NCBI GenBank assembly: GCA_027067575.1
Contig: JAMOVQ010000081.1
Span: 1-44,053, forward strand
Direction: 5' to 3'
DNA: 44,053 nt
Source of the DNA: Thermoanaerobaculia bacterium
Lineage (GTDB): Bacteria > Acidobacteriota > Thermoanaerobaculia > Thermoanaerobaculales > Sulfomarinibacteraceae
Position 1 is the stretch's first letter. Each line of letters opens with the position of its first letter. Positions 1 to 44,053 of the stretch are shown one piece after another. The translations under genes were made by a program, and so were the position numbers. The notes beneath the pieces are model-generated. The model had not been told where the DNA came from, did not search any database, and was given only the letters and a program-made list of their open reading frames with translations.

Positions 1-133
1 CGGCCACCGATGCGAGCAACGGCATCGCGCCCGCTGCGAGCACGGCCACCGCATCGAACCGGCCCGCCGCCCGGGCCACGAGCCACGCCGAGGCGAACAG
101 CGCGGCGAACAACGGCAGCGAGCGACGCCCCAT
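1..133 (-). CDS. Partial membrane protein, N-terminus only
   Basis: Reading the minus strand from an ATG at 133-131 gives an open frame of 44 codons that runs off the left edge. It starts MGRRSLPLF, a short basic N-terminus, followed by a hydrophobic stretch, a short RAAGRFD turn and a second hydrophobic stretch (AVAVLAAGAMPLLASVA). This is the pattern of a polytopic inner-membrane protein with two N-terminal membrane segments. A G-rich patch just upstream could be the ribosome binding site. Too little is present to name a family, and the fragment could be chance coding in GC-rich DNA. It would be divergent from everything to its right. Confidence 0.4.
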   Translation of the reverse strand, partial: MGRRSLPLFAALFASAWLVARAAGRFDAVAVLAAGAMPLLASVA

Positions 134-368
134 GACGCCCCCGATGATGTGGCGCCCGCCTCCCCGGGTCAAGCACCGGCGGCCCGGGACCGCGCACCGT
201 GCCCCTGGCCGGGCCGGCCGCCGGTCCGACGTCGCGGGGACCGTCGCGACGGGAACGGACCGTGGCTGTGCCCGCGTCGCTGCCCGTGCCGGTGTGCGCG
301 TCGGTGTCCGGTTCACCGCACGTGTCGGTGACCATGACCCTGTCATGGCGAGGACCTTCCACCATGTT
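134..368. other. Intergenic stretch without a recognisable gene
   Basis: Reading both strands gives only low-complexity, Arg/Pro/Val-rich translations typical of GC-rich non-coding DNA. I see no protein family, RNA gene or clear promoter here. Confidence 0.4.
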
Positions 369-503
369 CATTGCGAGGTCCCGAAGGGGCCGAAGCAATC
401 CCTTGCAGCAACGTCCACGATGGACAGGGCCGGCTCTTCCGATGCAGAGACTCCACTGCGAGGGATTGCTTCGTCACTCGCCTTCGGCTCCTTCCTCGCA
501 ATG
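369..503. repeat. Inverted-repeat element with CATTGCGAGG ends
   Basis: The ends are perfect inverted repeats: CATTGCGAGG at 369-378 and its reverse complement at 494-503. A second inverted pair lies inside: CGAAGCAATCCCT at 391-403 and AGGGATTGCTTCG at 461-473. The element could therefore fold into a long cruciform or hairpin. Very similar 'CATTGCGAGG...GAAGCAATC' repeats are common dispersed intergenic elements in many unrelated bacterial genomes. I see no coding capacity and only one copy in this window. Confidence 0.75.
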
Positions 504-514
504 ACAGGGTTGGC

Positions 515-610
515 GGGCACGGGCACCGACACGGTCACGGACGGAGACACGGACACGGGCACGGGTACGGACACCGGCACGGACGCGGACACGGACACGG
601 ACACCGTCAC
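515..610. repeat. Imperfect hexanucleotide array (GGACAC type), 16 units
   Basis: Sixteen contiguous six-base units follow the pattern GGACAC with single-base variants (GGGCAC, CGACAC, GGTCAC, GGACGC, CGGCAC). Translated on the plus strand this gives a Thr/Asp/Gly-rich dipeptide run that belongs to no gene. It starts 11 bases after the inverted-repeat element and is probably a slippage-generated minisatellite. Confidence 0.75.
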
Positions 611-651
611 CCGCGCGGGCGGTGGTGCCTCGCGGGTGGGGATGGTCTCCT

Positions 652-777
652 CCCGTTCGTTCGGTGGGATGGCGCGTAGCCCCCGGGGCGTCCGGAGTCA
701 AGGGCGGGCCTGCGGTCGCTTCGCGACCCTTGACACCGGGCGCCCCGGGGGCTGGTGGAGGGGCATGAACGAACGGG
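652..777. repeat. MITE-like inverted-repeat element
   Basis: Three nested inverted pairs share one centre. The outer ends are CCCGTTCGTTC at 652-662 and GAACGAACGGG at 767-777 (perfect, 11 bp). The main arms at 678-704 and 727-753 are 27 bases long with two mismatches. An inner hairpin is GGTCGC at 714-719 with GCGACC at 723-728. The right end flows directly into the ribosome binding site of the next reading frame. There is no coding capacity, so this looks like a small non-autonomous mobile element or a large RNA hairpin. Confidence 0.65.
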
Positions 778-785
778 AGGTGACC

Positions 786-1124
786 ATGCCGCACTCGCTC
801 CATCGGAACCAGCCACCGGCACGGGCGAAGGCCATCGAGGCCGCGGGCATCGCCATCGCCTTGGCTTCCACCCTGAAGGCGCCGCTGAGACCGCTTGCGG
901 ACCAGGTGGTCCGGGCCGCGGCGTCGGTCCCCGCGAACATCGCCGAGGGCGAGGGGCGGTCCGGCGACGGAGGCGAGGGCAATCCCCGTGGAGGCGTGCC
1001 CGGGCGCCGGTTCGCCCCCCGGCGGGCCGGTTCCCACGGCCGGGACGCGCCCCTGTCAACGTGGCCGTCACTTCCGGCGTCGGAGAGGCGCCGGGGCGGT
1101 GGGAGAGAATCACACGCCCGGTGA
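786..1124 (+). pseudogene. Four-helix-bundle (23S rRNA IVP-like) protein, 3' part lost
   Basis: A strong ribosome binding site (GGAGGTGA, 776-783) precedes the ATG at 786. Residues 1-59 read as a four-helix-bundle protein of the S23/IVP family: the stretch [19 protein letters not shown] (residues 41-59) matches the family hallmark in which (R)AAxSIPxNIAEG is followed by GR. Right after this the frame becomes Gly/Pro/Arg-rich and unlike the family, exactly where a copy of the dispersed GC-rich repeat begins (about 1002). The normal second half, with the conserved helices 3 and 4, is absent. The family is usually about 115-130 aa, so the length of 112 aa is coincidental. I read it as a gene whose 3' half was replaced or frameshifted. 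The family's function is unknown; in some hosts it sits in rRNA intervening sequences. Confidence 0.6.
1002..1049 (+). repeat. Dispersed GC-rich repeat, partial copy
   Basis: The segment starting GCGCCGGTTCGCCC and ending GGCCGGGACGCG matches the tail of the longer copy at 22900-23070 with few changes. It lies inside the broken four-helix-bundle frame and may have caused the break. Confidence 0.6.
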
Positions 1125-1165
1125 CGACACCCCCGCCGTCCCGGCACCTTCCCGCCGGTCCACGC

Positions 1166-1171
1166 TATACT
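1166..1171 (+). promoter_or_regulatory. -10 box (TATACT) of the trpB2 gene
   Basis: TATACT lies 47 nt before the trpB2 start codon. I find no good -35 box at the usual distance. The leader carries a strong GAGGAGGA ribosome binding site at 1203-1210. Confidence 0.45.
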
Positions 1172-1218
1172 CCCGCGCAATCCGCGGGTCACGGACGCCC
1201 GCGAGGAGGAGCCTGCCG

Positions 1219-2589
1219 ATGCGGACACCGCGAATCGACCTGCCCGTCGCCGAGATGCCACGCCGCTGGTACAACCTGGCCGCCGACCTGCCCGTGCCGC
1301 CCCCGCTGGGGCCGGACGGCAAACCGATCGACCCGGCGGCGCTGACGGCGATCTTCCCGGAGAACATCGTCGAGCAGGAGGTCAGCACCGAGCGGTGGAT
1401 CGAGATCCCCGAGGAGATCCTCGAGATCCTCCTCCGGTGGCGCCCGACCCCGCTGCGCCGGGCGTACGCCCTGGAGCGCCACCTCGGGACGCCGGCACGG
1501 ATCTACTACAAGGACGAGAGCGTTTCCCCGGCGGGCTCCCACAAGCCCAACACGGCGGTGGCCCAGGCCTGGTACAACCGGCAGGCCGGCGTGAAGCGGC
1601 TGACCACCGAGACCGGCGCCGGCCAGTGGGGCAGCGCCCTGTCGTTCGCCTGCTCCCAGGTGGGCCTCGGGTGCAAGGTGTTCATGGTCCGGATCAGCTA
1701 CGAGCAGAAGCCGTTCCGCAAGGTGATGATGCAGACCTGGGGCGGGGAGTGCGTCCCATCCCCCAGCACCGAGACCCGGGCGGGCCGGGCGATCCTCGAG
1801 CAGGATCCGGACTCGCCGGGCAGTCTCGGCATCGCCATCAGCGAGGCCGTGGAGGCCGCCATCTCGGACGGCTCCGGCGAGACCCGCTACTCCCTGGGCT
1901 CCGTCCTCAACCACGTGCTGCTCCACCAGACCGTCATCGGCCTCGAGGCGAAGCGGCAACTCGAGCTGGCGGGCGAGACACGGCCCGACGTCATCGTCGG
2001 GTGCGCCGGCGGCGGATCGAACTTCGCCGGGCTCGCCAACCCGTTCGTCCCGGACGTCATGGCCGGCGAGCCGATCGAGATCGTCCCCGTGGAGCCCGAG
2101 GCGTGCCCGACCCTGACCCGGGCGCCGTACGCCTACGACCACGGCGACGTGGCGGGGATGACGCCCCTGCTTGCCATGCACTCCCTCGGCCACACCTTCG
2201 TGCCGCCGACGATCCACGCCGGCGGGCTGCGGTACCACGGCATGGCGCCGCTGGTCAGCGCCGCGACAGCCGAGGGGCTGATGCACCCGCGGGCGTACGG
2301 GCAGCTCCAGTGCTACGAGGCGGCGGTCACCTTCGCGCGGACCGAGGGGATCATCCCCGCGCCCGAGACCTCCCACGCCATCGCGGGAGCGATCGACGAG
2401 GCGCTGAAGGCGAAGGCGTCGGGCGAGCCGAAGGTCATCCTGTTCGGCTTCAGCGGGCACGGGCTGCTCGACCTCAAGGGGTACGAGGCGTACTTCGCGG
2501 GCGAGCTGGAGAACTACCCGCTGCCCGAGGAGGTGCTGGCCCGGTCGCTCGCCGTGCTCGAGGGGCTGCCCCGGCCAGATCGCTCCTGA
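1219..2589 (+). CDS. trpB: Tryptophan synthase beta chain, TrpB2 type
   Basis: This 456-residue pyridoxal-phosphate enzyme would join indole (or a related nucleophile) to serine to make tryptophan. It belongs to the TrpB2 branch: it begins with the typical [18 protein letters not shown] and is about 50 residues longer than the classical TrpB1. The PLP lysine is K109 in AGSHKPNTA, and the phosphate-binding loop is GGGSN at 264-268. The ATG at 1219 is chosen because GAGGAGGA sits 8 nt upstream and the TrpB2 homology starts there; the frame is open further upstream but without homology. No trpA or other trp gene is nearby, which is common for TrpB2. Such stand-alone enzymes are thought to salvage free indole or to work on other indole-like substrates. 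It ends 22 bp from the convergent mtgA. Confidence 0.93.
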
Positions 2590-2611
2590 CGCCCGGCCCG
2601 CGCGTCGCCGC

Positions 2612-3322
2612 TCACAGCTTGGCCCGCAGCCACCCCGCGCCGTGCATCCGTTTCAGGATCAGCGCGACGCGGGCGCGGTACGCCTTCGAGTCCGCGCCGG
2701 GGTGCCAGCGCGAGGGCCTGGAGAGCGCCGCGGCCAGCGCGGCGGCCTGCTCCGCCGTCAGCTCCGACGCAGGGATCCCGAAGTACCGCCGCGCCGCCGC
2801 CTCCGCTCCGAACACACCGGGGCCAAACTGGACGACGTTGAGGTAGAGCTCCAGGATCCGCCGCTTGGAGAGGCTTCGCTCGAGCTTCCAGGTCAGGACC
2901 GCCTCCTCCAGCTTCCGCCACACCGAGCGCCGCGACGAGAGCCAGAGGTTCTTGACCAGCTGCTGGGAGATCGTCGAGGCCCCCCGGAGCCGCTTGCCCG
3001 CCAGCCAGTCGCGGATCGCGAACCGCAGCTCATCCCGGTCGAACCCGCGGTGATCGAAGAAGTTGATGTCCTCGGCCACCAGGACGGCCAGCTTCAGCTC
3101 GTCCGAGATGGCGTCGTACGGGACCCACCGGTGTTCCACGCGCTGCCCCGCCCGGCGGGCGCGCTCGAGAAACGCCCAGTCCGTGGGGTTCCGGTGCACC
3201 AGGCCGGAGGGGTCCGGCAGTACGGCGAACACCCACACCGCGAGGGCCACCGCCGCGGCTGCAAGGAGGACCGCGCCGGCCACCGCCATCCGGACCACCG
3301 TGCGGAGGTGCTTCCGGGCCAT
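2612..3322 (-). CDS. mtgA: Monofunctional biosynthetic peptidoglycan glycosyltransferase
   Basis: The 236-residue protein polymerises lipid II into glycan strands on the outer face of the inner membrane. It has a basic N-terminus, one membrane anchor (about residues 12-34) and a family GT51 domain. Motif 1 is VAEDINFFDH with the catalytic E84; motif 2 is GASTISQQLVKN (114-125); motif 3 lies in RRILELYLNVVQFGPGVFGAEAAARRYF. No transpeptidase domain follows, so it is the MtgA type and not a bifunctional penicillin-binding protein. The start at 3322 is supported by the anchor and by a TANNNT box exactly 7 nt upstream, which suggests a leaderless transcript. Confidence 0.93.
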   Translation of the reverse strand: MARKHLRTVVRMAVAGAVLLAAAAVALAVWVFAVLPDPSGLVHRNPTDWAFLERARRAGQRVEHRWVPYDAISDELKLAVLVAEDINFFDHRGFDRDELRFAIRDWLAGKRLRGASTISQQLVKNLWLSSRRSVWRKLEEAVLTWKLERSLSKRRILELYLNVVQFGPGVFGAEAAARRYFGIPASELTAEQAAALAAALSRPSRWHPGADSKAYRARVALILKRMHGAGWLRAKL

Positions 3323-3329
3323 CCCCCCC

Positions 3330-3335
3330 AGTGTA
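3330..3335 (-). promoter_or_regulatory. Leaderless-type -10 box (TACACT) of mtgA
   Basis: On the minus strand TACACT is followed by seven G residues and then the mtgA ATG. A -10 box at this distance puts the transcription start at or next to the A of the start codon. The G run could alternatively act as a weak ribosome binding site. Confidence 0.5.
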
Positions 3336-3345
3336 CCGCCCCGGC

Positions 3346-3888
3346 TCAGCAGTCGCGGCAGGGCAGCACCTCGACCTCGCCATCCGGGCGGAAGAGGTCG
3401 CGGAGGCGGACCCGTTCCAGACGTCCCGCGAAGGCGTACTGGAGCCGGGCCAGCCGCCCCTCCCACGGGCCGATCCGCCAGCACGCATCCTCCGGGAGCT
3501 CCTCCACCGGCGGCCCTCCCGCCTCGTTGAGCGGGCAGATGTCCCGCATCTCCACGAGCTGCCCCCCTCCCGTCTCCTCGACCCACGACAGGGGCAGCCC
3601 CTGGGTCCGGCAGACGTACGGCCGGTGCGGGTAGATCCGGCAGGCTCCGTCCCGGTCGAGGAAGACGCAGGCCCCCAGCGGGTACGGGTCGGCCGTCCGG
3701 AGCAGGTCGCCGTGGTGCCGCCGGATCAGCTCGGCCTCGACGGTCAGGACGGTCAACCCGTCGACGCAGCAGTCCGCGCACCCGCGCTCGCAGCGGATCC
3801 GCCCGCCGTGGAGCGCCGCGACCTCGGCGGCGGCCCGGTCCACATCCTCGTGGAACAACTCCACCGCCACGACGGGATCGGATTCCAT
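3346..3888 (-). CDS. YkgJ-family cysteine-cluster (Zn/Fe-S binding) protein
   Basis: This 180-residue cytoplasmic protein has the YkgJ/UPF0153 cysteine pattern CERGCADCC (C33, C37, C40, C41), followed by C74, C83 and C93 in LGACVFLDRDGACRIYPHRPYVCRTQG. The family is thought to bind zinc or an iron-sulfur cluster; its biochemical role is not established. I prefer the ATG at 3888 because TATCAT lies exactly 7 nt upstream of it, the same layout as four other genes here. An ATG at 3897 would add three residues (MAG) but overlaps that box. It may share transcripts with mtgA, which lies 23 bp downstream on the same strand. Confidence 0.85.
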   Translation of the reverse strand: MESDPVVAVELFHEDVDRAAAEVAALHGGRIRCERGCADCCVDGLTVLTVEAELIRRHHGDLLRTADPYPLGACVFLDRDGACRIYPHRPYVCRTQGLPLSWVEETGGGQLVEMRDICPLNEAGGPPVEELPEDACWRIGPWEGRLARLQYAFAGRLERVRLRDLFRPDGEVEVLPCRDC

Positions 3889-3895
3889 ACCCGCC

Positions 3896-3901
3896 ATGAT
3901 A
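3896..3901 (-). promoter_or_regulatory. Leaderless-type -10 box (TATCAT) of the YkgJ-like gene
   Basis: TATCAT on the minus strand ends 7 nt before the ATG at 3888. It overlaps the alternative ATG at 3897, which makes the shorter start more likely. There is no recognisable -35 box. Confidence 0.45.
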
Positions 3902-3928
3902 CGCCCCCGGGCCCGCGGCGGGGTGCGC

Positions 3929-3934
3929 TACTCT
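3929..3934 (+). promoter_or_regulatory. -10 box (TACTCT) of fhs
   Basis: TACTCT lies 21 nt before the fhs ATG, leaving a short leader with AAGGGAGA (3943-3950) as ribosome binding site. No clear -35 box is seen. The region between 3896 and 3934 would hold divergent promoters for fhs and the YkgJ-like gene. Confidence 0.45.
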
Positions 3935-3955
3935 CGATCCCGAAGGGAGACCTCC

Positions 3956-5593
3956 ATGGACACCAACCTCCGGCCCATCACTGAGATCGCAGAACGGCTC
4001 GGTATCCCTGACGACCGCCTCGTCCCGTACGGCACGGACAAGGCCAAGGTCCGGCTCGGGGCGCTCGACTCCGGGCGGCCGCCCGGCCGCCTGGTTCTCG
4101 TGTCGGCCATCACGCCGACACCCGCGGGCGAGGGCAAGACCACCACGTCCATCGGCCTCGCCCAGGGGTTCGCGCGGCTCGGCGAGTCCGTCTGCCTGGC
4201 GCTCCGCGAGCCCTCCCTCGGGCCGACGTTCGGGATGAAGGGCGGCGCCACGGGTGGCGGCAGGGCCACCGTCGAGCCCGCGGAGGACATCAACCTCCAC
4301 TTCACCGGCGACTTCCACGCAGTCACGACGGCCCACGACCTCCTCGCGGCCATGCTGGACAACCACCTCCAGCACGGCGATCCGCTCCGGATCGACCCGC
4401 GGAGGGTCCTGTGGCGGCGGGTGATCGACCTCAACGACCGGGCGCTCCGCCACGTGGTCATCGGGCTCGGTGGAGCGCTCCAGGGCGTCCCCCGCGAGAC
4501 CGGCTTCGACATCACGCCGGCCTCCGAGATCATGGCGGCGCTCTGCCTGGCCGAGGACGTGGAGGACCTCCGCTCACGGCTCGCCCGGATCGTCGTCGCC
4601 CTGACCTTCGACCGCGAGCCGGTCACCGCCGCCGAGCTGAAGGCCGTCGGGGCGCTCCTCGTCCTCCTCAAGGACGCCGTCATGCCCAACCTCGTGCAGA
4701 CCGTGGAGGGTGTCCCGGCGTTCGTCCACGGCGGGCCGTTCGCCAACATCGCCCACGGGTGCAACTCGGTGATCGCCACGCGGATGGCCATGGCCCACGC
4801 CGACTGGACCATCACCGAGGCCGGGTTCGGATTCGACCTCGGGGCCGAGAAGTTCTTCGACATCAAGTGCGTCTCGGCGGGACTCGACACCGCGGCCGTC
4901 GTCCTTGTCGCCACCGTCCGGGCGCTCAAGATGCACGGGGGAATCGGGCGGGACGCGCTCGAGGAGCCCGATCCCGCCGCGGTGGAGCGCGGCCTCCCCA
5001 ACCTCGAGAAGCACGTGGAGAACATCCGAACGTTCGGCGAGGTCCCCGTGGTGGCGCTCAACCGGTTCGCCGCCGACACGGAGGACGAGATCGCCGTCGT
5101 CCGGCGCGCGTGCGAACGGATGGACGTCCCGTTCGCCGTCTCCGAGGTGTTCGAGAAGGGTGGCGAGGGCGGCGTGGAGCTCGCGCGCCAGGTCATGGCC
5201 CACGCCGAACGCCGCCCCAACCCGTTCCACCCGCTCTACGCCTGGGACGAGCCGTTCGAGGCGAAGCTGGAGAAGATCGCACGGTCCATGTACGGCGCCT
5301 CGGGCATCGCCATGACGAAGGAGGCGGCACGCGACCTCCGGCGGATCCGGCGGTTCGGGTACGAGGCGTTGCCGCTGTGCGTCGCCAAGACCCAGAAGTC
5401 CCTCTCGGACGACCCGAAACGGGTGGGCCGCCCGGAGGGGTTCGAGGTCACGGTCCACCGGATCGTCCTGGCGGCCGGTGCCGGCTACCTCGTGCCGATC
5501 CTCGGCGATATCCTGAGGATGCCGGGACTTCCCTCCTCGCCCCAGGCAGAGCGGATGGACCTCGTGGACGGCAGGATCGTCGGGCTTCGCTGA
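3956..5593 (+). CDS. fhs: Formate-tetrahydrofolate ligase
   Basis: The 545-residue enzyme makes 10-formyltetrahydrofolate from formate, ATP and tetrahydrofolate, feeding one-carbon metabolism and purine synthesis. The ATP loop TPAGEGKTT is at residues 55-63 (K61). Family blocks EPSLGPTFGMKGGATGGG, NDRALRHVVIGLGG and FVHGGPFANIAHGCNS are all present and the length is normal (about 550). The ATG at 3956 is chosen from its ribosome binding site and from the family start PITEIAERLGI; the upstream extension to 3896 is not homologous. The enzyme is also part of the Wood-Ljungdahl methyl branch, but no other gene of that pathway is in the window, so a general one-carbon role is the safer reading. 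Confidence 0.96.
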   Translation: MDTNLRPITEIAERLGIPDDRLVPYGTDKAKVRLGALDSGRPPGRLVLVSAITPTPAGEGKTTTSIGLAQGFARLGESVCLALREPSLGPTFGMKGGATGGGRATVEPAEDINLHFTGDFHAVTTAHDLLAAMLDNHLQHGDPLRIDPRRVLWRRVIDLNDRALRHVVIGLGGALQGVPRETGFDITPASEIMAALCLAEDVEDLRSRLARIVVALTFDREPVTAAELKAVGALLVLLKDAVMPNLVQTVEGVPAFVHGGPFANIAHGCNSVIATRMAMAHADWTITEAGFGFDLGAEKFFDIKCVSAGLDTAAVVLVATVRALKMHGGIGRDALEEPDPAAVERGLPNLEKHVENIRTFGEVPVVALNRFAADTEDEIAVVRRACERMDVPFAVSEVFEKGGEGGVELARQVMAHAERRPNPFHPLYAWDEPFEAKLEKIARSMYGASGIAMTKEAARDLRRIRRFGYEALPLCVAKTQKSLSDDPKRVGRPEGFEVTVHRIVLAAGAGYLVPILGDILRMPGLPSSPQAERMDLVDGRIVGLR

Positions 5594-5624
5594 TCGCGCC
5601 AGGTTGCCGCGCCGCGTCAATCCC

Positions 5625-5653
5625 TTGACGCGTTTGCCGCAGTGCGGTATATT
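5625..5653 (+). promoter_or_regulatory. Sigma-70-type promoter of the phaR operon
   Basis: TTGACG at 5625-5630 and TATATT at 5648-5653 are separated by an ideal 17 bp. Transcription would start near 5660, about 36 nt before phaR. PhaR regulators often repress their own operon, so an operator may overlap this site. Confidence 0.8.
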
Positions 5654-5695
5654 CCGTTCAAGGACCGCCGCCCTGCGGCGAGCAAGGAGTTGGCC

Positions 5696-6235
5696 ATGGC
5701 GCGACTGATCAAGCGGTACGGAAGCCGGAAGCTGTACGACACCGAGGAGAGCCGGTACGTCTCCCTGGAGGAGCTCGCGGGGTGGATCCGCCGCGGGCAG
5801 GAGATCGAGGTCATCGACAACCGGACCGGTGAGGACGTCACCGCGCAGACCCTGACGCAGATCATCTCCGAGGAGGGCCGCCGGGGCGTCTCGATCCTGC
5901 CGAACGATGTGCTGCACGAGCTGATCCGGTTCGGCGAGGACGCGGTCTCCAGCGGCGTCGAGCAGATCCAGAACCGGGTGGACCGCCTGATGCAGGCCTC
6001 CCTCGACCGGCTGGGGCCGGTGCGGCGCGCCCGCGAGGAGATGGCCCGGCTCAGGGAGCGGCTCGCCGAGCTGGAGAGCTCGCTGGCGGCCATCGAGCGG
6101 GAGCGGGTCGGGACGGAAGAGCCCGCGCCGAAGAAGAAGACCGCGGGGACGAAGACGCGCCGGTCCGGGGGGAAGCGCCCGGGCGGATCGTCCTCGAAGA
6201 AGGGCGCCGGAAAGGGCACGTCGGAGGCCTCGTGA
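5696..6235 (+). CDS. phaR: Polyhydroxyalkanoate synthesis regulator PhaR
   Basis: The 179-residue protein has the PHA-accumulation DNA-binding domain at about residues 5-62 (IKRYGSRKLYDTEESRYVSL, then GEDVTAQTLTQIISEE). A second short region at 66-105 (SILPNDVLHELIRFGEDAVS) matches the PHB_acc domain. A coiled coil (about 108-140) and a Lys/Arg/Ser-rich tail follow. In studied bacteria PhaR binds both DNA and PHA granules: when polymer is absent it represses phasin genes. The ATG at 5696 has AAGGAG 6 nt upstream and starts the conserved region. It overlaps the next gene by 4 bases. No PHA synthase is in the window, so the polymer genes must lie elsewhere. Confidence 0.9.
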   Translation: MARLIKRYGSRKLYDTEESRYVSLEELAGWIRRGQEIEVIDNRTGEDVTAQTLTQIISEEGRRGVSILPNDVLHELIRFGEDAVSSGVEQIQNRVDRLMQASLDRLGPVRRAREEMARLRERLAELESSLAAIERERVGTEEPAPKKKTAGTKTRRSGGKRPGGSSSKKGAGKGTSEAS

Positions 6236-6549
6236 CGGCCCCGGGCGCGGTGATCCGGGCGCTGCTGGGGACCGGTGCGGCGGCACTGGATTCGGCCGCG
6301 CAGGCGATCGACGCCCTCGCGGTCCGCGGCGAGACGGTGGAGCGGCGCCACCGGGCGCGGATCGAACGGCGTCTGGACCGCCTCGGCCGCACCCTCGCCA
6401 GGATCAGGGACCACGCCGCCGAGAGTGCGGAGACGGTGCTGGAGTCGCTCTGGCACGGCTTGGAGGTCCCGACCCGGGGCGACGTCGAGGCGCTGGAGCG
6501 GCGGATCGAGGCGCTGGCACGGGAGATCGACCGGCTCGCCGGCCGCTGA
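6232..6549 (+). CDS. Phasin-like granule-associated protein
   Basis: The 105-residue protein starts at a GTG that overlaps the phaR stop (GTGA). It is almost entirely amphipathic helix: residues about 15-80 are Ala/Arg/Leu-rich, followed by GLEVPTRGDVEALERRIEALAREIDRLAGR. The VPTRxDVExLxxRIExL ending is typical of PHA granule-associated proteins of the PhaI/PhaF phasin type. Such proteins coat granules and control their number and size. Translational coupling to phaR and placement before a lipase-like gene fit that role. The N-terminal half is divergent, so a general coiled-coil protein remains possible. Confidence 0.65.
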   Translation: MTAPGAVIRALLGTGAAALDSAAQAIDALAVRGETVERRHRARIERRLDRLGRTLARIRDHAAESAETVLESLWHGLEVPTRGDVEALERRIEALAREIDRLAGR

Positions 6550-6573
6550 CCACGAACCTGGAGGGCACGCCGG

Positions 6574-7821
6574 ATGGGGACGACGAGCGGAAAGAGACGG
6601 TGCGCGGGGGAGACCGCGCTGGCGCTGGCTGGCGGCGGACCGGTCGGCGCGATTTACGAGATCGGTGCCTTGAGAGCGCTGGAGGAGGCGATCGAGGGTC
6701 TCGACCTCAACGACCTCTGCCACTACGTCGGCGTCAGCTCCGGCGCGTTCCTCGGCGCCTGCCTGGCCAACGGACTGACCACGGCCCAGCTGTGCCGTTC
6801 CATCGTCAAGGAGGAGCCGGGCGAGCACCCGTTCGTCCCGGAGACGTTCCTGAGTCCCGCCGTCGACGCCGTTGTCCGGGGCGCTACGCGGATTCCACGG
6901 CTCGTGCTCGAGGCGCTCAACGCCTACCTCCGGAACCCCCGTGACCTCTCGTTCGTCGAGTCCATGACGCGGCTCGCCCGGGCGCTGCCCGTCGGTGTGC
7001 TGCGCAACGAGCCCATCGCGGAGTTCCTGGAGCGGATCTTCTCGATCAAGGGCCGTACCAACGACTTCCGCAAGCTCGAGAAACGGCTCGTGGTCGTCGC
7101 CACGGATCTCGACGCCGCGCGCCCCGTGCTGTTCGGCGAACCGGGCATGGACCACGTGCCGATCTCGAAGGCCGTCCAGGCGAGCACGGCGCTCCCCGGC
7201 GTCTACCCTCCGGTCCTGATCGACGACCGGTACTACGTGGACGGGGTGCTTCTCAAGACCGTCCACGGCTCGGCGGCGCTCGAGGATGGTGCCTCCCTGC
7301 TGTTCGCCATCAATCCGATCGTCCCGGTGGACACGTTCCAGGCCGTGGAGCTCGGCGTGCTGAAGAGCGGCCACCTGATCGACCGCGGGCTCCCCGCCAT
7401 CATGGCTCAGACGCTCCGGACGATCATCCACGCGAGGGCCGTGCAGGGGTTCGCCAGCTACGCGAGCCGCTACCCCGATGCGGACGTTCTGCTCTTCGAG
7501 CCCCGGCGGGACGACTACCGGATGTTCTTCATCAACGTCTTCAGCTTCGCGGCGCGGAAAGAGATCTGCGACCACGCCTACCGCAGCGTCCGGCGTCAGC
7601 TCCGCACCCGGGAGCGCGAGATCGCCCCGAAGTTGCGCCGCCACGGCTACCGGCTGGACATGGAGATCCTCGCCGACGAGAACCGGTCGGTCTGGGAGTC
7701 CGTGGGGCTCGGCGAGGACCTGGAGCCCCTGGTGCCCCAGGCCCAGCCCGTCCGCCACGACGTTGCCGCAAGGCTCCAGGACGCCCTGGCCCGCCTCGAG
7801 GCCGTGGTCGGCGAGGGGTGA
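6574..7821 (+). CDS. Patatin-like lipase, candidate PHA depolymerase
   Basis: This 415-residue patatin-family serine hydrolase has a glycine-rich oxyanion loop LAGGGPVGAIYEIGAL (18-33), the nucleophile elbow GVSSG with S55, and the catalytic aspartate in YYVDG (D223). That is a complete Ser-Asp dyad. There is no signal peptide, so it acts in the cytoplasm. Ribosome binding site GGAGGG (6560-6565) lies 24 bp after the phasin-like gene, so the three genes form one operon. The family hydrolyses lipid acyl esters, but some intracellular PHA depolymerases are also patatin-like. The position with phaR and a phasin makes polymer turnover a reasonable inference; it has not been shown. Confidence 0.85.
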   Translation: MGTTSGKRRCAGETALALAGGGPVGAIYEIGALRALEEAIEGLDLNDLCHYVGVSSGAFLGACLANGLTTAQLCRSIVKEEPGEHPFVPETFLSPAVDAVVRGATRIPRLVLEALNAYLRNPRDLSFVESMTRLARALPVGVLRNEPIAEFLERIFSIKGRTNDFRKLEKRLVVVATDLDAARPVLFGEPGMDHVPISKAVQASTALPGVYPPVLIDDRYYVDGVLLKTVHGSAALEDGASLLFAINPIVPVDTFQAVELGVLKSGHLIDRGLPAIMAQTLRTIIHARAVQGFASYASRYPDADVLLFEPRRDDYRMFFINVFSFAARKEICDHAYRSVRRQLRTREREIAPKLRRHGYRLDMEILADENRSVWESVGLGEDLEPLVPQAQPVRHDVAARLQDALARLEAVVGEG

Positions 7822-7903
7822 GCCGCCCGCCCGACGGGACGGTCATCCCTCCCGGACGATGACGACCGGCGGCATTCCCGGAAGCGCCGCCTCAGAGGCG
7901 CCG

Positions 7904-8488
7904 TCAGCGGCTCAGCGGATGATCTCCGAGAACCCGGACGTCCTCCAGGAAGCCGTCCATCCCGTCGAAGTCCTCGTAGGTCACGTGCCCGGCGCCGTCC
8001 ACCTCGACCCGGGCGGCCACGTGCAGCTCGCCCTCACCGTGGCCGCGGTCGTCGATGTGGAGGTCGAGGACGCCGAACGGATACTCCAGTGACTCCTCCC
8101 CGAACTGCTGCTCGCGGACCTGGATCCGCCGGGGCGTCAGAAACAGCATCCGCCAGCCGCCGTCCTCCGTCCGCGCCGCGACCACAAGGGCGATGGGCAA
8201 CGTCATGGCCCCGAGCTGGACCTCGCCGTCGTTCCGTCCACGGAGCGTCGACAGCAGCGCCTGCTGTCCGCCACGCTCCAGGATCCCGGCGAACCGCCGT
8301 GCCTGCTCCACCGGCGTGAACCGGTACGCCGCGAACGTCACGGGCATCCGGCGCGTCCCTTGGCTCGAGTCCACCACCGCCGTCGCCGCGATCCGCCGCG
8401 GCGGTCCGTCCCCGCTCCCCGCCCTCGCCACGCCGCAGGCGAGCAGCAACGCCACCGCCACACCCGTCGCCGTCATCGTCCCTCGCAT
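7904..8488 (-). CDS. Secreted protein of unknown function
   Basis: The 194-residue product begins with a clear signal peptide (MRGTMTATGVAVALLLACGVARAG) after a good ribosome binding site (GGAGG, 8493-8497). The mature part is rich in predicted beta strands and contains MPVTFAAYRFTPVEQARRFAGILERGG and a final acidic segment (TYEDFDGMDGFLEDVRVLGD). I do not recognise the family. It is divergent from the TetR gene, with 72 bp between the two starts, so TetR may control it. It converges with the patatin-like gene, leaving an 82-bp gap with only a weak hairpin (7884-7901). Confidence 0.75.
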   Translation of the reverse strand: MRGTMTATGVAVALLLACGVARAGSGDGPPRRIAATAVVDSSQGTRRMPVTFAAYRFTPVEQARRFAGILERGGQQALLSTLRGRNDGEVQLGAMTLPIALVVAARTEDGGWRMLFLTPRRIQVREQQFGEESLEYPFGVLDLHIDDRGHGEGELHVAARVEVDGAGHVTYEDFDGMDGFLEDVRVLGDHPLSR

Positions 8489-8538
8489 CCCGGCCTCCGT
8501 TCGCTTCCAGCGTACCACTCCGCACGCCGGACCTCGTG

Positions 8539-8544
8539 TAGACT
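8539..8544 (+). promoter_or_regulatory. -10 box (TAGACT) of the TetR gene
   Basis: TAGACT lies 16 nt before the TetR ATG, with GGGAGGTG (8551-8558) between them. The 72-bp divergent gap 8489-8560 is the likely place for a TetR operator, but I see no clear palindrome in it. Confidence 0.4.
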
Positions 8545-8560
8545 CCCGCCGGGAGGTGCC

Positions 8561-9178
8561 ATGCCCGAGTCCACGAACCGGAAGGCCGAGATCCTCCGCA
8601 GTGCGGCCCGTTCGATGCTCGAGCACGGGTACGACGGCGCCTCGATGGACCGGATCGCCGAGGAAGCCGGCGTCACCAAGCCCGGCCTGTATTATCACTT
8701 CGAGAGCAAGGCCGAGCTGCTGGCCGCCGTGATGGGGTTCGCCATGGACGAGCTCGAGCGGGAGACCCGTGCGGCGCTCGAAGGCGTCGAGGGACCCGTA
8801 CCGCGCCTCCGGGCGATCCTCCATACCCATGCCTCCATGATCTGCAGCGACCACGACCGGGCGTTCACCCTCCTGATCACCACGGAGCTCGACTCCCTCC
8901 GCCCCCGAGACCGCCGGGCCGTCGCCGAGCGGCTGCGCACCTACCTGAACACCGTCCGTTCCTCCCTGGAGGAGCTCGAGGCCGCCGGCCTCCTCCGGCC
9001 CGGTCTCGATCCCACCGTCGCCGCCCATACCCTCCTCGGGGCCGTGGCCTGGCTCTCGTTCTGGTTCCGTCCGAACGGCCGGCTCGACGGCCCCACCGTC
9101 GCATCCCAGGTGACGGAGATGGCCCTGGCCGCAGTGGTCCCCGACGCGCACCGCCACGGGGATCCAGTGCGCCGCTGA
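8561..9178 (+). CDS. TetR/AcrR-family transcriptional regulator
   Basis: The 205-residue repressor has the usual N-terminal helix-turn-helix: RKAEILRSAARSMLEHGYDGASMDRIAEEAGVTKPGLYYHFESKAELLAAVM, residues 7-58. The C-terminal half is the helical ligand-binding and dimer domain (TetR_C type, with an RLRAILHTHASMI segment near 85). Start and ribosome binding site are unambiguous. It is divergent from the secreted protein gene, which is the most obvious target, and may also repress itself. The ligand cannot be predicted. Confidence 0.9.
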   Translation: MPESTNRKAEILRSAARSMLEHGYDGASMDRIAEEAGVTKPGLYYHFESKAELLAAVMGFAMDELERETRAALEGVEGPVPRLRAILHTHASMICSDHDRAFTLLITTELDSLRPRDRRAVAERLRTYLNTVRSSLEELEAAGLLRPGLDPTVAAHTLLGAVAWLSFWFRPNGRLDGPTVASQVTEMALAAVVPDAHRHGDPVRR

Positions 9179-9201
9179 GGGGGCTGGGAGGGGGCCTCTG
9201 C

Positions 9202-9207
9202 TACCCT
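9202..9207 (+). promoter_or_regulatory. Leaderless-type -10 box (TACCCT) of tadA
   Basis: TACCCT is followed by exactly six bases and then the tadA GTG. No ribosome binding site lies between, so translation would begin at the 5' end of the mRNA. Confidence 0.5.
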
Positions 9208-9213
9208 CGGGGC

Positions 9214-9693
9214 GTGTTGCCGGAGTGGGTGTTCGACGAGAATGACCGCCGCCTGATGCGCGAGGCGCTGGAGGAGGCGGCGTCCGCGGCGGCGCGGGGC
9301 GAGGTGCCCGTGGGCGCCGTGGTCTCGCGCGGGGGGACGGTGCTCGCCCGGGCGGGGAACGGGAGGGAGGCGCTCCACGACCCGTCGGCCCACGCGGAGA
9401 TCCTCGTCATGCGGCGCGCCGGCGAGTTGCTGGGCGACTGGCGCCTCGATGGGTGCACGCTCCACGTGACGCTGGAACCGTGTCCCATGTGCGTCACCGC
9501 CTGCCGGCAGGCGCGGCTCGACCTCGTGGTCTGGGGTGCGCCCGACCCGCGGGCTGGCGCGTGCGGCACGGTGCTCGACCTCGCCGGGGATCCCAGGCTC
9601 GGCCCGCCGCTGGCGCACCGGGGAGGGCTCATGGCTGCCGAGGCCACGGGGCTCCTCCGGGCGTTCTTTGCCAAACGGCGGGAATCGTCGTAG
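9214..9693 (+). CDS. tadA: tRNA-specific adenosine deaminase
   Basis: The 159-residue cytidine-deaminase-fold enzyme converts A34 of tRNA-Arg(ACG) to inosine. The zinc site is complete: HAE (H60, E62) and LEPCPMC (C90, C93). The GTG start at 9214 is supported by a TANNNT box 6 nt upstream and by the homology start. Its TAG stop (9691-9693) is part of the -10 box of the next promoter, which serves the two tRNA-Ser genes and SRP RNA. Confidence 0.93.
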   Translation: MLPEWVFDENDRRLMREALEEAASAAARGEVPVGAVVSRGGTVLARAGNGREALHDPSAHAEILVMRRAGELLGDWRLDGCTLHVTLEPCPMCVTACRQARLDLVVWGAPDPRAGACGTVLDLAGDPRLGPPLAHRGGLMAAEATGLLRAFFAKRRESS

Positions 9694-9696
9694 AAT
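9668..9696 (+). promoter_or_regulatory. Promoter of the tRNA-Ser / SRP RNA unit
   Basis: TTGCCA (9668-9673) and TAGAAT (9691-9696) are 17 bp apart. The -35 box lies inside the tadA coding region and the -10 box includes the tadA stop codon. Transcription would start about 8 nt before the first tRNA. Confidence 0.7.
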
Positions 9697-9710
9697 GTCG
9701 GCCCGTTTGC

Positions 9711-9800
9711 GGAGAGGTGCCGGAGTGGTCGAACGGGGCGGTCTCGAAAACCGTTGACCCTTCACGGGGTCCGTGGGTTCGAATCCCACCCTCTCCGCCA
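9711..9800 (+). tRNA. tRNA-Ser (anticodon CGA)
   Basis: The acceptor stem pairs GGAGAGG (9711-9717) with CCTCTCC (9790-9796), followed by discriminator G and an encoded CCA. The anticodon loop is CTCGAAA with anticodon CGA at 9745-9747, reading UCG. A long variable arm (about 9755-9772) marks it as class II serine tRNA. The T arm has GGGTTCGAATCCC. Confidence 0.95.
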
Positions 9801-9818
9801 CGGTCTTTGCAGTCGAAC

Positions 9819-9908
<90 letters not shown>

Positions 9909-9919
9909 GCAGGTGTCTC

Positions 9920-10046
9920 GGAGCCCACCCTGGAGCCCGGGCCCTGTGCATCGCCCACCTCCGAACCGTGTCAGGCCCGGAAGGGAGCAGCACTCAGGAG
10001 GACCGTGGCGAGTGCCGCAGGCCGCCCGGGTTCCATGGTGGGCTCC
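9920..10046 (+). ncRNA. ffs: Signal recognition particle RNA (4.5S type)
   Basis: The conserved Ffh-binding hairpin tip is present: GTGTCAGG, then CCCGGAAGGGAGCAGC with the GGAA tetraloop at 9979-9982. The ends pair closely: GGAGCCCACC at 9920-9929 with GGTGGGCTCC at 10037-10046, and GGAGCCCGGG with CCCGGGTTCC just inside. The length of about 127 nt fits a bacterial SRP RNA without the Alu domain. The RNA binds Ffh and directs nascent membrane and secreted proteins to FtsY. It starts 12 bp after the second tRNA-Ser, so all three are probably one transcript. Confidence 0.92.
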
Positions 10047-10095
10047 GGTTTCCCAGAGGGGCGGGCAGGACCGCCGGCGTGGAATGGAGGATGCG

Positions 10096-10536
10096 ATGGG
10101 CGATTCGGTGACGACTCGTGTGAAATGGGTCGAGGGCCACCGGTTCGTGGCGACCACGGGATCGGGGTTCTCCCTCGTGCTGGACAACCCCCACCGCGAA
10201 GACGGCGCGGCCGCATCACCGATGGAGCTGCTCCTGGTCTCCCTGGCCGGCTGTACCGGTGTGGACGTGGTGGCGATCCTCGAGAAGATGCGCCAGCCAC
10301 TGGACCGGTTCGAAGTGGTGGCGGAAGGGTTCCGCGCTCCGGAACACCCGCGGGTCTACACCGAGGTGGACGTGGTCTACCGCGCGTGGGGCGACGGGCT
10401 CAAGCCGGCAAAGCTCCGCCGAGCCGTGGAGCTCTCCGAGGGGAAGTTCTGTTCGGTCTCCGCCATGCTGAAGCCCACTGTCCGGATCAACGTCCGGATC
10501 GAGCTCAACGGCGAGCCGCTGCCGGACGAGATCTGA
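10096..10536 (+). CDS. OsmC-family peroxiredoxin-like protein
   Basis: The 146-residue protein belongs to the OsmC/Ohr fold, which reduces organic hydroperoxides using two cysteines. Both are present: C53 in LAGCTGVDVV and C119 in GKFCSVSAML. The ASPMELLLVSLAGCTGVDVV block is typical of the YhfA-like branch. I choose the ATG at 10096 because GGAGG (10086-10090) lies 5 nt upstream; an ATG at 10084 would overlap that site. It lies 49 bp downstream of SRP RNA. The substrate is not known. Confidence 0.88.
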   Translation: MGDSVTTRVKWVEGHRFVATTGSGFSLVLDNPHREDGAAASPMELLLVSLAGCTGVDVVAILEKMRQPLDRFEVVAEGFRAPEHPRVYTEVDVVYRAWGDGLKPAKLRRAVELSEGKFCSVSAMLKPTVRINVRIELNGEPLPDEI

Positions 10537-10566
10537 TCCCCCTCCGGTGCCGGCCGGGGAGGGGAG

Positions 10567-10572
10567 TACAAT
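10567..10572 (+). promoter_or_regulatory. -10 box (TACAAT) of the chalcone-isomerase-like gene
   Basis: TACAAT lies 34 nt before the ATG at 10607. A ribosome binding site GGGAGG is at 10595-10600. The -35 region is not recognisable. Confidence 0.4.
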
Positions 10573-10606
10573 GATGGCGGCCGACAGAACGACTGGGAGG
10601 TGCGTG

Positions 10607-11164
10607 ATGAAGCGGATCGTTGTGCTGATGGCGGTCGCCGCCATGGTCGTCTCCATGGGGATGGCAGGGGAGCTCGCCGGCGTCAAGGTTCCGGACCAGG
10701 TGACGATCGACGGGACGACCCTCCACCTGAACGGGATGGGAGTCCGGAAGAAGCTCTGGATCAAGGTGTACGTCGGAGCGCTGTACCTGGAGCACCCGAA
10801 CCACTCCGCGAATCAGATCCTCCAGGACGAGGGGTTCAAGCGGCTGGAGATGCACTTCCTGACGAACAAGGCGACGAAGAAGCGGATGGACAGCGCATGG
10901 GACGAGGGGTTCGAGGAGAACAACCCCGAACAGTACGCTGCGATCAGGGAGCGTGTCGACCAGCTCAAGGGGTTCTTCGGGGACATGAAGGTCGGTGACG
11001 TCATCGCCTTCACCATCACCCCCGAGGGCGAGACGAGGATCGAGCTCAACGGAGAGCTCAAGGGCACGATCGCCGGGAAGGACTTCGCCACCGCGTTGCT
11101 GCGGGTCTGGCTCGGTCCGAAGCCGCCATCCGAGGACCTCAAGAAGGGGCTCCTGGGCCTCTGA
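10607..11164 (+). CDS. Exported chalcone-isomerase-like protein
   Basis: The 185-residue protein has a signal peptide (MKRIVVLMAVAAMVVSMGMAG) and a chalcone-isomerase-like domain. The domain is seen in VKVPDQVTIDGTTLHLNGMGVRKK (near residues 26-50), KVYVGALYLE, MHFLTNKATKKRM and the end FATALLRVWLGPKPPSEDLKKGLLGL. Bacterial members are periplasmic or surface proteins related to fatty-acid-binding proteins; they lack flavonoid chemistry and their ligand is unknown. The ATG at 10607 has GGGAGG 6 nt upstream. A strong hairpin follows the gene. Confidence 0.85.
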   Translation: MKRIVVLMAVAAMVVSMGMAGELAGVKVPDQVTIDGTTLHLNGMGVRKKLWIKVYVGALYLEHPNHSANQILQDEGFKRLEMHFLTNKATKKRMDSAWDEGFEENNPEQYAAIRERVDQLKGFFGDMKVGDVIAFTITPEGETRIELNGELKGTIAGKDFATALLRVWLGPKPPSEDLKKGLLGL

Positions 11165-11178
11165 CGGCCTGTTGACAC

Positions 11179-11214
11179 CGCGGAGGCGGGCCGGATGCCG
11201 GACCCGCCTCCGCG
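11179..11214 (+). terminator. Stem-loop after the chalcone-isomerase-like gene
   Basis: A 12-bp perfect stem (11179-11190 with 11203-11214) encloses a CCGG...CCGG loop that can pair further. No T run follows, so it would be a factor-assisted terminator or an mRNA-stabilising hairpin. Confidence 0.55.
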
Positions 11215-11241
11215 ATCTCCATCGACGGGGACGGATTCACG

Positions 11242-11982
11242 GTGAAGACGCTTTCTGTGATCGTACCGGTCTACAACGAGGAGGCCACGGTGGCGGCTCT
11301 TCTCTCCGCCGTGTGCTCCGCGCCCCTCCCCCGGGGGGTTGCGTCACTGGAGCTCGTCGTGGTGGACGATGCGTCCGCCGACGGAACGTGGTCCGTGGTG
11401 GAGGGGTTCACCCCCGCGGAACGGAGCGACGGGCGAGCCATCGACGTCAGGCGCACCCGGCACGATCGGAACCGCGGCAAGGGCGCCGCGCTCCGGACGG
11501 GGTTTGGTCTGGCGACGGGCGATATCCTCCTCATCCAGGACGCCGACCTCGAGTACGACCCGCGGGAGTACCCCGTCCTCCTCGAACCCATCCTCGAGGA
11601 CAAGGCCGACGTGGTCTACGGATCACGGTTCCTGGGAGGACCTCATCGAGTCCTCTTCTTCTGGCACTTCATGGGAAACAGGTTCCTGACTCTGCTCTCC
11701 AACATGCTGACCGACCTCAACCTGACGGACATGGAGACCTGCTACAAGGTTTTCACCCGCCCCGTCCTGGAAGGGCTGCGGCTTCGGTCGGACCGGTTTG
11801 GGTTCGAACCCGAGTTCACCGCGGGCGTCTCCCGCCTCCGCTGCCGGATTTACGAGGTGCCCATCTCCTACCACGGCAGGACGTACGAGGAGGGGAAGAA
11901 GATCGGCTGGAAGGACGGGATCGAGGCCGTCTGGTGCATCATCCGGTACAACCTCCTCCAGCCGCCGGTCGAACGCGGCTGA
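11242..11982 (+). CDS. Family 2 glycosyltransferase (DPM1-like)
   Basis: The 246-residue GT-A enzyme moves a sugar from a nucleotide donor to a lipid or glycan acceptor at the cytoplasmic membrane face. It begins [13 protein letters not shown], has [12 protein letters not shown] (40-50), [12 protein letters not shown] and the metal-binding QDADLEYDP (D100, D102). The segment [17 protein letters not shown] and the ending [24 protein letters not shown] are typical of polyprenyl-phosphate glycosyltransferases of the DPM1 type. No C-terminal membrane segments are seen. The start is GTG at 11242. It lies upstream of the exopolysaccharide export genes and may supply a lipid-linked sugar, but those genes have their own promoter. 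Confidence 0.9.
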
Positions 11983-12107
11983 GGATCGGCCGACGCCCGG
12001 CTCCAGATCGAGGCCGGGTTCATGGGAAGCCATCGGTCCTGCTGGATCCATCACGCGTGAAATGGTGGGACGCCAGACACCGGGGAACCACTCGAGGAAA
12101 CACCACC

Positions 12108-12137
12108 TTGACGAGGACTGCCGGAACAGTCTACAGT
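12108..12137 (+). promoter_or_regulatory. Promoter of the exopolysaccharide export operon
   Basis: TTGACG (12108-12113) and TACAGT (12132-12137) are 18 bp apart. The leader to the first gene is about 68 nt and contains a 16-base tandem repeat. The rest of the gap 11983-12107 shows no gene. Confidence 0.65.
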
Positions 12138-12163
12138 CACGGCGATATGTTTCCCGCGGTAGA

Positions 12164-12195
12164 GCGGGATCTTCAGCGGGTGGGATCTTCAACGG
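12164..12195 (+). repeat. Tandem 16-base repeat in the export operon leader
   Basis: GCGGGATCTTCAGCGG (12164-12179) is followed directly by GTGGGATCTTCAACGG (12180-12195), with two differences. It lies in the untranslated leader just before the ribosome binding site and could bind a regulator or RNA. Confidence 0.6.
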
Positions 12196-12211
12196 AAGGG
12201 ACGACGACCGG

Positions 12212-13450
12212 ATGAAACCGATTTTCATACTGGGGATGATTCTCATGGTCCTTTTGCTGGCCGTCCTGCCGGCTGCGGCCCAGGAGTCGCCCCCGCCGCC
12301 CGGGAGAGTCGATCCTGGTGAGGCGATCCCTCTCGGACCGTTCATCTTCAGTCCGGCAATCGATCTGTCGTGGGAGTCGCGGGACAACATCTTCTTCACG
12401 CCCCGCGACACCGTCGACGACACGATCTGGACGGCCCGGGCGCGGTTGCTCTTCGAGCTGCCCGTCCTCAACTCCTATCTGAGCTTCTGCTACACCCCCC
12501 AGTACCGCGAGTACAAGGACTTCGACCTCGAGGAGAACTGGTCCCACTTCGTGGATGTCGGGGGGGTGTTCGAGTTCTCCAACGGGCTGCACATCGTCCC
12601 GACGTACCGGTACGTGTCCGGGATGCTGGAGACCCGGGAGGTCGATCCCGGCGGCGAGCTGATGTGGGGTGACCGCCGCTTCGACAAGAACGATGCGGGG
12701 GTCCGGCTCGACTACTGGCTCTCCCCGGTGAACGGGATCTCGTTCGAGGGTGAGTTCATCGATATCGACTACGATGGCGAGCCGACGTTCCGTTCGTTCT
12801 ACGACTACTCCAGACAGTGGTTCGGGGCCGCGTGGCTCCACCAGTTGAGCCCGACCCTCGTGATGGAGGTCTGGTACCGGCACGGCATCTTCGATGCGGA
12901 CACGATTGCGGATTTCCGCGACTCCTCGACCGACGAGATCACGGTTGCCTTCCGCGGCAAGATCAATCCGGTCCTGACATCGACGTTCGAGATCGGCTGG
13001 AGGGCGACCGACCTCGACGAGACGGCACCCGAGCTGATCGAGCTGGGGTACGACGACTATTCCGGTCTCGCCTTTCGCGGGGGGCTGAGCTGGGAGCTCG
13101 GGCACCAATCCGACCTCGATCTCGACCTCGTGCGGCAGGATTACCCCTCGGGTTACGGGCTGAACGCCTTCTACACCCACACCGGCGGCAGTCTCCGCTA
13201 CCGTCTCCAGCGGGAACGGCTGTTCGGTCACATCCAGTTCGGATACTGGAACAACGACTACGACGTCCGGGACGTCCTCACGGGCGAGAGCCGCTCCGAC
13301 GACATCACGGAGATCGGGGTCGGTGTGGGGTACCGGTTCAACGACATCCTCTCCCTGCGGGCCAGCTACCTGTACCAGGATCGTGACACGACGGACCGTC
13401 TTTCCTACGACGTCAACACCTTCCTGGTGGGGCTGACGGTGGGGTTCTGA
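12212..13450 (+). CDS. Outer-membrane beta-barrel protein of the exopolysaccharide locus
   Basis: The 412-residue protein has a signal peptide (about 1-24, ending LPAAAQE) followed by alternating strands rich in aromatic residues, such as NSYLSFCYTPQYREYKDF and NGISFEGEFIDIDYDGE. It ends FLVGLTVGF; a C-terminal phenylalanine strand is the usual signal for insertion by the BAM machinery. About 16-18 strands could fit. Barrels of this kind sit beside Wza/Wzc genes in several exopolysaccharide loci, where they may help polymer cross the outer membrane. The ATG at 12212 follows GGAAGGG (12194-12200). The exact family is not recognised. Confidence 0.8.
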   Translation: MKPIFILGMILMVLLLAVLPAAAQESPPPPGRVDPGEAIPLGPFIFSPAIDLSWESRDNIFFTPRDTVDDTIWTARARLLFELPVLNSYLSFCYTPQYREYKDFDLEENWSHFVDVGGVFEFSNGLHIVPTYRYVSGMLETREVDPGGELMWGDRRFDKNDAGVRLDYWLSPVNGISFEGEFIDIDYDGEPTFRSFYDYSRQWFGAAWLHQLSPTLVMEVWYRHGIFDADTIADFRDSSTDEITVAFRGKINPVLTSTFEIGWRATDLDETAPELIELGYDDYSGLAFRGGLSWELGHQSDLDLDLVRQDYPSGYGLNAFYTHTGGSLRYRLQRERLFGHIQFGYWNNDYDVRDVLTGESRSDDITEIGVGVGYRFNDILSLRASYLYQDRDTTDRLSYDVNTFLVGLTVGF

Positions 13451-13473
13451 CGGGGACTGCGCCGGGTCTGGGG

Positions 13474-14364
13474 ATGAGGAGCCGTCACGGAGTCGTGGGT
13501 CTCGTTCTCCTGGCGGCCCTCGTGCAGCCGCTGGCTCTCGGTGCACAGGAGCCGGCCGGTGCCCCCGGGACGACTCCGGTCTCGCCAGGGGCGGCCGTGG
13601 GGCGCCAGGTGGCTCCCTACACCGTCGGGGCGGGGGACATCCTGCACATCCAGTCGTTCCAGCACGACGAGATATCGGGTGACTTCATGGTCGAAGACGA
13701 CGGAAGCATCACGTTCCCCCTGCTCGGGAAGGTTCCGGTCGCCGGCCTGACAGCCACGGCGGTCGCGGCAAAGATCGAACGTCTCTTAGAGAAGGACTAC
13801 TACGTGGACGTCCAGGTCCAGACCGAGATCAAGCGGTACCGCTCGCGGCCCGTGACCGTGCTTGGCGAGGTCCAGAACCCTGGCACGTACTACCTGGAGG
13901 GACCTGCCACGCTGGCCCAGATCGTGGCCGAGGCGGGCGGACTGAAGTCCTCGGCGGGAACGACCGTCGAGGTCCGGCGTCAGGAACGGGATCCGGAGTC
14001 CGGCGACATGGTCCAGAGGGTCTACACCTTTCCTGCGGACCACATGGTCTCGGGGCGTGACTCGGACATCGAGATCCGTGCGGGCGACATCGTCTGGGTT
14101 TCGACCAAGCAGCTCTGCTTCGTCACGGGAGAGGTCGCCCACCCTGGACAGTACGAGCTTCACCCCGAGATGACGCTCATGCAGGCGATCACCCAGGCCG
14201 GCGGGCTCGGGAAGTTCGCATCCCAGGAGGTGGAGATCCATCGGGGAACCGGGGGAGAGAAGACGATCCTCCGGTTCGATCTCGGCAAGATCCGGAAGGG
14301 CAAGCAGAGGGATCCACTCATCCAGGCGGACGACGTCATCATCGTCCGGCGCCGCTTCTTCTGA
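13474..14364 (+). CDS. Wza-like polysaccharide export protein (SLBB)
   Basis: The 296-residue periplasmic or outer-membrane protein has a signal peptide (1-24), a Poly_export domain from about residue 49 (YTVGAGDILHIQSFQHDEISG through LLEKDYYVDVQV) and two SLBB domains: VTVLGEVQNPGTYYLEGPATLAQIVAEAGG, and CFVTGEVAHPGQYELHPEMTLMQAITQAGG near residues 213-243. No lipobox cysteine is seen, unlike Escherichia coli Wza, and the C-terminal amphipathic helix that forms the outer-membrane pore is absent. The separate barrel gene just upstream may supply that function. It lies 23 bp after the barrel gene and just before the Wzc-like gene. Confidence 0.92.
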   Translation: MRSRHGVVGLVLLAALVQPLALGAQEPAGAPGTTPVSPGAAVGRQVAPYTVGAGDILHIQSFQHDEISGDFMVEDDGSITFPLLGKVPVAGLTATAVAAKIERLLEKDYYVDVQVQTEIKRYRSRPVTVLGEVQNPGTYYLEGPATLAQIVAEAGGLKSSAGTTVEVRRQERDPESGDMVQRVYTFPADHMVSGRDSDIEIRAGDIVWVSTKQLCFVTGEVAHPGQYELHPEMTLMQAITQAGGLGKFASQEVEIHRGTGGEKTILRFDLGKIRKGKQRDPLIQADDVIIVRRRFF

Positions 14365-14416
14365 ACATGGTGGCGTGATGATGATGGAGCACCGGGAACA
14401 CGACGGAGGGGACGAG

Positions 14417-16594
14417 ATGAACGGCCAGCAGCCGTACAGGGGGGACGTTCGCCCGGCACGGTGGCCGGAACGGGCGGGATCCGCTCATGACGACTGGACC
14501 TCTGTGGGACCCGCCGGATGCGAGGGCGAATCCATCGAGCCCGAGATCGACATCAGAGAGTACCTGAGGATCTTCTGGAGCGGCCGGTGGATCATCCTGG
14601 CCGTCACGGCGGCCGCCGTAGCGCTCGGCCTGGGCTGGGCGATGACACGCCCCAAGATCTACGAGGCGACCTGCACCATCTCGATCGACTCTCATCCCCC
14701 GCAGATCATCAAGAACCAAATCAACCTCTCACCGACATGGTGGGAGCTCGAACGGTACATCAACGAGCAGGAGCGTGTGATCCGCTCCCGCACGCTGGCC
14801 CAGCGTGTCGTCGAACGGCTGGGCCTCGAGAGCAACCCCGAGTTCCGGGACATCAGCGATCCCGCCGGGATGCTCCTGTCCCGGATCAAGGTGGAGCCGT
14901 TGAAGGCCGGGGATGTTTCCTCGAACGTGCTCGATATCTCGATCCGGGGCCGTGACCCCGAGCGGATCACCGAGTGGCTCAACGTGTACGTCCACGAGTA
15001 CATCGCCTTCAACATCGAGGACAACCTCAAGCGGATGCGGCAGATCTACGAGGTGATCCAGTCCAAGCTCGAACCGCTCAGGCAACAGCTCGGCGAGTCG
15101 GAACGTAAGCTCACCCGGTTCAAGGAACGGCAGGACTCCCTCTTTTTCGCCGATCAGGACAAGAACGTCATCACGGAGCAGGTCAGCACCCTGACGAGCG
15201 AGTACGCGAAGACCAAGACCGAGCGGATCCGCCTCGAGACCAAGATCAACGCCCTGAAGGCGATCCAGAAGAACGGCGGGTCGCTCTCGGCGTTTCCGGA
15301 GGTCGCGAACGACGCGACGATCCAGTCGCTCCAGGCGGAGCTCCGGAAGCTCGAGGTGGAGCTCGACGAGAAGCTCAAGACGTACAAGGGCGGGCACCCG
15401 ATCATCAAGGACCTGCGCGGCCGGATCGAAGGTATCCGGCGGCAGATCACCGACCAGATCGACCGGATCATCCAGCGTCTTCGAACGGATTACGAGATCA
15501 AGCGGCGGCGCGAGGCGTCGCTCTTCGCCAACATCCAGAAGCTCAAGCAGCAGTCGATCGAGCTTTCGAAGCAGACGATGGAGTACGAGAAGCTCAAGCG
15601 CGAGTACGAGCAAAACAAGGCGTTCTACGAGGATATGCTGGCGCGCTCGAAGGAGGCGGACATCTCCGGGACCGTCGCGATGAACAACATCCGGATCATC
15701 GATGAGGCGCGCAAGCCGGAAGCTCCCGTCTCTCCGAACGTTCCCCGGATCGTCATTCTCAGTCTGATGCTGGGGTTGATGCTGGGCGTCGGACTCGTGT
15801 TCGGCCTGGACTACCTCGACCAGTCGTTCCGGAACCCCGAGGCCATCGAACGGTACACCGGCCTCGAGGTGCTGGCCGTCGTTCCCGCCTACGATGACGA
15901 GCCGGGCGCCGCGATCCGGGAGGTCTACCAGAGCCTGAGGACGGCGCTGCTGTTTGCAGCCCGTGGCGAGGGTGCCCAGGTGCTCATGATCACCTCGGCG
16001 GGTCCGGGCGAGGGAAAGTCCACGACGTCGAGGCGGCTGGCCGAGACGTTCGCCGCGTCCGGGTCGAGGGTTCTCCTCGTGGACGCCGACATGAGGAAGC
16101 CCAGTGTCCACCGACTTCTCGAGGCGGACCGGAAGATCGGACTGACCTCGGTCGTCCTCGGGAAGGTCTCCCTGGAGGAGGCCGTGGTACCGGTTCCAGG
16201 GGCCGGACAGCTCCACGTCCTGCCTTCAGGCCCGCTCCCCCCAAACCCGCCGGAGATGTTCGGCAAGGAGAGCTTCCTCGCCCTGCTCCGCGAGGCCAGA
16301 TCCCGGTATGACTGGGTGATCCTGGATCTCCCGCCCGTGATCTCCGTGACCGACCCGGTGGTCTGCTCGCCGCTCGCCGACATGGTGCTTCTCGTCGTCC
16401 AGTACGGCCGTCTCGACCGCAAGGTGATCGTCGGCGCCCTCCGCCAGCTCGCGCGGGCCGGCGCACGGGTGGTCGGAGCCGTTCTGAACCGCGTCGATCT
16501 TGAACGTGAGCACTACTATGCGGATGGTTACTATGCGGGGTACTACCACTACGCCTCGGCGGCCGAGACGGATGCCGAGACCGGTGGTCGTTGA
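14417..16594 (+). CDS. Wzc-like polysaccharide co-polymerase with BY-kinase domain
   Basis: The 725-residue inner-membrane protein controls polymer length and export and phosphorylates itself on tyrosines. It has a Wzz domain with two membrane segments (about 57-76 and 455-478) and a long periplasmic coiled coil between them. The cytoplasmic kinase has Walker A GPGEGKST (529-536, K534), Walker A' VLLVDADMRKP (D556, D558) and Walker B ILDLPP (D637). The tail HYYADGYYAGYYHY holds seven tyrosines (700-712), the expected autophosphorylation cluster. The ATG at 14417 is preferred because GGAGGG lies 6 nt upstream; GTG and ATG codons at 14375-14384 would add a poorly conserved extension. No phosphatase partner is in the window. 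Confidence 0.93.
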   Translation: MNGQQPYRGDVRPARWPERAGSAHDDWTSVGPAGCEGESIEPEIDIREYLRIFWSGRWIILAVTAAAVALGLGWAMTRPKIYEATCTISIDSHPPQIIKNQINLSPTWWELERYINEQERVIRSRTLAQRVVERLGLESNPEFRDISDPAGMLLSRIKVEPLKAGDVSSNVLDISIRGRDPERITEWLNVYVHEYIAFNIEDNLKRMRQIYEVIQSKLEPLRQQLGESERKLTRFKERQDSLFFADQDKNVITEQVSTLTSEYAKTKTERIRLETKINALKAIQKNGGSLSAFPEVANDATIQSLQAELRKLEVELDEKLKTYKGGHPIIKDLRGRIEGIRRQITDQIDRIIQRLRTDYEIKRRREASLFANIQKLKQQSIELSKQTMEYEKLKREYEQNKAFYEDMLARSKEADISGTVAMNNIRIIDEARKPEAPVSPNVPRIVILSLMLGLMLGVGLVFGLDYLDQSFRNPEAIERYTGLEVLAVVPAYDDEPGAAIREVYQSLRTALLFAARGEGAQVLMITSAGPGEGKSTTSRRLAETFAASGSRVLLVDADMRKPSVHRLLEADRKIGLTSVVLGKVSLEEAVVPVPGAGQLHVLPSGPLPPNPPEMFGKESFLALLREARSRYDWVILDLPPVISVTDPVVCSPLADMVLLVVQYGRLDRKVIVGALRQLARAGARVVGAVLNRVDLEREHYYADGYYAGYYHYASAAETDAETGGR

Positions 16595-16620
16595 CAGTGG
16601 TGCGGCCGCGCTCCTATAGT
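16591..16620 (+). promoter_or_regulatory. Strong sigma-70-type promoter for the small secreted protein
   Basis: TTGACA (16591-16596) and TATAGT (16615-16620) are 18 bp apart, a near-consensus match. The stop codon of the Wzc-like gene lies inside the -35 box, so the gene downstream can be expressed separately from the export operon. Confidence 0.8.
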
Positions 16621-16640
16621 CCGAAGGCAGGAGGCTCGAG

Positions 16641-17102
16641 ATGAGGCGTCTCATTCTATTCGTCGTGCTCGCCCTCGTGGCGTCGATGGCCCTCGCACAG
16701 GATGAAGCGACGGCTACATCCGTCCCGGAGATCTCTCACGGTGTGCTCGCGCAGTTGCTCCTGGACGCCATCGCCACGAAGGAGCCACCCCACCTCGCGC
16801 CCGAGGCCGCGCTCGAGAGGGCGAAAGAGGTCGGCATCCTTCCCGATGACTGGAAGACGGGCGACACGCTGACGCAGGCGGAGATGGCGAGCGTGCTGCG
16901 CGGGCTGTGCCCCGACGTCACATACCAGCCGGGCGATCCGGATGCCGGTCTCTCGGAGGTGTTCGCCGCCGCCCTGATTCGCAGGGTCCTCTCCTGTATC
17001 AGACACACCCTCGCCGCACGGCTGGGACACGGCTCGACGAGCATCCAGCTCGGTGGCAACGTGGCCGCGGCACCGGTTCCCGTCAGTCCGTCGGGGTTCT
17101 AG
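16641..17102 (+). CDS. Small secreted protein, SLH-like segment
   Basis: The 153-residue product has a signal peptide (MRRLILFVVLALVASMALAQ). The mature part contains PEAALERAKEVGILPDDWKTGDTLTQAEMASVLRGL (residues 53-88), which has the rhythm of an S-layer-homology or similar helical repeat, then a Ser/Val/Pro-rich tail. I do not recognise the family. The ribosome binding site AGGAG is at 16629-16634. Its own strong promoter and its place right after the export genes suggest an envelope role, but this is a guess. Confidence 0.7.
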   Translation: MRRLILFVVLALVASMALAQDEATATSVPEISHGVLAQLLLDAIATKEPPHLAPEAALERAKEVGILPDDWKTGDTLTQAEMASVLRGLCPDVTYQPGDPDAGLSEVFAAALIRRVLSCIRHTLAARLGHGSTSIQLGGNVAAAPVPVSPSGF

Positions 17103-17132
17103 AGGACCGGCACGGCGGCCTGCCGGGAGGAC

Positions 17133-17150
17133 GGCCGGTGAGTGCCGGCC
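17133..17150. terminator. Hairpin between convergent genes
   Basis: GGCCGG (17133-17138) and CCGGCC (17145-17150) form a short GC stem in the 64-bp gap between two convergent genes. There is no T run on either strand. It may serve both directions. Confidence 0.35.
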
Positions 17151-17166
17151 GCCTTCGTGGCCTCCG

Positions 17167-17376
17167 TCACCGCTCCCCGGCGGCCTCCCGCAACGCCTCC
17201 AGGATCGGTCCGAGGTCGGTGATCCCCTTCTCGGCCGCCAGCTCCTTCAGCGTCCCCCAGTACGGCTCCCCGCACCGGATGCAGACGATCCCCTTCTCGG
17301 CAAGGATCCGGACCGCCACGGGCAGCGCCTCCACGAGCTCCTCGATCCGCACGTTCTCGTCGATGGTCAACGGCAT
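17167..17376 (-). CDS. DUF1858-like small protein
   Basis: The 69-residue protein matches the DUF1858 pattern: MPLTIDENVRIEELVEALPVAVRILAEKGIVCIRCGEPYWGTLKELAAEKGI. It has an acidic, helical body and one CxxC-type pair (VCIRCGEP, residues 32-35). This domain also occurs at the N-terminus of some hybrid-cluster and other redox proteins, and the cysteines may bind a metal or cluster. I choose the ATG at 17376 because GGAGGAG lies just upstream on the minus strand; an extension to 17487 has no homology. It is divergent from the 3-hydroxyacyl-CoA dehydrogenase gene. Confidence 0.8.
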   Translation of the reverse strand: MPLTIDENVRIEELVEALPVAVRILAEKGIVCIRCGEPYWGTLKELAAEKGITDLGPILEALREAAGER

Positions 17377-17428
17377 GTCTCCTCCCCGACCGTACGATAC
17401 TCCCAGCGCGGCGATCGCGCCAAGGCGG

Positions 17429-17457
17429 TTGTCACCGATCCCGTGAGCGGATAGACT
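17429..17457 (+). promoter_or_regulatory. Promoter of the hydroxyacyl-CoA dehydrogenase operon
   Basis: TTGTCA (17429-17434) and TAGACT (17452-17457) are 17 bp apart. The leader is about 47 nt. The same 134-bp gap must hold the promoter of the divergent DUF1858 gene. Confidence 0.6.
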
Positions 17458-17510
17458 GCCCGTGCCGCCCCGGCGGGCGGATTCCACGAACGACGAGGAG
17501 GAGGTGTTTC

Positions 17511-18362
17511 ATGGGAATCGCGAGGGTCGGAGTGGTCGGCTGCGGGCAGATGGGCGCGGGCATCGTGGAGATCTCGGCCAAGGCGGGTTACGAGGTCGTC
17601 GCCCGCGAGGTGAACGAGGAGCTCCTCGATCGCGGTCTCGGCCGGATTCAGAAGAGCCTGTCGAAGGCCGTCTCCCGCGGAAAGCTCGAGGAAGCCGAGA
17701 AGGAGGCCATCCTCTCCCGGATCACGGGGACGACGGAGCTGGCCGGCCTGTCTGACTGCGACCTGGTCATCGAGGCTGTTCCCGAGGACAAGGAGCTCAA
17801 GATGGCGCTGTTCGCCGAGCTCGACGGCCTGGTCAAGCCCGAGGCGATCTTCTGCACCAACACGTCCTCCCTGGTGGTCACGGAGCTCGCCATGTCCACG
17901 AAGCGGGTGGACCGGTTCGCGTGCCTCCACTTCTTCAACCCCGTTCCGGTGATGAAGCTCGTGGAGGTCGTCCGGACGATCCTGACCTCGGACGAAACGT
18001 TCGACGCGATCTTCGACTTTGCGAAGAAGGTCGGCAAGACGCCCATCGCCGCCAAGGACAACTCGGGGTTCATCGTCAACCGGCTGCTGATCCCGTACCT
18101 GCTCGATGCCATCCGCTGCTACGAGCAGGGGTTGGGCTCCCGCGAGGACATCGACACCGGAATGAAGCTCGGGTGCGGCCACCCGATGGGGCCGCTGGAG
18201 CTGTGCGACTTCATCGGTCTCGACACCATGTACTTCGTCGCGGAGGTCATGTTCGACGAGTACCGCGAGCCGCGGTTCGCCCCGCCGGGCCTCCTGAAGC
18301 GGATGGTCAAGGCCGGCCAGCTCGGCCGCAAGACCGGTAAGGGTTTCTACGACTACTCGTGA
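17511..18362 (+). CDS. 3-hydroxybutyryl-CoA dehydrogenase
   Basis: The 283-residue NAD(P)-dependent enzyme interconverts 3-hydroxyacyl-CoA and 3-ketoacyl-CoA. It has the dinucleotide loop GCGQMG (10-15), the CTNTSSL serine (near 119), the catalytic histidine H140 in LHFFNPVPVMKLVEVV with N143 and E152, and the C-terminal dimer domain from NSGFIVNRLL to GRKTGKGFYDYS. The length is that of stand-alone Hbd/PaaH enzymes. The ATG follows a GAGGAGGAGG site. With the next gene it forms two successive steps of fatty-acid or butyrate metabolism, in either the oxidative or the reductive direction. Confidence 0.93.
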   Translation: MGIARVGVVGCGQMGAGIVEISAKAGYEVVAREVNEELLDRGLGRIQKSLSKAVSRGKLEEAEKEAILSRITGTTELAGLSDCDLVIEAVPEDKELKMALFAELDGLVKPEAIFCTNTSSLVVTELAMSTKRVDRFACLHFFNPVPVMKLVEVVRTILTSDETFDAIFDFAKKVGKTPIAAKDNSGFIVNRLLIPYLLDAIRCYEQGLGSREDIDTGMKLGCGHPMGPLELCDFIGLDTMYFVAEVMFDEYREPRFAPPGLLKRMVKAGQLGRKTGKGFYDYS

Positions 18363-18372
18363 GGAGGGTGCC

Positions 18373-19155
18373 GTGGAGTTCGAGAACCTGAAGCTCGAGA
18401 ACCGGGAGGGTGTCCTGTGGGTCACCGTCAACCGCCCGGACAAGCTCAACGCACTGAACGTGCGGACCATCGGGGAGCTCGGCCGTGCGGCCGAGCTGGC
18501 CGCGGCGGACGGTGACGTCCGGGCCGTCGTTCTGACCGGCGCGGGTGACAAGGCGTTCGTCGCCGGGGCGGACATCGCCGAGCTCAACACCCTCGGCCCC
18601 GAGGAGGCCAAGGAGTTCGGGCTCCGGGGCCAGGCGGTGTTCAACCGCTTCGAGCGGCTCCCCAAACCTGTGGTCGCCGCCGTCAACGGGTACGCTTTAG
18701 GCGGCGGGTGCGAGCTCGCCATGGCGTGCCACGTGCGGATCGCCTCGGCCAACGCCGTGTTCGGGCAGCCAGAGGTCAAGCTCGGCCTCATTCCCGGCTA
18801 CGCCGGCACACAGCGGCTCCCGCGCCTCGTCGGCAAGGGCCGGGCGCTCGAGCTCCTGCTGACCGGCCGCAACGTCAAGGCCGAGGAGGCCGAGCGGATC
18901 GGCCTCGTCAACCGGGTCGTGGAGCCCGAAGCGCTGGTCCCCGCGGTGGACGAGTTCCTCTCCGCCGTGTTCCGCAACGGTCCCCTGGCCGTGGGGCGGT
19001 GCATCGAGGCTGTCCAGTACGGTCTGGACGCGCCGTTCGACGATGGCTGCATGCTCGAGGCGACGCTGTTCGGCCTGTGCGCCGCGAGCGAGGACATGGC
19101 GGAGGGAACCGCCGCGTTCCTCGAGAAGCGCAAGGCCGAGTTCAAGGGGAGGTAG
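18373..19155 (+). CDS. Enoyl-CoA hydratase (crotonase)
   Basis: The 260-residue crotonase-fold enzyme hydrates trans-2-enoyl-CoA to 3-hydroxyacyl-CoA. Both catalytic glutamates are present: E114 in ALGGGCELAMACH and E134 in FGQPEVKLGLIPGYAGTQRL. The oxyanion hole is formed by AGADIAE (65-71) and the GGG before E114. The start codon is GTG at 18373, 10 bp after the dehydrogenase gene, with GGAGGG upstream. The two enzymes act in sequence. Confidence 0.93.
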   Translation: MEFENLKLENREGVLWVTVNRPDKLNALNVRTIGELGRAAELAAADGDVRAVVLTGAGDKAFVAGADIAELNTLGPEEAKEFGLRGQAVFNRFERLPKPVVAAVNGYALGGGCELAMACHVRIASANAVFGQPEVKLGLIPGYAGTQRLPRLVGKGRALELLLTGRNVKAEEAERIGLVNRVVEPEALVPAVDEFLSAVFRNGPLAVGRCIEAVQYGLDAPFDDGCMLEATLFGLCAASEDMAEGTAAFLEKRKAEFKGR

Positions 19156-19159
19156 CACC

Positions 19160-19834
19160 ATGGTCCGGGCGCTGGTCGGACTCCTTGGGAAAAACCCGTT
19201 CAAGCCGCTCCAGGCGCACATGCACCTCGTCATGGAGTGCGTGGCGCTCGTCCGCCCCCTGATGGAGGCAGTCATCGCGCACGATCCCGAGCGCGTGTCC
19301 GAGGTGCGGAAACAGATCACGAAGGCGGAGCACGAAGCCGACCTCGCCAAGGACGAGCTGAGGGACAACATGCCGCGGACGGTGTTCCTCCCCGTATCCC
19401 GGACCGACCTGCTCGAGCTGCTCCACCACCAGGACGACATCGCGGACGGCGCAGAGGACGCGGCGATCCTGGCGGATATGAAGCCGCTCCAGACGCCGGA
19501 GGGGATGGGGGAGGAGATCCTCGAGTTCGTCGACATCTGCCTCGAGGCGGCGCGCTCCGCCGAGACGGTGGTGGGACGGCTCGACGAGCTGATCGAGACC
19601 GGGTTCACCGGTCCGGAGGCGGACGAGGTCCTCGATCTGATCCGGACCATCGGACAGCAGGAGTGGAAGGCCGACAAGGCGGCGTTCAAGCTCACACGCC
19701 GGCTCCTGGCCGACGACGACACTCCGGACTGCATCGATGTCTTCCTCTGGATGAAGCTGTTCGAGGCCCTGGGCAACATCGCCAACGCGGCGGAGCAGGT
19801 CGGGAACTACCTGCGGCTGATGCTCTCCCGCTGA
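19160..19834 (+). CDS. DUF47 (PhoU-like) phosphate-transport regulator
   Basis: The 224-residue all-helical protein belongs to the DUF47/TIGR00153 family, relatives of PhoU that pair with PiT permeases. Typical segments are VMECVALVRPLMEAVIAHD, KAEHEADLAKDELRDNMPRTVFLPVSRTDLLELLHHQDDIADGAED and FEALGNIANAAEQVGNYLRLM. It begins only 4 bp after the crotonase gene and ends 19 bp before the permease gene, so the four genes are one operon. It probably adjusts permease activity, as is thought for the family. Confidence 0.9.
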   Translation: MVRALVGLLGKNPFKPLQAHMHLVMECVALVRPLMEAVIAHDPERVSEVRKQITKAEHEADLAKDELRDNMPRTVFLPVSRTDLLELLHHQDDIADGAEDAAILADMKPLQTPEGMGEEILEFVDICLEAARSAETVVGRLDELIETGFTGPEADEVLDLIRTIGQQEWKADKAAFKLTRRLLADDDTPDCIDVFLWMKLFEALGNIANAAEQVGNYLRLMLSR

Positions 19835-19853
19835 CAACTGGAAGGATCGGCCG

Positions 19854-21095
19854 ATGACGACGGTGCTTCTCGTGGTCGCCCTGCTCAGCGGTGCCTACAT
19901 GGCGTGGAACATCGGCGCCAACGACGTGGCCAACGCGTTCGGAACCAGCGTGGGGTCCAGGGCCCTGACGTTCCGGCAGGCCGTGCTCGTTGCCGCGATC
20001 TTCGAGTTCTCAGGTGCGGTGCTCGTGGGCGCCCATGTGACGGGAACGATTCGATCGGGGCTGTTCGACCCCCAGCTTCTCCAGGGCCGCGAGATGGTGC
20101 TCGCGTTGGGGATGCTCTCGGCGCTGATCGGGGCGGGCGTCTGGCTCCAGATCGCCACGCACTTCGGCTACCCGGTCTCCACGACACACTCCATCGTCGG
20201 GGCGATCCTCGGCTTTGCTCTGGTGTCGCTGCCGGTTCATGCCATCAACTGGGCCAAGGTCGGGAAGGTCGTGGCGTCCTGGGTGGTCTCCCCACTCGTG
20301 GGGGGACTCCTGGGCTGGCTGATCTTCGTCTTTCTCAAGTGGGCGATCTTCAAGCACCCCGACCCCCTCGTCCGATCGCGGCAGATCGCCCCTCTTCTGA
20401 TCTTCGGCGTCTTCTTCGTCCTCTCCCTGAGCTTCCTCTACAAGGGGCTCAAGCAGCTCCATCTGAACTTTCAGCCGCTCGAGGCGATTGGCCTTGCTGC
20501 TGCCGTCGGTTTCATCGGAGGACTGGTCGGGTGGGCGTTGCTCCACAACGCACCGGTGCAAGGGCAGTACGCCGATCGGCTTGCCGGCGTGGAGTCGCTG
20601 TTCCGCCACCTCCAGGTGATCACGGCGTGCACCGTGGCGTTCGCCCACGGTGCCAACGACGTGGCCAACGCCGTGGGTCCGCTGGCGGCCGTCGTCTCCG
20701 TGCTCCGGGAGGGCGCCATCCGGTCGAGCGTGGAGGTGCCGGTCTGGATCCTGATGCTCGGCGGCGCGGGCATCGTCGTGGGGCTGGCGACCTTCGGCTA
20801 CCGCGTCATCGAGACCGTCGGCAAGAAGATCACCGAGATGAGCCCGTCGCGCGGATTCTCGGCGGAGTTCGGCGGGGCGATCACGGTTCTGATGGCCTCG
20901 CGGATGGGGCTGCCGGTCTCCACCACCCACGTGATCGTCGGTTCCATCATCGGTGTCGGCTTCGCTCGGGGCCTCGCCGCCCTCGACCTGCGGGTGATCC
21001 GGGAGATCGTGATCACCTGGGTCGTCACCCTGCCCGCGGCTGCCGCGGTCAGCCTGGCCTGCTTCTACCTTCTCAAGGCGATCGTGCTTTCGTGA
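19854..21095 (+). CDS. pit: PiT-family inorganic phosphate permease
   Basis: The 413-residue inner-membrane transporter carries phosphate (or metal-phosphate) driven by protons. The two inverted halves each have the signature: NIGANDVANAFGTSVGS (19-35) and AFAHGANDVANAVGPLAA (about 262-279), plus the paired GYPVSTTHSIVGAI and GLPVSTTHVIVGSI motifs. About ten to twelve membrane segments and a short cytoplasmic loop can be seen. It is paired with the DUF47 gene, the standard arrangement. A low-affinity, constitutive phosphate uptake role is likely. Confidence 0.94.
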   Translation: MTTVLLVVALLSGAYMAWNIGANDVANAFGTSVGSRALTFRQAVLVAAIFEFSGAVLVGAHVTGTIRSGLFDPQLLQGREMVLALGMLSALIGAGVWLQIATHFGYPVSTTHSIVGAILGFALVSLPVHAINWAKVGKVVASWVVSPLVGGLLGWLIFVFLKWAIFKHPDPLVRSRQIAPLLIFGVFFVLSLSFLYKGLKQLHLNFQPLEAIGLAAAVGFIGGLVGWALLHNAPVQGQYADRLAGVESLFRHLQVITACTVAFAHGANDVANAVGPLAAVVSVLREGAIRSSVEVPVWILMLGGAGIVVGLATFGYRVIETVGKKITEMSPSRGFSAEFGGAITVLMASRMGLPVSTTHVIVGSIIGVGFARGLAALDLRVIREIVITWVVTLPAAAAVSLACFYLLKAIVLS

Positions 21096-21177
21096 TCCAG
21101 GCCCCTTCCCGGCCGGCGATCCGATGCTACGATAGAAGGAAGGAGGAGGGCCGCGGGTTGTTCCGCGTGGAGGACCG

Positions 21178-21549
21178 ATGAGCGATTCGAGGGCACGACG
21201 GTTGCAGGAGCTCCTGAAGCGGCTGGGCGAGGCCGTCCACCGCTCTGTGGTGGATTCCGAGGAGGTGGAGGCGTGCCTGCGCGAGATCCACGCCGAGGGG
21301 TGGGACGCCGTGATGCTCCTCGAGGCTTCCCTGGCCTGCCGTGACGGCGGCGAAGTGGAGAGCGTTGGGGGGTCCCTCCACATCCACGCAGACCCCGCGC
21401 GCCACCGCCCGGAGTACCGGCTCAACCTCCAGGACGCCATGTGGCTCGCCTCCCTCGGAATCTCGCCCACGCGGCACCGTGAGGCGAACCCCGCCCCGCT
21501 CCCCTCCGACGGCGGGACGAGGGACCCCGATGCCGAACCTCGTCGGTAG
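21178..21549 (+). CDS. Small hypothetical protein overlapping rlmN
   Basis: The 123-residue protein has a helical N-terminus (ARRLQELLKRLGEAVHRSVVDSEEVEACLREIHAEGWDAVMLLEAS) and a middle part with HIHADPARHRPEYRLNLQDAMWLASLGI. There is no signal peptide or membrane segment. Ribosome binding site GGAGG lies just upstream, and a TACGAT box is at 21126-21131. It overlaps rlmN by 20 bases, so the two are translationally linked. I do not recognise the family. Confidence 0.7.
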   Translation: MSDSRARRLQELLKRLGEAVHRSVVDSEEVEACLREIHAEGWDAVMLLEASLACRDGGEVESVGGSLHIHADPARHRPEYRLNLQDAMWLASLGISPTRHREANPAPLPSDGGTRDPDAEPRR

Positions 21550-22561
21550 ACCACGCCGGGAGATCGAGGCGCTCCTGTCCGGTTCGGTGGATGCACCGTA
21601 CCGCGCGCGACAGATCGCCTCGTGGATCCTCGACCGGCGGGCAACCTCGTTCGAGGAGATGACCGACCTGCCGAAGGCGCTCCGGGCCGAGCTGGCCGGA
21701 CCGTTCGAGATCCGCGATCCTGCCATCGCCGACCGGACGACAGCCCCCGACGGCACGGTCAAGTACCTCTTAGCGCTCGAGGACGGAGCCACCATCGAGT
21801 GTGTCGCGATGCCCGAGGGGGACCGGGCGACGCTGTGCCTCTCCTCCCAGACCGGCTGTGCGCTCGGTTGCGCCTTCTGCGTCACCGGCGCGCTCGGTGC
21901 GGGCCGGAACCTCGAGCCGGACGAGATCGTGGGCCAGTACCGCGTGATGGCCCGCGGGCTCCCCGGCCAGGTGCAGCGGGTCAACCTCGTCTTCATGGGG
22001 ATGGGGGAGCCGCTGCTCAACACGGAGGCGGTGGAAAAGGCACTCGAGACGCTGTACGAAACGGTCAGTCCGAAACGGATCACCGTCTCCACCGCGGGGA
22101 TCGTCCCCGGCATCCGCTGGCTCGCCGGGCTCCCCCGGCCGCCGAAGCTCGCCGTCTCCCTCAACGCGCCGGACCAGCCACGCCGCGAGCGGATCATGCC
22201 CATCGCCAGGCGGTACCCCCTCGACGAGCTGCTGGACGCGGTCCGGACGTTCCCCCTCGATGGCGGCCGGCGCATCACCTTCGAGTACGTGCTGATCCGA
22301 GGCCTCAACGACCGTCCGGCCGACGCCGTGGCCGTCTCCCGGCTGCTCCGGGGGATCCCCTCCAAGCTCAACGTCATCCCGCTCAACGAGGACCCGGGCC
22401 ACATCCCCGGCCTCGCCCGGCCCGCTGACGACGCCGTGGAGGCGTTCGCCGAGGCCGCCCGGCGGCACGGTCTCGTGGTCACTGTCCGCCGCTCCCGGGG
22501 CCAGGAGGTCGCCGCGGCGTGCGGCCAGCTCAAGGGGCGAACCGCTGCCACCCACGCCTGA
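21530..22561 (+). CDS. rlmN: Dual-specificity RNA methyltransferase RlmN
   Basis: The 343-residue radical SAM enzyme methylates C2 of A2503 in 23S rRNA and of A37 in some tRNAs. The cluster motif CALGCAFC gives C110, C114 and C117 (Cx3Cx2C), and the SAM-binding GMGEP is at 157-161. The methyl-carrying C-terminal cysteine is C331 in AAACGQL. The ATG at 21530 starts MPNLVGRPRREIEALL, matching the family; an upstream extension is not homologous. It converges with tRNA-Gln. Confidence 0.95.
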   Translation: MPNLVGRPRREIEALLSGSVDAPYRARQIASWILDRRATSFEEMTDLPKALRAELAGPFEIRDPAIADRTTAPDGTVKYLLALEDGATIECVAMPEGDRATLCLSSQTGCALGCAFCVTGALGAGRNLEPDEIVGQYRVMARGLPGQVQRVNLVFMGMGEPLLNTEAVEKALETLYETVSPKRITVSTAGIVPGIRWLAGLPRPPKLAVSLNAPDQPRRERIMPIARRYPLDELLDAVRTFPLDGGRRITFEYVLIRGLNDRPADAVAVSRLLRGIPSKLNVIPLNEDPGHIPGLARPADDAVEAFAEAARRHGLVVTVRRSRGQEVAAACGQLKGRTAATHA

Positions 22562-22580
22562 CCGGTCTGAGAAATGGAAA

Positions 22581-22600
22581 GGCCACCGCGAGTGGTGGCC
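22581..22600 (-). terminator. Terminator of tRNA-Gln (possibly also rlmN)
   Basis: A 7-bp perfect stem GGCCACC/GGTGGCC has a six-base loop. On the minus strand it is followed by CTTTCCATTTCTC, a T-rich tail, so it fits an intrinsic terminator for the tRNA. On the plus strand the tail is weaker but the same stem may also end rlmN. Confidence 0.7.
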
Positions 22601-22613
22601 GGTCGTTTCGTGG

Positions 22614-22687
22614 TGGCTGGGGCGCAGGGAGTCGAACCCCGATTCTACGGTCCAGAGCCGCATGTCCTGCCATTGGACGACGCCCCA
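22614..22687 (-). tRNA. tRNA-Gln (anticodon CTG)
   Basis: On the minus strand the acceptor stem pairs TGGGGCG (from 22687) with CGCCCCA, then discriminator G and an encoded CCA. The starting T is typical of glutamine tRNA. The anticodon loop CTCTGGA has CTG at 22655-22653, reading CAG. The D arm has GTCCAATGGCAGGAC and the T arm GGGGTTCGACTCCC. The length is 74 nt with CCA. Confidence 0.95.
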
Positions 22688-22714
22688 GCACGGGGTCCCC
22701 CGCAGGGGAGCGTC

Positions 22715-22742
22715 ATTATAGCAAGCGACCGCCGGCGGTCAA
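22715..22742 (-). promoter_or_regulatory. Promoter of tRNA-Gln
   Basis: On the minus strand TTGACC (22742-22737) and a perfect TATAAT (22720-22715) are 16 bp apart. Transcription would start about 20 nt before the tRNA. Confidence 0.85.
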
Positions 22743-22899
22743 CACCGTGGGGCCGACCCGAAGCGCCCCCGTCCAGGGACCAGCGAAGCGACGTCCCGGT
22801 CACCGATCCAAGAGACTCCCGCCCTTCACAATCGACGCCCCTGCGGGGTGCAGTCCGAGCCGCAGGAGTCGGGGCGCCCCCGCCCCCACGGCCCCGAGG
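22743..22899. other. Intergenic stretch without a recognisable gene
   Basis: This stretch lies between the tRNA-Gln promoter and the dispersed repeat. I see no gene or RNA in it; the translations are Arg/Pro-rich noise. Confidence 0.4.
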
Positions 22900-23070
22900 A
22901 GCGCAGCGACCCGGGGGAGCCGCGAAGGCGGCGCCAGCGGCACGCTCGGACGGCGCGGGGGAAGCTCGCTTCCACCGCGATGACGGGCCGGGACGCTCAG
23001 CCCGCGCGAAGCGCGGGGGCCGGCCGCCGGTTCGCCCTCCGGCAGGCCGGGTTCTCGTGGCCGGGACGCG
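22900..23070 (+). repeat. Dispersed GC-rich repeat, longest copy
   Basis: It contains a palindrome CCCGCGCGAAGCGCGGG (23001-23017) followed by the shared core GGCCGGCCGCCGGTTCG. The 36 bases at 22999-23034 are identical to the reverse complement of 39812-39847. Upstream blocks (GCAGCGAC, GGCGGCGCCAGCG, AGCTCGCT-CCACCG) also match the copy at 39812-39947, and the tail matches the copy at 1002-1049. It fills the gap between tRNA-Gln and the secreted-protein operon. Confidence 0.75.
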
Positions 23071-23143
23071 AGATGCGTCCCGATGGAGCGCCACCGCCGT
23101 ACATCATGGATCGGCAGCGCGACGGCCTCGATCGGTTCCAGCC

Positions 23144-23172
23144 TTGACACCGGGTTCTTCCAGAGGTATGAA
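23144..23172 (+). promoter_or_regulatory. Promoter of the secreted paralogue operon
   Basis: TTGACA (23144-23149) and TATGAA (23167-23172) are exactly 17 bp apart. The leader is about 27 nt with GGGAGG (23194-23199). No comparable promoter is seen inside the eight genes that follow, so this site probably drives all of them. Confidence 0.75.
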
Positions 23173-23205
23173 GGATGCAGAAGCATACAACCTGGGAGGC
23201 GTGGG

Positions 23206-24426
23206 ATGGCAAGGTCGATCCGAGTCGTTACCGCGGCGGTCTTCGCCGCCGTCCTCGTGGCATTGCCGGCGTGGCAGGGAGCCGCACAGACGTGGAAGGA
23301 CTTTCTGAAGAGCACGGCTGCGAACGCCGTGGACGGGCAGCTCGGCGGGGAAGCGGGCAGGATCCGCCGGGTCCGGGTGGTGGCCCGTCATCCTTCCGAG
23401 ATCACCGTCGAAGCTCGCCTGACCGACGTCACGGACCCGTCCTCGGTCCGGCTGGAGGCCGAGCTCCTCGACAACAAGGGCAACCCCATTGAACCGATCG
23501 TGGTGAAGCACGGTGCGATTCCGAAAGGAGAGGGCACGGTCGAGGCGACGGTGCGGTACACGGGAAGCGGCTCGGTCTACTCCTCGATCCTGCTGCTCAA
23601 GCTGGTCCACACCTCCAGCGGGAAGGTCTCCTCCCAGCGCAGCACGATGGTCGCAAAGAGCTGGGAGGGTCCCGGGGAGGGACCTGTTCTGGAGGATGCG
23701 TCAGACCGCCCATCACCCCCTCCGACGCCGGCGCCGAGGGTCGTCCGGCTGCACCCCGTACCGGTCGGCAACACGCCGAAGGGCGCGTCGGCCGTCGGGA
23801 TCGGGGGACTCCAGTTCCGCACGCCACCGGTCAGTCCTCCCGCCCGGACCGGCTCGCCGGCGCAGGTTCCGCCTCCACCCCGTCGGCCGCTGTCCCCCGG
23901 CGCCGTCCAGCTCGCGGCGGGGCGGAGAGCGACGCTCGTCGACCTCTACCGTGCCGCCTTCCACGGGAGCTGGCGAAACGCCACGACGGCGCTCCCGTTC
24001 AACGGCTCGGACGGAGACCGACGTGGTTTCGTCCGGGCGCTGGGAGCCCACGCGCTGATCGACGGCACGCGGCACGAGCGGGTGCTGGAGACCCACCCGG
24101 AGTGGAAGCCCCACGGGAAGATCGTTGGCGAGATCACCGTCCAGCTGCCAGAGAAGGCGCGGCACCTGGCGGGGACCGTCGGATTCCTTCCCGGCTCGAG
24201 AAGTCCCGACGGCGTCACCGCCGAGGTGTTCATGCGGGCGAAGGGGATGCCGGCAACCCGGCTCTGGGTCCGGCGGGTCCGGCCGGCCGATGGAGCCGTT
24301 CCGTTCAGCGTCACGATTCCTCGGGAGTTTGCCGGAAAGCGTGTCGTCGTTGAGCTCAGGGTTGACGCGGGCCCGTCCTCCCGGCAGGACTGGTTCGCTT
24401 GGAGCGATCTGCGGATCACCGACTGA
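23206..24426 (+). CDS. Secreted protein A of the paralogue operon (beta-sandwich-like)
   Basis: The 406-residue product has a signal peptide (cleavage near PAWQGAAQ, residue 28). Residues about 52-140 look like a beta-sandwich (ITVEARLTDVTDPSSVRLEAEL, then VYSSILLLKLVHTSSGKVSS). A Pro-rich linker (about 160-250) follows, and a C-terminal domain (about 262-406) with strands such as GKIVGEITVQL and RVVVELRVDAGP, ending QDWFAWSDLRITD. This layout recalls carbohydrate- or protein-binding modules, but I do not recognise a family. No lipobox or membrane anchor is present. It is the first gene after the promoter, 5 bp before the next gene. Confidence 0.75.
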   Translation: MARSIRVVTAAVFAAVLVALPAWQGAAQTWKDFLKSTAANAVDGQLGGEAGRIRRVRVVARHPSEITVEARLTDVTDPSSVRLEAELLDNKGNPIEPIVVKHGAIPKGEGTVEATVRYTGSGSVYSSILLLKLVHTSSGKVSSQRSTMVAKSWEGPGEGPVLEDASDRPSPPPTPAPRVVRLHPVPVGNTPKGASAVGIGGLQFRTPPVSPPARTGSPAQVPPPPRRPLSPGAVQLAAGRRATLVDLYRAAFHGSWRNATTALPFNGSDGDRRGFVRALGAHALIDGTRHERVLETHPEWKPHGKIVGEITVQLPEKARHLAGTVGFLPGSRSPDGVTAEVFMRAKGMPATRLWVRRVRPADGAVPFSVTIPREFAGKRVVVELRVDAGPSSRQDWFAWSDLRITD

Positions 24427-24431
24427 AGCCG

Positions 24432-25169
24432 ATGCGGCGGCCGTTCCTCTGTCTCCTCGTCGTGACGCTGGGTGCGGCGATCGCCTCCGCCGGACAGCCG
24501 GTGGCGGTCTCCGTTACGCCGGACACCGTCCGGCCGTACGAGAGCGTGGTGCTGCGTGTCGAGGGATCGGGTTTCGGACCCGGGTGCCGGGCGCTTCTCG
24601 GCCGTGCCGGGCGGTACGTCCCGGTGGCCACCACCGTGGAGGGAGGGACGGTGGTGGAGATCCGGCTCCCTGCCGGGCTGCCGCCGGTTCCGCGCGAACG
24701 CGCCGTCGTGGTGGAGTGCGGTTCGACCCGCACGGCTCCGCTGACCGTCACGGTGAACCGCTCCATGCCGGGCGGCGCGCAGCCTGTCCCGTCCCCCTCT
24801 CTCGCCGCGGCGGCGGGTGCCGCCTCGGCGGCGGAACCTGAGCCGGCCACTGCGGCGGTACCGGTTCTCGCCCGTCTCGACCCCTGGACCGTGCCCGCAG
24901 GGGAGCCGTTCACCCTGACGCTGACCGGGAGCCGGTTCGAGGAGGGCGCGTCCGTGGAGGTGACGGTGAACGTCAACGCGGGCACATCGCGCCCACCGGA
25001 GTACCGGCCGCGGCGGTTCCCCGCCGACCGGCTCTCCGACACCGTCTTGCTCGTCGACTTCGACCGCGGTTTCGCGCCGGAGCCCCCGCTCCGGCCGGTC
25101 CGTGTCGTGAACCGTTCCGGGGCGCAGAGTGCGCCCCTCTACCTTCGGATCTCCGGGAGGACACCATGA
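24432..25169 (+). CDS. Secreted protein B of the paralogue operon (two IPT/TIG-like domains)
   Basis: The 245-residue product has a signal peptide (ending AAIASAG, residue 22). Residues about 25-105 resemble an IPT/TIG immunoglobulin-like domain (VSVTPDTVRPYESVVLRVEG, then SGFGPGCRALLGRAGRYVPV). An Ala/Pro/Ser-rich linker (110-145) follows, then a second IPT-like domain (LARLDPWTVPAGEPFTLTLT, then GSRFEEGASVEVTVN). Such domains act as spacers or binding modules in surface proteins. The gene overlaps the next by 4 bases (ATGA). It is not a paralogue of the later genes but is clearly part of the operon. Confidence 0.75.
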   Translation: MRRPFLCLLVVTLGAAIASAGQPVAVSVTPDTVRPYESVVLRVEGSGFGPGCRALLGRAGRYVPVATTVEGGTVVEIRLPAGLPPVPRERAVVVECGSTRTAPLTVTVNRSMPGGAQPVPSPSLAAAAGAASAAEPEPATAAVPVLARLDPWTVPAGEPFTLTLTGSRFEEGASVEVTVNVNAGTSRPPEYRPRRFPADRLSDTVLLVDFDRGFAPEPPLRPVRVVNRSGAQSAPLYLRISGRTP

Positions 25170-26623
25170 GACGATCCACTGGCGCCGCGGCGTGCCTCGC
25201 CGTGTTGCTGTTCGCATACCCCGTCCGCGTGGCGCACGCCGCCCCGGGAACGGACCAGTTCGGAGCTCTCAAGCTGGCCGACCACGTCCATCTGATGCAG
25301 GTGCTGCCACAGCTTCAGACGGCGGACAGGCAGAGCGAGGAGTCGAGAAAACGGCAGGGGCGTGGCCCCGCCGCCGGGGCCATCGCCGTCGGCGACCTCG
25401 CCACGGTCCGCCAACTCGACCGGTTCCCCGGCGTCTCGCTGGAGCGGCTGTGCCGTCTCAGCCTGACGGTGTACCCCGACGTCAACGCGGACTCCGGGAT
25501 CTTCTACTACCGGCCCAGACGGTTCGTGCTGAAGTTCGAGCCGGAAGAGGGGTACTACCTCAACCTGGACTACAAGGCGAAGGGACGGGACGAACAGTCC
25601 GTGCTGATCCAGGCCCGGCTGACGCCCGGGTTCGCCCAAGTGGACAGGGTCGTGCTCAAGGCGCTCCTCATGTCCGCGCTCCACCGGCTCGGGCGCGAGG
25701 TGGCCGACCCGATCCTCCTGCCCCTGCCGGCCACCTACGAGGTCTCGTTCAACCTTCAGAACTGGGAGATCGAGAGCGTCACCGTCAACGGCGTGGATCC
25801 CGAGAGCGGTGAGATCGTGCTCAGCCTCGCGGCGTCGGTACCCGACGCGACGCTCGTGGCCAACACGCTGGGGAACCTCAACGGCCTGGTCGGGTCGGTG
25901 GAGTTGCGGCCCGCGCTGATCTCGCCGAGCCAGAGCCTGACGACGCCGATCCAGATCCCGGCCAGCATCCGCCTGGCGGACATCCGGAGCGCCCCGCCGC
26001 TGACACCGGCCGATATCGTCCCACGGTTCCGGAACCCCTGGCCGTTCGACCTTCGGCTCTCGTACCTCTGCTACCTGGCGGGGAACCCGGCTTCGGCACT
26101 GGAGGTCCGGGGATGGAGCCTCGGGGACGCGGTGCTCCACCCCGGGGACACGGCCGAGCTACCCGCGCACGCACTCAACGCGGAGCTCCGGAAGTCTCCG
26201 GCCGTTGTCGTGGCCGATCTGGACGCCTCCCGCGAGGCACTGGACGCCGTCGTCCAGCGGCTGACGGGCGGTGTGGGGTCGCTTCCCGTGGCCACGCTGA
26301 ACATCGAGGCCGTCGGGCGCGGGCTGTTCGAGCAGTACAACATCCACAAGATCATGGTGGAGGTCGAGTCCACGGCGTTCGATCCCGAAGGACGGACCGC
26401 GGAGAGCCACCTCTACGTGCTGACGGAGGACGAGCCGCGGGTGACCTCCGACCCGCTTTACCTGGCGGGTGAGCCGGGACCCGGCCTCTACCGGTACCGG
26501 GTCGGCATCATCACGCTCGACGGGCAGGGGCACCAGGACGCCGCCTGGCGGAAGCCCGGGGCGATGCTGTGGAACACCATCACCGTCGGCTCCAAGGTCG
26601 TGGAGGAGGTGCTGGGGCAGTGA
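25166..26623 (+). CDS. Secreted protein C, remote member of the YYLP paralogue family
   Basis: The 485-residue product has a signal peptide (ending VRVAHAAPG). An N-terminal extension of about 110 residues precedes IFYYRPRRFVLKFEPEEGYY (112-131), which matches the WYYLPDRPHLxVD block of the downstream paralogues in position and pattern. Its C-terminal part, IHKIMVEVESTAFDPEGR then DPLYLAGEPGPGLYRYRVGIITLDGQG, matches the C-terminal module of the large paralogues (VRHVTLDLHYDAAG then EYQYILRWRFRGG in protein H). The GGG-HFL block is missing. It starts in a 4-base overlap with the IPT-like gene and ends in a GTGA overlap with the next, so translation is coupled on both sides. Function unknown. 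Confidence 0.75.
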   Translation: MRRSTGAAACLAVLLFAYPVRVAHAAPGTDQFGALKLADHVHLMQVLPQLQTADRQSEESRKRQGRGPAAGAIAVGDLATVRQLDRFPGVSLERLCRLSLTVYPDVNADSGIFYYRPRRFVLKFEPEEGYYLNLDYKAKGRDEQSVLIQARLTPGFAQVDRVVLKALLMSALHRLGREVADPILLPLPATYEVSFNLQNWEIESVTVNGVDPESGEIVLSLAASVPDATLVANTLGNLNGLVGSVELRPALISPSQSLTTPIQIPASIRLADIRSAPPLTPADIVPRFRNPWPFDLRLSYLCYLAGNPASALEVRGWSLGDAVLHPGDTAELPAHALNAELRKSPAVVVADLDASREALDAVVQRLTGGVGSLPVATLNIEAVGRGLFEQYNIHKIMVEVESTAFDPEGRTAESHLYVLTEDEPRVTSDPLYLAGEPGPGLYRYRVGIITLDGQGHQDAAWRKPGAMLWNTITVGSKVVEEVLGQ

Positions 26624-27654
26624 AGCCCGCCGCCGCGCTCCTGGTGGTCCTCGCGACGTGGCCCGCCGGCGCCGGGCCGGTGCTCCAGGGGGCCCGCCAG
26701 ACGCCGGACGGCGCCTGTTACCCGGATCATGCCGATCCGACGCTCTGGTACCTGGCCCCCCCTCCGCCCGTCCTGACCGCGCCCTCGGGACGAAGCACGG
26801 TTGAGCTGACGCTGTTCGGGTACCACGGCAGCAGCACGACGGCCGACGAGACCGCGTTCGCCGCGGGCGGCGTGCTCCAGTTCCGCCTCCGGTTCCCCCA
26901 CGATCCTGGGCGGCTGACCCGGGCCGCCCGGGCGCTCGGCGGTGCGGTGCGCGTGGTCCCGATCACCCTGTCCCGGGTGGATGCGTTGGTGGTGTTCCCC
27001 GGAACCGCCGCCCGACCCGCCACGGAAACCGGCGGCTCGGACGAGGGCGAGGGTGGCGCATGGGAGGAGCGGGCGTTCTCGATCCGCCTGACGCCGGCGG
27101 ACCAGGCGCTGCTCCGGCGGGCGTGGGAGGCGGGTTCGACGACCCTCTCCGTCGACATCGCAGCGTACGCTGTGCTTCGCGTTCCGGAGGGCGACGGAAA
27201 CGGCAGGACCCGCCCCGGGGAGGTCCCCGTCCTGGCCGATGCCGTCCCGGTCGTCCTGTCCGCGGCGAGCCCGGCGGTCCGCTGGCTCGATCTCGAGGCC
27301 GCCATCGCGGCGGACTATGCGGGACTGGAGGTCGGGTGCGCGGAGATCGAAGCGGCCGGGGGGGCGAGCGACACCGCCGCCATCGTCGTCCGGATCCGGG
27401 CCCGCGCCGTCAACGGCGACACGCTGGAGAAGATCGTCACGTTCCGGAAGGGCTCCCCCCCGGTGCAGACGGTCCGGTTCGACTCGGCCGTCCGGCTCGA
27501 CGACGGGTACGACGTCTGGACCGGACGGCGGTCGACGACCGGGGAGCTGGAAAGCCTCTCGAGCGAGCGGATCCCCGTCTGGCAGGGGTTCCTCGATGTC
27601 TGCGCCAGGAAGGCGGGGACGGAGGACCGGCTCGACCCAAGGATGCTGTACTGA
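26620..27654 (+). CDS. Secreted protein D, short remote member of the family
   Basis: The 344-residue product starts at a GTG overlapping the previous stop (GTGA). A signal peptide (MKPAAALLVVLATWPAGAG) is followed by ADPTLWYLAPPPPVLTAPSG (39-58), a clear version of the DPxxWYYLPxxPxL block, then VELTLFGYHG in the place of the FSFVKYV strand. The C-terminal part (IVVRIRARAVNGDTLEKIVT, PVQTVRFDSAVRLDDGYDVW) looks beta-rich but cannot be aligned by eye with the large paralogues. It may be a shortened or fast-changing member. One cysteine near the front (GACYPDH) is not in a lipobox position. Confidence 0.7.
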   Translation: MKPAAALLVVLATWPAGAGPVLQGARQTPDGACYPDHADPTLWYLAPPPPVLTAPSGRSTVELTLFGYHGSSTTADETAFAAGGVLQFRLRFPHDPGRLTRAARALGGAVRVVPITLSRVDALVVFPGTAARPATETGGSDEGEGGAWEERAFSIRLTPADQALLRRAWEAGSTTLSVDIAAYAVLRVPEGDGNGRTRPGEVPVLADAVPVVLSAASPAVRWLDLEAAIAADYAGLEVGCAEIEAAGGASDTAAIVVRIRARAVNGDTLEKIVTFRKGSPPVQTVRFDSAVRLDDGYDVWTGRRSTTGELESLSSERIPVWQGFLDVCARKAGTEDRLDPRMLY

Positions 27655-27665
27655 GGAGGATGCCG

Positions 27666-29489
27666 ATGGATGTTCGACACCGTACCCGGGCCGTGGTCGC
27701 CTCTCTGGCCGTGCTGCTTCTCGCGTCGTCCGCGTGGTCTCTCGTCTGGTACGACAGGGGCCGGCTGACGATCGGCGGGATCCAGCTGTTCCAGGACACG
27801 GAGGACCCCACGGTCTACTACTACCTCCCCACGGTGCCCAGCCTGGCGTTCACACCGGACGGGCACCCGCAACTCCTCTGCCTGAAGTACGTGGACCCGG
27901 ACGGGAACGCTTCGGGAGGGATCCTCCACTTCCTCGCCGGGCTCGACTTGCCCCCGGAACGGGTCGAGGCGCTGGAGAAGGCACTGCGGAAGAAGGTGCC
28001 CGGCGCGAAGCTCGCCGGGCCGGTCAGACTGCTGGAGCCGAAGCGCACCGCGGGCAAGGGCGCATCGGGGTCGGGGAAGACGGCGTCGTTCCGGGTGGTG
28101 TCGGCGATCCTCGCCTCGGCCGGTGAAGAGGGCGGCCTGACCCGGACGCTGATCGCGTCGGGACACGCCCCGCTGACGCCGGGGAGCCGGGCCGCCGTGG
28201 CCGCGACCCTCGACCCGAAGGGCGCGACCCTGCTCTGGGGCTCGTTCTCCGGCCCCACCTCGGACGTCTCGGTGACCATCGAGGCCGAGTACGAGGCCCG
28301 GGTCCGGGGGTACAACGCCGTGGTCACCGCCGACGTCACCACGCTGTACGAGCACTTCTCGATGGAGATGAACCAGCAGGAGGGGTACACCAAGCGGGAG
28401 CTCCGCCGGATCGTCGACGAGCTGCGCCACGACAACGTGCTCAAGATCGAGGTGTTCGACCGGTCGAAGAGCCTCGGGCTCGACTCGACGGGGATCGAGG
28501 CGATCCTCGATCTCGTGACCGACAAGCTGACCGCCCTGATGTTCGACCAGAAGGCGGGGCTGGCGAAGATGCCCGAGAAGGAGAGGGCGATCGCCAAGGG
28601 GCAGGTCCGCGGCCGGAGGAAGGCCGGCGCGTTCATCGAGTTCTTCTCTGGCGAGAAGGACCCGAAGTACGTCACCGACGACCAGTTCGTGCTCAAGTCC
28701 CGCAGCGACCTCAAGCGGACCACGTTCTCCATCAACCTGGCCCACGACACGACGGTCCGGGTGCCGGTCTACCTGACCGGGAACATGCGCGGTCTCTACG
28801 ACCGGTACCGCGACGATCCGGAGGTCTTCCGCGTCGTCAACCTGGCCGATCCGGCGTTCGAGGTGCGGGAGATCCACTTCGTGCTGGACGGCGCCTGGGC
28901 CGCACGGTTCCAGGACCTGATCAACTGGGTCTCGGTCCAGGCCCGCAAGGTGTACGGTTCGGAGCGGCCCACCGTGGCCGGCCAGCTCCAGCTGACGCCG
29001 AAGGACGTGGCGGACGGCACCCTGGAGCGGGTGTTCCGGTACCCGAGGCTCGGGGAAACCGGCGAGGACTGGCTCGGGTACGGCTACCGCGTCACGTGGA
29101 GCTTCCGCGGCCACGGGGAGACGACCCTGCCCGCGGGTGGCGGCTGGGACGAGAGCACGGCGCCCGTGGTGACCCTGGAGCCTCCGCTGACGATCACCGA
29201 GGCCGAGGCCGAGGTGGACACGGCGGCCATGGCCGACCGCGGGGTCCGCCGGGCGGTGGTGCAGGTCCGTGCGACGCGGCTGGGCAAGGCTGCGACCCGC
29301 AGGGTGGCGGTGGTCTCTCCGGACAGTGCCGAGCCGGTCGTGGAGCTCGCAGTGGCGGCCGATCCCGGGCAGGAACCGCAGGTCCGGGCGATCTGGATCA
29401 TGGACGACGGCTCCCGCGCCACCGGGCCGTGGACGGGGCTGGGCGAGGGGTACGTCTGGCTCCAGCCGCCACAACCCCCGGAGCCGTGA
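27666..29489 (+). CDS. Secreted protein E, YYLP paralogue (607 aa)
   Basis: The 607-residue product has a signal peptide (about 1-25). The N-terminal module has DPTVYYYLPTVPSLAF (48-62), GGILHFL (84-90), GAKLAGPV (113-120) and ASGHAPL (164-170). A helical middle part (about 235-350, for example KRELRRIVDELRHDNVLKIE) follows. The C-terminal module has GNMRGLYDRYRDDPEVFRVV (372-391), DPAFEVREI (395-403), YRVTWSFRG (474-482) and VTLEPPL (502-508). The ATG at 27666 is chosen because GAGGAGG (27653-27659) lies 6 nt upstream; an ATG at 27660 would touch it. The blocks are shared in the same order with proteins F, G and H. Function unknown. Confidence 0.8.
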   Translation: MDVRHRTRAVVASLAVLLLASSAWSLVWYDRGRLTIGGIQLFQDTEDPTVYYYLPTVPSLAFTPDGHPQLLCLKYVDPDGNASGGILHFLAGLDLPPERVEALEKALRKKVPGAKLAGPVRLLEPKRTAGKGASGSGKTASFRVVSAILASAGEEGGLTRTLIASGHAPLTPGSRAAVAATLDPKGATLLWGSFSGPTSDVSVTIEAEYEARVRGYNAVVTADVTTLYEHFSMEMNQQEGYTKRELRRIVDELRHDNVLKIEVFDRSKSLGLDSTGIEAILDLVTDKLTALMFDQKAGLAKMPEKERAIAKGQVRGRRKAGAFIEFFSGEKDPKYVTDDQFVLKSRSDLKRTTFSINLAHDTTVRVPVYLTGNMRGLYDRYRDDPEVFRVVNLADPAFEVREIHFVLDGAWAARFQDLINWVSVQARKVYGSERPTVAGQLQLTPKDVADGTLERVFRYPRLGETGEDWLGYGYRVTWSFRGHGETTLPAGGGWDESTAPVVTLEPPLTITEAEAEVDTAAMADRGVRRAVVQVRATRLGKAATRRVAVVSPDSAEPVVELAVAADPGQEPQVRAIWIMDDGSRATGPWTGLGEGYVWLQPPQPPEP

Positions 29490-29499
29490 GGAGGCCGTG

Positions 29500-31266
29500 A
29501 TGCGTGAACGAGCCCTCGCCGCTCTGGCCATCCTGGCGATGACCGCCGGAATCCTCCCGGCCCAGGAGGTGCTCCTGGATGGCTCGATCCGCGTTGGGGG
29601 GCTCACCCTGTTCGCCTCCCGGACCGACCCCGGCGTCTGGTACTACCTCCCGGACCGCCCGCACCTCGCGGTGGACTCCGCGGGCCGGCCCGAGTTCTCC
29701 TTCGTCAAGTACGTCTTACCCGGCCGCACGAACGGTGGCGGGAGCCAGGGAATCACCAGGGCCTCCGGCGGCGGTGTCGTCCACCTCCTGGCGAGCTACG
29801 AGGTACCGCCGGAGGCGGTGGAGAACGCCGAGGCCGAGTTGCGGGCGCTGGAAGGCCACGAGGAGGACCGGATCGCGGGCCCGATCCTGTACCGGGACGG
29901 GACGTTCGAGCTCGTCTCGGCCGTGACATCGCCCGACGGCGCCATGACGAGACGGGTGCTCGGCACCGGTAAGGCCCCGTTGATCGAGGGGGAGCGGGCA
30001 GCGATCTCTCTCGATCTGACACCCGAGGGGGCATCCTTCCTCTGGCAAACCCTTGACATGGAGCACCCCGACCTGACCCTCGTCTTCTCCATGCGGATGG
30101 CGGGCTACCGGACGCCGTACGAGGCGGAGCTCGTGGTGGACTGGGACCGGCTCTACCACCACCAGGCGATCAAGGCGGGGGTGAAGATCTACTGGGTGGG
30201 AATCGACGTGGACGCCCTCGTCGAGTCGCTCCTGACCGACGGCACGATCCAGGTGACGGTCAAGGGCGAGAGCGCACCGATGGAGAGTCTGCTCCAGTCC
30301 GCCTACGACCGGGTCACGCGGATCCTGTTCGAGGAGGTGCCGCCGGGCGAGGAGTCCCCGCCGGGCGAAGCTTCCTCCGGCGAGACCCTGGGGAGGCTCA
30401 TCGACGCCGCGCGCTCGGTGAGCGACCGGTGCAAGAACATCGACCTGACGGCCCGGTACCGCCTCCGCCACGTCCGCCGGTCCGGAAAGACCCGGCTGAC
30501 CCTCCGCCAGCAGAGCGAGGCGTCGCTGTTCGTCCTGCTCAGCGCCGACATCGGCCCCGTGGCCGCGCGGTACCGGGGCGATCCGGCGTTCTTCAAGGCG
30601 GTCAACCTGGAGGACCCGACGTTCCGGCAGCGGGAGGTCAGCGTCACGTACGACGGCGACGCCGAGGCGTTCGCCGAGGCGTTGAACCACGTGGTGGTGC
30701 AACTGAGGAAGCGTCACGGCGACGGCAGCGTCACCCTGCGCGAGGCGCTGCTCCGGCCGGGACGGCTGACGGGTGAGCACGGCCCCCTCGTGTTCACCTA
30801 CCCCAACGCCGGCGACGACGACCCCGTGGCGTGGCTGGATTACGAGTGGCGTGCGATCTGGAGTTTCCGCCAGGGGTTCGACCACGACACGGGCTGGCAG
30901 GAGTCGAACGCCTTCGCCATTGCCCTCAGCCCTCCGTTCCTGGTCCGGAGGCTCGCCCTCGATGGGGACCGAAGCGTGCTCGAAGGCGCGCACGTCCGCG
31001 CGGTGACGGCCGAGATCGTGTGGGATCTGCTCGGCCACACCGAACGCCGCCTGGTCACGGTCCGGCCGTCCCAGATCCCCCGAACGGTCCCCGTCCTGCT
31101 CTCCCGGGAGGACCCGACGGTCCGGGTCACGCTCCGCTGGCACCTTGCTGGCGGGCGGAGGATCGAGACCGGGCCGCGAAAGGAACGCTCCGACATCGTC
31201 TTCATCGACGAGATCCCCGAAACGGCCGCCCCCGGGACGGGGGTGCCGGACCATGGAGGTACCTGA
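29500..31266 (+). CDS. Secreted protein F, YYLP paralogue (588 aa)
   Basis: The 588-residue product has a signal peptide (MRERALAALAILAMTAGILPAQ). It carries the clearest form of the family blocks: WYYLPDRPHLAVDSAGRPEF (47-66), GGGVVHLL (90-97), GTGKAPL (155-161), VVDWDRLY (212-219), DPTFRQREV (372-380), QLRKRH (401-406) and DEIPET at 570-575. The ending DEIPET also closes protein H exactly, so that C-terminus is a conserved feature. It starts 10 bp after gene E with a GAGGAGG-type site and its stop overlaps the next start by one base. There is no enzyme motif that I can identify. Confidence 0.8.
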   Translation: MRERALAALAILAMTAGILPAQEVLLDGSIRVGGLTLFASRTDPGVWYYLPDRPHLAVDSAGRPEFSFVKYVLPGRTNGGGSQGITRASGGGVVHLLASYEVPPEAVENAEAELRALEGHEEDRIAGPILYRDGTFELVSAVTSPDGAMTRRVLGTGKAPLIEGERAAISLDLTPEGASFLWQTLDMEHPDLTLVFSMRMAGYRTPYEAELVVDWDRLYHHQAIKAGVKIYWVGIDVDALVESLLTDGTIQVTVKGESAPMESLLQSAYDRVTRILFEEVPPGEESPPGEASSGETLGRLIDAARSVSDRCKNIDLTARYRLRHVRRSGKTRLTLRQQSEASLFVLLSADIGPVAARYRGDPAFFKAVNLEDPTFRQREVSVTYDGDAEAFAEALNHVVVQLRKRHGDGSVTLREALLRPGRLTGEHGPLVFTYPNAGDDDPVAWLDYEWRAIWSFRQGFDHDTGWQESNAFAIALSPPFLVRRLALDGDRSVLEGAHVRAVTAEIVWDLLGHTERRLVTVRPSQIPRTVPVLLSREDPTVRVTLRWHLAGGRRIETGPRKERSDIVFIDEIPETAAPGTGVPDHGGT

Positions 31267-33368
31267 TGCGATCGTACCGAACCGTTCTGCCGCTCGCTCT
31301 TCTTCTCGCCATCGCCATGGCGGTTCCCGCCGCCGCGAAGCTCCTGTACGAGGAGACGCTGACCATCGTCCTGGACGACGGAACCCCCGTCATCCTCGTC
31401 CTCGACGACCAGGGCCTCACGCGCCCACACGAGAGAACGGCTGCCGAACGGGCGATGCAAGCCGCGAAATGGCAGTTCCAGCAGAGGGTAGCCGCCCACA
31501 AGGCGTGGCGGTACGGCATTCCGCCCCAGGTCAACGCGCCCTCGAACCTCTCGGGCGCCCAGGCGGCGGCCGTCCGGGGGGAAGAAGCTGCCGTCGCGCC
31601 CTACCGGTCGAAGCTCGCCGCTCTGGCCGACCATACGAAGGGGAAGACCCTCTGGAACCTGGTGGGACGAAACGGCCAGCCGTTCTCGGCGGTGAAGAAG
31701 CGCTACTACTACCTCCCCCCACCGCCGCGTGTCGCGGTGGACGCCCAGGGCCGGCCCCAGTTCCTGTTCCTCAAGTTCACCTCGGACCGTGACGTGGCCC
31801 ACGGCGGGGTCAAGGGGGGCATCATCCACTTCCTCTGCGAGTACGGCCTGACGCCAGCGCAGGAGGCCGAGCTGCGCGAGAAGCTCTCTGAGCGCGTTCG
31901 CAACGCCGAGCTCGCAGGCGCCGTCCGGATGGAGGATGCCGCCGAGGAGTCCTCGTTCAAGGTGTTGTCCGCCGTCCTGTCCGACGAGGGCCTGACGGAA
32001 CACGTGGTGGCCTCGGGCAAGGCCCCGCTCCTGCCGGGCCAGAAGGTGGCCGTCGCGGCCCGTCTGACCCCCGAGGCGGCCGTGATCCTCGAGGAGGCGC
32101 TGCAACGGCCCACCTCCGACTTCACCGTGGAGTTCGACCTGGCGTACACGGCGTTCCTCCCCGCCTTCGAGGGCAAGATCGTCTTCGACTGGCAGCGGTT
32201 CAAATCCCACATCGACGACTGGAAGATCAGGTACCGGGACAAGAAGAGCTGCAAGTGGTGGATCTTCGGGTGCGACCACACCTACACCGAGGACGAGATG
32301 CGGGAGCTGTACGACTTCCTGTGCGAGAACCAGGTGGTCCGGATCGAATGGACCGAGGGAATCGTGGACGAACGGCTCGAGGCGATCCGCCAGGCGTTCT
32401 TCCGGTTCATGGAGACCTCGTTCTTCGACCAGGTCGCACCGATGGACAGCAAGGACGAGAATCCCGAGGAAGCGATGGGAACACCCGAGAAGAAGGGGAA
32501 ACGCTCCCTGTCCACACGGTTCATCGCCAAGTCCGAGGAGGCGTTCAAGACCAAGACGATCTCCATGCGGGCGACGCTGCCCGTCAAGGTCCCGTACCGG
32601 GTGGTCGGCAACATCTCGGGCTCCTGGTACCGGAGCGCCCGGGAGCAGTACCCGGAGCTGTTTGCCGAGGTCAACGTGGACGACCCGTTCTTCCAGCAGC
32701 GTCCGGTGGTCTTCACCCTCGACCTCGACGCCATGGAGATCTTCGATCAGGCGATCAACTTCGTCACCGTGGAGGTCCGCAAGCGGCGCCCGCGCGGACG
32801 GGATTTCCACACCTCGTTCACCCTGACCAAGGACGAGGTGGCCAAGAACGGCCCGTCCAAGACGATCACCTACGCCAAGATGCGGGACGACTCGCCGGAG
32901 GTGTTCGAGTACCTCGTCCGCTGGAGCCTGCGCGGCGGGATCGAGTGGCCCGCCAACCCGGCGTGGAAGCGGGGCTCCTGGGAGGGCGTCACCCTCTCGC
33001 CCCCGGTCCGCCCGCTGACCGTCGAGGCCGAGGCCGACCTCGAGGAGCTCCAGGAGCTCGGGATCCGCCGGGCCACGGTGGAGGTCCGGTACCGGCAGTT
33101 CGGCAAGGACGTCAGGGACAGGCGGTCGATCCACCTCTCCCCGGCGAAGGGTGAGCCGATCGGATCGATCGTCGTCTTCCTGGACCGCGACCACCCCGAC
33201 TGGAAATACCGCGTCACCTTCTACCACGAGCGGTTGGGCCGTCTGGCCGGCCCATGGAAGAAGGGCGGCGCCGACGGGTACATCTTCTGCACCGTCCCGG
33301 ACACCGTCCGTGCCAAGCTCCTCGCCCGGGACCGGGTCGAGGAGGCGGTGGAGAAGCTGGTCGAATGA
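31266..33368 (+). CDS. Secreted protein G, YYLP paralogue with N-terminal extension (700 aa)
   Basis: The 700-residue product has a signal peptide (ending AVPAAAK). An extra region of about 120 residues, mostly helical and charged, precedes RYYYLPPPPRVAVDAQG (146-162). GGIIHFL (184-190), ASGKAPL (249-255), FDWQRF (307-312), DPFFQQRPV (473-481), EVRKRRPRG (503-511) and VTLSPPVRPL (575-584) follow in the family order. A unique insert SCKWWIFGCDHTYTEDEM (328-345) has two cysteines that could form a disulfide outside the cytoplasm. The ATG overlaps the stop of F by one base and has GGAGG at 31255-31260. Function unknown. Confidence 0.8.
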   Translation: MRSYRTVLPLALLLAIAMAVPAAAKLLYEETLTIVLDDGTPVILVLDDQGLTRPHERTAAERAMQAAKWQFQQRVAAHKAWRYGIPPQVNAPSNLSGAQAAAVRGEEAAVAPYRSKLAALADHTKGKTLWNLVGRNGQPFSAVKKRYYYLPPPPRVAVDAQGRPQFLFLKFTSDRDVAHGGVKGGIIHFLCEYGLTPAQEAELREKLSERVRNAELAGAVRMEDAAEESSFKVLSAVLSDEGLTEHVVASGKAPLLPGQKVAVAARLTPEAAVILEEALQRPTSDFTVEFDLAYTAFLPAFEGKIVFDWQRFKSHIDDWKIRYRDKKSCKWWIFGCDHTYTEDEMRELYDFLCENQVVRIEWTEGIVDERLEAIRQAFFRFMETSFFDQVAPMDSKDENPEEAMGTPEKKGKRSLSTRFIAKSEEAFKTKTISMRATLPVKVPYRVVGNISGSWYRSAREQYPELFAEVNVDDPFFQQRPVVFTLDLDAMEIFDQAINFVTVEVRKRRPRGRDFHTSFTLTKDEVAKNGPSKTITYAKMRDDSPEVFEYLVRWSLRGGIEWPANPAWKRGSWEGVTLSPPVRPLTVEAEADLEELQELGIRRATVEVRYRQFGKDVRDRRSIHLSPAKGEPIGSIVVFLDRDHPDWKYRVTFYHERLGRLAGPWKKGGADGYIFCTVPDTVRAKLLARDRVEEAVEKLVE

Positions 33369-33396
33369 CGACCAGGACGAAAACTGGAGGTGTCCC

Positions 33397-35931
33397 ATGA
33401 AACGGCCGAACGTCACGCCTATTCTCGCGGTCCTCGTCCTGTTGATCGTGCCCCTTTCCGGGATGACCCAGGAAATCCTCTTCGACAGGGGTGTCCAGGC
33501 CGCAGGACTCAAGTGTTTCCCGATTCGGGGCGACGAACACAGCTGGTACTACCTCCCCGACAGGCCCCACGTCGTCGTCGACGGGGAGACGGGGCTACCC
33601 ACGTTCTCCTTCCTGATGTACGTGGCACCGGAGCAGACCGAAAGTGAAGGAATCACCCATGCGCCGGGGGGAGGCATCCTCCACTTCCTGGTCGCCTACG
33701 ACGTCCCCGAGGAGACCGTCAAGGACGCCCAGCGGGAGCTCGCCCGACTCAAGCCCGGCGCGAAGCTCCTGGGACCGGTCAGCTACGAGGACGGGGTCTT
33801 TGCCCTGAGGACGGCAATGAAGGACAAGCAGGCCGGGTTCATCCGCACCATCGTCGGGGTCGGCGGAGCACCCGTGATGTCCGGGCACAAAGCGGCCGCA
33901 TCGATGCACCTGACCCAGCGCGGCGCCGCGCTCGCGTGGCAAGAGTTCCACCAGACAAACCCCGAGATCTCCATGGCGTTCGAGATGACCCTGTCCGGGT
34001 ACTACAACCCCGTCGAGGCCACCATGACCATCGACTGGGACAAGGTCAACCAGGTCATCCAGGCAGGTGCAGCCGGCCGCGTGTCGTTCCTCGCTTTCGA
34101 GGCCGATGCCCTGATCCAGAACATGCTGAACAACGGCGCCATCACCATCGAGCTCGTCGGGGCTCCACCCGAGCTCTGGAACAAGGTCCAGAAGATGGGC
34201 CTCGAGCTCGCAAGGAACATGCTCTTCCAGAAGAGCGGCGTCGCCTCGTTGCAGGAGCTGGGTAGCCTCGGCATGTCTGGCCCCACGCTGCGGGACTCCG
34301 ATTCGGCGTTCGGCCGGGACCGCCGGAACAGCAGCCTCGTCCCGTGGAGTACACCGTGGGGATTCCCGTGGGCAGCCGGAGGAACCCCTCCGCACGGTCT
34401 TCGCCGGGAGGCGTGTTGGCGTGCACCGGCAGTCTCCCTGTCGGAGCAATCGTCCGTTGCAGATGCCGTTTCAGCCGGCCGCAGCCAGTGCTCCCAGGCG
34501 GAACGGCGTGCGGCACGGGATCTGTTCTTCCAAGGCGTCCAGGCCTACCGGGACGGCAACTTCTCCGAGGCGCGGAGACTGTGGCGGGAAGGGGTCGCCC
34601 TCTGTGATGTCTCCTCCTTCCACTGGAACCTCGCCGTGGTGGCCCTCGCCCTCGACGATCACGACTCGGCGACCTACCGGAGGGAGATCCTGAACTGGGC
34701 CTCCTTCATCCGCCCCGAGGCAGAGTCGCCCTCGCTCACCCGGGCCATCAACGAGGTCCGGAGCCTCCCGGACAACGTCCGGCCACCAGAGGACTTGCAA
34801 CGGCGGCTCACCGAACAGAAGGAACGGCTTCCGAGAGCCGCCTTCACCAGCTACCTGGCCTCCAGCACCGTAGGGCAGAGCCCAGAGATGGAGGCCAGTC
34901 CCACCCCAGAACCCACTCGCCCCCCCATACCGACACCCGGCGTGACGCCGCCCACTCAAAGGACACCCGGCAGCCGGCCCCGGACATCCCCTCATCCGAC
35001 AGGAACCCCTGCCGCGGTCCAGACAAGGAGCCGGACGCCCCAGGGACATCCTGCAAGGACACCAGCATCCCGATCCCCCACGCCCTCACGACGGTCCACG
35101 GCCACCGGGAGACGGACAGGGAGCAATAATCGGAGCGCCTCGGGGATCCTCGTACGCTTCCGCCTTCGCCGGTTCCGCAGCACGGGAACCACGGTCCTCA
35201 GCCTCAAACAGTGGCGCCGTGTGCGCCGGATCGTCCGGTTCAGCGGCGACCTCGGCGACCTGACCGGATATCTGGACAACCCGAAGCTGTTCCGCCGCGT
35301 CAACATCGACGACCCGATGTTCAAGCAGCGGGAGATCCCCGTCACGGTGGACGTGGCCAGCGACGAGGTGTTTGGCGCCATGCTGAACTCCGTCACCGTC
35401 ACCCTCCGGAAGCGGCATCAGGGCGGACGGGAGACACTCGACGAGGTGACGATCCGGCGCGCCGACATCGCCGAGGGAAAGGTGCCGAAGCTCCTCTACG
35501 GTTGGGACCAGGACGCGAACCGCACCCGCTGGCTCCAGTACGACTACCGGGTCCGTTGGGCCTACGTCGGCGGGCCTGAGATCGACACGGACTGGCAGAC
35601 CACCTCGGCGGGCGCCCTGGTGCTCCAGCCGCCGCTCCGCCCGAGGACGCTCCTTCTCGAGGCCGACACGGAGGTCCTCCGGGAAGCCGGCGTCCGCCAC
35701 GTCACCCTCGACCTCCACTACGACGCCGCGGGGATTGAGCGGCGGGCCACCGCGACCCTCAAGCCGAGCCAGCTGGAGGGGGAGAAGCAGCTTATCATGT
35801 ATCAGGATCCCCAGCACCCCGAGTACCAGTACATCCTGAGATGGAGGTTCCGGGGTGGCCGGACCGTGACCAGCGAGCCGGCCCGGAGCATCGAGGACAT
35901 CCTGTACCTGGACGAGATACCGGAAACGTGA
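33397..35931 (+). CDS. Secreted protein H, YYLP paralogue with TPR-like and Pro/Ser/Thr-rich insert (844 aa)
   Basis: The 844-residue product has a signal peptide (about 1-25). The N-terminal module has WYYLPDRPHVVVDG (50-63), GGGILHFL (91-98), GVGGAPV (154-160) and TIDWDKV (211-217). An insert of about 290 residues (296-583) follows that the paralogues lack. It contains a TPR-like pair of helices (AARDLFFQGVQAYRDGNFSE, from 372) and then a Pro/Ser/Thr/Arg-rich stretch (about 500-578) of the kind used as a cell-wall or surface spacer. The C-terminal module resumes with DPMFKQREI (639-647), TLRKRHQGG (669-677) and DEIPET at the very end. It is the last gene before the terminator hairpin. Function unknown. 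Confidence 0.8.
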   Translation: MKRPNVTPILAVLVLLIVPLSGMTQEILFDRGVQAAGLKCFPIRGDEHSWYYLPDRPHVVVDGETGLPTFSFLMYVAPEQTESEGITHAPGGGILHFLVAYDVPEETVKDAQRELARLKPGAKLLGPVSYEDGVFALRTAMKDKQAGFIRTIVGVGGAPVMSGHKAAASMHLTQRGAALAWQEFHQTNPEISMAFEMTLSGYYNPVEATMTIDWDKVNQVIQAGAAGRVSFLAFEADALIQNMLNNGAITIELVGAPPELWNKVQKMGLELARNMLFQKSGVASLQELGSLGMSGPTLRDSDSAFGRDRRNSSLVPWSTPWGFPWAAGGTPPHGLRREACWRAPAVSLSEQSSVADAVSAGRSQCSQAERRAARDLFFQGVQAYRDGNFSEARRLWREGVALCDVSSFHWNLAVVALALDDHDSATYRREILNWASFIRPEAESPSLTRAINEVRSLPDNVRPPEDLQRRLTEQKERLPRAAFTSYLASSTVGQSPEMEASPTPEPTRPPIPTPGVTPPTQRTPGSRPRTSPHPTGTPAAVQTRSRTPQGHPARTPASRSPTPSRRSTATGRRTGSNNRSASGILVRFRLRRFRSTGTTVLSLKQWRRVRRIVRFSGDLGDLTGYLDNPKLFRRVNIDDPMFKQREIPVTVDVASDEVFGAMLNSVTVTLRKRHQGGRETLDEVTIRRADIAEGKVPKLLYGWDQDANRTRWLQYDYRVRWAYVGGPEIDTDWQTTSAGALVLQPPLRPRTLLLEADTEVLREAGVRHVTLDLHYDAAGIERRATATLKPSQLEGEKQLIMYQDPQHPEYQYILRWRFRGGRTVTSEPARSIEDILYLDEIPET

Positions 35932-35936
35932 ACGAA

Positions 35937-35974
35937 CCCGCGGCCGGGGGGAGGACTCGCCTCCCGGCCGCGGG
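35937..35974 (+). terminator. Terminator hairpin of the secreted paralogue operon
   Basis: A 16-bp GC-rich stem (35937-35954 with 35960-35974, three bulged G residues) begins 5 bp after the last stop codon. It is followed by TTCCCCCC and not a T run. Its place marks the end of the operon. Confidence 0.65.
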
Positions 35975-36408
35975 TTCCCCCCGGACACCACCTGCCGTGA
36001 AGGCGAGAAGTGGCTGGCCTGAAGGTAGGGGAGAAGCTTCATGGCCTGCCCTCTGAAACCCCTGCCAGCATGCACCTCGCAGCACGAAGCCCTCCACGAT
36101 CGGGACTGTCCGTATGATGGGTGAAGCGTTGAGGTTGGCCCTACGTACTGTCTGCTGGCCGGCGGGCGGGAGCCAGCCGCTGGTTTGGCCCACGGCGAGG
36201 TGGTTTGGCACCGGCCGGGGCCGGACTTGCCGGAAGGGATCGCCGGGTCGGTTGCCTCCGGTTTCCTCGTCGCGATGACAGCCGGACGATCTCATCCCCG
36301 AGATGTCGCCTCAGGTAGGCCATGCGGATCATGAAGATGGCGTGATATCGTCACGTCAATACCGGTTTCGCCAATCGCACTCAAGGCACCGAGACCTTGC
36401 TCCCGCCA
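35975..36408. other. Intergenic stretch without a recognisable gene
   Basis: No convincing reading frame, RNA or promoter is seen. Base composition is more mixed than in the coding regions, and scattered short inverted pairs such as GAAGCTTC near 36035 are present. It may hold decayed sequence. Confidence 0.4.
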
Positions 36409-36470
36409 GGGCGCACGGGCGAGGCGCTCGGCCCGTGCGAAGCGCGAGGGCGGCCGCCGGTTCGCCCGGG
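36409..36470 (+). repeat. Dispersed GC-rich repeat, short copy
   Basis: GCGCACGGGCGAGGCGCTCG followed by CCCGTGCGAAGCGCGAGGG and GGCCGCCGGTTCGCCC matches the centre of the copies at 22900-23070 and (reversed) 39812-39947 with a few changes. It ends just before the stop codon of the second patatin-like gene. Confidence 0.7.
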
Positions 36471-36481
36471 CGCGAGACGCC

Positions 36482-37249
36482 TCAGGCGAACTCCGCCAGG
36501 GTGCGTTCCATGTCCCGGCGGCCGATGGCGATCGCCCGGCGGACCCGGTCCCACTCCATGGTCCACCGCCGCATGGAGAGCGGTTCGGATGGGGTGATGG
36601 TGATGATCCGCTCCGGCCGGCCGCGGGCCACGGCGAGCTCGGCCTCGAGCTCGCGCCGTCCGTTGGGCGAGCACACCGCCACCCAGATCTCGTCCACCTC
36701 GCCGGGCGCGATGGTGGCCAGCGGGACCCTGCCGGTCACCCCTCCGTCGAGGTACCGGTCCTCCCCGATCCGGATCGCCGAGCGGAACCCGTTGATCCAC
36801 GGCACGAACGCGGTGGCCCGGAGGTGGAGTCCCAGCGCCTCCGGCGAGCCGATCGCCCGTGAGGAGACGACGGTCCGCTCCAGCCGCGGCAGCGGGAACC
36901 CCGGCCCTGTGATCCGGGAGAGCACCAGCCGGACCTCCTCCCGGGCCGCGAGCACGGCGTCGAGGTCCATGATCTGGAGCGTGATCGTCCGGATCAGATG
37001 GTCCACCGTGCGCCATCGCCCGCGCTCGAGCCACGGGTGGAGCGCCACACGCCACCGGTCCGCCTCGCGCCAGGAGCGCTCCAGGGCGTCGGGGTCGCCC
37101 GCGGCGAACCAGGCGGCGGCGATCCCGCCCGCCGAGACGCCGGCCAGGATGTCGAACCGGACCCCGGCCTCCTGGAGCGGGCGCATGAACCCGGCGTAGT
37201 ACGCGCCGCGGTTCGCTCCCGAGGCCATCAGGAGGGCACGGCGTGTCAC
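36482..37249 (-). CDS. Patatin-like phospholipase family protein
   Basis: The 255-residue cytoplasmic serine hydrolase has GANRGAYYAGFMRPLQEAG (residues 11-29) as oxyanion loop, the nucleophile in GVSAGG (near residue 39) and the catalytic aspartate in YLDGGVTG (near 168). It is shorter than the patatin-like protein at 6574 and not closely related to it. The start is a GTG at 37249 with a weak ribosome binding site, 52 bp after the SDR gene on the same strand, so the two may be co-transcribed. The substrate is unknown; lipid acyl esters are likely. Confidence 0.88.
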   Translation of the reverse strand: MTRRALLMASGANRGAYYAGFMRPLQEAGVRFDILAGVSAGGIAAAWFAAGDPDALERSWREADRWRVALHPWLERGRWRTVDHLIRTITLQIMDLDAVLAAREEVRLVLSRITGPGFPLPRLERTVVSSRAIGSPEALGLHLRATAFVPWINGFRSAIRIGEDRYLDGGVTGRVPLATIAPGEVDEIWVAVCSPNGRRELEAELAVARGRPERIITITPSEPLSMRRWTMEWDRVRRAIAIGRRDMERTLAEFA

Positions 37250-37301
37250 GAGGCCCGCCGCCGCGCCCGGGCAGGGGCCATCACCGTCGGGGCGGACACC
37301 G

Positions 37302-38072
37302 TCACCCCTCCCGGTGGACGTGGACCGCCGACGCCTGCGCCGACGGCATCAGGATCATCTCCCGGACGTTGACGTGGGGCGGCCTGGTGGCGCAGAAGAG
37401 CACGGCCTCGGCCACGTCCTCGGGATGGAGCGGCTCGAACCCCTCGTACACCTTCCCGGCCCGGTCCGCGTCGCCGTGGAACCGGACGAGGCTGAACTCG
37501 GTCTCCACCATCCCCGGATCGACGGACGAGACCCTCACGCCCGTCCCGAGCAGGTCGATCCCCATGGCCCGGTTGAGCGCCGCGACGAAGTGCTTGGTTC
37601 CGCAGTAGACGTTGCCGCCGGGGTACACCTCGTGTCCGGCGATGGAGCCGATGGTGATCACGTGGCCCGAGCCCCGGGCCACCATCCCGGGCAGGAGCGC
37701 CCGGCTCACCCGGAGGAGCCCCTTGACGTTTGTGTCGATCATCTGCTCCCAGTCGTCCGGGTCGCCCTCGTGGAGCGGGGCGATCCCCCGGGCCAGCCCC
37801 GCGTTGTTGACCAGCACGTCCGGCGCCCGCCACGGCTCGGGAAGCGCTGCCGCCCACGCCTCCACGGCCGCCCGGTCCCGGACGTCCAGCCCGAAGACCA
37901 GGACCTCGGGGCTCCCCATGGCCTCGACCTCCCGGGCCAGCGTCTCCAGCCGATCCCGCCGCCGGGCCACGAGGACGAGCGAGGTCCTCTCGTGGGCGAA
38001 CGCCCGGGCACAGGCCGCGCCGATCCCCGACGAGGCCCCCGTCACGACGACACGCCGTCCGCACAGCTCCAT
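37302..38072 (-). CDS. Short-chain dehydrogenase/reductase (YdfG-like)
   Basis: The 256-residue NADP-type oxidoreductase has TGASSGIG (11-18), NNAG (89-92), N115, S143 and the catalytic YxxxK (Y156, K160 in VYCGTKHF). ARRRDRLETLA after the second strand suggests NADP preference. The ending HPEDVAEAVLFCATRPPHVNVREMILMP is typical of the YdfG class, which oxidises L-allo-threonine, serine and 3-hydroxy acids. The ATG at 38072 has a strong GGAGGTGA site. It is divergent from recO with 75 bp between starts. Confidence 0.92.
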   Translation of the reverse strand: MELCGRRVVVTGASSGIGAACARAFAHERTSLVLVARRRDRLETLAREVEAMGSPEVLVFGLDVRDRAAVEAWAAALPEPWRAPDVLVNNAGLARGIAPLHEGDPDDWEQMIDTNVKGLLRVSRALLPGMVARGSGHVITIGSIAGHEVYPGGNVYCGTKHFVAALNRAMGIDLLGTGVRVSSVDPGMVETEFSLVRFHGDADRAGKVYEGFEPLHPEDVAEAVLFCATRPPHVNVREMILMPSAQASAVHVHREG

Positions 38073-38135
38073 CCCGTCACCTCCACCGTCCATTCTAGCC
38101 CGGGACGGTTCCGGCCGCGCCGGACGGAGACCGGC

Positions 38136-38141
38136 TACCAT
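38136..38141 (+). promoter_or_regulatory. Leaderless-type -10 box (TACCAT) of recO
   Basis: TACCAT is followed by six bases and then the recO GTG, exactly as for tadA. There is no ribosome binding site between. Confidence 0.5.
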
Positions 38142-38147
38142 GCTCCC

Positions 38148-38876
38148 GTGGACGCCGAGACCGAGTCCGCCGTCGTGCTGGAGCCCCGGCCGTACCGGGA
38201 GCGTGACCTGCTGCTCACCGTCCTCGGCGAGGCCCACGGCGTTGTCCGGGGCATCCTGCGCGGCGCGCGGGGGAAACGGCACGCCCGCGGTGCGGCCACC
38301 GCGCAGATCCTCTCCCTGGTGACGGTCTCGTGGTTCCAGCGCCCCACGGCCGAGCTGGCCACGTTCACGGCGATCGAGCTCGATTGCTCGTCGTACCCCC
38401 TCGCCGGGTCACTCGAGCGGTCCGCCACGGCCGCGGCCGTCGCCGAGCTCCTCCTGACGTTCTGCCCGGCCGGGGAACCCGCCCCGCAGCACTTCCGGCT
38501 GGCTCGGGGCCTCCTCGACGCGCTGCTCGGATCCACGCCCCCGGAGACCGTACTCGCCTACGCCCTCGTCTGGATCCTCCGGCTCGGCGGGGTGTTCCCC
38601 GATCCCGATCGCTGCGCCGCGTGCGGCAGCCCGCCCGGTGAGCGCGTCCTGCTGGCACCCGGAACGGGCCACCCGCTCTGCGGAGCCTGCGCCCCGCCGG
38701 GCGCCGCCTCCCTCGGCCGGGACGCCCTGCGGTTCCTCGAGGCGAGCCGGACCGCCCCGCCCTCGGGGCCCATTCCCCCGCCGCCCCGCGGGCTCCTGCA
38801 CTGGCTGAAGCGGCTGGCCAGGGACGAGGCCCACCGCCCCCTCAGGGCGCTCGACATGGTGGAGAGGCTCTCTTGA
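38148..38876 (+). CDS. recO: DNA repair protein RecO
   Basis: The 242-residue protein helps RecR load RecA onto SSB-coated single-stranded DNA in the RecFOR pathway. It has the N-terminal OB fold (VVLEPRPYRERDLLLTVLGEAHGVVRGILRGARGKR), the helical middle part and a four-cysteine zinc site (C156, C159, C178, C181 in CAACG and CGAC). The start is taken as GTG at 38148, where the homology begins and where a TANNNT box lies 6 nt upstream. It converges with the radical SAM gene, leaving a 6-bp gap. Confidence 0.9.
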   Translation: MDAETESAVVLEPRPYRERDLLLTVLGEAHGVVRGILRGARGKRHARGAATAQILSLVTVSWFQRPTAELATFTAIELDCSSYPLAGSLERSATAAAVAELLLTFCPAGEPAPQHFRLARGLLDALLGSTPPETVLAYALVWILRLGGVFPDPDRCAACGSPPGERVLLAPGTGHPLCGACAPPGAASLGRDALRFLEASRTAPPSGPIPPPPRGLLHWLKRLARDEAHRPLRALDMVERLS

Positions 38877-38882
38877 GGCCGC

Positions 38883-39776
38883 CTACAGTCCCCGCGCCCA
38901 CTCGGGGACGAGGCGTGTCTCGTCCCTGGTCTCGAGGACGTGCCGGATGAGCGCCATGGCGGGCTCCCGGTCCGCCGGGAGGCGGAGCTTCAGCGGCAGG
39001 TAGTTGGAGGCGTGGTTGGCGTGGAACGGGCCCCGGTACCCCTCCATCGACTCGAGCATCCAGAGGAGCTCCCGGAGCATCCCCCACCGGTCCGGCAGAC
39101 GGAACCGCCCCTCCCGGACGGCATCGAACAGCTCCGTGCCCGGCACCGGCGTGACGGTCAGGGCCGCCGCCCACGAGGGCGCGGCCTCCACCAGGAACCG
39201 GCCCGTCGCCCTGGCGTGGCGCTCGGAGCCGTCGACGCCCGCGAGGCCGAGCAGGACCATCACCGACAGCCGGACCCCCGCCGCGGTGACCGTGCGGGCG
39301 GCCTCGAGCTGCCGCGCCGCCGTGGCGCCCTTCCGGACGGCGCGCAGGGTGGCGTCGTCGCCCGATTCCGGGCCGAAGTAGACGATCCCCAGCCCCAGCT
39401 CCCGGAGACGCTGGAGGCCCGCCTCTCCGTGCCGCAGGATCGAACGGGCGTCGCCGTACAGGCCGACCCGTGTCACCTCCGGTAGCTCGTTCCGGATCGC
39501 CCCCAGCACGGCCTCGAGCGCCTCCGCCGGCGCCGCCAAGGCGTCCCCGTCCGCCAGGAACACGCGCCGGACCCCGGGAAGGTACCGCGCGGCGCCGCGG
39601 ATCTCCGCGACCACGTCCTCCACCGGACGGACCCGGAACCGCTTGGTGCGGTACATCCCGCAGTAGGTGCACCGGTTCCACGAGCAGCCGACGGTCAGCT
39701 GGAGGATCAGCGACCGCGCCTCCGACGGAGGCCGGAAGACGGGCTCCTCGAGCACGGGTGGCCAGCGCACGTCCAC
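38883..39776 (-). CDS. Radical SAM protein (Cx4Cx2C type)
   Basis: The 297-residue protein has a radical SAM core with the cluster motif CSWNRCTYC (C31, C36, C39). The spacing is Cx4Cx2C and not the usual Cx3Cx2C; this variant occurs in a group of uncharacterised radical SAM proteins with GC-WNRCTFCGMY. GIVYFGPESGDD and VMVLLGLAGVDGSERHARAT follow as expected for an Elp3/NifB-like fold, and HANHASNYLPLKLRLPADRE lies near the C-terminus. The start is GTG at 39776, with a TAGAGT box 6 nt upstream. The reaction is unknown. Confidence 0.88.
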   Translation of the reverse strand: MDVRWPPVLEEPVFRPPSEARSLILQLTVGCSWNRCTYCGMYRTKRFRVRPVEDVVAEIRGAARYLPGVRRVFLADGDALAAPAEALEAVLGAIRNELPEVTRVGLYGDARSILRHGEAGLQRLRELGLGIVYFGPESGDDATLRAVRKGATAARQLEAARTVTAAGVRLSVMVLLGLAGVDGSERHARATGRFLVEAAPSWAAALTVTPVPGTELFDAVREGRFRLPDRWGMLRELLWMLESMEGYRGPFHANHASNYLPLKLRLPADREPAMALIRHVLETRDETRLVPEWARGL

Positions 39777-39782
39777 GGCCCA

Positions 39783-39788
39783 ACTCTA
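39783..39788 (-). promoter_or_regulatory. Leaderless-type -10 box (TAGAGT) of the radical SAM gene
   Basis: On the minus strand TAGAGT is followed by TGGGCC and then the GTG start. The six-base distance matches tadA and recO. Confidence 0.5.
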
Positions 39789-39811
39789 CCGCGTCCGGCG
39801 GAACCGCTGGC

Positions 39812-39947
39812 CGAACCGGCGGCCGGCCCCCGCGCTTCGCGCGGGCTGCGCGCCTCGCCCGTGTGTCCCGGTGGGAGCGAGCTCCCCCCGGTTCGCCCGT
39901 GCGACGCGCTGGCGCCGCCTGCGGCGTCGCTGCCGGCCGCCGGTTCG
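39812..39947 (-). repeat. Dispersed GC-rich repeat with perfect terminal inverted repeats
   Basis: The element is bounded by CGAACCGGCGGCCGG (39812-39826) and its exact reverse complement (39933-39947), 15 bp. It contains the CCCGCGC-TTC-GCGCGGG palindrome. The reverse complement of its first 36 bases is identical to 22999-23034. Size (136 bp), terminal repeats and copies elsewhere are those of a MITE-like element. It lies between the radical SAM gene and the str operon. Confidence 0.75.
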
Positions 39948-39960
39948 CCCCGCGCCTTGC

Positions 39961-40180
39961 CGGACTTCCACGGACTGGGTGTGCTTCCACGGTTGGGTGT
40001 GTCGGGGGGGCGTGTCTTCCTCGCTTCTCGCCCTGGATCGAATCCGGCCGGACACGCGCTTCAACCCCCCGAAACCGGTGGGTCCGAGTTCTCCATGGGG
40101 TGTGTCCGGTCCCAGATCCCTTCCAATACCCGCTCACCCCACCACTTACCGGCAGCCCAACGGCCTCTCTGCCTGGGGTG
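39961..40180. other. Intergenic stretch upstream of the str promoter
   Basis: I see no gene in this stretch. It separates the repeat from the ribosomal-protein promoter and could contain upstream regulatory sequence. Confidence 0.4.
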
Positions 40181-40209
40181 TTGACACAGGGGGTTCGAGG
40201 GGGTATTCT
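40181..40209 (+). promoter_or_regulatory. Promoter of the str operon
   Basis: TTGACA (40181-40186) and TATTCT (40204-40209) are 17 bp apart. The leader to rpsL is about 89 nt and might carry autoregulatory structure, though I could not identify an S7 site. Confidence 0.8.
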
Positions 40210-40304
40210 TCCGCGGCCCTTGCGTCAGCGGGGCTTCATCCCGAAAACGAGGTCGGGGGGATCTTCTTCCCCGGCCGTTCGTGCGGACGAAACGAGGAGA
40301 GCGT

Positions 40305-40679
40305 ATGCCGACGATTGCGCAGCTGGTCCGGAAGGGACGCAAGAAGGTGGTCGAGAAGACCAAGAGCCCGGCGCTGCAGGCGTGCCCGCAGCGGCGCGGT
40401 GTCTGCACCCGCGTGTTCACCACCACGCCGAAGAAGCCGAACTCGGCGCTCCGGAAGGTGGCCCGTGTGCGTCTGACCAACGGGATCGAGGTCACGGCCT
40501 ACATCCCGGGCGAGGGGCACAACCTGCAGGAGCACTCGCAGGTGATGATCCGCGGCGGCCGCGTCAAGGACCTGCCCGGCGTGCGCTACCACATCATTCG
40601 CGGGACCATGGACTGCCAGGGTGTCGAGGGACGGCGCCAGCAGCGGTCCAAGTACGGTGCCAAGCGGCCGAAGAACTAG
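40305..40679 (+). CDS. rpsL: 30S ribosomal protein S12
   Basis: The 124-residue protein sits at the decoding centre of the 30S subunit. [38 protein letters not shown] (with K43 and K44 intact, the usual streptomycin-sensitive form) and [10 protein letters not shown] are all as expected. The ATG at 40305 has GAGGAG upstream; the frame extends upstream without homology. It is the first gene of the str operon and lies 12 bp before rpsG. Confidence 0.98.
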
Positions 40680-40691
40680 GGAGAAAGAGCC

Positions 40692-41162
40692 ATGCCGCGT
40701 CGAGGAGTCGTCGTTCGTCGAGAGATCCTGCCGGATCCGGTCTACAACTCGCAGCTCGTGACCAAGTTCATCAACTCGGTCATGAAGGAGGGGAAGAAGA
40801 CCACGGCGGAGCGGATCTTCTACGGGGCGCTCGACCTGATCGGCGAGCGGACCGGCGACGATCCCCTCAAGATCTTCAAGCGCGCCGTGGAGAACGCCAA
40901 GCCGCAGGTGGAGGTCAAGTCCCGCCGGGTGGGCGGCTCGACCTACCAGGTGCCCGTGGAGGTCCGCCCGGAGCGGCAGCTCTCCCTGGCGCTGCGCTGG
41001 CTGATCGGCTACGCGCAGCAGCGACACGAGAGGACGATGAAGGAGAAGCTCGCGGGCGAGCTTCTCGACGCGGCGAACAACAGGGGCGGGGCCATCAAGA
41101 AGCGCGACGACACGCACCGGATGGCCGAGGCCAACAAGGCCTTCGCCCACTACAGGTGGTGA
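40692..41162 (+). CDS. rpsG: 30S ribosomal protein S7
   Basis: The 156-residue protein starts the assembly of the 30S head by binding the 3' domain of 16S r[53 protein letters not shown] and [20 protein letters not shown] are complete and of normal length. A GAGAAAGAG site precedes the ATG. In Escherichia coli S7 represses its own operon; no such site could be recognised here. Confidence 0.98.
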
Positions 41163-41213
41163 GGTCGAGGAAACCAAGAGACGTCGGAAGCTTCGAAGGA
41201 GATCTTTGAAAAA

Positions 41214-43301
<2,088 letters not shown>

Positions 43302-43314
43302 ACGGGAGGCAAGG

Positions 43315-44053
<739 letters not shown>

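Follow-up and report, generated by a model that had tools for sequence, protein, structure and literature searches.

The stretch of DNA analyzed here (the window: 44,053 nucleotides of contig JAMOVQ010000081.1, from a Thermoanaerobaculia bacterium) contains a cassette of eight tightly packed genes, named A to H, on the plus strand (23206-35931; Table 1). In A-to-H order, the intergenic gaps are 5, -4, -4, 5, 7-10, -1, and 28 nt, which agrees with the original prediction of eight compact, partly overlapping genes separated by no more than 28 bp. A promoter had also been proposed, and both of its boxes, TTGACA (23144) and TATGAA (23167), are present and lie 17 nt apart, but the -10 box matches at only 4 of 6 positions and the site is absent from the list produced by the consensus scan. 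Similarly, the hairpin proposed to close the operon folds strongly (66 nt, -44.1 kcal/mol, z -4.2, 0/200 shuffles), but without a T-run it does not qualify as a canonical intrinsic terminator. All eight products start with a hydrophobic leader resembling a signal peptide and none of them has a lipobox, as had been claimed. Beyond the leader, A-H show no clear membrane-spanning segment, D having a single borderline window of 17 residues.

Table 1. Features of the A-H cassette, with positions counted along the window.
Feature	Position	Strand	Description
Promoter-like site	23144..23172	+	TTGACA-17-TATGAA, 33 bp upstream of gene A; read directly
Gene A	23206..24426	+	406 aa: leader, N-terminal region, Pro-rich linker, C-terminal ~165-residue NPCBM/NEW2-like domain
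Gene B	24432..25169	+	245 aa: leader and two CoaZ/TIG-type repeats
Gene C	25166..26623	+	485 aa: divergent YLP-domain member, FYYRP motif
Gene D	26620..27654	+	344 aa: short, divergent YLP-domain member, WYLAP motif
Gene E	27660..29489	+	609 aa: YLP domain and C-terminal beta-sandwich region
Gene F	29497..31266	+	589 aa (GTG start, or ATG at 29500): YLP domain 22-284, beta-sandwich region 320-575
Gene G	31266..33368	+	700 aa: ~120-residue N-terminal extension, YLP domain, beta-sandwich region
Gene H	33397..35931	+	844 aa: YLP domain, TPR-type and Pro/Ser/Thr-rich insert, beta-sandwich region
H insert	34245..35110	+	TPR-like, then low-complexity linker; gap in alignment with E, F, G; between YLP domain and C-terminal region
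Hairpin	35934..35977	+	GC-rich, strong; directly 3' of H; no T-run

Six of the eight genes (C, D, E, F, G, and H) share a domain of ~260 residues, here called the YLP domain after its YYYLP motif. Membership of this family was defined by a match to the N-domain profile with the YxLP, GxP, and GG blocks in order, which is seen directly in E, F, G, and H, and through profile-profile comparison in D and C. The relationship among the former is far above chance (F against H, 2.6e-56; against E, 6.6e-48; against G, 1e-23). Gene D is recovered by a search with the N-domain profile (E 6e-10), and its own profile aligns to it in hhalign with a probability of 99% (E 2e-18), while the pooled C-family profile does so with 92.5% (E 5e-7). 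The four paralogues originally recognized, E to H, are thus related, but C and D had been left out of the count; the order of the motif blocks was also right, although several positions were 1-4 residues off (in E, for instance, they lie at 53, 86, 168, and 397). Conservation in the wider family falls mainly on aromatic residues, glycine, and proline, with no catalytic residue set among the conserved positions.

In E-H, the YLP domain is followed by Ig-like beta sandwiches, as seen in the AlphaFold model of F (pLDDT 79, pTM 0.48); the predicted models are moderately confident (pTM 0.48 and 0.61). No convincing PDB fold was found for E-H, and the Foldseek matches for F are generic Ig-like structures with a TM of about 0.1. 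As a separate lead only, the Medusavirus protein A0A7S7YF07 appears with a probability of 1.0, TMq 0.19, and 14% identity. In the predicted model, the YLP domain alternates long strands with helices, an arrangement that could recall the TULIP, LolA, or RseB folds and hence a carrier moving lipids or another hydrophobic ligand across the periplasm. RseB is indeed among the weak Foldseek matches (E 0.02), but with a probability of 0.08 and a TM of 0.08, and no entry reaches E 0.001. Where a TM above about 0.5 was taken to indicate a LolA/RseB or TULIP fold, the best value for RseB was 0.08-0.09 in a moderate-confidence model. As the cassette also lacks any lipid-transport partner, such a role is very improbable. 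The filament, pore, and lipid carrier initially considered are all still devoid of motif support, and no Foldseek match to a pore or lipid carrier survives scrutiny.

Among E-H of the window, only H has a TPR-type insert, placed at the joint of its two halves. The TPR signal is below threshold here, and above the Pfam cut-off in the H proteins of RBG_13_68_16 and Ww181. Each Acidobacteriota cassette has one or two paralogues with an insert of this type at the same joint, which applies to H orthologues and to reduced cassettes alike. A frameshift as the origin of the whole middle part of H was rejected in favor of an in-frame insert, since, judged by third-position GC, the gene goes back to the same frame, and since inserts occupy that joint in the orthologues as well.

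Three other genomes of Acidobacteriota contain the complete A-H cassette with its gene order unchanged, at different genomic sites and with flanks unrelated to those of the window (blastp), so that the search for the gene order elsewhere, suggested with the original prediction, has given a positive answer. Five further Acidobacteriota hold reduced cassettes (A-C fusion, F-like, D, H-like, F-like), and the Bacteroidota have a set consisting of E, F, G, H, H, C, and D. The orthologues of F are 49-52% identical and those of G 57-62%, and E finds its Bacteroidota orthologue with an E-value of 1.7e-170. The E clade and the G clade each contain both phyla (support 100/100 and 100/99), which implies ancient, separately kept subunits, as expected of a heteromer. 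Gene A is present in order in the 3 genomes and, in other Acidobacteriota, it is fused to a C-type protein, an event that ties A to the paralogues. Carriers are rare (6/297 and 7/347 of the sampled Acidobacteriota, 4-8/396 of the Bacteroidota), which fits an accessory function without identifying it.

The two genes without a YLP domain suggest a connection with glycans or surfaces. The C-terminal domain of A resembles the NPCBM/NEW2 carbohydrate-binding domains (PF08305), but the best match (E 0.0043, 2/7 members only) is below the Pfam cut-off, a match with the full-length protein likewise scored below it, and neither a sequence match to solved members nor any match in a PDB profile search was obtained. 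Gene B scores above the cut-off for CoaZ_rpt_PGGG (NCBIfam NF058597; E 2e-12, 47 bits against 30), and its orthologue in RBG_13_68_16 does so for TIG (IPT/TIG, PF01833); B differs from these families in being short and secreted and in belonging to a fixed cassette. Together with the C-terminal halves of the paralogues, which resemble adhesin/Ig-type folds in Foldseek, and with the three DUF7452 stretches in the C orthologue of Lacihabitans, this could describe an adhesive or matrix-like assembly of Ig-like proteins, or a layer binding exopolysaccharide or substrate. However, the NPCBM match is sub-threshold, Ig-like folds are generic, and none of the eight proteins has a lipoprotein or membrane anchor, which makes this alternative rather unlikely.

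Comparison with known families confirmed that the repeated family had not been recognized before. C, D, E, F, G, and both halves of H have no match above the cut-off in Pfam, NCBIfam, or PHROGs, and E-H have none in PADLOC or among PDB sequences, where no relative of the paralogues was found. The database comparisons likewise returned no enzyme, ATPase, or transporter in A-H and no described system of this composition, in line with what had been claimed. A phage origin was rejected, as no phage record matches F, PHROGs gave weak partial matches only, and IMG/VR holds no relatives of two divergent YLP members. An anti-phage defense system was discarded too, with no PADLOC model matching A-H or two cousins. 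With the extracellular contractile injection systems (PMC8213781) the cassette shares a multi-gene operon, its presence in environmental bacteria, a patchy spread, and presumably the formation of a multi-protein particle. It differs from them, and from tailocins, in that neither Pfam nor PHROGs finds a sheath, tube, baseplate, spike, or AAA+ protein, in the use of Sec leaders, and in the lack of a convincing PHROGs tail protein.

These features point to A-H forming one Sec-exported, non-enzymatic, heteromeric complex, to which we assign a probability of roughly 0.4. The homology is established; the function is inferred. That the proteins act together, as originally proposed, is likely; their division of labor within a single complex, outside the cell or on its outer surface, would be as follows. 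Assembly would most likely be the task of the YLP domain in the six subunits; the scaffold would be lengthened by the Ig-like C-terminal regions of E-H, and a partner would be bound by the TPR/linker arm of H, at the joint between its halves. A (NPCBM-like) and B (TIG/CoaZ-like) may anchor the complex, with glycans or the cell surface as the attachment site. With a fixed set of large exported proteins lacking an annotated family and with distinct subunits kept across two phyla, this would be a complex wholly overlooked by annotation pipelines.

The general task of the YLP family may be to act as a scaffold holding or presenting other proteins, often hydrolases, as the cytoplasmic cousins suggest; the version in the window has no enzyme of its own. 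The family is patchily distributed over three phyla at different genomic sites, and its divergent leaderless arrays share same-strand gene runs with enzymes that are either peptidases or muralytic. Hydrolases were verified in the runs of five such arrays: they include caspase-like C14 (twice), an N-acetylmuramidase, GH46, subtilase S8 (twice) and, in another run, a papain-type C1 protease with an I42 inhibitor plus a muramidase. In one array, the gene for the chagasin-family inhibitor is flanked by the papain-type protease on one side and the YLP gene on the other. The recurrence in unrelated bacteria, together with these cousins beside cutting enzymes, gives the family the look of the framework of a protein complex. 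The ~710-residue partner adjoining the YLP genes in L068/L069/L110 was not confirmed as a C homologue, and the G446 match (L112) seems to be a false match inside a transporter.

The same neighborhoods raise the alternative of a complex for antagonism or predation, in which the exported proteins would carry toxins or lytic enzymes encoded elsewhere in the genome, while the cytoplasmic cousins would have their cargo, and sometimes its inhibitor, encoded next door. The type of enzyme changes from locus to locus, as interchangeable cargo would, and the scattered occurrence in three phyla fits as well. However, enzymes, immunity genes, and variable C-termini are absent from the window cassette and its three full orthologues, no domain of a secretion system, phage tail, or polymorphic toxin was matched, and the neighbors in Pararhizobium and Lacihabitans are cysteine peptidases by eye only, with no database matches. 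This alternative is somewhat unlikely. The polymorphic toxin and effector-immunity loci (reviewed in PMC3482391) resemble the leaderless arrays in their variable hydrolases and, once, an inhibitor of the type matching the protease. They differ in that YLP loci lack a shared trafficking domain and toxins fused to the YLP proteins, and use several large paralogues where the toxin loci have one carrier; the window cassette, with no enzyme or inhibitor domain, has neither toxin nor immunity gene. A polymorphic toxin system was rejected, the leaderless cousins fitting only partly.

The heteromeric complex and these arrays could be brought together, in a reading that is less likely than not, if the YLP domain is a previously undescribed scaffold superfamily working in two compartments: leaderless multi-subunit arrays as carriers of interchangeable hydrolases, in at least one case with an inhibitor gene, and a Sec-exported heteromer that would now be a glycan-associated extracellular machine. 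Since the cassettes most similar to that of the window have no hydrolase, the idea of a carrier is drawn from distant cousins. The homology of the cassette to leaderless arrays that neighbor proteases, wall-cutting enzymes, and an inhibitor of proteases makes a new carrier or scaffold system in environmental bacteria a testable proposal. If the two-compartment reading is true, it would be a new kind of enzyme-presenting or enzyme-delivering particle unrelated to phage tails. The existence of members without signal peptides beside hydrolases also indicates that the YLP family is not defined by export, correctly predicted though it was for every product of A-H.

Six of the eight genes of the secreted cassette (A to H) belong to the YLP family, defined in this analysis by an N-terminal module with a YYYLP motif. 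The original prediction recognized four paralogues, E, F, G, and H; their kinship held (E-values 1e-23 to 1e-56), but the membership is wider. In the alignment of these four, the N-terminal domain of about 260 residues carries the blocks YYYLP, G-x-P, GG-x-x-H, and G-x-AP, and the C-terminal part the blocks DP-F-QRE, RK, and PP. Profile-profile comparison adds D (probability 99%, E 2e-18) and C, the latter as a pool of window-type, fused, and Lacihabitans forms (probability 92.5%, E 5e-7), window-type C by itself being too divergent to match. Since the conserved positions of the wider YLP domain, mainly aromatic residues, glycine, and proline, include no group of polar residues from which an active site could be built, a scaffold role is favored for the family. 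Unlike the YLP family and the cassette itself, the domains of A and B are of known kinds. For B, the CoaZ repeat is matched above the cut-off; the C-terminal domain of A has a sub-threshold NPCBM match. The two halves of H are separated by an insert, which is of TPR type in several orthologues and reaches about 760 residues at locus L024.

The window comes from a metagenome-assembled genome (3.08 Mb, 191 contigs), assigned to Acidobacteriota through its named relatives. The proposed promoter, TTGACA-17-TATGAA, lies at 23144 with a weak second hexamer, and the closing hairpin after H is very strong but has no T-run. A single operon is a prediction well supported by the gene layout. Export without a lipid anchor is predicted for all the products, with a hydrophobic leader in eight of eight and a lipobox in none; beyond the leader, no second clear membrane span occurs in any of them. 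The products would form a heteromer outside the cell or on its outer surface, with A and B as anchors. The tRNA-Gln region before the cassette is a possible insertion hot spot.

Features in the window and in loci retrieved from other genomes (L-numbers)
Sequence	Coordinates	Strand	Feature
Window	13474-16594		Wza-like polysaccharide export gene and Wzc-like gene, identified by reading
Window	22581-22742		near-consensus promoter and terminator-like hairpin of the tRNA-Gln gene, directly before cassette
Window	22614-22687	-	tRNA-Gln
Window	23206-35931	+	cassette A-H, eight genes, intergenic gaps -4 to 28 bases
Window	36482-37249	-	patatin-like phospholipase gene, identified by reading, immediately past cassette
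L054 (Holophagae FeB_10)	12065-14510		first H copy, two reading frames, break inside insert
L054	17859-18959		related gene directly downstream of cassette, absent from window
L055	17546-19651		the same, TPR-containing
L057 (Lacihabitans)	10510-11208		gene read by eye, together with L058:10192-11958, as papain-like and permuted NlpC-like
L058 (Pararhizobium plasmid p2)	1-14457		array encoding large hypothetical proteins that combine YLP domains with repeats of Ig-like segments
L058	10192-11958		gene read by eye, together with L057:10510-11208, as papain-like and permuted NlpC-like
L067	4789-18800		leaderless YLP array continuing, same strand, into two peptidase genes
L110	6061-13952		compact: protease, inhibitor, leaderless YLP protein, ~717-residue partner, muramidase

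The gene order is conserved elsewhere, as anticipated for a system: the complete cassette occurs in the same order in Holophagae FeB_10, Acidobacteria RBG_13_68_16, and Ww181. F was matched in five of 60 relatives, counting the window genome itself, the three full cassettes, and one weak match. The flank comparison found no genes common to the window and these genomes, so the unit is A to H; the window genome holds no further copy. H is duplicated in FeB_10 and Ww181; the split in the first copy of FeB_10 reflects either misassembly or a genuinely broken gene. Reduced versions of the cassette occur in five genomes from other Acidobacteriota families. They comprise an A-C fusion, an F-like gene, D, H-like genes (one or two) with a TPR insert, and another F-like gene; in the fifth genome, G777, the set is split over two short contigs. 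In Bacteroidota, Lacihabitans and a Leadbetterella MAG each have F, G, and two H-type genes, and Lacihabitans additionally has E, C, and D.

A maximum-likelihood tree built from 36 proteins places Acidobacteriota and Bacteroidota members together within the E (support 100/100) and G (100/99) clades and sets the reduced-cassette proteins apart in a clade that divides into three; deeper joins are unsure because of long branches flagged by the program. Such distinct, long-kept subunits are more consistent with a heteromeric complex than with tandem copies of recent origin.

A broader N-domain profile (A9) retrieved divergent arrays whose proteins lack a leader and begin directly with the YLP domain: at least seven copies in one Acidobacteriota genome, four to five on the Pararhizobium plasmid, and others in Bacteroidota. 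Neighbours verified with Pfam in the same gene runs are a pair of caspase-like C14 peptidases (L067), an N-acetylmuramidase that carries a peptidoglycan-binding domain (L069), a GH46 enzyme (L068), two subtilases (L052/L113), and a papain-type protease, then a chagasin-family I42 inhibitor, with an N-acetylmuramidase further on (L110), which looks like enzyme and inhibitor genes surrounding a YLP protein. The papain-like and permuted NlpC-like readings at L058 and L057 found no library support. The association with hydrolases is suggestive, and an enzyme carrier is the most interesting rival to the favored scaffold. One L067 array member has a weak Tail_P2_I match, and an ABC transporter with a lipocalin-like protein lies some 6 kb downstream of the L058 array.

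As the original prediction supposed, the libraries and structures searched, and a limited range of open-licence PMC texts, describe neither the family nor the gene set, both of which appear new within that scope. AlphaFold models were obtained for F (26 sequences; pLDDT 79, pTM 0.48), whose C-terminal half is a beta sandwich, and for the isolated N-domain (pLDDT 78, pTM 0.61). In Foldseek searches of the PDB, every match to F was of a generic Ig-like type (TM about 0.1), and for the N-domain there was none at E 0.001, suggesting, at this model quality, a new fold. A Medusavirus protein (BFVD entry A0A7S7YF07) structurally matches the F model with probability 1.0 and a low TM-score, and may be a giant-virus relative of the YLP domain.
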